Below are positions 1 to 33,266 of a stretch of DNA of 33,266 bases, one piece after another. The stretch's first letter is position 1. Every line of letters starts with the position of its first letter. The notes beneath the pieces were generated by a model. The model searched no databases. It was not told the origin of the DNA and saw only the letters and a program-made list of their open reading frames with translations. Source of the stretch: Eggerthellaceae bacterium (lineage in GTDB: Bacteria; Actinomycetota; Coriobacteriia; Coriobacteriales; Eggerthellaceae); NCBI GenBank assembly GCA_022792415.1, contig JAAWAY010000145.1:1-33266 (forward strand), in the 5' to 3' direction. A program made the translations under genes and the position numbers.

Positions 1-71
1 ACGCTGCGTTCGGCGTAACCCATCTCGAAGTACCTTGCAGCCTGCTTTCTCTCCTCTTCGGAATGCCTCAT
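1..71 (-). CDS. Transposase N-terminus (IS3/IS150-type OrfA-like), cut by the window edge
   Basis: Only the first 23 codons are inside the window. Read leftward from the ATG at 71 the product begins MRHSEEERKQAARYFEMGYA. This resembles the N-terminal helix-turn-helix of small IS3-family OrfA transposases, which bind the element's ends. A purine-rich ribosome site (GGGGGTGG, on the minus strand at about 75-82) sits just upstream. A perfect hairpin at 92-125 lies between this start and the next gene, where an element's outer end would be expected. The family call rests on a short fragment; another helix-turn-helix protein is possible. Confidence 0.5.
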   Translation of the reverse strand, partial: MRHSEEERKQAARYFEMGYAERS

Positions 72-91
72 GGCACCACCCCCGCAAATTA

Positions 92-125
92 AGTGGGACT
101 GGAAACTTTTGTTTCCAGTCCCACT
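92..125. repeat. Perfect 15-bp inverted repeat with 4-nt loop, probable IS outer end
   Basis: AGTGGGACTGGAAAC (92-106) and its exact reverse complement (111-125) are separated by TTTT. The hairpin lies about 20 bp upstream of the leftward transposase start, so it may be the terminal structure of that element. It could also block read-through transcription into the transposase gene. No flanking target-site duplication can be tested because the other end of the element is outside the window. Confidence 0.6.
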
Positions 126-141
126 ATCGGGGTTCAGTCCA

Positions 142-166
142 CTTGGGCCGACGCCCTTTTCTTTTC
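142..166 (+). repeat. Partial copy of the 834-864 terminator (3' half only)
   Basis: CTTGGGCCGACGCCC at 142-156, followed by a T-rich run, is identical over 15 nt to 845-859 in the complete hairpin terminator. The 5' arm that should pair with it is missing here, and the hairpin of the putative insertion sequence lies immediately to the left. The two copies form direct repeats flanking the orphan nuclease-like gene. Confidence 0.6.
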
Positions 167-178
167 TCGGGCAGACGC

Positions 179-184
179 TAGAAT
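179..184 (+). promoter_or_regulatory. Candidate -10 (TAGAAT) for the nuclease-like gene
   Basis: TAGAAT matches the sigma70 consensus at five of six positions and would place a start site near 191, about 30 nt before the GTG start at 223. No convincing -35 is visible at the right distance, so the assignment is weak. Confidence 0.25.
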
Positions 185-222
185 ATCGGCACTGTGCAGG
201 CGTTCGGGCTAAGGGGGATGAC

Positions 223-675
223 GTGGAGAGCGATTGTTCCAAAAACCAGTACCCCGAGTCTTCGCTTCTCGTGAGCGCTGCCGAGAGCGTGTGGAACGGC
301 AGCGAGATCAAGATAAACATCGGCATTGAGGTGAGCGAGAAGTTGATCGCGGCCATAGGAGAGCATCTCCCCGACAGACTGGAGCTGGTGTTCATTACCG
401 ATAGCGACATTCGGCATATAAAGCGCAAACATGGATCGGGTGAAGAAGGACGAGGGCGGCTGTCCCTCAAGCCATCTGATTTCGCGATCATACCCATCGT
501 GTTGAACGATTTCGACACATGCGTGCAGAGCGATACTGACAAACTGGGCAACAAGAAGTTCGTTTTGACTAAGAACCTCAGCAGCACGGTCTACCTCGTG
601 ACCATTCAACGTGGAAAGCGGAAGCTCGAGATCAAGACCATGTGGAAGAAGAATCAACCGGGTGCCTCGTGCTAG
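223..675 (+). CDS. Orphan phage-type nuclease/toxin-like protein (PBECR/barnase-EndoU-like)
   Basis: About 150 residues. The reading frame is open further upstream, but that part runs through the hairpin and has no gene-like composition. GTG at 223, five bases after AAGGGGG (211-217), is the best start. The C-terminal half carries the pattern DIRHIKRKHG, then LSLKPSDFAIIPIVL, and ends in a basic strand, RGKRKLEIKTMWKKN. This resembles the PBECR group of barnase/EndoU/RelE-like RNase domains found at the C-termini of phage head proteins and in polymorphic toxins; the His in RHIKRKHG would be a catalytic candidate. Here the domain stands alone, with no visible immunity or antitoxin gene next to it, beside a probable insertion sequence. 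Base composition is lower in GC than the housekeeping genes, in keeping with transfer. The family assignment comes from motif memory only, and the protein may be a remnant. Confidence 0.5.
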   Translation: MESDCSKNQYPESSLLVSAAESVWNGSEIKINIGIEVSEKLIAAIGEHLPDRLELVFITDSDIRHIKRKHGSGEEGRGRLSLKPSDFAIIPIVLNDFDTCVQSDTDKLGNKKFVLTKNLSSTVYLVTIQRGKRKLEIKTMWKKNQPGASC

Positions 676-833
676 CCAAACGGCTCCCTTGGGCTTACGT
701 CCGAAACGACCCCGGTGATTGAGGCAAGTATAGCAGGCGATTGTGGAGGAACGGTCGCGTGGCCGATGGCGTGTGGCTTGGGCGGCTCCCCCTGAGGGTT
801 GAGGCGGCTGCCCTGACGGGCTGTTGCCACCCA

Positions 834-864
834 ACGGGCGTCGGCTTGGGCCGACGCCCGTTTT
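834..864 (+). terminator. Strong intrinsic terminator
   Basis: ACGGGCGTCGGC (834-845), loop TTGG, GCCGACGCCCGT (850-861), then TTTT: a perfect 12-bp GC-rich stem with a T run. It ends rightward transcription of the nuclease-like gene and insulates the downstream transporter. The stretch from 676 to 833 has no credible gene. It contains an imperfect direct repeat beginning GGCGGCT at 781 and again at 803, so a short structured transcript ending at this terminator is possible but unsupported. Confidence 0.8.
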
Positions 865-891
865 CTCGTAGGACGCGCAGGCGCGGGCGGG

Positions 892-897
892 GATAAT
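892..897 (+). promoter_or_regulatory. Candidate -10 (GATAAT) for the formate/nitrite transporter
   Basis: GATAAT lies 28 bp upstream of the transporter ATG and after the terminator at 834-864. The corresponding -35 region is poor. The position is right for a promoter giving a short leader with the GAGGAGGG ribosome site. Confidence 0.35.
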
Positions 898-924
898 CGC
901 CGCATCAGACGAGAGGAGGGTGCC

Positions 925-1749
925 ATGGGCATCGAGAGGGAGGATCTGGACGCCGCGACCACCGTGGCGCTGACGCCGGCTGCCACCGAGGCCAAGGTGG
1001 AGGGCGCGGGCGTCACGAAGGCGACGATGCCGACGGCCAAGTGCTTCGTGTCGGCGATGCTGGCCGGCGCCTTCATCGGGTTCGGGGCCATGTACTTCGT
1101 GACGTTCCTGGGCGACCCGACGCTTCCCTTCGGGGTGCAGCGCGTCGTGGGCGGCCTGTGCTTCTGCCTGGGGCTGGTGCTGGTGCTGTGCTGCGGGGCC
1201 GAGCTGTTCACGGGCAACATGCTGCTGGTGTGCGCCCGCGCGTCGGGAAAGATCGACTGGCGCGGGCTCGCGCGCAACTGGGGCATCGTGTGGCTGGGCA
1301 ACTTCGCCGGGGCGCTGGTGGCCATGGCCGTGGTGGCGCTGACCGACCTGCAGGCCATGAACGGCGGCGCGGTGGGCGAGGCGTTCGTGTCGGTGGCGGC
1401 GGGCAAGGTGGCCCTGGCGCCCGCGACGCTGTTCTTCAAGGCCATCATGTGCAACGTCATCGTGTGCCTGGCCGTGTGGATCGGCTTCGCCGCCAAGACG
1501 GTGACGGACAAGGTCATCGGCATCCTGCTGCCCATCTCGGCGTTCGTGGCCTGCGGCTTCGAGCACTGCGTGGCCAACATGTTCTTCCTGTCCATGGGCC
1601 TGGTGCTCAACGGCGCGGGGTTCGGCGCGGCGGGCGCGGTCGCGCTGGACGGCGTGGCCTACAACCTGGTGCTGGCCACGGCGGGCAACATCGTGGGCGG
1701 CGCGATCGTCGGCCTGGTGTACTGGTACCTGTACCATAAGAAGGCGTAG
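925..1749 (+). CDS. Formate/nitrite transporter family protein (FocA/NirC type)
   Basis: 274 residues, the usual FNT length. FNT proteins form pentameric aquaporin-like channels for formate, nitrite, hydrosulfide or similar monovalent anions in the cytoplasmic membrane. Six hydrophobic segments are visible after a polar N-terminus of about 35 residues. Family signatures include GAELFTGNMLL (segment 2/3), KAIMCNVIVCLAVW (the fourth segment with the Asn-containing loop) and FVACGFEHCVANMF (the loop with the pore His). The ATG follows GAGGAGGG at a good distance. It stands alone between the terminator at 834-864 and the SRP RNA, with no formate lyase, dehydrogenase or nitrite reductase gene adjacent, so the substrate cannot be inferred from context; formate is likeliest for an anaerobe. 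Three Cys in the central region (residues around 83-93) are unusual but not interpretable. Confidence 0.93.
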   Translation: MGIEREDLDAATTVALTPAATEAKVEGAGVTKATMPTAKCFVSAMLAGAFIGFGAMYFVTFLGDPTLPFGVQRVVGGLCFCLGLVLVLCCGAELFTGNMLLVCARASGKIDWRGLARNWGIVWLGNFAGALVAMAVVALTDLQAMNGGAVGEAFVSVAAGKVALAPATLFFKAIMCNVIVCLAVWIGFAAKTVTDKVIGILLPISAFVACGFEHCVANMFFLSMGLVLNGAGFGAAGAVALDGVAYNLVLATAGNIVGGAIVGLVYWYLYHKKA

Positions 1750-1845
1750 CCGGGTCTCGGCCAGGGGGACGTCCAGCGGGGCCCGTCGGCTGTGGACTTT
1801 TGGTTCGCGGCGGGGGCTGTCGCGGCAGGGAGGGGCGGTTTCCCC

Positions 1846-1851
1846 TATACT
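1846..1851 (+). promoter_or_regulatory. -10 element (TATACT) of the SRP RNA promoter
   Basis: TATACT is placed so that transcription would begin near 1858-1862, just before the first paired base of the SRP RNA. A recognisable -35 is lacking at 17 bp. Confidence 0.5.
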
Positions 1852-1869
1852 GAGGCATCACAAGTTCGA

Positions 1870-1974
1870 GTGCCTCGAATGGGTATGGGCGGCGCCAAGT
1901 TCCGAACCTGGTCAGGTCCGGGAGGAAGCAGCCATAAGGGACCGCTGACGAGCGCCCATACCTATTCGGGGCAC
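1870..1974 (+). ncRNA. ffs: Signal recognition particle RNA, small bacterial type
   Basis: 4.5S-like RNA that binds Ffh and targets ribosomes making membrane proteins to FtsY. The highly conserved apical domain is present: CTGGTCAGGTCC at 1908-1919, then GGAGGAAGCAGCC at 1921-1933, followed by ATAAGGGA. The ends pair as a long helix: GTGCC, CGAAT and GGTATGGGCG on the left match CGCCCATACC, ATTCG and GGCAC on the right with small bulges. TTTTT (1975-1979) directly after the last pair serves as terminator. Ends are set by the helix and may be off by a few bases. An SRP RNA gene close to dnaX-ybaB-recR is a common bacterial arrangement; here a DedA gene lies between. Confidence 0.95.
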
Positions 1975-2004
1975 TTTTTCATGACATCGCGGGAGAGGCG
2001 CCCC

Positions 2005-2970
2005 ATGGGAATCATCGACTTCTTCGTCAACCTGCTGAAGGACCCGCGCGGGTTCATCGCCGCGTGGATCGTGGCACTCGGGCCGGTGTGGGTGTACACC
2101 CCGCTGTTCCTCATCGTGTTCATCGAGACGGGGCTCGTGTTCTTCCCGTTTCTGCCGGGCGACTCGCTGCTGTTCGCGGCCGGCGTGTTCTCCGCCGACG
2201 GGGGCGGCCTCAACATCTGGGCCACGCTCATCGTGTTCTACGTGGCCGCCATCCTGGGCAACACGTCCAACTATTGGATCGCGCGGTTCTTCGGCACGCG
2301 CATCATCGACTCGGGCAAGGTGAAGGCGCTTACGCCCGAGCGCATGGCCAAGCTCGACCACTTCTTCGACCGCTACGGCGGCCTGACCATCGTCATCACG
2401 CGCTTCATGCCGTTCTTCCGCACGTTCGCGCCCTTCATCGCGGGCACGGGCCACATGAACTTCGGCAAGTTCACGCTGTTCAACTGCATCGGCGGCATCT
2501 CGTGGGTGAGCCTGTTCGTGCTGGTGGGATACTTCTTCGGCGGCATCCCGCTCGTGCAGGACCACTTCGAGGTCATCGTGCTGGGCATCGTGGCCGTGTC
2601 GGTGGCGCCGGCCATCATCGGCGCCGTCAAGGCGGCCCTGACCGCGCGCAAGGCCAAGGCGGGCGACCCGCTGGCCCAGGCCGAGGAGCGCGTGGCCCAG
2701 GCTGAGCTGGAGCGCGACGTGGTGCGCGAGAAGGTGCGCCGCGCCGAGGCCGAGGCCAAGGAGCAGGCCCGGGCGGCCGTGGCGGCTGAGGCAGAGGCGG
2801 CGCGCGCGAAGGCGGACGCGCCCGCAGATGGCGAGCCGGCTGCCCAGCTGGAGGCCCCGGCGGCGGCCGAGCTGCCCGGCGGGGAGGCCCCGGCGGGCGA
2901 GGGCGATCCGGCTGACGGGGACGCCTCGGCCTCCGAGGCGCAGGCGCAGGCGACGCGCGGGGAGGAGTAG
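2005..2970 (+). CDS. DedA family membrane protein with Ala/Glu-rich C-terminal tail
   Basis: 321 residues. DedA/SNARE-associated proteins act in the cytoplasmic membrane; members have been shown to recycle undecaprenyl phosphate or flip lipids. Residues 1-215 are the membrane domain, with the acidic/proline signature ETGLVFFPFLPGDSLLF near residue 41 and the basic re-entrant motif RFMPFFRTFAPFIAGTGH near residue 132. After about residue 215 the protein changes to a charged heptad-like coiled coil (AEERVAQAELERDVVREKV), then an Ala/Pro/Glu-rich tail of about 70 residues, unlike ordinary DedA proteins of about 200 residues. ATG 2005 is chosen over the in-frame ATG at 1981 because GGGAGAGG (1991-1998) is correctly spaced for it. 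The stop is 3 nt before dnaX, so the two are probably cotranscribed, partly by read-through from the SRP RNA promoter. Confidence 0.9.
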   Translation: MGIIDFFVNLLKDPRGFIAAWIVALGPVWVYTPLFLIVFIETGLVFFPFLPGDSLLFAAGVFSADGGGLNIWATLIVFYVAAILGNTSNYWIARFFGTRIIDSGKVKALTPERMAKLDHFFDRYGGLTIVITRFMPFFRTFAPFIAGTGHMNFGKFTLFNCIGGISWVSLFVLVGYFFGGIPLVQDHFEVIVLGIVAVSVAPAIIGAVKAALTARKAKAGDPLAQAEERVAQAELERDVVREKVRRAEAEAKEQARAAVAAEAEAARAKADAPADGEPAAQLEAPAAAELPGGEAPAGEGDPADGDASASEAQAQATRGEE

Positions 2971-2973
2971 GCC

Positions 2974-5319
2974 ATGGCAGAGGCGCTGTACCGCAAGTAC
3001 CGACCGCAGATCTTCGAGGACGTCGTCGGCCAGGAGCACATCGAGCGCACCATCAAGAACGCCATCGAGAAGGACAAGGTGAGCCACGCCTACCTGTTCA
3101 CGGGGCCGCGCGGCACGGGCAAGACCACCACCGCGCGCCTGCTGGCCAAGGCGCTGCTGTGCGAGCACGGTCCGACGGCCGAGCCTGACGGCACGTGCGC
3201 CGACTGCGAGATGATCGCCGCCGGCGAGCACCCCGACGTCTACGAGCTGGACGCCGCCAGCCGCACGGGCGTCGAGAACGTGCGCGAGGAGATCATCGGC
3301 CGCGTGCAGTTCGCCCCCACCCGCGGGCGCTACAAGATATACATCATCGACGAGGTCCACATGCTGTCGACGGCGGCGTTCAACGCGCTGCTCAAGACGC
3401 TGGAGGAGCCGCCGAGCCACGTGGTGTTCATCCTGGCCACCACCGATCCCCAGAAGGTGCCCGAGACCATCCACTCGCGCTGCCAGCGGTTCGACTTCCA
3501 CCGCATATCCAGCGAGTCCATCGTGTCGCGCCTGGGCGCCATCTGCGAGATGGAGGGCGTGGAGTTCCAGGGCGACGCGCTCGACCTCATCGCGCACCGC
3601 GCCGAGGGCGGCATGCGCAACGCGCTCACGTCGCTCGAGCAGCTCATCGCGTTCGGCGAGGGCAAGGTCACGATGGACGTGGCCGAGCGCATGCTGGGAT
3701 CGCTCGATGTGAACGACCTGGCCGAGATCGTGCGGTTCGTGGGCACGCGGGATGTGGCCAACTGCTTCCGCTGGACGGCCGAGTACGTGGAGACCGGCGC
3801 CGACCTGGCCCAGTTCACACGCGATTTGGCCGAGCACATCCGCAACATGTACGTCATGGGGCTGGCCGGCGCCGACGTGGCGCTCGACGTCAGCGAGACG
3901 GTGCGCCGCGAGCTGGAGGCCGAGCTGCCGCTGTTCGGTCCCGACCGCCTGGCGCGCCTGCTGGCGGTGCTGGGCGACCTGTCGGCCGAGCTCAAGACGT
4001 CCACCAACCCGCGCCTGTCGTTCGAGATCGCGCTCACGCGCATGGTGCGGCCCGACTCCGACCTGACGCTGGCCTCGCTCGCCGAGCGCGTGGAGGCCCT
4101 GGAGGCGGGGCACTCCGCCGTGGCGCACGTGGTGAGCGCGCCCGCGGCGGTGGGCGGGTCTGTGGTTCAGGCCGTGTCTGCGGCGGGTGCCCAACCTGCG
4201 CAGGCGGTGGCGAGCGCTCAGCCTGCGGCGGCGGCGGAGGTTGCGCCTGCCCCGGTGGTGGCTGAGCCCGCGGCGACCCAGCCTGCGACGGCGGTCGAGC
4301 CCGCGGTGGCGCCTCAGCCCGCAGTGGCGGGGGAGGGGGAAGGGGCGGGTGCCGCCTCCGTCCCCGCGGCGGCCCAGCCCGCTGATTCGCATCCGGCCCC
4401 GTCCGGGGGGTCGGCGTCGGGCGCGGCGCCTGGCGAGGGGCTTGCCGGCGACGCCCGCGCCGCGTCAGCGCCCGCCACGGCCGGCGCCCAGCCTGCGGCG
4501 GTCGCCCAGTCTGCGGCCCAGGCCGGGGCCGTTCCCGCCGAGCTGGCGGCGGCGCTCGCCAACCCCGCCGCGCTCCAGCGCACGTGGCAGGCGGCACTCG
4601 CGACGCTCAAGCGGGCGAAGGCGGCCTACGGCGTGCTGTTCCTGAACACCCGCGCCGTGTTCGACGAGGCGGCCGGCACCCTGGCCATCGAGTTCCCGGC
4701 GGAGAACGACTTCGCCTTCAAGGCCGTGCAGAAGCCCGATGTCCAGGAGGAACTGGCGCGGGCCATCGCGCAGGCGGCCGGGGCGCCGCTGCCCTTCACG
4801 TTGGTGAAGGCCGGCGGACGCGGGGCGGCGGCCGCGCCGGTGGCGACGCAGGCGCAACCCGCGGCGGCCGCGGCGGCGAGCGCGGCGCAGGTCCAGCCCG
4901 CGGCGCAGGTCCAACCCGCGGCGGGCGCGCAACCTGCGGCGATGCCGGCGGCCCCGGCGGCGGCCGCGGCCCAGGCCCAACCTGCGGCGGCGCAGCCGGG
5001 CGGTCTGCCCGCCGAGCCCTCGGCTCCGGCGGGGCACCACGGCATCGACGCCATGACGGGCGCATCGCAGCAGCCCGGCGCGGCCGAGCGCGGCTACGGC
5101 GCCGCGCCCTGGGACGAGGTGCCCGTCGACCTGTACGACGAGGTGCCCTACGGAGACGACGGCTACGGCGCCCCCGCGCCCGACCCGCGTGAGGCCGCCC
5201 CGCGGTCTGGCGCGGCTGCGGATGCGGCTGCCCCCGCCGGCGACGAGCCGTCGATGGACGATCTGAACGCGGCGCTGGCCAGCGCGTTCGGGGACGGCGT
5301 GGGCTTCACGGAGGTGTAA
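2974..5319 (+). CDS. dnaX: DNA polymerase III subunit gamma/tau
   Basis: 781 residues, the clamp-loader ATPase subunit that loads the sliding clamp and bridges the replisome. Walker A GPRGTGKT is at 44-51, Walker B IIDEVH at 124-129, sensor 1 ATTD near 155 and the arginine-finger motif SRC at 168-170. The zinc module is altered: Cys63, Cys75 and Cys78 are present, but the second ligand is Asp72 instead of Cys. The clamp-loader lid and collar run to about residue 360. A long Ala/Pro/Gln-rich linker follows (about 375-525), then a small folded block beginning RTWQAALATLKRAKAAYG that resembles a tau C-terminal domain, a second repetitive linker with AAQVQPAA units, and an acidic tail containing DEVPVDLYDEVPYGDD. 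The ribosome site GGGGAGGAG overlaps the end of the DedA gene. Confidence 0.96.
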   Translation: MAEALYRKYRPQIFEDVVGQEHIERTIKNAIEKDKVSHAYLFTGPRGTGKTTTARLLAKALLCEHGPTAEPDGTCADCEMIAAGEHPDVYELDAASRTGVENVREEIIGRVQFAPTRGRYKIYIIDEVHMLSTAAFNALLKTLEEPPSHVVFILATTDPQKVPETIHSRCQRFDFHRISSESIVSRLGAICEMEGVEFQGDALDLIAHRAEGGMRNALTSLEQLIAFGEGKVTMDVAERMLGSLDVNDLAEIVRFVGTRDVANCFRWTAEYVETGADLAQFTRDLAEHIRNMYVMGLAGADVALDVSETVRRELEAELPLFGPDRLARLLAVLGDLSAELKTSTNPRLSFEIALTRMVRPDSDLTLASLAERVEALEAGHSAVAHVVSAPAAVGGSVVQAVSAAGAQPAQAVASAQPAAAAEVAPAPVVAEPAATQPATAVEPAVAPQPAVAGEGEGAGAASVPAAAQPADSHPAPSGGSASGAAPGEGLAGDARAASAPATAGAQPAAVAQSAAQAGAVPAELAAALANPAALQRTWQAALATLKRAKAAYGVLFLNTRAVFDEAAGTLAIEFPAENDFAFKAVQKPDVQEELARAIAQAAGAPLPFTLVKAGGRGAAAAPVATQAQPAAAAAASAAQVQPAAQVQPAAGAQPAAMPAAPAAAAAQAQPAAAQPGGLPAEPSAPAGHHGIDAMTGASQQPGAAERGYGAAPWDEVPVDLYDEVPYGDDGYGAPAPDPREAAPRSGAAADAAAPAGDEPSMDDLNAALASAFGDGVGFTEV

Positions 5320-5381
5320 CGGCCAGGACGAGGGCCCCTCTCCCGGCGCCTCGCGCGGTACGCGGGGACGTGGGGACGCGG

Positions 5382-5387
5382 TATAGT
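5382..5387 (+). promoter_or_regulatory. Candidate -10 (TATAGT) upstream of ybaB-recR
   Basis: TATAGT in the 167-nt gap after dnaX would start a transcript near 5395, giving ybaB-recR an internal promoter. No good -35 is visible. The rest of the gap (5320-5486) is GC-rich and holds no gene. Confidence 0.3.
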
Positions 5388-5486
5388 GTCGGGGCGGCGT
5401 GACCGGCGCCGCGGCACGTGACGGTAGCAGGCGCCCGCGGGCGCATCGCGATAGCCAGTGCGAACTGAACGTAAGGAGCAAGTTAC

Positions 5487-5795
5487 ATGGACATGAAGAA
5501 GATGATGAAGCAGGCCCAGAAGATGCAGCTGGAGGCGGCCCGCGCCCAGGAGGAGATCACCCAGATGGAGTTCGAGGCCACCGCGGGCGGCGGCATGGTG
5601 AAGGTGGTGGCCATGGGCGACATGTCCATCAAGTCGGTCACCATCGACCCCGAGGCCGTGGACCCCGAGGACGTGGAGATGCTCGAGGACATGGTGATGG
5701 CCGCCGTCAACGAGGCGCTGCGCAGCGCCACCGAGGCCACGAACCAGCGCATGAACGCCGTCATGGGCGGCATGAAGATCCCGGGCCTGATGTAG
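5487..5795 (+). CDS. ybaB: YbaB/EbfC nucleoid-associated protein
   Basis: 102 residues, the usual size. YbaB/EbfC proteins are dimeric DNA-binding proteins conserved between dnaX and recR and linked to nucleoid organisation and recombination. The sequence has the Met/Lys/Gln-rich N-terminal helix (MDMKKMMKQAQKMQ), the central ATAGGGMVKVVAMGDMSIKSVTIDPE strand region, and the C-terminal helix ending in MGGMKIPGLM, all family hallmarks. AAGGAG at 5473-5478 fixes the ATG. The stop lies 3 nt before recR, indicating cotranscription and probably coupled translation. Confidence 0.95.
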   Translation: MDMKKMMKQAQKMQLEAARAQEEITQMEFEATAGGGMVKVVAMGDMSIKSVTIDPEAVDPEDVEMLEDMVMAAVNEALRSATEATNQRMNAVMGGMKIPGLM

Positions 5796-5798
5796 CCC

Positions 5799-6395
5799 AT
5801 GCAGGCCGCGCCCGCCATCCAGAAGCTGCTCGACGAGCTGGAGCGCCTGCCCGGCGTGGGGCCGAAGTCGGCCCAGCGCATGGCGTATTGGATCCTCAAC
5901 TCCGACCGCGCCACGGCGCTGCGCCTGGCCGAGGCCATCACCGAGGTGAAGGACGCCGTGCGGTTCTGCTCGCGCTGCTACAACTACGCCGAGGGCGACG
6001 TGTGCGAGATCTGCGCCAGTCCCAAGCGCGACCAAGGGGTGCTGTGCGTGGTGAGCGAGCCGCGCGACATCCCGCCCATCGAGCGTACCGCCGTGTTCTC
6101 GGGCGTGTACCACGTGCTGGGCGGGGCGCTCTCGCCCATGGAGGGCGTCGGGCCGGACGACCTGCGCATCGCCGAGCTGCTGGCGCGGCTGGCCTCCGAG
6201 CCCGTGTCCGAGGTGGTGCTGGCCACCAACCCCAACATCGAGGGCGAGACGACGGCAGCCTACCTGGCACGCCTCATCAAGCCGCTTGGCATCACGGTGA
6301 CGCGCCCCGCCAGCGGGCTGCCCGTCGGCGGTGACCTGGAGTTCGCCGACGAGGTGACGCTGGGTCGTGCGCTGGAGGCCCGCCGGCCCCTGTAG
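5799..6395 (+). CDS. recR: Recombination mediator protein RecR
   Basis: 198 residues, typical length. RecR works with RecO (and RecF) to load RecA on gapped DNA. The helix-hairpin-helix [17 protein letters not shown] is at about 17-33. A four-Cys zinc finger follows (Cys57, Cys60, Cys69, Cys72). The Toprim domain starts near [10 protein letters not shown] and includes [20 protein letters not shown]; the C-terminal [15 protein letters not shown] and [20 protein letters not shown] blocks are intact. The ATG at 5799 follows the ybaB stop directly; no independent strong ribosome site is seen, so translation is probably coupled. It is the last gene of the dnaX-ybaB-recR group. Confidence 0.96.
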
Positions 6396-6444
6396 GGCCC
6401 GCGGCGCCGGGCGCACGAGCCCCGCGCCCTCCCCGTATGGCGCG

Positions 6445-6585
6445 TGAAAGAGGAAGCGGCCCGCATGGTCAAACCATGCGGGCCGCTTCACGCTCCAACC
6501 AAGCGATGCCCTGTCCCCTCCAAAAACAGGACCCCTCAGACGGAGCTCTGAGAGTCGAAGCAAAGTGCGCTTCTCGTAAGTTCGA
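6445..6585 (-). ncRNA. Candidate leftward small RNA
   Basis: A well-formed promoter on the minus strand (-35 TTGGTA, 17-bp spacer, -10 TATACT; 6592-6620) points left into a 140-nt non-coding stretch ending at a 17-bp hairpin (6453-6489). On the minus strand the hairpin is followed by CTCTTTC, a weak T-rich end. The predicted transcript can fold several more short hairpins: GAAGC/GCTTC, CTCAGA/TCTGAG and CCTGT/ACAGG. No start codon with a ribosome site is obvious inside. It matches no RNA family I recognise, and it would run tail-to-tail with recR. Confidence 0.4.
6453..6489. terminator. Perfect 17-bp hairpin after recR (possible bidirectional terminator)
   Basis: GAAGCGGCCCGCATGGT (6453-6469), loop CAA, then the exact complement (6473-6489). 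There is no T run on the plus side, but a T-rich CTCTTTC follows on the minus side, so it would serve the leftward candidate RNA better than recR. Confidence 0.6.
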
Positions 6586-6591
6586 GGAGAT

Positions 6592-6620
6592 AGTATACCA
6601 GGCGCTTCACAAAATACCAA
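6592..6620 (-). promoter_or_regulatory. Leftward promoter (TTGGTA-17-TATACT)
   Basis: On the minus strand TTGGTA (plus 6615-6620) and TATACT (plus 6592-6597) are separated by exactly 17 bp. This is the best two-box promoter I found in the window. It lies in an AT-rich pocket and points away from the mob gene toward the candidate small RNA. Confidence 0.5.
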
Positions 6621-6716
6621 CAAATATTTCCGGCGGATGCCGCGCGCCTCGATTCCCGCGCGTCACGCGAGCCTCGCGGGCTCGGCGTCGGGGGCAGCGG
6701 CTGACCAGGCACGTAA

Positions 6717-6725
6717 TGCTATACT
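6717..6725 (+). promoter_or_regulatory. Extended -10 promoter (TGC-TATACT) of the mob operon
   Basis: TGCTATACTGTC at 6717-6728 recurs exactly at 9338-9349 before the ABC-transporter lipoprotein. The TGn motif before TATACT can compensate for the missing -35. The predicted start near 6732 leaves a leader of about 16 nt that carries AAGGAGGG. Confidence 0.6.
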
Positions 6726-6747
6726 GTCCGGCGAACAAGGAGGGAAC

Positions 6748-7971
6748 ATGGTAAACGTACCCAGCCCCGCCATCGCGGTCGTCGGGCGGCACAACTCCGG
6801 CAAGACCACGCTCATCGAGCAGCTCATCGCGTGCCTGGTGGGACGCGGCCACGACGTGGGCAGCGTCAAGCACCACAGCCATGCGGGCTTCGAGATCGAC
6901 TACCCCGGCAAGGACTCCTACCGTCATCGCGCGGCCGGCGCGTCCGAGACCGTCATCGCCTGCCCGGGCCAGATGGCCCGCATCAAGACCGTCGAGGACG
7001 AGGTGGAGTGCAGCGACATCGTGCGCTCCATGCCCGGCCACGACATCGTGGTGGTGGAGGGCTACCGCAAGAGCGGGCTGCCCACCATCGAGATCATGCG
7101 CTCGGGCAACCCGGCCGACGTGTCGGTGGCCGAGGTGATGCTGCGCGCGGCGCGGGCCGGCGAGCCGCTGGGCACCGACTTCGTGCAGCGCTATCGCGAG
7201 CAGGCGCGCCACGAGCGCGACGCGGACGCGGAGGCGGCGCAGGACGCACCCACCCCTGCGGCCCCCGAGGCCCCCGACCCCTCCGACGACCTCACCCACA
7301 AGATGCCCGACGCCAACACCGTGGCCGTCGTCACCGACATCCCCGAGGCGCGCCAGGCGGCCGTGCTGTTCAACGTCCCCGCGTTCGACCTGGACGACGT
7401 CGAGGGCCTGGCCTCCTTCCTCGAGGAGCACTACGTGCGCCCGCGCCTGACCGTGGTCATCCAGGCCGGCGGCGAGAGCCGGCGCATGGGCCAGTCCAAG
7501 GCGGTCGTGCCCTTCGCGGGGCGCCCGCTCATCTGCCGGCTCATCGAGCGCCTGAGCCCCGTGGCCGACGAGCTCATCATCACCACCAACGAGCACGAGA
7601 AGCTCGGCTTCCTCGCCGAGGCCTACCCCGACCTGGACATCAAGCTGGTGGGGGACGCCTTCGACTTCCGCGGGGCGCTGCCGGGCCTCTACACCGCCCT
7701 GGCGTCGTCGCGCAACCCCTACGTGGCCGTGGTGGCCTGCGACATGGTGTTCGCCAGCGCCGCCCTGGTGGTGGCCGAGTCGCTCGTGATGGCCGACACC
7801 GGCGCCGACGGGGTGGTGCCCGTCAACAAGCACGGCTTCGAGCCCTGCCACGCGCTGTACCGCCGCTCGGGCTGCCTGCCGGCCGTGCGGCGCGCCCTCG
7901 ACCGGGGCGAGCGTCGCGCGCAGTCGCTTCTGGAGGACCCGGAGGTGCACGTGGAGGAGTTCTCCCAGTAG
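6748..7971 (+). CDS. MobB-MobA fusion for molybdenum cofactor guanylylation, ended early by in-frame TAG
   Basis: 407 residues up to TAG at 7969-7971. The N-terminal half is MobB, a GTPase-fold protein: Walker A GRHNSGKT at 13-20, VKHHSH near 40, VVVEGYRKSG near 102, with its end AVVTDIPEARQAAVLFNVP after an acidic Ala/Pro/Asp insert at about 160-195. The C-terminal half, from about 233, is MobA, which transfers GMP from GTP to molybdopterin: AGGESRRMGQSKA, FAGRPLICRLIERL, GALPGLYTAL and VVACDM. Directly after the TAG the same frame continues for 31 sense codons that encode the expected MobA end. The frame is therefore truncated by a single nonsense codon. The start is set by AAGGAGGG seven bases upstream. 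MobA lacking its last segment may still fold; whether it works is unknown. The next gene is probably cotranscribed. Confidence 0.85.
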   Translation: MVNVPSPAIAVVGRHNSGKTTLIEQLIACLVGRGHDVGSVKHHSHAGFEIDYPGKDSYRHRAAGASETVIACPGQMARIKTVEDEVECSDIVRSMPGHDIVVVEGYRKSGLPTIEIMRSGNPADVSVAEVMLRAARAGEPLGTDFVQRYREQARHERDADAEAAQDAPTPAAPEAPDPSDDLTHKMPDANTVAVVTDIPEARQAAVLFNVPAFDLDDVEGLASFLEEHYVRPRLTVVIQAGGESRRMGQSKAVVPFAGRPLICRLIERLSPVADELIITTNEHEKLGFLAEAYPDLDIKLVGDAFDFRGALPGLYTALASSRNPYVAVVACDMVFASAALVVAESLVMADTGADGVVPVNKHGFEPCHALYRRSGCLPAVRRALDRGERRAQSLLEDPEVHVEEFSQ

Positions 7972-8067
7972 CGCGTGCTGGAGGTGGAGCCCCACGGCGG
8001 CTGCTTCATCAACGCCAACACCCCCGATGAGCTCAAGCGCATCGAGGACACCTATCTGGACGAGTAG
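7972..8067 (+). other. In-frame C-terminal tail of MobA beyond the TAG
   Basis: Continuing the mob frame after TAG gives 31 codons then TAG at 8065-8067. The tail contains GGCFINANTPDELKRIE, which matches the conserved F(x)N(x)NTPEEL end of MobA. The next gene's ribosome site AGGAG overlaps this second stop, so the original gene ended here. Either a recent nonsense mutation, translational read-through, or a base error explains the TAG. Confidence 0.8.
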
Positions 8068-8076
8068 GAGCGCCGC

Positions 8077-9300
8077 ATGCCCACCATCAACGACGTCATG
8101 GAGATGGCCGAGGCGCTCGAGAGCGCCGCGGTGGTGGCGGCCGTCGACCGCTGCGTGGCCGTCCGCAACCGCAACTCCACGTGCCGCAAGTGCGTGGACG
8201 TGTGCATCGCCGACGCCATCGAGGTGGGCAACAACGAGCTCACGATATCCAACTCCGCCTGCGTGGCGTGCGGGTCGTGCGTGGCCGTGTGCCCCACCGC
8301 CGCGCTCATCTCGCTCGATCCCATGGCCGAGGACCTGGCCGTCGAGGCGGCCGGCGCCCTGCGCGCGGCGGGGGAGGGGCGCGCCGTCTTCGCGTGCGCG
8401 CGCATGGCCGCCCGCAACATCGGCGACCCCGACAAGTACGCCGCCGTGCCCTGCCTGGGGCGCATGGTGGAGGACGACATCCTGGACCTTGCGGCCAACG
8501 GCGCCTCCGAGGTGATCCTGGTGGATGGCACCTGCAAGACGTGCAAGTACCGGGCGACCGGCCCCGCCATCGACGCCACGGTGGCCACGGCCCGCACGCT
8601 CATGGACGCCCAGGGCTGCTCCATGCCCGTCACGCGCACGTCGGAGTTCCCCCCAGACGTGGTGGGCGACACGATGAAGGCCATCGGCGCCGCGCGGCGC
8701 GGGTTCTTCACGAGCGCCGGTTCCATGGCCAAAGACGTGGCGCTCACGGCGGCCGAGAAGGCCATGGCCGACGTGCTGCACCAGCGCCAGGACGCCAAGA
8801 TGGCCACGCTGCGCGAGCGGCTGGGCGTCGGCAAGAAGGGCAGCCTGCCCCAGTTCGAGGCCGAGCGCAACCTGCGCCTGCTCGACGCCATGGACGCGCT
8901 GGGCGCATGCGAGGCGCCCATCATCGACACGCGTCGCTTCGGGTGGGTGTCCATCGACCCCACCGACTGCGTGGGCTGCGGCATGTGCGTGATGTTCTGC
9001 CCCACCGGCGCGCTGCGCTGGGCCGAGGAAGAGGAGGTCAAGCCGCAGGACGTGAAGTTCCGCCCCGGCGTGCTCTCCAGCGTGGTGGGCGATGACGACG
9101 AGGAGGACCCGGGCCGCCGGGCCGTGGAGTTCTCGGCCGCCGACTGCGTCCAGTGCAACCTGTGCGCCGACGCCTGCCTGCGCCACTGCGTCAGCGTGTC
9201 GTCGGCGGTGCCCTCCGCCGAGCTGTTCGACTTCGAGCCGCGCCTGCTCGAGGTGAGCCGCCCCTCCAAGAAGCCGCGCCTGTTCGACCGCCGCTCCTAG
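8077..9300 (+). CDS. Multi-cluster [4Fe-4S] ferredoxin-type protein
   Basis: 407 residues, soluble, no signal peptide. Four Cys sets fit [4Fe-4S] clusters: Cys26 with Cys36/39/43; Cys62/65/68/72 in ACVACGSCVAVCPTAAL; a third in DCVGCGMCVMFCPTGAL; a fourth in DCVQCNLCADACLRHC. Between the N- and C-terminal ferredoxin pairs lies a domain with further Cys in VFACARM, VPCLGRM and VDGTCKTCKY, loosely like the iron-sulfur subunits that couple heterodisulfide reductases and hydrogenases. It follows the MobB-MobA frame by 9 nt and is presumably cotranscribed, which suggests a role in electron flow to or maturation of molybdoenzymes. That link is inference from position only. AGGAG at 8066-8070 precedes ATG 8077. 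I do not recognise a named gene. Confidence 0.8.
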   Translation: MPTINDVMEMAEALESAAVVAAVDRCVAVRNRNSTCRKCVDVCIADAIEVGNNELTISNSACVACGSCVAVCPTAALISLDPMAEDLAVEAAGALRAAGEGRAVFACARMAARNIGDPDKYAAVPCLGRMVEDDILDLAANGASEVILVDGTCKTCKYRATGPAIDATVATARTLMDAQGCSMPVTRTSEFPPDVVGDTMKAIGAARRGFFTSAGSMAKDVALTAAEKAMADVLHQRQDAKMATLRERLGVGKKGSLPQFEAERNLRLLDAMDALGACEAPIIDTRRFGWVSIDPTDCVGCGMCVMFCPTGALRWAEEEEVKPQDVKFRPGVLSSVVGDDDEEDPGRRAVEFSAADCVQCNLCADACLRHCVSVSSAVPSAELFDFEPRLLEVSRPSKKPRLFDRRS

Positions 9301-9337
9301 CCCGCTCGCCCCTTCCCGCGGACGCCCCCGCGCCCTG

Positions 9338-9346
9338 TGCTATACT
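9338..9346 (+). promoter_or_regulatory. Extended -10 promoter (TGC-TATACT) of the ABC-transporter operon
   Basis: The 12 bases 9338-9349 are identical to the promoter before the mob gene (6717-6728). A start near 9353 would leave a leader of about 80 nt before ATG 9434. No -35 match is seen. Confidence 0.6.
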
Positions 9347-9433
9347 GTCAGCGCTTTATTACGGTAGAGTGATGGAATGGCCGCCGGCGACGCGCGCGGC
9401 CGACAAGAGAGAGACCTGACGGAGGGAACAACC

Positions 9434-10288
9434 ATGAAGAAGATGAAGGCGCTCATCACCGCCGCCGCGGCGCTGAGCCTGTCCGCGCTGCTGCTGGCCG
9501 GCTGCTCCGGCGGCACCGCCGCGGACGACAAGAAGGCCGACGACAAGGCCGCCGCGCCGGCCGAGGACACCCCCACGCTCATCGTGGGCCTGGACAACGC
9601 CTACCCGCCCTACGGCTTCATCGGCGATGACGGCAACCTGACCGGCTTCGACATCGACCTGGCCACCGAGGTGGCCGAGCGCAACGGCTGGAACCTGGAG
9701 CTCAAGGCCATCAACTGGGATGCCAAGGACGCGCTGCTCAACCAGGGCGACATCAACTGCATCTGGAACGGCTTCACCATGGAGGGCCGCGAGGGCAAGT
9801 ACGAGTTCTCCGATCCCTACATGTACAACGAGCAGGTCATCGTGGTGAAGAAGGACGCGGGCATCAACTCGCTGGAGGACCTGGCCGGCAAGAACGTCAT
9901 CACCCAGGCTGACTCGGCCGCCCTCGAGGTGCTCGAGGACGAGGAGGGCCAGAAGGCGCTCGCCGACACGTTCGCCAACGGCGGCCCCCAGACCATCGCC
10001 GACTACAACAACGCGTTCATGCAGCTGGAGAGCGGCATCGTGGACGCCGTGGCCTGCGACCTGTCCATCGCCGACTACCAGATGGCGGCCAAGCCCGACG
10101 TGTTCGTGAAGCTGGAGCCCCTGTCCACCGAGAGCTACGCCGTGGGCTTCAAGCTGGGCGACACGGAGATGGCCCAGAAGGTGACCGCCACCCTCGAGGA
10201 GATGTACGAGGACGGCACCATCGCCGAGCTCTGCGAGAAGTGGGGCGAGTACGGCATCACCATCGACAACTGGATCCTGACCGATTAG
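9434..10288 (+). CDS. Amino-acid ABC transporter substrate-binding lipoprotein
   Basis: 284 residues. The signal peptide MKKMKALITAAAALSL runs into the lipobox LLAGC, with the lipidated Cys at 24, then a Ser/Gly/Lys/Ala/Asp-rich tether. The mature part is a type II periplasmic-binding (SBP family 3) domain: PTLIVGLDNAYPPYGFIGDDG, GFDIDLATEVAERNG, WDAKDALLNQGDINCIWNGFT and the closing GITIDNWILTD. Such proteins catch polar amino acids or cystine outside the membrane and deliver them to the permease. The substrate cannot be read from sequence. ATG 9434 follows GGAGGG (9421-9426). It is the first gene of a three-gene importer; a hairpin after it probably lets it be made in excess over the permease and ATPase. 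Confidence 0.93.
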   Translation: MKKMKALITAAAALSLSALLLAGCSGGTAADDKKADDKAAAPAEDTPTLIVGLDNAYPPYGFIGDDGNLTGFDIDLATEVAERNGWNLELKAINWDAKDALLNQGDINCIWNGFTMEGREGKYEFSDPYMYNEQVIVVKKDAGINSLEDLAGKNVITQADSAALEVLEDEEGQKALADTFANGGPQTIADYNNAFMQLESGIVDAVACDLSIADYQMAAKPDVFVKLEPLSTESYAVGFKLGDTEMAQKVTATLEEMYEDGTIAELCEKWGEYGITIDNWILTD

Positions 10289-10330
10289 GATCTGATAGGA
10301 CGCCGCCTCGGGGCGGCACGGTGAACTGAG

Positions 10331-10365
10331 GCGAATGCCGCGGGCGTGGGGCCCGCGGCATTCGC
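10331..10365 (+). terminator. Intercistronic hairpin between lipoprotein and permease genes
   Basis: GCGAATGCCGCGGGC (10331-10345) pairs perfectly with 10351-10365 around a 5-nt loop. There is no T run, so it more likely blocks 3' decay or attenuates partially than terminates fully. The placement fits the usual need for more binding protein than permease. Confidence 0.6.
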
Positions 10366-10444
10366 TGGTATCTCGGTAGGTTTGCCGGGGCGCCGCGACG
10401 GGCGGCCTCCCGGCAAGCGTACCGCGTCCGACGAAGGAGGAACG

Positions 10445-11098
10445 GTGGACTTCTCGGTAATGATGGGCATCCTGGGGGACGGCTTCGTCCTCACGGCGCA
10501 GATCTTCGCCGTGACGCTGGTGGGGTCGCTGCCGCTGGGCGTGGTGGTGGCGCTCGCGCGCATGAGCCGCTTCAAGCCGCTGGCCTGGGTGGCCCAGCTC
10601 TACATCTCCATCCTGCGCGGCACGCCGCTCATGCTGCAGCTCATGGCCATCATGTTCGGGCCGTACTACCTGCTGGGGATGCAGATGGGGCCGGACTGGA
10701 AGTTCACGGCCTGCGCCATCGGCTTCATCATCAACTACGCGGCCTACTTCGCCGAGATCTACCGCTCGGGCATCCAGTCCATCCCCCGCGGCCAGTACGA
10801 GGCCGCCGCGGTGCTGGGCTACTCCCGCGCGCAGACGTTTCTGAAGATCGTGCTGCCCCAGGTGATCAAGCGCATCCTGCCGGCTATGGGCAACGAGGTC
10901 ATCACGCTGGTCAAGGACACGTCGCTGGCCTTCGTGTTGGGCATCGCCGAGATGTTCTCGGCCGCCAAGGCGCTGGCCGCCCGCGAGGTGTCCATGCTGC
11001 CCTACGCCATCGCCGCGCTCATCTACTGGGTGTTCTGCCTGCTCATCGAGTTCATCCTCAACCGGCTGGAGAAGAAGCTCGACTACTACCACGACTAG
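10445..11098 (+). CDS. Amino-acid ABC transporter permease (HisM/GlnP type)
   Basis: 217 residues with about five membrane segments. It forms the membrane channel, probably as a homodimer since only one permease gene is present. The cytoplasmic EAA loop that docks on the ATPase reads EAAAVLGYSRAQTFLKIVLPQ; the family pattern YISILRGTPLMLQL lies near residue 50. GTG 10445 is chosen because AAGGAGG ends four bases upstream; ATG codons at 10460 and 10463 would sit too far from that site. It follows the binding-protein gene after a 156-nt gap with a hairpin and precedes the ATPase gene by 97 nt. Confidence 0.92.
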   Translation: MDFSVMMGILGDGFVLTAQIFAVTLVGSLPLGVVVALARMSRFKPLAWVAQLYISILRGTPLMLQLMAIMFGPYYLLGMQMGPDWKFTACAIGFIINYAAYFAEIYRSGIQSIPRGQYEAAAVLGYSRAQTFLKIVLPQVIKRILPAMGNEVITLVKDTSLAFVLGIAEMFSAAKALAAREVSMLPYAIAALIYWVFCLLIEFILNRLEKKLDYYHD

Positions 11099-11195
11099 CG
11101 CCCGCGCGGCGCCGCGGCCCGGCGGACCCTGACGCGAGGACGTGCCGGGCCCGACGTCCCGCCCTCCCGCGCGCATGACGAGAAAGGCCTTTCGG

Positions 11196-11969
<774 letters not shown>

Positions 11970-11972
11970 CCC

Positions 11973-12920
11973 ATGGACGTGCGCGACCTGCTCGACCAGG
12001 GCGTGACGCGGGCGCGCGACGCCGTGTCGTCGGTGGCCGTGGAGACGCGGCCCTTCGTGCGCGCCCTCGTGCGCCTGTGCGACGACGGCTGGGGCCAGGG
12101 CTGGCACGAGCGCAACGGCGGCAACGCGTCGTATCGGCTGACGGACGAGGACGTGCGGTCGTGCCGCGCGTGCTTCCACGAGCAGCCGCGCCCCTGGCAG
12201 CCGCTGGACGCCGCGGTGCCCGCCATGGCCGGGGAGCACCTGCTGGTGACGGCGGCCGGGTCGTACTTCCGCAACGTGGCCGATGACCCGTCCCGCGCCC
12301 TCGGCATCGTGGAGGTGGACGGCGCCGGCGCGTCGTGGCGCCCCGTGTGGGGCTTCGCGGGCGACGGTCGGCCCACCAGCGAGCTGGCCAGCCACGTCAT
12401 CATCCAAGGCGCGCGCAAGGAGGCCACCGCCGGCGCGAGCCGCGTGGTGTACCACTGCCATCCCGTGCCCGTCATCGCGCTCACGTTCGCGCTGCCCGCC
12501 GACGGCCGCACGCTGACGCGTGCCCTGTGGAAGACGATGACCGAGTGCATCATGGTGTTTCCCGGCGGGGTGGGCGCGGTGCCCACGGCCGTGCCCGGGT
12601 CGCGCCGGCTGGCCGACCTGACGGCCGAGGCCGCGCGCGACCACGCCGCCGTCATCTGGGCGCACCACGGCCTTCTGGCCACGGGCGCCACCTGCGACGA
12701 GGCGTTCGGCCTGGCGCACGTGGTGGTCAAGGCAGCCGCCATCTACGCCGAGGTCCGGGCGCTGTGCGGCGGCGAGCCCGCCTTCCCGCTGAGCGACGAC
12801 GACCTGGCCGAGCTGGCCCGCGGCCTGGGCGTGACGCCGCGGGCCGACTACCTGGGCTGGCCGGCGCAGCGCCCGGGGCCGGCGGGTGCGGCGAGCGCCG
12901 CCTCGTCGCGGGAGGGCTGA
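11973..12920 (+). CDS. rhaD: Class II aldolase, rhamnulose-1-phosphate aldolase-like
   Basis: 315 residues, near the length of RhaD. RhaD is a zinc enzyme that splits L-rhamnulose 1-phosphate into dihydroxyacetone phosphate and L-lactaldehyde. RhaD-like features: WHERNGGNASYRL at 44-56, TSELASH with the candidate catalytic Glu137, zinc ligands His161 and His163 in YHCHP, ECIMVFPGGVG near 191, and the third zinc His in WAHHGLLATG near 231. The C-terminus has an extra Pro/Gly/Ala tail. No rhamnose isomerase or kinase gene is nearby, and the gene sits 3 nt after an amino-acid transporter ATPase and 3 nt before a phosphatase. It could therefore serve another phosphorylated sugar or a salvage pathway. 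Aldolase class is sure; substrate is not. Confidence 0.78.
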   Translation: MDVRDLLDQGVTRARDAVSSVAVETRPFVRALVRLCDDGWGQGWHERNGGNASYRLTDEDVRSCRACFHEQPRPWQPLDAAVPAMAGEHLLVTAAGSYFRNVADDPSRALGIVEVDGAGASWRPVWGFAGDGRPTSELASHVIIQGARKEATAGASRVVYHCHPVPVIALTFALPADGRTLTRALWKTMTECIMVFPGGVGAVPTAVPGSRRLADLTAEAARDHAAVIWAHHGLLATGATCDEAFGLAHVVVKAAAIYAEVRALCGGEPAFPLSDDDLAELARGLGVTPRADYLGWPAQRPGPAGAASAASSREG

Positions 12921-12923
12921 GCC

Positions 12924-13619
12924 GTGGCCGTTCGGTTTTTGTTCGCGCGGCACGGCGAGACGCTGTTCAACGTCATGGGCAAGGTGCAGGGCTGGTGTGA
13001 CACCCCGCTCACGGGCAACGGCCTGTACGCGGCCTACCGCCTGGGCCAGGGACTGGCCGACGCCGAGTTCAGCTGGGCCTATTCCAGCGACAGCGGCCGC
13101 GCGCACGAGACGCTGAACGTGGCCCTGGAGGCGCGCGCCAACGAGCGGCGCCTGCGCGAGCTGCCCGACGAGGACTGCGGCGTGCCGGTGTCGGAGGACT
13201 GGCGCCTGCGCGAGTGGTGCTACGGCTGGCTGGAGGGCGAGCGCGCCGAGCGCATGCGCCAGGCGCTCATCGAGTGCTTCGGTCGCGAGCTCAGCCGCCC
13301 CGAGCAGAACGAGCGCCTGCCCGAGATAGCCGACTACTTCGCGCGCGTGGACCCGACGGGGCGCGCCGAGGACTTCGCCGCCATAGAGGGGCGCCTGCGC
13401 TCGTTCATCGCGGACGCGGCGGCCCGCGCCGAGGAGGCCGGGGGCGGGGACGTGCTGGTGGTGACGCACTCGTTCGTGGTGCGCACGCTCGTGTACCTGT
13501 TCGACCGCGACCGCGTCAACGACCCGCCTAAGATAGAGAACGCGAGCCTCACGGAGCTGACCTGGGACGACGGCGCCATCACCATCGGTCGCATCGCCGA
13601 CACGTCACATCTGGGCTAG
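12924..13619 (+). CDS. Histidine phosphatase family protein (phosphoglycerate mutase-like)
   Basis: 231 residues, cytoplasmic. The RHGET motif at 9-13 gives the phosphorylated His10; Arg59 in SDSGRAHET, Glu97 in LREW and His182 in VTHSF complete the catalytic set. This branch removes phosphate from small metabolites or acts as a mutase; the acidic middle segment and large insert do not identify the substrate. The start is GTG 12924, 3 nt after the aldolase stop and behind GGGAGGG in the aldolase tail. Adjacency to the aldolase suggests they handle related sugar phosphates (inference). Its stop overlaps that of the convergent acetyltransferase gene in CTAG at 13616-13619. Confidence 0.88.
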   Translation: MAVRFLFARHGETLFNVMGKVQGWCDTPLTGNGLYAAYRLGQGLADAEFSWAYSSDSGRAHETLNVALEARANERRLRELPDEDCGVPVSEDWRLREWCYGWLEGERAERMRQALIECFGRELSRPEQNERLPEIADYFARVDPTGRAEDFAAIEGRLRSFIADAAARAEEAGGGDVLVVTHSFVVRTLVYLFDRDRVNDPPKIENASLTELTWDDGAITIGRIADTSHLG

Positions 13620-14290
13620 CGGGCCTCGCGCGGCGCGCGCACCATCGCGCGCTCGGTGATGGAGAACTCCGGGCTCTCGAACACATGCGCCACCGTGAAG
13701 CCGATGTGCTCGTAGAGCTCCTGCAGCTGGTCGGAGTACGTCTCCAGGTAGCAGGGGATGCCGTGCTCGTCGGCGTAGTCGAAGAACGGCGTGACCAGGC
13801 GGCGGAAGCGGCCCGTGCCGCGCAGGGCGGGGTCGACGGCCAGCATGACGAAGTGGATGAAGTCGCCCTCCTTCTGCTCGCGCTCCTCCCAGTCGAACAC
13901 CGATATGGGGGCCATGCGCTTCAGCTGCGCGGCGAAGGCCGCGGCCTCCTCGTCGGAGAGGACCGTCTCGGCCAGGTCGCGGCTGGCCTTGGCCTCCAGC
14001 TCATTCCAGGTGAGGCCCTCCAGGTCGCTCTTCAGGTAGGCGACGGCCATCGCGCCGGCGTCCTCCAGGCAGTAGACGGCCTGGTAGGGGGCGCCCACGG
14101 CGATGTCGTTCATGATGATGGCGCGCGAGAGGAACCGCTCGCGGTCGCCGCCGCGGGAGCCCTCGGGCAGCCCGCTCAGCAGCTCGCGCGTCCACAGCTC
14201 CTCCAGGAAGGCGTCGCCGCCCATCTGGGCCAGCTTGACGGCCAGTTCCTCGTTGGCGGGATCGACGGTGACGAGTCCGGGCAGTTGCAT
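13616..14290 (-). CDS. GNAT family N-acetyltransferase
   Basis: 224 residues on the minus strand. The acetyl-CoA binding pattern VDPALRGTGRFRRLV lies near 156-170, preceded by the beta strand FIHFVMLAV and followed by YLETYSDQLQELYEHIGF, the usual GNAT order. The N-terminal 100 residues are helical and not family-typical. The ATG at 14290 is set by AGGAAGG just upstream on the minus strand; the longer open frame to 14368 has no support. The gene converges on the phosphatase gene with a 4-nt overlap of coding ends. Substrate unknown. Confidence 0.8.
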   Translation of the reverse strand: MQLPGLVTVDPANEELAVKLAQMGGDAFLEELWTRELLSGLPEGSRGGDRERFLSRAIIMNDIAVGAPYQAVYCLEDAGAMAVAYLKSDLEGLTWNELEAKASRDLAETVLSDEEAAAFAAQLKRMAPISVFDWEEREQKEGDFIHFVMLAVDPALRGTGRFRRLVTPFFDYADEHGIPCYLETYSDQLQELYEHIGFTVAHVFESPEFSITERAMVRAPREAR

Positions 14291-14693
14291 GGTGGTTCCT
14301 TCCTCGGGGCGGGCGGCGTCGGCCGGTTGCCGGGCCGGATCCGGCCCGACGCGGCCCCGCCGGGTCACGTGCTGTTGCTCCCCTGATTGTAGTGCGCGCC
14401 TGCTGCCAGGGGGCCAGGTGTTTCCGAGAGGACATCGGGCGGCTCCCCGGCGGTGGGGCCCGCGGGCGCGTCATCTTACGGGACTACGTCAGTTGGCGTA
14501 TATCTGTGACGCGACCATGACGTTTCCCTTTCGTGTCCGCCCGCGAAAAATCACGGGTGATAAGGTGAGCCTGCCAGTGCGAGTTACCGCTTGGAGCAGG
14601 CTGCGCCCTCCCTTGAGCAGCCGGCTCGCCAGACGCGGGCGGCCTCGCCGCACAGACGTTACCAACCAGTCAGAACCGATCAAGGAGCGAATC
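14291..14693. promoter_or_regulatory. Divergent intergenic region between GNAT gene and HtrA gene
   Basis: About 400 bp without a gene. For the leftward GNAT gene a TACAAT -10-like box lies on the minus strand at 14386-14391. For the rightward protease gene a long leader is likely; AGCCTGC (14568-14574) can pair with GCAGGCT (14596-14602) in it. AT-rich patches near 14486-14520 and 14545-14562 could contain the protease promoter, but no two-box match is convincing. AAGGAG at 14682-14687 is the ribosome site of the protease gene. Confidence 0.4.
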
Positions 14694-16166
14694 ATGACTG
14701 AGAACAACAGCATGCCTCCGGTGCCGGGCCCCGACGGCCAGGTCGCCCCCGAGGCGCAGCCTGCGGGCGTCACCGCCCCCCAGGCCACCGGCCAGACCAT
14801 CCCCATGCCGGCCGCCACGGCGCCCGTGCACGAGGCCCAGCACGCGGCCCCGGCCGCCGGCGTGGGCGCCGCCACCGCCACGCACGCGCAGGTTCCCCCC
14901 GTGCCCGAGCCCAAGAAGGGCGGCTCCGGCGCCAAGACGTTCCTCATCGCCTTCGCCGGCGCGCTCGTCGCCTGCGTCCTGGCGTTCGGCGTCATGGGCG
15001 CCATCAACGCCACGACCGGCACCAGCGCGCTGCCCAGCGAGTCCACGCCCGTGACCTCGGGTGGCAACGGCGCGACCACCATCAACGTCGAGGGCGAGAA
15101 CGTGACGCTGCCCGAGGCCGTGTCCGCCAAGTGCCTGCCCTCCGTGGCCGCCATCGACGTGTACGCCCGCGCGACCGCCAGCTACGGCAACATGTACGGC
15201 TACGGCTGGGGTCAGCAGCAGGATAGCGGCGAGCTGACCGCCAGCTCGCTGGGCAGCGGCGTCGTGCTCACCGAGGACGGCTACATCATCACCAACAACC
15301 ACGTCATCGAGGGCGGCGAGGCCTACGAGGTCACCGTCGAGGGCGTCACCTACGAGGCCGACCTGGTGGGCGCCGACCCCAGCTCCGACGTGGCCGTGCT
15401 GAAGTGCCGCGACGCGAGCGGCATGACCCCCATGGAGATCGGCGACTCCGATGACCTGGTCATCGGCGAGTGGGTCATGACCCTGGGCAGCCCGTTCGGC
15501 CTGGAGCAGTCCGTGGCCACCGGCATCGTGTCGGCCACCAGCCGCTCCCAGATCATGGACGCCTCCGAGTCCGGCGCGACCACCGGCGAGAGCACCATCT
15601 ACCCCAACATGATCCAGACCGACGCGGCCATCAACCCCGGCAACTCCGGCGGCGCGATGGTTGACGCCGAGGGCAAGCTCATCGGCATCAACACGCTCAT
15701 CACGTCGTACTCCGGAAACTACTCCGGCGTCGGCTTCGCCATCCCGGTCAACTACGCGGTGAACCTGGCCAACCAGATCATCGACGGCAAGACGCCCACC
15801 CACGCGCAGCTCGGCGTGTCGCTGTCCACCGTCACCTCGCAGATGGCCCAGCGCTACGGCCTGTCCGCTGACGAGGGCGCCTACATCGCCGCGGTGAGCC
15901 CCGATTCCGGCGCCGCCGCCGCGGGCCTGCAGGAGGGCGACATCGTCACCGCCTTCGACGGCAAGGCCGTGGAGAGCGCCAGCGACCTGATGCTCGACGT
16001 GCGTGGCAAGCAGCCCGGCGACACGGTGACGCTCACCGTCAACCGCGACGGCCAGACGCAGGACGTGCAGGTGACCCTGGGCTCCGACGAGGCCAGCCAG
16101 GCCGCCCAGCAGTCGCAGCAGATGCCGCAGCAGCAGGCCCCGAGCCAGCAGTACCCCAGCCGCTAA
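14694..16166 (+). CDS. HtrA/DegP-type membrane-anchored serine protease with PDZ domain
   Basis: 490 residues. Order: a cytoplasmic Pro/Ala/Gln-rich N-terminus (1-80), one membrane helix (about 82-104), an extracellular linker, a trypsin-like protease domain (about 140-365), one PDZ domain (about 372-465), and a Gln-rich tail. The catalytic triad is His203 (NNHVIEGG), Asp232 (SSDVAVLK) and Ser318 (NPGNSGGAMV). The PDZ has the GAYIAAVSPDSGAAAAGLQEGDIV pattern. Such proteases degrade or sense misfolded exported proteins. ATG 14694 follows AAGGAG; the longer open frame upstream is an artefact of GC bias. It is transcribed alone, ahead of two strong hairpins, and precedes the polysaccharide locus. 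Confidence 0.95.
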   Translation: MTENNSMPPVPGPDGQVAPEAQPAGVTAPQATGQTIPMPAATAPVHEAQHAAPAAGVGAATATHAQVPPVPEPKKGGSGAKTFLIAFAGALVACVLAFGVMGAINATTGTSALPSESTPVTSGGNGATTINVEGENVTLPEAVSAKCLPSVAAIDVYARATASYGNMYGYGWGQQQDSGELTASSLGSGVVLTEDGYIITNNHVIEGGEAYEVTVEGVTYEADLVGADPSSDVAVLKCRDASGMTPMEIGDSDDLVIGEWVMTLGSPFGLEQSVATGIVSATSRSQIMDASESGATTGESTIYPNMIQTDAAINPGNSGGAMVDAEGKLIGINTLITSYSGNYSGVGFAIPVNYAVNLANQIIDGKTPTHAQLGVSLSTVTSQMAQRYGLSADEGAYIAAVSPDSGAAAAGLQEGDIVTAFDGKAVESASDLMLDVRGKQPGDTVTLTVNRDGQTQDVQVTLGSDEASQAAQQSQQMPQQQAPSQQYPSR

Positions 16167-16178
16167 GGAGCGGCGCCG

Positions 16179-16211
16179 GCCGGCCCCCGATGAGCACTTG
16201 TCGGGGCCGGC
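16179..16211 (+). terminator. First hairpin after the HtrA gene
   Basis: GCCGGCCCCCGA and TCGGGGCCGGC pair with a single C bulge around a 10-nt loop, 13 nt after the stop. No T run follows. Together with the next hairpin it may end protease transcription. Confidence 0.5.
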
Positions 16212-16228
16212 TTGAGAGAACGTGAGAA

Positions 16229-16260
16229 GAGGGCCGACGGCAGCCATGCCGTCGGCCCTC
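16229..16260 (+). terminator. Second hairpin after the HtrA gene
   Basis: GAGGGCCGACGGCA (16229-16242) pairs perfectly with 16247-16260 around GCCA. The 14-bp stem is very stable but lacks a T run; tandem hairpins without T runs are common in this window. Confidence 0.55.
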
Positions 16261-16381
16261 GTGCGTGCGGGCCCTTCTCGCCGCTCGTCGTGTGCGGCGA
16301 GCCGCCGGTCGGGGAGGGGTCGGCGGAGAGATACGGATAATTCGTTAGTAGTGCGCGGGCTAGGTGACGACTGCGCCTGTG

Positions 16382-16390
16382 TGGTACCAT
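16382..16390 (+). promoter_or_regulatory. Candidate extended -10 promoter (TGG-TACCAT) of the polysaccharide operon
   Basis: TGG followed by TACCAT resembles the extended -10 form used before the mob and ABC operons. GATAAT at 16336-16341 is an alternative. Either would give a leader of 250 nt or more before the first NusG-like gene. Confidence 0.35.
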
Positions 16391-16396
16391 GCTCAC

Positions 16397-16649
16397 TTGA
16401 ACTAATGGGCGCCTCCGCCTGGGAGGCGCGATCCACGGACAGGTGAGGATAGGTCGAGGTTTGGCCCAGCCGCTTCTGACATATGCCGCAAAACCGCTCG
16501 GGGGGGGGCGGTCACTTCAAGGTGACCCCGACGGCCTCCTCGTAGCCGACGCACCGGCATCCCGCGGCTCGCTGCGAGCCGGGGCGCCTCGCATCCGCCG
16601 CGTCGTCCGCGGCGCCATCCAACCAGGTGAACAACTGCATACTACGCGC
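16397..16649 (+). promoter_or_regulatory. Structured 5' leader of the polysaccharide operon
   Basis: About 250 nt with three perfect hairpins: GCGCCTCC/GGAGGCGC (16409-16429), GGTCAC/GTGACC (16510-16527, preceded by eight G) and CGGCTCG/CGAGCCG (16565-16581). Operons controlled by RfaH- or LoaP-type NusG paralogues carry such recruitment hairpins in their leaders, so one of these may be the loading site for the encoded factor. An open frame crosses this leader in phase with the next gene, but it has no ribosome site or family-like sequence, so I treat it as untranslated. Confidence 0.4.
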
Positions 16650-17201
16650 GTGCCCTTGGCGCGCTATGTCGTGCGCGTGGCTGCCTCCCAGGAGGATGCG
16701 GCCGCGGCGCGCATTCGTGCGCTCGGCGGCGATGCCGTGGGCGACTGCTTCGCCCTGCGTCGGCAGATGCCGCATCGGGCCAAGGGGGAATGGGGCTACG
16801 CCGAGAGCGTGCTGTTCCCCGGGTACGCCTTTTTGGCCTGCGATGATCCCGAGCGCGTGGCGGATGTGCTGCGACGATCCACGGGCACGGCCGAGCTGCT
16901 GGTCGCGGGCGGTGCGCCGCTGGCGCTGACCGACGGCGAGGCGTCCTTCGTGAGTGACTTCGGCGGCGTCGACCACCTGGTGCGCACCTCGCGCGGGCGC
17001 ATCGAGGACGGCCGGCTGGTGGTGGAGTCGGGTCCGCTGGCGGGGCGCGAGGGCCTCGTGCGGCACCTGGACCGGCACCGCCGCGCGGCGTGGCTCGACC
17101 TGTCGCTGCTGCACGCGGGCGCCGACCGCATCGTCGACGTGCTGATGCCGGCGGACGGCCGCGGCGTGAAGGTGGGGTTGGAGGTGGTCTCCAAGAGCTG
17201 A
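16650..17201 (+). CDS. NusG-like transcription antiterminator, paralogue 1 (LoaP/UpxY/RfaH-type)
   Basis: 183 residues from GTG 16650. Two domains: an NGN domain beginning PLARYVVRVAASQED, with AESVLFPGYAFLACDDPERVADVL (the FPGY strand typical of NusG), and a C-terminal KOW-like domain with VVESGPLAGREGLVRHLDRHRRAAWLDLSLL. Specialised NusG paralogues bind RNA polymerase at the head of long operons and suppress pausing and termination. It is more diverged than paralogue 2: the usual MWYV start is replaced, and KHRRAAW-like features sit where the KOW loop is expected. The start is uncertain; no strong ribosome site precedes GTG 16650, and TTG 16656 is possible. It is the first gene of the locus and likely regulates it. 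I cannot say whether it activates or opposes paralogue 2. Confidence 0.75.
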   Translation: MPLARYVVRVAASQEDAAAARIRALGGDAVGDCFALRRQMPHRAKGEWGYAESVLFPGYAFLACDDPERVADVLRRSTGTAELLVAGGAPLALTDGEASFVSDFGGVDHLVRTSRGRIEDGRLVVESGPLAGREGLVRHLDRHRRAAWLDLSLLHAGADRIVDVLMPADGRGVKVGLEVVSKS

Positions 17202-17211
17202 CCCTCTCGTT

Positions 17212-17230
17212 CCCGCAGCTTGTTGCGGGG
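17212..17230 (+). repeat. Short hairpin competing with the 17-bp inverted repeat
   Basis: CCCGCA (17212-17217) pairs with TGCGGG (17225-17230) around GCTTTGT. The 3' arm is also the beginning of the left arm of the long inverted repeat, so the two pairings are mutually exclusive in RNA. Confidence 0.5.
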
Positions 17231-17357
17231 AGATCGAGCGGGCGCCGCCACCTCGCCGACGCCCCTCCACTGTCCACGCCCCGTCCGCTCGGACAATGCG
17301 CCTGGCAGATGAGGACCCCGATGCGTCGCGTCCGGCCTCTCGCTCGATCTCCCCGCA
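17225..17357. repeat. Perfect 17-bp inverted repeat flanking 99 bp upstream of NusG paralogue 2
   Basis: TGCGGGGAGATCGAGCG at 17225-17241 is the exact reverse complement of 17341-17357. It lies in the 334-bp gap between the two NusG-like genes. The 99-bp interior is GC-rich, with no clear gene and no two-box promoter in either direction. The rest of the gap (17358-17535) has an AT-richer spot near 17368-17390 and then a GC-rich leader to the ribosome site GGGAGGGGAG. The repeat could be a DNA inversion site or the stem of a long RNA structure. Confidence 0.8.
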
Positions 17358-17535
17358 GGAAACTGCACCGATATTCCGTTGCGTAAAGCGAGGCCGCGTT
17401 CGGCAGTCGTACAAGCGCGGAAGGGGAATAGCAGCGTCGCGGCCGGGGCAGGCGCCCCGCGTGGCGAAGCCGTGGCCGGCCCGGAAGGCGCCAGCCCGCG
17501 GCGGAGCCGTGTCGCGACGAGGGGAGGGGAGCGCC

Positions 17536-18048
17536 ATGTGGTACGTCATCCAGGTGAGCACCGGCCGCGAGCAGGCTGCGTGCGACCTCATCGAGCAGCA
17601 TGTGGACGGCTCCCTGTTCGCGGAGTGCTTCGTGCCGCGCCGCACGGTGGCCTTCCAGGTGGGCGACGGGTGGGACACCACCACCGAGCCTTTGTTCCCA
17701 GGCTACGTGATAGTGGACACGGCGCACCCCCGGCGGCTGCACAGCCGGCTGGCGGCCCTGCCCGACTTCCTGAGGCTGCTCGACGTGGACGGCGACTTCC
17801 TGCCGCTCAACGACGACGAGGTGGCGTGGATCGACGGGTTCACGAAGCGCGGCCATCGCGTGGTGGACATGAGCCGCGCCGTGGTGGAGGGCGGCATCGT
17901 CCGCATCATGGACGGCCCGCTGGTGGGTCGCGAGGCCCAGGTGAAGCGCATCAACCGCCGCAAGCGGCGCGCCATCCTGGAGCTGAGCATCCTCGGCCGC
18001 ACGGTGGAGGTACCCATGGGCCTTGAGGTGGTGCGCAAGCCGCGGTAG
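17536..18048 (+). CDS. NusG-like transcription antiterminator, paralogue 2 (LoaP/UpxY/RfaH-type)
   Basis: 170 residues. MWYVIQVSTGREQAACDLIEQ is the canonical NGN start of LoaP/UpxY-type factors; ECFVPRRT and EPLFPGYVIVDTAHPRRL follow. The C-terminal KOW domain has VVEGGIVRIMDGPLVGREAQVKRINRRKRRAILELSILG, a good match to the family. The length equals other specialised NusG proteins. These travel with RNA polymerase and let it read through long exopolysaccharide operons; the following 14 kb of co-directional genes are the obvious target. ATG 17536 follows GGGAGGGGAG. The long structured gap before it may hold its own control element. Core NusG is expected elsewhere, beside secE and rplK, so this is not the housekeeping copy. 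Confidence 0.88.
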   Translation: MWYVIQVSTGREQAACDLIEQHVDGSLFAECFVPRRTVAFQVGDGWDTTTEPLFPGYVIVDTAHPRRLHSRLAALPDFLRLLDVDGDFLPLNDDEVAWIDGFTKRGHRVVDMSRAVVEGGIVRIMDGPLVGREAQVKRINRRKRRAILELSILGRTVEVPMGLEVVRKPR

Positions 18049-18141
18049 GCCGCCGACCCGAGACTCCCCGCTGTTCCCAGAAGCTAGACCCGCTCCCGTG
18101 CCCCATCGGCGCGTGAGTCCCCGAGAACGACCATAGAAGCA

Positions 18142-18909
18142 GTGCTTGACAACGAGATAGACTACCGGCCCGAAGCCGACGCCGACGAGCGCTCCGCGCA
18201 CGGCGGGGAGGATACGTCCGCCCAGGTGACGGCGCGCTTTGTCGACGGGTGCTTCGTCGCACCCCCGCCGGACCCGACTGCCGCCGCCCCGCGCAAGGGT
18301 GGCCGTCCCTACCTCATTGCCAAGCGCGTCTTCGATATCGTGTTCTCCGCCGTCGTCTGCGTGATCCTCGCCATTCCGGTGCTGGTCACGTGTATCGCCA
18401 TCGCCATCGACTCCCCGGGCAAGCCCTTCTTCCGGCAGGAGCGCGTGGGGCAGAACGGAAAGACCATCCGCATCTTCAAGCTGCGCACCATGGTGCCGGA
18501 CGCCCACGAGGCGCCCGAGCGCTACATGACGCCCGAGCAGCTGGAGGTGTGGCGCCGCGAGCAGAAGCTCGACGACGACCCGCGCGTGACGAGGGTGGGC
18601 CGCCTGCTGCGCCGCACGTCGCTGGACGAGGTGCCCCAGTTTCTCAACGTGCTGGCGGGCGACCTGTCCGTCATCGGCCCGCGGCCGGTGACGATCGAGG
18701 AGACCTACGAGTTCGGCAACGCGCGCGACGAGATCCTCGCCTGCAAGCCCGGCATCACGGGCTGGTGGCAGGTGACCGCCCGCAACGACGCCACCTGGGC
18801 CGACGGCGAGCGCCAGCTGCTCGAGCTGTTCTACGTGCGCCATGCGAGCCTGCCGCTGGACGTGCGCGTGTTCGTGCGGACGTTCAAGGCCATGTCGAGG
18901 GGGCAGTAA
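18142..18909 (+). CDS. Polyprenyl-phosphate sugar-1-phosphate transferase (bacterial sugar transferase family)
   Basis: 255 residues. Enzymes of this family (WcaJ/WbaP C-terminal type, PglC) move a sugar 1-phosphate from a UDP-sugar to undecaprenyl phosphate and so start a repeat unit at the inner membrane. A disordered N-terminus of about 55 residues precedes KRVFDIVFSA and one hydrophobic segment (about 65-88). Then come QERVGQNGKTIRIFKLRTM, RRTSLDEVPQFLNVLAGDLSVIGPRP and PGITGWWQV, the full set of family blocks. GTG 18142 is used since no ATG is available; the ribosome site is weak. The sugar is unknown. The high GC matches the chromosome, in contrast to the genes that follow, so the transferred cassette probably begins after it. 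Confidence 0.92.
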   Translation: MLDNEIDYRPEADADERSAHGGEDTSAQVTARFVDGCFVAPPPDPTAAAPRKGGRPYLIAKRVFDIVFSAVVCVILAIPVLVTCIAIAIDSPGKPFFRQERVGQNGKTIRIFKLRTMVPDAHEAPERYMTPEQLEVWRREQKLDDDPRVTRVGRLLRRTSLDEVPQFLNVLAGDLSVIGPRPVTIEETYEFGNARDEILACKPGITGWWQVTARNDATWADGERQLLELFYVRHASLPLDVRVFVRTFKAMSRGQ

Positions 18910-18910
18910 C

Positions 18911-19678
18911 GTGGGAGCCGAAGCGAAAATACTCGTTGCCTCGCATAAGCCCTACTGGATGCCCGATGATCCCCTTTACCTGCCAATCCAAGTGGGTGCT
19001 GCTGGAAAAGAGTCTATTCCCGGATTCCAGAGAGATGACGAAGGCGACAACATCAGCGAAAAGAACCCCAGTTACTGCGAGCTCACTGCGCTCTATTGGG
19101 CATGGAAAAACCTCGATGCTGACTATATTGGGCTTGCTCATTATCGTAGGCATTTCGCCGGGTCGGGTGGGCGCGGAATTCTTTCCGGCAATGAGACGTG
19201 TGCCTTGCTCGAACATGCGCCCGTCGTGCTGCCCAAGAAAAGAAGGTACTATATCGAGACTGTGGGATCTCATTACGGCCATACCTTCGATCCTCATCAC
19301 TTGGACGTTGTTCGAACGGTTCTCGCAGAGCATGATCGGGCTGCGCTTTCCTTCTTCGATAGACACCTCGACCGAAGGGGCGGCCATATTTGGAACATGT
19401 CCATCATGCGCGCGGATGTCTTGGATGCCTGGTGCTCCTGGCTCTTCCCTCTGCTGGGAGACATTGAGGAAGAAATAGACCTCGAGGGGCTTTCCGACTT
19501 TGAGCGGCGCGTCATGGGCCGTCTATCGGAGCGGCTCCTTGATCCCTGGCTCGAATGCCGTGGAGTCGATTACGTTGAGCAGCCGGTAGTCTCGCTGGAA
19601 AAAGTCGATTGGATTAAGAAAGGATCTTCCTTCCTAGCGGCGAAGTTTCTTGGAAAGAAATACGAGAAGAGCTTCTGA
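18911..19678 (+). CDS. DUF4422 family capsular glycosyltransferase-like protein
   Basis: 255 residues. DUF4422 proteins occur in capsule and exopolysaccharide clusters and are believed to be glycosyltransferases. The family opening is clear: KILVASHKPYWMPDDPLYLPIQVG, then DDEGDNISEKNPSYCELTALYWAWKN, YIGLAHYRRHF, and FDRHLDRRGGHIWNMSIMRADVLDAWCSWLFPLL. The GTG start at 18911 follows GAGGGGG inside the end of the previous gene, one base after its stop. Codon use turns visibly AT-richer from here, a sign of transfer. The stop shares its A with the next ATG (TGATG), so translation is coupled. Confidence 0.88.
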   Translation: MGAEAKILVASHKPYWMPDDPLYLPIQVGAAGKESIPGFQRDDEGDNISEKNPSYCELTALYWAWKNLDADYIGLAHYRRHFAGSGGRGILSGNETCALLEHAPVVLPKKRRYYIETVGSHYGHTFDPHHLDVVRTVLAEHDRAALSFFDRHLDRRGGHIWNMSIMRADVLDAWCSWLFPLLGDIEEEIDLEGLSDFERRVMGRLSERLLDPWLECRGVDYVEQPVVSLEKVDWIKKGSSFLAAKFLGKKYEKSF

Positions 19679-20805
19679 TGGCGGCAAAGAAGAGGATTCT
19701 CTTTTACTCGGAAGGGTGGGGTACCGGTGGTATCGAGGCATTCGTTATGAATGCAATCCGCTGCCTTGATCCCGACAAGTTCGAATTCGAGATCTTCTGC
19801 ACCCACGACTACGACGATGGGTACGATGAGGAGATCAGCCGTCGGGGAGGTATCCGGCATGTGCTGTATAATAACCATAAGCCCGGCCTGGTAAAGAGGC
19901 AGATTGAAGGTACGCGGGAGTGGGAGAGGCTGCTTCGCTCTGGATCTTTTGATGTAGTTCATATCAACACAATGAATGGAATGGGCTTTCATTATGCGTG
20001 GATTGCGGAACAATGCGGTATACCCATTCGGATTGTTCATTCCCACAATACCGCGTTTGGCCCTGGGTCCAAGTTGGTGAAAACGATGGCCCACAGGGTC
20101 GGAATACTCCTTTTTGGATCGAGCGCAACGATCCAGCTCGCTTGTTCGAATGATGCTGGAAGATACTTATTCGGAGAAAAAGAGTTTTCCGTTGTCCCCA
20201 ACGCTATTGACCTTAGTCGGTTTATGTTCGATGGCGAGGGAAGGGCTCGCATTCGGACGGACTTAGGCGTCCCGGAGGGCGATCTGGTGGTCGGATTTGT
20301 GGGACGGCTCGAACCGTCAAAGAATCCTCTCTTTGTGCTAGAGGTCTTTCGCCAGCTCCTTGCACAAGAACCGACTGCCTCCTTGGTGCTTATCGGGCAA
20401 GGATCCCTCGAAAACGAGGTCTCGGCCTGGTTGGAGGAACATCCTAACTCCTCCTCGTCTGTCATTCGAGTAGAGCGCACAAACGAGATGGCATCTTTTC
20501 TCTCGTCTTTCGACGCTCTTTGCGCGCCATCTCTCTATGAGGGCAATCCCGTCGTGTTGCTCGAGGCTCAGGCGAGTGGTCTTCCTGTCATCGCTTCCGA
20601 TTCAATCAGCGAGGAGTCTTGTATTACCGATCGGGTTGAGTTTTTACCTCTTTCTGCCTCCTTGGAACAATGGGGGGACGCCATGAGGGAATTAGCGAAT
20701 CGAAAAGGCGATAGGGAGACGTATGCCTCGATAGTGAACGAAAGCGGATTCGGCTTGGCTCGGTTGGCGGAAGCGCTTGCAACTTTTTATGAGCTAAAGG
20801 GTTGA
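19678..20805 (+). CDS. Glycosyltransferase, GT4 family
   Basis: 375 residues, GT-B fold. The N-terminal domain has EGWGTGGIEAFVMNAIRCLD, the Gly-rich acceptor loop, and HINTMNGMGFHYAWIAEQ. The C-terminal domain starts near VVPNAIDLSRF and includes VGFVGRLEPSKNPLFVLEVF and the nucleotide-sugar motif LYEGNPVVLLEAQASGLPVIAS, with the EX7E pair. It would add a sugar to the lipid-linked repeat unit on the cytoplasmic face. Donor and acceptor cannot be read. It overlaps the preceding gene by one base and ends one base before the next start. Confidence 0.93.
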   Translation: MAAKKRILFYSEGWGTGGIEAFVMNAIRCLDPDKFEFEIFCTHDYDDGYDEEISRRGGIRHVLYNNHKPGLVKRQIEGTREWERLLRSGSFDVVHINTMNGMGFHYAWIAEQCGIPIRIVHSHNTAFGPGSKLVKTMAHRVGILLFGSSATIQLACSNDAGRYLFGEKEFSVVPNAIDLSRFMFDGEGRARIRTDLGVPEGDLVVGFVGRLEPSKNPLFVLEVFRQLLAQEPTASLVLIGQGSLENEVSAWLEEHPNSSSSVIRVERTNEMASFLSSFDALCAPSLYEGNPVVLLEAQASGLPVIASDSISEESCITDRVEFLPLSASLEQWGDAMRELANRKGDRETYASIVNESGFGLARLAEALATFYELKG

Positions 20806-20806
20806 A

Positions 20807-21955
20807 TTGGGCATCAAGGATTTAATTAAATCTGTTCCGGCTCAGAATGGAAAACTCAACTATGGGTTTTACCGTCATCTTAGTCGAGGGCGTAATGAGT
20901 TTGAAAGCATCTTGGATTGGGCTCGCGGTATCGACTCCATTGACGACGTGAGAGAGCTTAAGGCATTCCGTGCTGAAGTTGAGGCAGGAAGGCGTTTCTA
21001 TACCACAGATGCCAACTGGTCAAATTCCCTTATCTATGGAATCTGGAATGCACTTTTCGGTGAGGTTTCAGATATGCCGTTATATCGCATGCCGGCAGTT
21101 GAACATGGTCTGATTTTTCCTGCCCAGCAATTTACGGATACCCTTTATACAGCGCGGCCTACCTTGGCGACATTTGGGGATTATCGTCGAAATATTCTCC
21201 GCGCGAAAACAGATAAACCTATTTTCGCAGTAGGGCCCTATATCTCTTACGCGACCCCCTATTACGATTGCGAAAGGCTTGCCGAAATGCGCAGGAAAAA
21301 CGGGCGGACTCTCCTCGTCTTCCCGGCGCATGGAACCGATGAATCTGCTGTAACGCGAGAGCAGGATATATATTTCTCTAAGATCAAAGAGATAGCTGCG
21401 GCTTTTGATACGGTCATCGTCAATGCTTTCTGGTGGAACATCAATGACCCCTTTATTGAAAAACTGGCTGCTGAGGGTTTTCACATTTCCTCGGCAGGCT
21501 TTCGCGATGATGTGTGCTTCCTGTCGAGACTACGAACGCTAATTGAGCTATCGGACCTGGTTGTGGGAGATGATGTCGGGACTCATGTGGGGTATACGCT
21601 CGCCCTGGGTGTGCCCTACTGTCTGCTGCCGTCAGGGACGAAGGTCGAGCCTTCTGGAGACGTTGCAACCGAAGAGGTCGCGCGAATCGAGCAGGAGCAG
21701 CGCAAAATAGGCGCTCCGTTTGTCGGTTCAACTGAAATCAGAGCCAACCAAATAGAGATCTGTGAGCCTTTCTGGGGGTTCTCCTATTTGCGATCCCGTG
21801 AAGAGTTGCGGGCCATGGGAGAGATTTCAGCGCACATTGGAATGATGAGCCGTGATTGGGGCTCAAGAATTGCCTCCGCTGCGACATGCGCGCTTGCTGA
21901 GTATGAAAGCTATGACCCCCTGAAATACTCGTTGTTGGCTGAGGCGCTCACCTGA
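20807..21955 (+). CDS. Unrecognised polysaccharide-locus protein, possible GT-B glycosyltransferase
   Basis: 382 residues, soluble. I do not recognise the family. The N-terminal third is helical and polar. The centre has KPIFAVGPYISYATPYYDCERL and LLVFPAHGTDESAVTREQDIYFSKIKEI, like the interdomain region of GT-B enzymes. Later ELSDLVVGDDVGTHVGYTLALGVPYCLLPSG resembles the donor-site loop of sialyltransferase-like or CDP-glycerol transferase-like proteins, where a lone Asp/Gly pair and a Thr-His contact the nucleotide. The locus makes CMP-pseudaminic acid, and no other obvious transferase for it is present, so this is the best candidate for that role (inference only). TTG at 20807 behind AAAGGG is taken as the start. 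It overlaps the next gene by one base (TGATG). Confidence 0.6.
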   Translation: MGIKDLIKSVPAQNGKLNYGFYRHLSRGRNEFESILDWARGIDSIDDVRELKAFRAEVEAGRRFYTTDANWSNSLIYGIWNALFGEVSDMPLYRMPAVEHGLIFPAQQFTDTLYTARPTLATFGDYRRNILRAKTDKPIFAVGPYISYATPYYDCERLAEMRRKNGRTLLVFPAHGTDESAVTREQDIYFSKIKEIAAAFDTVIVNAFWWNINDPFIEKLAAEGFHISSAGFRDDVCFLSRLRTLIELSDLVVGDDVGTHVGYTLALGVPYCLLPSGTKVEPSGDVATEEVARIEQEQRKIGAPFVGSTEIRANQIEICEPFWGFSYLRSREELRAMGEISAHIGMMSRDWGSRIASAATCALAEYESYDPLKYSLLAEALT

Positions 21956-23391
21956 TGCATAGCGCTGCCCGTGCCTCTCGTGGGGAGGCGATAGGATTGG
22001 GGGCAAGAATCTTCCCCAGCAAGATGAGCCCCCAGCTTATTGTTTGTCTGACGGGATTCGCGTTACTCGTTTGCTGCGTGGCAAGCGAGGTAAAGCTCTC
22101 GGGTTTCGTAGCGCTGGCGGCGTTGATCGCATTCACCCTCTACGCGATCAACGAGCAGCGGGAGTTTCTTTTCATTTACACGGCTCTGCTATTCGCGGTG
22201 TTTGCAAATATCGCAGGGTGCGCGGTGGCGGAGTATTTCCCTATATATCTGTCTGAAATAAGGATTGACTCGTCTTTCGCGGGATCTTTACCCTCTCTCG
22301 TTTTCGCGAGATGGTTTTTTCTCGCAGCGTTGTTTTGCTTTGGCTGTCGAGGATTGCCAAAGGTTGAGGAGGCGTGCTGGGGCAAGGGATGGATAGAAAG
22401 ATTGATAACCGTGGGCGTGTTTCTCGCCCTGGTTGCTATGTTTCTTGTGACCATTCGAAACCCGCCTTCCTTTTTGGTGGGAATGGATCGCTTTGCCTAC
22501 GCCAGCGCCTACCAGGGAGCGCCCATTCAAAGAATGCTCACCAACGCAATGCCATACCTCACGTTTTTGATCGTTGCGGCTACACGGTGGGGAATGAAGC
22601 CGATCGGTTGGCTTGGCGTCGTCATGTGGGGTGTTGTACTCATATGGACAGGAACCAAGTTCGGCGGCTTTTTTAATCTCGCATGCGCTTTCCTCGTTGT
22701 GTATAGCGATCGCCTCGCGCGTATGGGAAAGCATGCTGTCAGAAAGTTCTCAATAATTCTCGGGATACTTCTCGCAGCGCTCGTTGCCTTTTCTGCGGTT
22801 ATGTACGGGAGTTATGGGGCGGCTTCGGGGTCGGATTTTCTTTTTGCCCGCACCGCTCAGCAGGGTCAAATCTGGTGGGCAACCTACGAAAAAACTGACG
22901 GGCTCCTTCATCTTGATCGCGTGGAAAGTGAACTTCTTGGCACTATAAAGGACGGAGGCACGATAGCCGCAAACGTTGGGTCTGGCCATGGCATATACGG
23001 CATGATGTACCTCAATGCGCCGACAGATTTAATTGATGGCAAGCTCAGGCAGGGCTCTCGCTATACCGAGGGGGGCTATGCGGCGGCTTACTATTCAGGT
23101 GGGGTGCTGGGGGCGCTCTCCTTCAGCCTCCTGATGGCGGGTGCTTTTTTCTTGGTCATCCGGAGATTGCGCATCGCGTTATGGAGGGGCAAGGCCGTCG
23201 AAATCATCATACTGGCACGTTTCTTTATCATTCTCCAAACAACCTTGTCAATGGGAACCTTTGCAGACCTAATAGATCCACTATCGCTTGCTAGCTACGC
23301 ATACCTGGCTTTTGCGTGGCTTACGGATAGGGGCGTGGCCCCCGAAGTCTCCCTTAGAAGTCGTCTCCTGTGGAGAAGCGATGCCTGCTAG
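21955..23391 (+). CDS. Wzy-like oligosaccharide repeat-unit polymerase
   Basis: 478 residues with ten or more membrane segments and a large outer loop (about residues 285-360), the topology of O-antigen/capsule polymerases. Such proteins have little sequence identity; assignment rests on topology, position beside a flippase, and short patterns such as IWTGTKFGGFFNLACAFLVVYS and the loop GQIWWATYEKTDGLLHLDRV with GGYAAAYYSGGVLGA. It would join lipid-linked repeat units on the outer face of the membrane. The ATG overlaps the preceding stop by one base; the end overlaps the flippase start by 11 nt. The AT-rich codon use matches its neighbours. Confidence 0.78.
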   Translation: MHSAARASRGEAIGLGARIFPSKMSPQLIVCLTGFALLVCCVASEVKLSGFVALAALIAFTLYAINEQREFLFIYTALLFAVFANIAGCAVAEYFPIYLSEIRIDSSFAGSLPSLVFARWFFLAALFCFGCRGLPKVEEACWGKGWIERLITVGVFLALVAMFLVTIRNPPSFLVGMDRFAYASAYQGAPIQRMLTNAMPYLTFLIVAATRWGMKPIGWLGVVMWGVVLIWTGTKFGGFFNLACAFLVVYSDRLARMGKHAVRKFSIILGILLAALVAFSAVMYGSYGAASGSDFLFARTAQQGQIWWATYEKTDGLLHLDRVESELLGTIKDGGTIAANVGSGHGIYGMMYLNAPTDLIDGKLRQGSRYTEGGYAAAYYSGGVLGALSFSLLMAGAFFLVIRRLRIALWRGKAVEIIILARFFIILQTTLSMGTFADLIDPLSLASYAYLAFAWLTDRGVAPEVSLRSRLLWRSDAC

Positions 23392-24784
23392 ACAGCTGGG
23401 AGAAAACAAGATGGCTCTGTTTAATATCTTAAGCACCGCCATCGTTTCCGGAATAAACTTCATCACAATTCCCGTGTTCACTCGCATGCTCGATACGTCT
23501 GGGTTTGGTTTGATAAACGTGTATACCGCTTGGGTGCAGGTGGGTACGATTTTCGTCGGACTTCAGGCGAATGGGTCAATTGCGAGTGCGCGGGCGAATT
23601 TGCCGGAAAGCGAGCAGGGCTCGTACCAGATCAGCGTTCTCGTTATGTCGCTTATCCCCTTTTCAGTGATCCTCGGTCTCGCTGTTTTACTGATTCAACC
23701 GCTTTCGAGTCTTCTTCTCATGCCTCCGCCGTTGATCATTTGCGCTGTTCTGCAGAGTTTCGGCGCCTTTGTCGTCTCGCTGTTCTCTATGCGCTATATC
23801 TTCCGTAAGCAGGCGCAGCTCAACCTCTTGATCTCCGTAGGTCTCTGTGTTGTCACCACGCTCCTTTCCGTTGTGCTCATCCTATTCGTCTTCTCTGACG
23901 CGGAGTCTGCGTTTTACGGTAGAGCTTACGGGCTGATGCTGCCGAATCTCGTGCTCGGCATAGCCCTCTTCGCCTCCCTTGTTTTTTCCGGTAACGCGCG
24001 AGTGCGTGTAGCCTATTGGCGATTTTGCCTCGGACTCACTTTGCCGCTTATCTTTCACGCTCTTTCGCAAATTGTTTTGGCGCAGACGGGAAAACTCGCT
24101 ATTCAGCAGTTCTCCGGAGATTCAGCTGCTGGCGTGTACAGCATTGCGGTGGTAGTGGTGAGTCTCATGGCGGCCATTTACAGCGCCCTCAATAACGCGT
24201 TCGTTCCTTTCATGTATGACGATTTATCTGGGAAGACGGGCGAAGGGGTGAAGCAAGATCACTTCCGAAACTACATGCGCTTGTTTACGGTAGGATCACT
24301 GGCCTTTATGCTGCTATCTCCGGAAGTTCTGAAGCTGATGTCGCCGGAGAGCTACTGGACCGCAACATCTCTTTTACCACCTCTGATTGTGGGTCAATAC
24401 TGCGTGTTCCTTTATAGCTTTCCCGTCAATTATGAGTTCTTCAAGATGAAAACGGGCTCAATCGCACTAGGTACGCTACTCGCTGCGGCGTTGAATATCG
24501 TTCTAACGCTGATGCTCATTCCCGTCTTCGGCATGATGGGAGCAGCCTTCGCAACGATGGTCGCCTATCTTTTCCTCTTTCTCTTTCATTTCTCTATAGC
24601 CCGGTTTTGGCTTGGGGATCGAAATTATCCGAGTCGCTATCTCTTTGGTGGATTGGCCGTGGTCGTCCTTGCAGCAGCGGGGTGCTACGCGCTTGGGAGT
24701 CTGCTGGCTGTACGCTGGGCAATCGGCGTTGTGTTGCTCGTCTATGCGGGCGCACGAGTAGTTCGCACAAGACAGATTTTCTAG
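23381..24784 (+). CDS. Wzx-like polysaccharide flippase
   Basis: 467 residues, about 14 membrane segments, MATE/PST superfamily. It would move the undecaprenyl-linked repeat unit across the membrane. The N-terminus NILSTAIVSGINFITIPVFTRML with DTSGFGLINVYTAWVQ is the standard opening of Wzx proteins, and VYSIAVVVVSLMAAIYSALNNAFVPFMY lies mid-protein. Two starts are possible: ATG 23381 (GGAG at 23372, overlapping wzy by 11 nt) and ATG 23411 (GGGAG at 23398); the second has better spacing and would give 457 residues. It is the last of the AT-richer cassette; a 110-bp gap follows. Confidence 0.9.
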   Translation: MPARQLGENKMALFNILSTAIVSGINFITIPVFTRMLDTSGFGLINVYTAWVQVGTIFVGLQANGSIASARANLPESEQGSYQISVLVMSLIPFSVILGLAVLLIQPLSSLLLMPPPLIICAVLQSFGAFVVSLFSMRYIFRKQAQLNLLISVGLCVVTTLLSVVLILFVFSDAESAFYGRAYGLMLPNLVLGIALFASLVFSGNARVRVAYWRFCLGLTLPLIFHALSQIVLAQTGKLAIQQFSGDSAAGVYSIAVVVVSLMAAIYSALNNAFVPFMYDDLSGKTGEGVKQDHFRNYMRLFTVGSLAFMLLSPEVLKLMSPESYWTATSLLPPLIVGQYCVFLYSFPVNYEFFKMKTGSIALGTLLAAALNIVLTLMLIPVFGMMGAAFATMVAYLFLFLFHFSIARFWLGDRNYPSRYLFGGLAVVVLAAAGCYALGSLLAVRWAIGVVLLVYAGARVVRTRQIF

Positions 24785-24791
24785 AAGGAAC

Positions 24792-24797
24792 TTGACG
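24792..24797 (+). promoter_or_regulatory. Candidate -35 (TTGACG) upstream of the pse genes
   Basis: TTGACG is a good -35 match in the only gap above 100 bp inside the biosynthetic part of the locus, but the hexamer 17 bp downstream (TCATGA) is a poor -10. An internal promoter for the pse genes is possible, not shown. Confidence 0.2.
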
Positions 24798-24894
24798 CGA
24801 GCGGGTCCGACAAATCATGAGGCTAAGTCAGTTAGAACCTGACCGGCCGTTTGATGGATAGAGTTGTTTGTGTACCTTGAGAAAGGAATAAGGA

Positions 24895-25917
24895 ATGCTT
24901 AATGGCAAAACCGTCCTTGTGACGGGAGGAACCGGATCGTTTGGCAATGCGTTCACGCAGTACGTGCTCGAGCACTACGATCCGAAGAAGATCATCATCT
25001 ACTCGCGCGACGAGTACAAGCAGTTCGTCATGCGCAACAAGTTCATCGAGCTCGGCAAAGAGGCCGGCAAGGACTACGACTCGAAGCTGCGGTACTTCAT
25101 CGGAGACATGCGGGATGAGGCTCGGCTGCGTCGCGCCCTCGTGGGCGTTGACTACGTTATTCATGCGGCGGCGCTGAAGCAGGTGCCCGCCTGCGAGTAC
25201 AATCCGATGGAGGCCGTTAAGACCAACATCGACGGTGCCATGAACCTGGTCAACGCGGCGCTCGACTCTGGCGTCCAGAAGGTCGTCGCCCTGTCTACGG
25301 ACAAGGCCGTCAATCCCGTGAACCTCTACGGCGGCACGAAGCTCGTCTCGGACAAGCTCTTCATCGCGGCGAACGCCTATCGCGGTCAGTCGGGTACGGT
25401 GTTCTCCGTCGTCCGCTATGGCAATGTCGCCGGATCGCGCGGCTCGATCATCCCGTTTTTCGACAACCTCATCAAGGGCGGGGCAACGGAGCTGCCCATC
25501 ACGGACTTCCGCATGTCGCGCTTCTGGATCTCGCTCGATGAGGGCATTCAGCTGGTGGTGAAGGCTCTCGAGGAGGCTCAAGGCGGCGAGACCTTCATCT
25601 CCAAGATTCCCTCGTTCATGGTGACCGATCTGGCCACGGCGATGGCGCCGAACGCCAAGCAGATCGAGGTAGGCATCCGTGAGGGCGAGAAGCTCTCCGA
25701 GTGCATGGTGCCTGCCGCCGACAGCATGACCACCTATGAGTACGAGAAGAACTACATCATCTTCCCGCACATGGAGTGGTGCGACCTCTCTTCTGTCGAC
25801 CTTGCGGGAGGAAAGAAGGTCGAACAGGGCTTCGTCTACGACTCTGCCACCAATACCGAGTGGCTCACGGTCGAGCAGCTGCGTGAGCTCGTGTCCAAGA
25901 TGACCATCAAATACTAA
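24895..25917 (+). CDS. pseB: UDP-N-acetylglucosamine 4,6-dehydratase (inverting), PseB
   Basis: 340 residues, cytoplasmic short-chain dehydrogenase-type enzyme. PseB dehydrates and 5-epimerises UDP-GlcNAc, the first step to pseudaminic acid. The NAD(P) motif TGGTGSFG is at 10-17. The active site reads LSTDKAVNPVNLYGGTK, with Asp136, Lys137, Tyr145 and Lys149, the PseB form of the YxxxK site. Typical PseB blocks also include IHAAALKQVPACEYNPMEAVKTN, VRYGNVAGSRGSIIPFF and TDFRMSRFWISLDEG. GC content rises again from this gene onward. AAGGAATAAGG before the ATG provides the ribosome site. It begins six consecutive pathway genes. Confidence 0.95.
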   Translation: MLNGKTVLVTGGTGSFGNAFTQYVLEHYDPKKIIIYSRDEYKQFVMRNKFIELGKEAGKDYDSKLRYFIGDMRDEARLRRALVGVDYVIHAAALKQVPACEYNPMEAVKTNIDGAMNLVNAALDSGVQKVVALSTDKAVNPVNLYGGTKLVSDKLFIAANAYRGQSGTVFSVVRYGNVAGSRGSIIPFFDNLIKGGATELPITDFRMSRFWISLDEGIQLVVKALEEAQGGETFISKIPSFMVTDLATAMAPNAKQIEVGIREGEKLSECMVPAADSMTTYEYEKNYIIFPHMEWCDLSSVDLAGGKKVEQGFVYDSATNTEWLTVEQLRELVSKMTIKY

Positions 25918-25928
25918 GGCGGGATGCT

Positions 25929-27152
25929 ATGGAATTGGCAATCAACGGCGGTTCGCCCGCGAGCGCACGATATCTGGGGTACGGCCACCAGGATGTGTCC
26001 GACGAAGACATCCAGGCGGTCGTCGATTGCCTGAAGAGCGACTACCTCACGTGCGGCCCCGCGACGGCTGCCTTCGAGGAGGCTCTCAGGGACGTGACGG
26101 GCGCCCGGTTTGTGACTGCCGTGGCTAATGGCACCGCCGCCCTGCACGTTGCCTGCCTAGCGGCGGGCATCGGGCCGGGTGATGAGGTGATCGTCTCGCC
26201 CATCACGTTCGCAGCGTCGGCCAACTGTGTGCGTTACTGCGGAGGAACTCCCGTGTTCGCCGATATCGACCCGCTGACCTGGAACGTGTCCCCGTCCTCG
26301 ATCCGCGAGAAGGTGACCCCTCGGACCCGTGCCGTGGTGGCGGTTGACTTCGGAGGGGTGCACGTCGACTCTGAGGCCATACGTGCCATCTGCGATGAGC
26401 ACGGCCTCGTGTTCATCGAGGATGCGGCGCATTCCCTGGGCACGTCTCGCGGGGGTGTACCGGTGGGGTCTATCGCCGATATCACTACGTTCAGCTTCCA
26501 TCCGGTGAAGACCGTCACTACCGGAGAGGGCGGTGCCGTCACCACCAACGACCCGGAGCTCGCCCGGCTCATCGAGCTCTACGCGAAGCATGGCATCACC
26601 CGACGCCCCGATCTGCTGCGCAATGCAGATGAGGGTGGCTGGTACTACGAGCAGCTGGTGCTGGGATATAACTATCGCATCAGCGATATCGAGGCGGCGC
26701 TCGGCGTCAGCCAGGTTAAGCGTCTCCCGGAGTTCTCGGCGCGCCGTCGTGAGCTCGTCGCCTTCTACAATGAGCAGTTCGCGGATGTTCCGGAGGTGTC
26801 GTTCCAGATGGACGACACTCCTGAGGAGACAACGCGCCACCTCTACTGCCTGAAGTTCGACACCGAGGCGCTGGGCGTTTCACGCCGATTCATCTTTGAT
26901 GCCCTGAAGGCGGAGAACCTCGGCGTCAACGTTCATTACCTCCCTGTCTACCTGCTACCCTATTACCAGGATCTGGGCCACGGGAGGGGGGAGTGTCCCC
27001 ATGCAGAGGACTATTACGACCACGCGGTGACGCTGCCGCTGCACTGCGGTCTCTCTGACGAGGATGCCCAACATGTGGTCGACGCCGTCATGAAGGTAAT
27101 TGAGTGGTGCCGTGAGAATGACGCCATTGGCTCCGAGGAGGGCGGGCGATAA
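25929..27152 (+). CDS. pseC: UDP-4-amino-4,6-dideoxy-L-AltNAc aminotransferase, PseC
   Basis: 407 residues, DegT/DnrJ/EryC1/StrS aminotransferase. It uses PLP to aminate the 4-keto product of PseB. ANGTAALHVACLAAGIGPGDEVIVSP, FIEDAAHSLG (Asp165 contacts the PLP ring nitrogen) and FSFHPVKTVTTGEGGAV with Lys194, the Schiff-base lysine, are all present. YNYRISDIEAALG and VHYLPVYLLPYYQ are characteristic of the PseC branch. It follows pseB by 11 nt. The stop shares its last A with the next ATG. Confidence 0.94.
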   Translation: MELAINGGSPASARYLGYGHQDVSDEDIQAVVDCLKSDYLTCGPATAAFEEALRDVTGARFVTAVANGTAALHVACLAAGIGPGDEVIVSPITFAASANCVRYCGGTPVFADIDPLTWNVSPSSIREKVTPRTRAVVAVDFGGVHVDSEAIRAICDEHGLVFIEDAAHSLGTSRGGVPVGSIADITTFSFHPVKTVTTGEGGAVTTNDPELARLIELYAKHGITRRPDLLRNADEGGWYYEQLVLGYNYRISDIEAALGVSQVKRLPEFSARRRELVAFYNEQFADVPEVSFQMDDTPEETTRHLYCLKFDTEALGVSRRFIFDALKAENLGVNVHYLPVYLLPYYQDLGHGRGECPHAEDYYDHAVTLPLHCGLSDEDAQHVVDAVMKVIEWCRENDAIGSEEGGR

Positions 27153-27856
27153 TGCCCGCGCCGCTCTGCGTTATCACGGCCCGCGGAGGGTCGAAGCGGA
27201 TTCCTCGGAAGAACATCAAGGGTTTCTGCGGAAAGCCGATTCTCGCGTATTCGATTGATGCCGCGCTCGAAAGTGGCCTCTTCGATGAGGTTATGGTGTC
27301 AACCGATGACGACGAGATCGCCGAGGTGGCCCGGGCCCTTGGCGCCTCGATTCCCTTCATGAGAAGCGCGGCGTCCAGCGATGACTTCGCCACGACACGC
27401 GATGTGCTGTTGGAAGTACTGGATGCGTATGAAGGACTGGGCCGCCTGTACGAGGGGGTATGCTGCCTCTATCCGACCGCGCCGTTCGTGACGGCAGCCA
27501 AGCTGAGGGCTGCCCAGGCCGCCTTCGTGGAGGGCGCCGATACGGTTCTATCCGTTGTTCGCTTCTCGTTCCCTCCGCAGCGAGCGCTCATCCAGGTAGG
27601 CGAGGGCTTGTCGTTTTGGCAGCCAGAGCACGAGAACACGCGTAGCCAAGACCTGGATCCCCTCTACCATGATGCAGGGCAGTTCTACTTCTGCCGTACG
27701 GCGTCTTTAAGGGAGAGCGGATCCCTTCTCGGCCCCGTTACCTTGGGGTATGAGGTTCCCGAGACCGAAGTCCAAGACATAGACAATCCTATCGACTGGT
27801 CGTTGGCGGAAATGAAGTACGAGAGGATGGTGGCCAAAGATGGGCAAGCTGGCTGA
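27152..27856 (+). CDS. pseF: CMP-pseudaminic acid synthetase (cytidylyltransferase), PseF
   Basis: 234 residues. It activates pseudaminic acid with CTP, the last pathway step. The CTP-binding signature ITARGGSKRIPRKNIKGFCGKPILAYSI opens the protein. VMVSTDDDEIAEVARALGA, LYPTAPF and DAGQFYFCR follow, the family order for CMP-nonulosonate synthetases of the PseF group. The gene sits before pseI rather than at the end of the pathway order. It overlaps pseC by one base and pseI by 17 nt, so expression is tightly coupled. Confidence 0.92.
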   Translation: MPAPLCVITARGGSKRIPRKNIKGFCGKPILAYSIDAALESGLFDEVMVSTDDDEIAEVARALGASIPFMRSAASSDDFATTRDVLLEVLDAYEGLGRLYEGVCCLYPTAPFVTAAKLRAAQAAFVEGADTVLSVVRFSFPPQRALIQVGEGLSFWQPEHENTRSQDLDPLYHDAGQFYFCRTASLRESGSLLGPVTLGYEVPETEVQDIDNPIDWSLAEMKYERMVAKDGQAG

Positions 27857-28874
27857 CAGGATAGCCGAAGGCGGAGTGTACTTCATCGCCGAGATGAGCG
27901 CCAACCACGGTAATGACCTGGGCCTTGCGCTCGACATCGTCGATGCTGCAGCTCAGGCGGGCGCCGACTGCCTTAAGGTGCAGACGTATACGGCCGACAC
28001 GCTCACGCTCGATTGCGACAATGACTATTTCAAGATAACGGGCGGCCTGTGGGACGGCATGCGCCTGTATGACCTGTACTCAGACGCTTCGATGCCGTGG
28101 GAGTGGCATGTCCCGATAAAAGAGCGATGTGACGAGCTGGGTCTCGACTTCCTCTCCACTCCCTTCGACAAGTCGGCAGTCGACCTTCTTGACGACTTGG
28201 GAGTCGATGCCTTCAAGATTGCCTCTTTCGAGCTTGTGGACATCCCTCTCATCGAATACGCCGCCTCGAAGGGCAAGACGATGATCCTCTCGACAGGCAT
28301 GGGGTCTCTCGAGGATATTGAAGACGCCGTGAATGCTATGCGGTCGGTGGGAAACGAGGATTTCTATCTGCTGCGCTGCTGCAGCGAGTACCCGGCAAAT
28401 CCCGCCGACATGAATCTCGCGAGCATTTCCGACATGGCACGGCGCTTTGATGCGCGCGTGGGGTTCTCGGACCATTCGATGGGACACGTCGCCGATGTGG
28501 TCGCCGCCGTTCTCGGCGCCCGGATCGTCGAGAAGCACTTCTGCTTGGATCGGAGCATCGAGACGGCCGACTCGAAGTTCTCCATGACGCCCGCTGAGTT
28601 CCGCGCCATGGTGGATGCGGTTAACGAGGCGGTCTCTGCCGTTGGCGCGCCGTGCTACGTTCCCTCAGAGAAAGAGGCGGCGAGCCTCGTGTTCAGGCGG
28701 TCTATCTTCGCCTCGGCCGATATTGCGGAAGGGGAGGTGCTTACCCCCGACAACATCCGGGTAGTGCGGCCGGGATACGGGGCGAAGCCGAAGTACTATG
28801 AATCGCTGCTGGGCACTGCCTCTTCGAGGGTATACGCATTCGGCGAACCGATTCAATTCGAGGAGTTAGATTGA
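27840..28874 (+). CDS. pseI: Pseudaminic acid synthase, PseI
   Basis: 344 residues. PseI condenses 2,4-diacetamido-2,4,6-trideoxy-L-altrose with phosphoenolpyruvate. The TIM-barrel NeuB domain runs from FIAEMSANHGNDLGLALDIV to about 270. GGLWDGMRLYDLYSDASMPWEWH is the block that marks PseI rather than NeuB or LegI. DFLSTPFDKSAVDLLDDLGVDAFKIAS, RCCSEYPANPADMNL, GFSDHSMG and VEKHFCLDRS complete it. A C-terminal SAF (antifreeze-like) domain follows from about 280 (RRSIFASADIAEGEVLTPDNIRVVRPGYG). Overlap with pseF is 17 nt; the stop overlaps the TTG start of the next gene. Confidence 0.95.
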   Translation: MGKLADRIAEGGVYFIAEMSANHGNDLGLALDIVDAAAQAGADCLKVQTYTADTLTLDCDNDYFKITGGLWDGMRLYDLYSDASMPWEWHVPIKERCDELGLDFLSTPFDKSAVDLLDDLGVDAFKIASFELVDIPLIEYAASKGKTMILSTGMGSLEDIEDAVNAMRSVGNEDFYLLRCCSEYPANPADMNLASISDMARRFDARVGFSDHSMGHVADVVAAVLGARIVEKHFCLDRSIETADSKFSMTPAEFRAMVDAVNEAVSAVGAPCYVPSEKEAASLVFRRSIFASADIAEGEVLTPDNIRVVRPGYGAKPKYYESLLGTASSRVYAFGEPIQFEELD

Positions 28875-29374
28875 TCGCAAAAGACCACGTTTTCGCTTCG
28901 GAGAGGCTCAGGTATCGCGGTATCGCACGGAGTGATGCTGACAGGATAGTGGCATGGCGCAGCAGGCCGGAAAACTATCGCACTTTCTTCAACGCTCGTC
29001 CCATTACCCTGCCCGAGCATCTTAGGTGGTACGAAACCTATCTGCATGATGATACGCGGATCGATTTCATGATTATTGATGCAGAGGGCAATCCCATCGG
29101 AACGGCCGGATTGTCGAACATCAACGGAAAGTCCTGTGAAGTCTCCTACATGATTGGCGATGAGTCCTCGCGAGGCAAGGGGTTCGCAAAGGAGGCTCTC
29201 AGGGCAATGTGCGAGCTGGCATTTGATGAGATGGGCGTGGAGGAAGTTGTTGCCCGGGTTCTGCCTTCCAATCACGCTTCTATGGGAGTGGCCCGCGGTG
29301 CGGGTTTCCTTGAGGCCGAGAGGGTATTCAGGCTTGAGTCGAGTTCTCGCTTCGGACGTGATGGACAGGCATGA
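28871..29374 (+). CDS. pseH: UDP-4-amino-sugar N-acetyltransferase, PseH
   Basis: 167 residues, GNAT fold. In the pathway PseH acetylates the 4-amino group made by PseC. The N-terminus RYRGIARSDADRIVAWRSRPENYRTFF is typical of PseH, and VSYMIGDESSRGKGFAKEALRAM carries the acetyl-CoA loop; NHASMGVARGAGF is the usual end. A TTG start at 28871 overlaps the pseI stop by four bases, and the next gene's ATG overlaps this stop by four. The specific role rests on the surrounding pse genes; the fold alone would say only GNAT. Confidence 0.9.
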   Translation: MIAKDHVFASERLRYRGIARSDADRIVAWRSRPENYRTFFNARPITLPEHLRWYETYLHDDTRIDFMIIDAEGNPIGTAGLSNINGKSCEVSYMIGDESSRGKGFAKEALRAMCELAFDEMGVEEVVARVLPSNHASMGVARGAGFLEAERVFRLESSSRFGRDGQA

Positions 29375-30438
29375 GCGTACGCTCCTCTGGGAATAGATCT
29401 ACTCCACTTCTCATAGTGCGCGCTGACGGTGGCCCGGGGATCGGGGCCGGTCACATCATGCGGTGCAAGTCGATCATCGAGGCCTTGGAAGAGCAGGGCG
29501 GCCAGGCGGTATTCGCGGTATCCGACGAGGAGTCTTTGCGGATAGTCGAGCATGTCGGATGCGAGGGCATCGTCCTCGGTGGATCGAAAATGGATCTGGG
29601 CGCTTGTGATGCGGACTTGCTGGCGGCGGAAGTGGGGCTGCGCGGGGCATCTGCGGTGCTGGTTGACACCTATGCGGCTGGAGAGGATTTTTTCCGCCGC
29701 CTGAGGCATCGCGTCGACAGTCTGCTCGCTTATATCGACGATCTGTTCCTCTTCTCGAAGGGCTTTCTTCCCGCTCCGTTGGCGTTTCCGGTTGACGTGG
29801 TTGTGAACTACGGTTTCGGCTTCTCTGATGATGATTACCGCACGCCTTATGCAGCGTCGGGTGCACGCATTCTTGCGGGACCAGGGTTCGCCCCCGTTAG
29901 CGGGAGGTTCGGGTTGCCGCGGGAGCGATGCGCAGGAGATGACGTTCGTATCCTCGTGACCAGCGGATCGACCAATCCAGACGGTGTCTTGGAGAGGATG
30001 GCCCAGGCGTGCGTGATGGGCGCTCCGGGGGCGGTCATTGATCTTGTTGTGGGTCAGAGCGCCTCAGTCACCCTCCCTGATCGTCTTCTTTCCTATTGCC
30101 GGGTACACCGAGGGGTCGCTGACTTGGCGCCGCTGATGCGGGAGGCTGACTTTGCAGTCTCTGCCGCGGGCTTTACGCTCTACGAGCTGTCCTGCATGGG
30201 TGTGCCGACGGTTGCGGTGCCCATCGTCGACAACCAGATGGGTAATGTCGCTGGATTCGCGCGGAGGGGCCTGGGCCTGACTTTCTCCGAGGTCATGCCG
30301 ACGGCCGGGGAGATTGCGGTTGCCGTGCAGAAGATGTTCGGGAATAAGGGATTAAGGGAGGAACTCGGCAGCCGCGCGCGTCAAGTGGTAGACGGCCGAG
30401 GCTCCGCGAGAATTGCCCGCGCACTTGCCCAGGGCTAG
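29371..30438 (+). CDS. pseG: UDP-2,4-diacetamido-trideoxy-altrose hydrolase, PseG
   Basis: 355 residues. PseG removes UDP before the PseI reaction. It is a GT-B-fold hydrolase related to MurG. RADGGPGIGAGHIMRC holds the catalytic His28. VDTYAAGEDFFRRL, YIDDL and VVVNYGFGFSDDDY follow, then ILVTSGSTNPDGVLERM and the C-terminal SAAGFTLYELSCMGVPTVAVPIVDNQ that contacts UDP. The order pseH-pseG is common in pse clusters. It completes the six enzymes for CMP-pseudaminic acid. The next gene begins 10 nt after the stop. Confidence 0.93.
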   Translation: MSVRSSGNRSTPLLIVRADGGPGIGAGHIMRCKSIIEALEEQGGQAVFAVSDEESLRIVEHVGCEGIVLGGSKMDLGACDADLLAAEVGLRGASAVLVDTYAAGEDFFRRLRHRVDSLLAYIDDLFLFSKGFLPAPLAFPVDVVVNYGFGFSDDDYRTPYAASGARILAGPGFAPVSGRFGLPRERCAGDDVRILVTSGSTNPDGVLERMAQACVMGAPGAVIDLVVGQSASVTLPDRLLSYCRVHRGVADLAPLMREADFAVSAAGFTLYELSCMGVPTVAVPIVDNQMGNVAGFARRGLGLTFSEVMPTAGEIAVAVQKMFGNKGLREELGSRARQVVDGRGSARIARALAQG

Positions 30439-30448
30439 AAGGCGCCGC

Positions 30449-32200
30449 ATGTCGCTGCTTGAGAGAAGGACTTCGGGAGGCCCTCGTCGGTTTGTCGCGA
30501 CGTGGGGGTTCTTCCTCGTGGGCCTGCTGGCGGTGTTGGCCCTTGCGATGCTCTACCTGCTTGCAGGCGGAGGCATTCCGGCCGACATACACGACACGCT
30601 AGACTGCGAGGTGTTCTCTCTCATCCTGCAGGCAGAGGCTCCTGGTTCGGGAGGCCATGCGCAGTTCATGGACGGAACGTGGACGGCGCTCTCCCTCGTA
30701 TCGCCGGGGTCGCTTCTCTTCTACCTGGCGCTGCCGCCGCTGCAGGCCTTTGCGCTCAATGCGGCCTTTGTGCTTATCGTTGCGTACGTCGGGTGCTATG
30801 CCTGCCTGAGGCAGCTGGGGGTAAGGAGGTGGGTGTCGGCCTGCACGGCGCTCCTGTTTTCGCTGCTTCCGTTCTATTCTGTGTTTGGCCTCTGCGTCAT
30901 GGGTGCGCCGCTCGCGCTCCTTGCCCTCCTTCTTGCCCTTGATCCCTCGTGCCGTCTCTGGAGACCTTTGGCGCTTTGCGCGGTATACGGTCTGTTCTCT
31001 TCCCTGAGCCAAGTAGGGTTCGCCGTTCTTGCAGTGTTTCTCGCGAGCGCTGTCGTGTGTGCCGCGAGAAGGGAGGGGGCCGTCGCGCGACGCGTGCTGC
31101 TCTGCGCCTGTCTCCTAGGATTTGTGTACGCCGTAGAGAACGGGGCGCTCTTTGCCCAAGTGCTGGGCCTTGGCGATTCTCCGGTGAGCCATCGGGTTGA
31201 GTTCTCCCTTCCGGCGGGAACGTTCGAATGGCAATCTGCATGGGATTTCTTCATGGAAGGTCATTACCATGCTCCCTCGCGCCATCGCTGGGCGCTCGTT
31301 CTCATGCTAGCCGCCCTGGTAGTATCTGCGGCAAAGATGCTCCGAGGGGAGGCAGTCGATCGACGACTTACGATGTGGGTGCTTGGTGCCCTCCTCTTCG
31401 CGGGCGCGATCGCGATATTACACGAGTGCTTCCAGTCGGGCGCCGCAACGCCCCTGCGCCAGATGCTCCCCGCTTCCCTGCAGTCCCTGCAACTCGACCG
31501 GTTCTACTGGCTCTATCCGGCCTTGTGGTATGTGGGGCTCGGGGCGGCTGCCGAGCTGCTGCTGAGATGTGCTTCGGGGCGGCTGCTCGGGGTCACGGCA
31601 TTATGTGCTGTGCTGCTGTGCATGGCGATGACCCTTCGGGTCTTGATGCCCGAGAGCCAGTTCATGCGAAACGCGCGGACGATGGTGGCGGGCAAGCCTC
31701 CCACGTACGTTACGTGGGATCGGTTCTTTGAGACAGGCCTCTTCGATCAAATCAAAGCCGATCTCATCGGGCGCAATGGGGATGATGACTTCAGAGTGGC
31801 ATCCATTGGCCTCTATCCCTCCATCCCTCTGTTCAACGGGTTCTCGTGCCTAGATGGATACTCCAACTACTATGACCTGGATTACAAGCACCGTTTCCGC
31901 GAGATCATAGCGGGGGAGCTGGAGGCGGACTCTGCTTTGAGGGAGTATTTCGATGGATGGGGTAGCCGATGTTACGTCTTCTCGCATGAACTGGGTCGGA
32001 GCTATCTCATTCCCAAGAAGAGCGGCAAGGCTATCGAGGATCTGAGGGTCGACCTCGCTGCCTTTCGCCAGATGGGCGGAAAGTATCTGCTTTGCGGAGT
32101 GCCGATCGAGGATCCCGAGCAATATGGGCTTGATCTGGTGGGGGAGTACGCCACCGAGGAAAGCTACTACGCCGTATGGGTGTATGAGGTAGAAGAATAG
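30449..32200 (+). CDS. Large multi-span membrane protein, DUF6044/YkoS-like
   Basis: 583 residues with roughly ten membrane segments in residues 15-410 and a hydrophilic C-terminal domain of about 170 residues. The topology (short N-terminus, long outer loop with DIHDTLDCEVF, many spans, extracytoplasmic tail) recalls GT-C glycosyltransferases that use polyprenyl-phosphate sugars. The tail contains LFNGFSCLDGYSNYYDLDYKHRFREII and YFDGWGSRCYVFSHELGRSY, which I associate with the DUF6044 family (Bacillus YkoS); no function is established to my knowledge. An acidic pair in the first outer loop (DIHD) would be the metal or catalytic site if it is GT-C. It is the last gene of the operon, 10 nt after pseG, so it may decorate the polymer. 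The family name is from memory. Confidence 0.7.
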   Translation: MSLLERRTSGGPRRFVATWGFFLVGLLAVLALAMLYLLAGGGIPADIHDTLDCEVFSLILQAEAPGSGGHAQFMDGTWTALSLVSPGSLLFYLALPPLQAFALNAAFVLIVAYVGCYACLRQLGVRRWVSACTALLFSLLPFYSVFGLCVMGAPLALLALLLALDPSCRLWRPLALCAVYGLFSSLSQVGFAVLAVFLASAVVCAARREGAVARRVLLCACLLGFVYAVENGALFAQVLGLGDSPVSHRVEFSLPAGTFEWQSAWDFFMEGHYHAPSRHRWALVLMLAALVVSAAKMLRGEAVDRRLTMWVLGALLFAGAIAILHECFQSGAATPLRQMLPASLQSLQLDRFYWLYPALWYVGLGAAAELLLRCASGRLLGVTALCAVLLCMAMTLRVLMPESQFMRNARTMVAGKPPTYVTWDRFFETGLFDQIKADLIGRNGDDDFRVASIGLYPSIPLFNGFSCLDGYSNYYDLDYKHRFREIIAGELEADSALREYFDGWGSRCYVFSHELGRSYLIPKKSGKAIEDLRVDLAAFRQMGGKYLLCGVPIEDPEQYGLDLVGEYATEESYYAVWVYEVEE

Positions 32201-32233
32201 GCTTCGCGCACCCAAGGAGGCGGCGAAGCCTAT
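32197..32233. terminator. Hairpin between convergent genes at the end of the polysaccharide operon
   Basis: ATAGGCTTCGC (32197-32207) pairs perfectly with 32223-32233 around a 15-nt loop. It overlaps the stop of the DUF6044-like gene and lies 3 bp from the stop of the convergent gene, so it could serve both. No T run is present. Confidence 0.6.
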
Positions 32234-32236
32234 CGA

Positions 32237-33266
32237 CTAGACGCAGAAGCCCGGGATAACGCAGCCGGCGTCATCAGCCTTGGTGTGGCCGAACGAACCC
32301 TGGTTGCTGACGAAGCGGAAGTTCGCCTTTTCGCCAGGAGCAGGGGTGCGGGTCCACCACATGCAGGCATTGTTATTATAGGATCGCGCTAGAACGGGGT
32401 TGACGCCGAAGGGATCCGTGCCCAGTTCGTCGAATAGCCGGTACTCGATGCCCTCGCTGTCATAGATCTCGGCGGCCCACTCACTTCCCTTCCACGGCCA
32501 ATCGTCCCCTGCTTCCGCCCCGCTCAGCTCGACAACGGAAGGAAGCCAGAGCTTGTCGCTCGTAGGGGTTACAGACGAAGCGACCTTGGTGAAACCGGTG
32601 TTGTTCGTTAGCTTCTCGACCTCGATGATCGCGTTTCGGAGATCGCCGGGTAGCTTGTTGAGACCTTCGCGATTGAGCCACTCACGCAGTTGGGACTTCT
32701 CCCAGCCACCCTCATTGGTTGCAGTGGTGTCCATGGGGTGACTCGCGATGGCGTTGGTGAACATGAAGGTGATGCCGGCCTTGCCGGAGCCGTCGGCCTT
32801 CTCGTCGTGCGCGAAGCCCACGATCTGCACCTGGGCCTTCGTGCCGTCGGTGAGCTCGATGTCCTTGACCTGCGTACCGTCGAGCTTGCCGTCGGCGGTG
32901 GCCAGGTGGTATTTCTTCGCGACCTCGATGGCGGCGTCCTCCCCGCCGGCCTTCGAGATCTCCTGGGAGATGGCGGAGAGCTCCTCCCAGGTGTAGTCGT
33001 TCACGGAGTCCCTGACGGCGGGGCCGCCGCCCAGGGCCGCCGCGGCCACGACCGCGATCACCGCGACGGCCGCCACGGCCGCGGCGACGCCGGCGATGAC
33101 GCCCTTCTTGCGCTTGCCGCTCGGCTCGGCGCCCTTATCGGGATCGGCCTTCCCGTCCCGCTTGGCCTCGGCGCGCTTGGCGGGGCGCTCGTCCCCGCCG
33201 TCCTTCTTCGCGGCCCGCTCCCTCGGCTTGCCGGCGTCCCTCGCCGCGGGCGCGGCTTCGGACTCG
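32237..33266 (-). CDS. Membrane-anchored extracellular DUF6273-like protein, N-terminus beyond the window
   Basis: The leftward frame is open to the right edge, so at least 342 residues are seen and the start is missing. Order: a Lys/Arg/Ala/Asp-rich cytoplasmic stretch (at least 50 residues, ending GAEPSGKRKKG), one Ala/Val-rich membrane helix, then an outer part. That part has a helical segment (YTWEELSAISQEISKAGGEDAAIEVAKKY), a beta-rich region with DKLWLPSVVELSG, and the end ACMWWTRTPAPGEKANFRFVSNQGSFGHTKADDAGCVIPGFCV. The end matches the DUF6273 pattern (W.R.P, F..V...G, G..P.FC) common in surface proteins of gut anaerobes. The function is unknown. GTG at 33076 could be read as a start, but the open charged region upstream argues for a longer protein. 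Confidence 0.75.
   Translation of the reverse strand, partial: ESEAAPAARDAGKPRERAAKKDGGDERPAKRAEAKRDGKADPDKGAEPSGKRKKGVIAGVAAAVAAVAVIAVVAAAALGGGPAVRDSVNDYTWEELSAISQEISKAGGEDAAIEVAKKYHLATADGKLDGTQVKDIELTDGTKAQVQIVGFAHDEKADGSGKAGITFMFTNAIASHPMDTTATNEGGWEKSQLREWLNREGLNKLPGDLRNAIIEVEKLTNNTGFTKVASSVTPTSDKLWLPSVVELSGAEAGDDWPWKGSEWAAEIYDSEGIEYRLFDELGTDPFGVNPVLARSYNNNACMWWTRTPAPGEKANFRFVSNQGSFGHTKADDAGCVIPGFCV

Follow-up and report, generated by a model that had tools for sequence, protein, structure and literature searches.

A covarying leader RNA hairpin between tandem LoaP-type antiterminator genes, and a candidate poly-G switch, at a Coriobacteriia surface-polysaccharide operon

The inverted repeat and its locus

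A perfect 17-bp inverted repeat located between two NusG-like genes of an Adlercreutzia-like genome (Eggerthellaceae) is, judging from sequence comparisons, very probably the stem of a conserved RNA element. A broader reading, considered likely when taken as a whole, assigns this conserved hairpin, termed Part A, to the leader transcribed between the genes loaP1 and loaP2, as a checkpoint or boundary that polymerase would read through with LoaP, and attributes an on/off switch to a poly-G tract in loaP1. The LoaP-type antiterminators of gut Coriobacteriia thus gain a defined leader RNA that can be searched for, has no Rfam entry and is tied to surface polysaccharide operons, which matter for phage resistance. 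The idea of DNA inversion, raised for this repeat in a first-pass annotation, is corrected, and a homopolymer in an antiterminator gene is put forward as an alternative, testable switch.

The window (the whole stretch of 33,266 nt analyzed) carried two LoaP-type NusG paralogues preceding a pseudaminic-acid polysaccharide operon, in a genome whose nearest named relatives were Adlercreutzia faecimuris and Enterorhabdus sp. P55. The genes and leader elements of this locus described below are all on the forward (+) strand. The first paralogue, loaP1 (16461..17201), began with a TTG codon at the position where its relatives have a conserved GTG/TTG start, start and frame being compared in six loci. 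It scored 98.5 bits against the LoaP model NF033641, under the cut-off of 125, and 21.6 bits against Pfam NusG, slightly under the cut-off; by these profiles, it is a divergent LoaP relative and not a certified LoaP. The second, loaP2 (17536..18048, 170 aa), was recognized as a LoaP-type antiterminator by NF033641 (146.7 bits, cut-off 125) and by the Pfam NusG and KOW domains. Surface-polysaccharide genes followed at 18142..32200, where profile matches identified glycosyltransferases, a flippase and a pseudaminic acid set (PseB/C/F/I/H/G-like), the PseH- and PseG-like matches being below cut-off. Upstream of loaP1, an aligned region partly conserved in four congeneric loci (16336..16390, GGATAATTCGTTAGT ... 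TGTGGTACCAT) is a candidate for the operon promoter, and no consensus sigma-70 site was found in it. Elsewhere in the window, a bacterial small SRP RNA gene was detected at 1877-1970 (RF00169, 59.2 bits).

The repeat sits in the 334-nt gap between the co-directional loaP1 (end 17201) and loaP2 (start 17536). Its left arm, TGCGGGGAGATCGAGCG at 17224-17240 (strand b), was the exact reverse complement of the right arm at 17341-17357 (strand c), and the spacer between them counted 100 nt (17241-17340). The first-pass annotation had given the right arm correctly, had recognized the repeat as exact with its left arm set one base too late (17225-17241), and had counted 99 bp between the arms. When mismatches were allowed, the arms grew to 26 nt (17215-17240 and 17341-17366, 88% complementary). 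Among 100 dinucleotide-based shuffles of the window, none contained perfect 17-bp arms in inverted orientation separated by 200 nt or less. The four other perfect inverted repeats of at least 14 bp in the window (14-17 bp, at 92-125, 6453-6489, 10331-10365 and 16229-16260) were all tight hairpins, probably intergenic and terminator-like; as their spacers measured 3-5 nt, the 17-bp repeat was the only one with a long spacer. A second exact copy of the arm sequence was not found in the source genome (77% complete), the closest further copy having two mismatches and lying on a different contig. Neither a sigma-70-like promoter nor a U-tailed terminator was found overlapping the repeat, and the interior held no consensus promoter on either strand, as had been remarked at first.

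Conservation and distribution of the hairpin

Part A comprises a basal helix P0, whose 5' strand GCAG (17215..17218) pairs with 17363-17366, the long stem formed by strands b and c, and a 100-nt apical loop. Strand c is followed by a conserved GGAAA and the 3' strand of P0, CTGC (17358..17366), which by alignment form the end of a nearly invariant GCAGGAAACTGC. Homologous leaders were recognized in five congeneric loci, in which the arms differed in sequence and yet remained complementary. The nearly invariant GCAGGAAACTGC behind the right arm was used to gather 21 loci from several genera. A pairing-maximizing search recovered a strong stem in nearly all of them; picking the stem start by pairing favours pairing by itself, which was countered by a shuffled-upstream control, and in 18 of the 21 loci at most two of 200 shuffled controls were as good. 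The stem start fell directly 3' of a conserved AGCUU-like motif, which had played no part in the search.

In a gapless alignment of 19 loci with trimmed loops, 89.7% of the cells paired and double-sided changes occurred at 13 of 21 pairs. Covariation in the stem reached 0.521, against 0.184 +/- 0.020 in shuffled alignments, a control weakened by the relatedness of the sequences, and against 0.08-0.16 in slid alignments, a control that was clear. The compensatory base changes characteristic of a conserved structured RNA were therefore found in the stem, and both arms keep their pairing through them. The loop was conserved neither in sequence nor in length, and the spacer varied widely among the homologous leaders (about 20 other loci). 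The RNA alternative of the first-pass annotation gained from both the covariation in many loci and the occurrence of the same element in the leaders of neighbouring loaP genes.

Two familiar classes of element were set aside. Rfam covariance models for riboswitches and leaders gave no relevant match to the leader at gathering or relaxed thresholds, so a known riboswitch or leader family was ruled out. A canonical intrinsic terminator at Part A was ruled out by the missing U-tract, strand c being followed by GGAAACTGCA.

A covariance model (R1), built from loop-trimmed sequences, matched 33 of 138 genomes of the family and 42 of 398 genomes of the class. A loaP gene lay downstream on the same strand in 28 of the 30 R1 loci examined, the two exceptions being weak matches, and two further hairpin loci outside the family also had loaP. 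The window's own copy scored a weak 15.5 bits on account of its 100-nt loop; since R1 scores it poorly, its membership rests on direct alignment. The related hairpin of Collinsella differed at its base (CAGCTG...CAGCTG). In some loaP leaders, the downstream elements described below (Parts B and C) were present and Part A was not detected; the gap upstream of loaP was mostly longer in these, a rule that was not strict. At one locus, L060, Part A was replaced by a perfect hairpin of great length with TTTCGTTT behind it, resembling an intrinsic terminator.

Folding, downstream elements and proposed mechanism

Folds of the growing leader transcript, which describe equilibrium and not kinetics, paired strand a (CCCGCA, 17212..17217) with the start of the left arm (17224-17229) at P of about 0.98 until about position 17350, after which the long pairing of strands b and c took over (P 0.99). 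The presence of CCCGCA and its complementarity to the left arm, both noticed at first reading, were thus borne out, together with the suggested competition for this arm in the early transcript. The switch did not prove general: the long hairpin formed in 20 of 20 loci tested, and as the early pairing was strong (P at least 0.6) in only about half of them, a strict and universal exchange of the two hairpins was rejected. The stop codon of loaP1 lies 10 nt upstream of strand a, which a terminating loaP1 ribosome could mask.

Beyond Part A, the leader held a second conserved element, Part B (17371..17430, ATAYC...GCCGCGTT...GGGGAATA), defined by sequence conservation. Its core resembled AAATCGTCGCTTTGCCGCGTTT, a conserved core of Lachnospiraceae loaP leaders. 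RNAalifold found no consensus structure on a MAFFT alignment of Part B. Part C consisted of two mini-hairpins, GGCGAAGCC at 17463..17471 and GGCGGAGCC at 17500-17508, delineated by the enrichment of GGCGAAGC in loaP leaders (48 occurrences against 0.8 expected in 18.3 kb). Leaders of loaP genes from Lachnospiraceae and other Bacillota had both AAATCGTCGC..GCCGCGTTT and GGCGAAGC in common with those of Coriobacteriia. As far as these shared motifs indicate, this is a loaP leader signature that crosses phyla, and it has no Rfam match.

The LoaP protein of Bacillus velezensis binds and requires a leader RNA hairpin of the UNCG type, and Bacillus LoaP antagonizes NusA-dependent termination (PMC12691694). 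The present locus resembles the B. velezensis dfn-mln leader of that study in its LoaP-family protein, its conserved leader hairpins and its long downstream biosynthetic operon. Unlike in dfn-mln, the operon presumed to be the target here itself contains loaP, often as two genes in tandem; the long covarying hairpin is an additional element of its leader, in which no U-tailed intrinsic terminator was detected. Part B is the probable counterpart of the LoaP-binding hairpin, and either Part B or Part C may fill this role here.

The following course of events is proposed. As polymerase exits loaP1, the short hairpin of strands a and b would form first, to be displaced by the long hairpin of strands b and c, which would serve as a checkpoint for pausing or termination, or as a boundary. 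LoaP would bind the leader hairpin adjoining Part A, and polymerase would then read through the long operon.

Two other roles were considered for Part A. It might be an atypical terminator, NusA-stimulated or Rho-linked, that is overridden by LoaP loaded earlier in the operon. The action of Bacillus LoaP against NusA-dependent termination (PMC12691694), the high stability and intergenic position of the hairpin, and the hairpin with a U-rich stretch that takes the place of Part A at L060 are in line with such a role, which nevertheless appears somewhat doubtful, as Part A has no U-tract and the presumed LoaP-binding elements were found downstream of it and not upstream.

The main rival to the checkpoint or boundary proposal is a pure intercistronic boundary hairpin, which would protect the 3' end of the preceding cistron, or keep loaP1 translation apart from the leader, and leave polymerase unregulated. 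In Eggerthellaceae, Part A usually starts right behind the upstream stop codon (3-60 nt past that of a co-directional gene), and its unconstrained loop and absent U-tract would suit this simple function. However, the base of the hairpin is conserved in sequence (CUU opposite GGAAACUGC) and its linkage is specific to loaP leaders, which suggests a specific role, and the related hairpin of Collinsella has no closely preceding gene. A mere boundary function is thus regarded as unlikely.

Poly-G tract in loaP1 and the question of inversion

Poly-G contingency genes, such as those of Neisseria and Campylobacter, undergo phase variation by slipped-strand mispairing. In loaP1, a G9 homopolymer (16500..16508) spans codons 14-16 (Gly-Gly-Gly), 716 bp upstream of the inverted repeat, and was the only G or C run of at least 8 in the window. 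GGG made up only 19% of the glycine codons in the genes of the window, so an unbroken G homopolymer was not expected from codon use. In all six congeneric loci compared, the start codon lay exactly 13 codons ahead of the tract; with G9 the loaP1 frame ran for 246-254 codons, and with G10 it met a stop after 21 codons. Three loci had G9 and three G10, and in both genomes that held a pair of such loci, one was G9 and the other G10; these lengths come from one sequence per genome, in which homopolymer sequencing errors are possible. Tract length thus set the frame and varied among relatives, as in a poly-G contingency gene. Of 19 loci from several genera, 14 had G runs of at least 9 upstream of loaP1 (15 runs against 0.1 expected, about 150-fold enriched), within the coding extension in some loci and further upstream in others.

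From this comparison, the tract is likely a slipped-strand on/off switch of loaP1. It resembles known poly-G contingency genes in having the homopolymer in the 5' coding end, where one base turns the frame on or off, and differs from them in its target, a NusG-family antiterminator; a partial literature search found no report of a poly-G switch in a NusG paralogue. It is rather improbable that the tract is a mere curiosity, with the true start of loaP1 downstream of it and its length irrelevant. In-frame GTG/TTG codons do lie just ahead of the NusG homology, and the N-terminal extension of loaP1 has no known domain, but the extension is conserved as protein, the position of the start codon relative to the tract is constant, in all six loci G9 is the only length with which the frame stays open, and the enrichment of long G runs upstream of loaP1 extends to several genera.

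Slippage in the poly-G tract would turn loaP1 on or off and make the operon phase-variable through its antiterminator and not through DNA inversion. As a more speculative and somewhat unlikely extension, a two-step capsule switch common in Coriobacteriia can be envisaged, in which poly-G slippage would turn loaP1 on or off, and only with loaP1 on would polymerase get past the hairpin checkpoint, so that loaP2 and the surface-sugar operon would be expressed. If such a switch held true, the target of phase variation would be transcription elongation, in place of a promoter or a gene for an enzyme.

Several side observations concern homopolymers. Poly-G in the 5' coding end of loaP1 was also present at nine other loci, while four loci, L060 among them, had G9-G13 tracts further upstream, outside or ahead of the conserved coding part of loaP1, which could act on promoter spacing. 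In Collinsella, G-run length in the ribosome-binding region just before loaP differed (about 5, 6 and 9). The roughly 51 consecutive C residues that open one contig probably reflect a homopolymer assembly artefact.

Bacteroides UpxY loci, in which a NusG paralogue reportedly heads a surface polysaccharide operon with invertible promoters, are comparable in the position of the paralogue at the operon head and in possible phase variation. Unlike in these loci, inversion was not seen here at the repeat, and the candidate switch, a homopolymer, lies within the antiterminator gene. The phase variation first suggested may therefore hold by way of the loaP1 tract (G9 open, G10 truncated) and not by way of the repeat.

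An invertible DNA element, with a recombinase flipping the 100 bp that the 17-bp repeats enclose, in the manner of Bacteroides capsule promoters, was recommended by the perfect repeat, its suitable size, the adjoining antiterminator gene of a polysaccharide locus and the inversions known from Eggerthella CPS loci (PMC13174815), and is now highly improbable: congeneric interiors, where alignable to each other, all had the same orientation, with no flipped copy among them; the interior had no promoter and no conservation of sequence or length; the arms changed freely in sequence and stayed complementary; the element lies between co-directional operon genes; and the published Eggerthella repeat is a different sequence. 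The window's own interior matched no congeneric interior in either orientation.

Megabase capsule (CPS) inversions of Eggerthella lenta at GATAAGCGCGGTTATG were described in a 2026 preprint (PMC13174815). In three Eggerthella genomes, one copy of GATAAGCGCGGTTATG was found 121-137 nt downstream of loaP, and opposite-orientation copies, recorded at four loci, had no adjoining loaP; from these positions, the unit of hairpin and loaP would remain in place, with capsule genes exchanging behind it. The present locus is like that of E. lenta (PMC13174815) in belonging to the same family, in its loaP-linked capsule clusters and in the inverted repeats close by, and unlike it in the position of the element, GATAAGCGCGGTTATG lying in the gene that follows loaP and the leader hairpin upstream of loaP. 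Seen alongside the Eggerthella inversions, the leader and loaP would seem to form one fixed cassette for expression, with the capsule genes behind it being exchanged or shut off.

Two candidate links to recombination were rejected. The Eggerthella repeat and the conserved block after the 17-bp repeat had ATAAGCGCGG in common by eye; as the former lies downstream of loaP, the likeness was treated as chance. A possible Adlercreutzia recombination site downstream of loaP, GACAACGAGATAGACTACC, had 1-2 copies per genome, each at a loaP-linked next-gene start as far as checked. Variants of the Eggerthella inversion repeat, such as GATAACCCGGGTTATG, occurred in Gordonibacter and Paraeggerthella. In A. 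faecimuris, a near-identical stretch was present behind two different loaP genes, and contigs ended or started there; assemblies therefore break at this repeat behind loaP.
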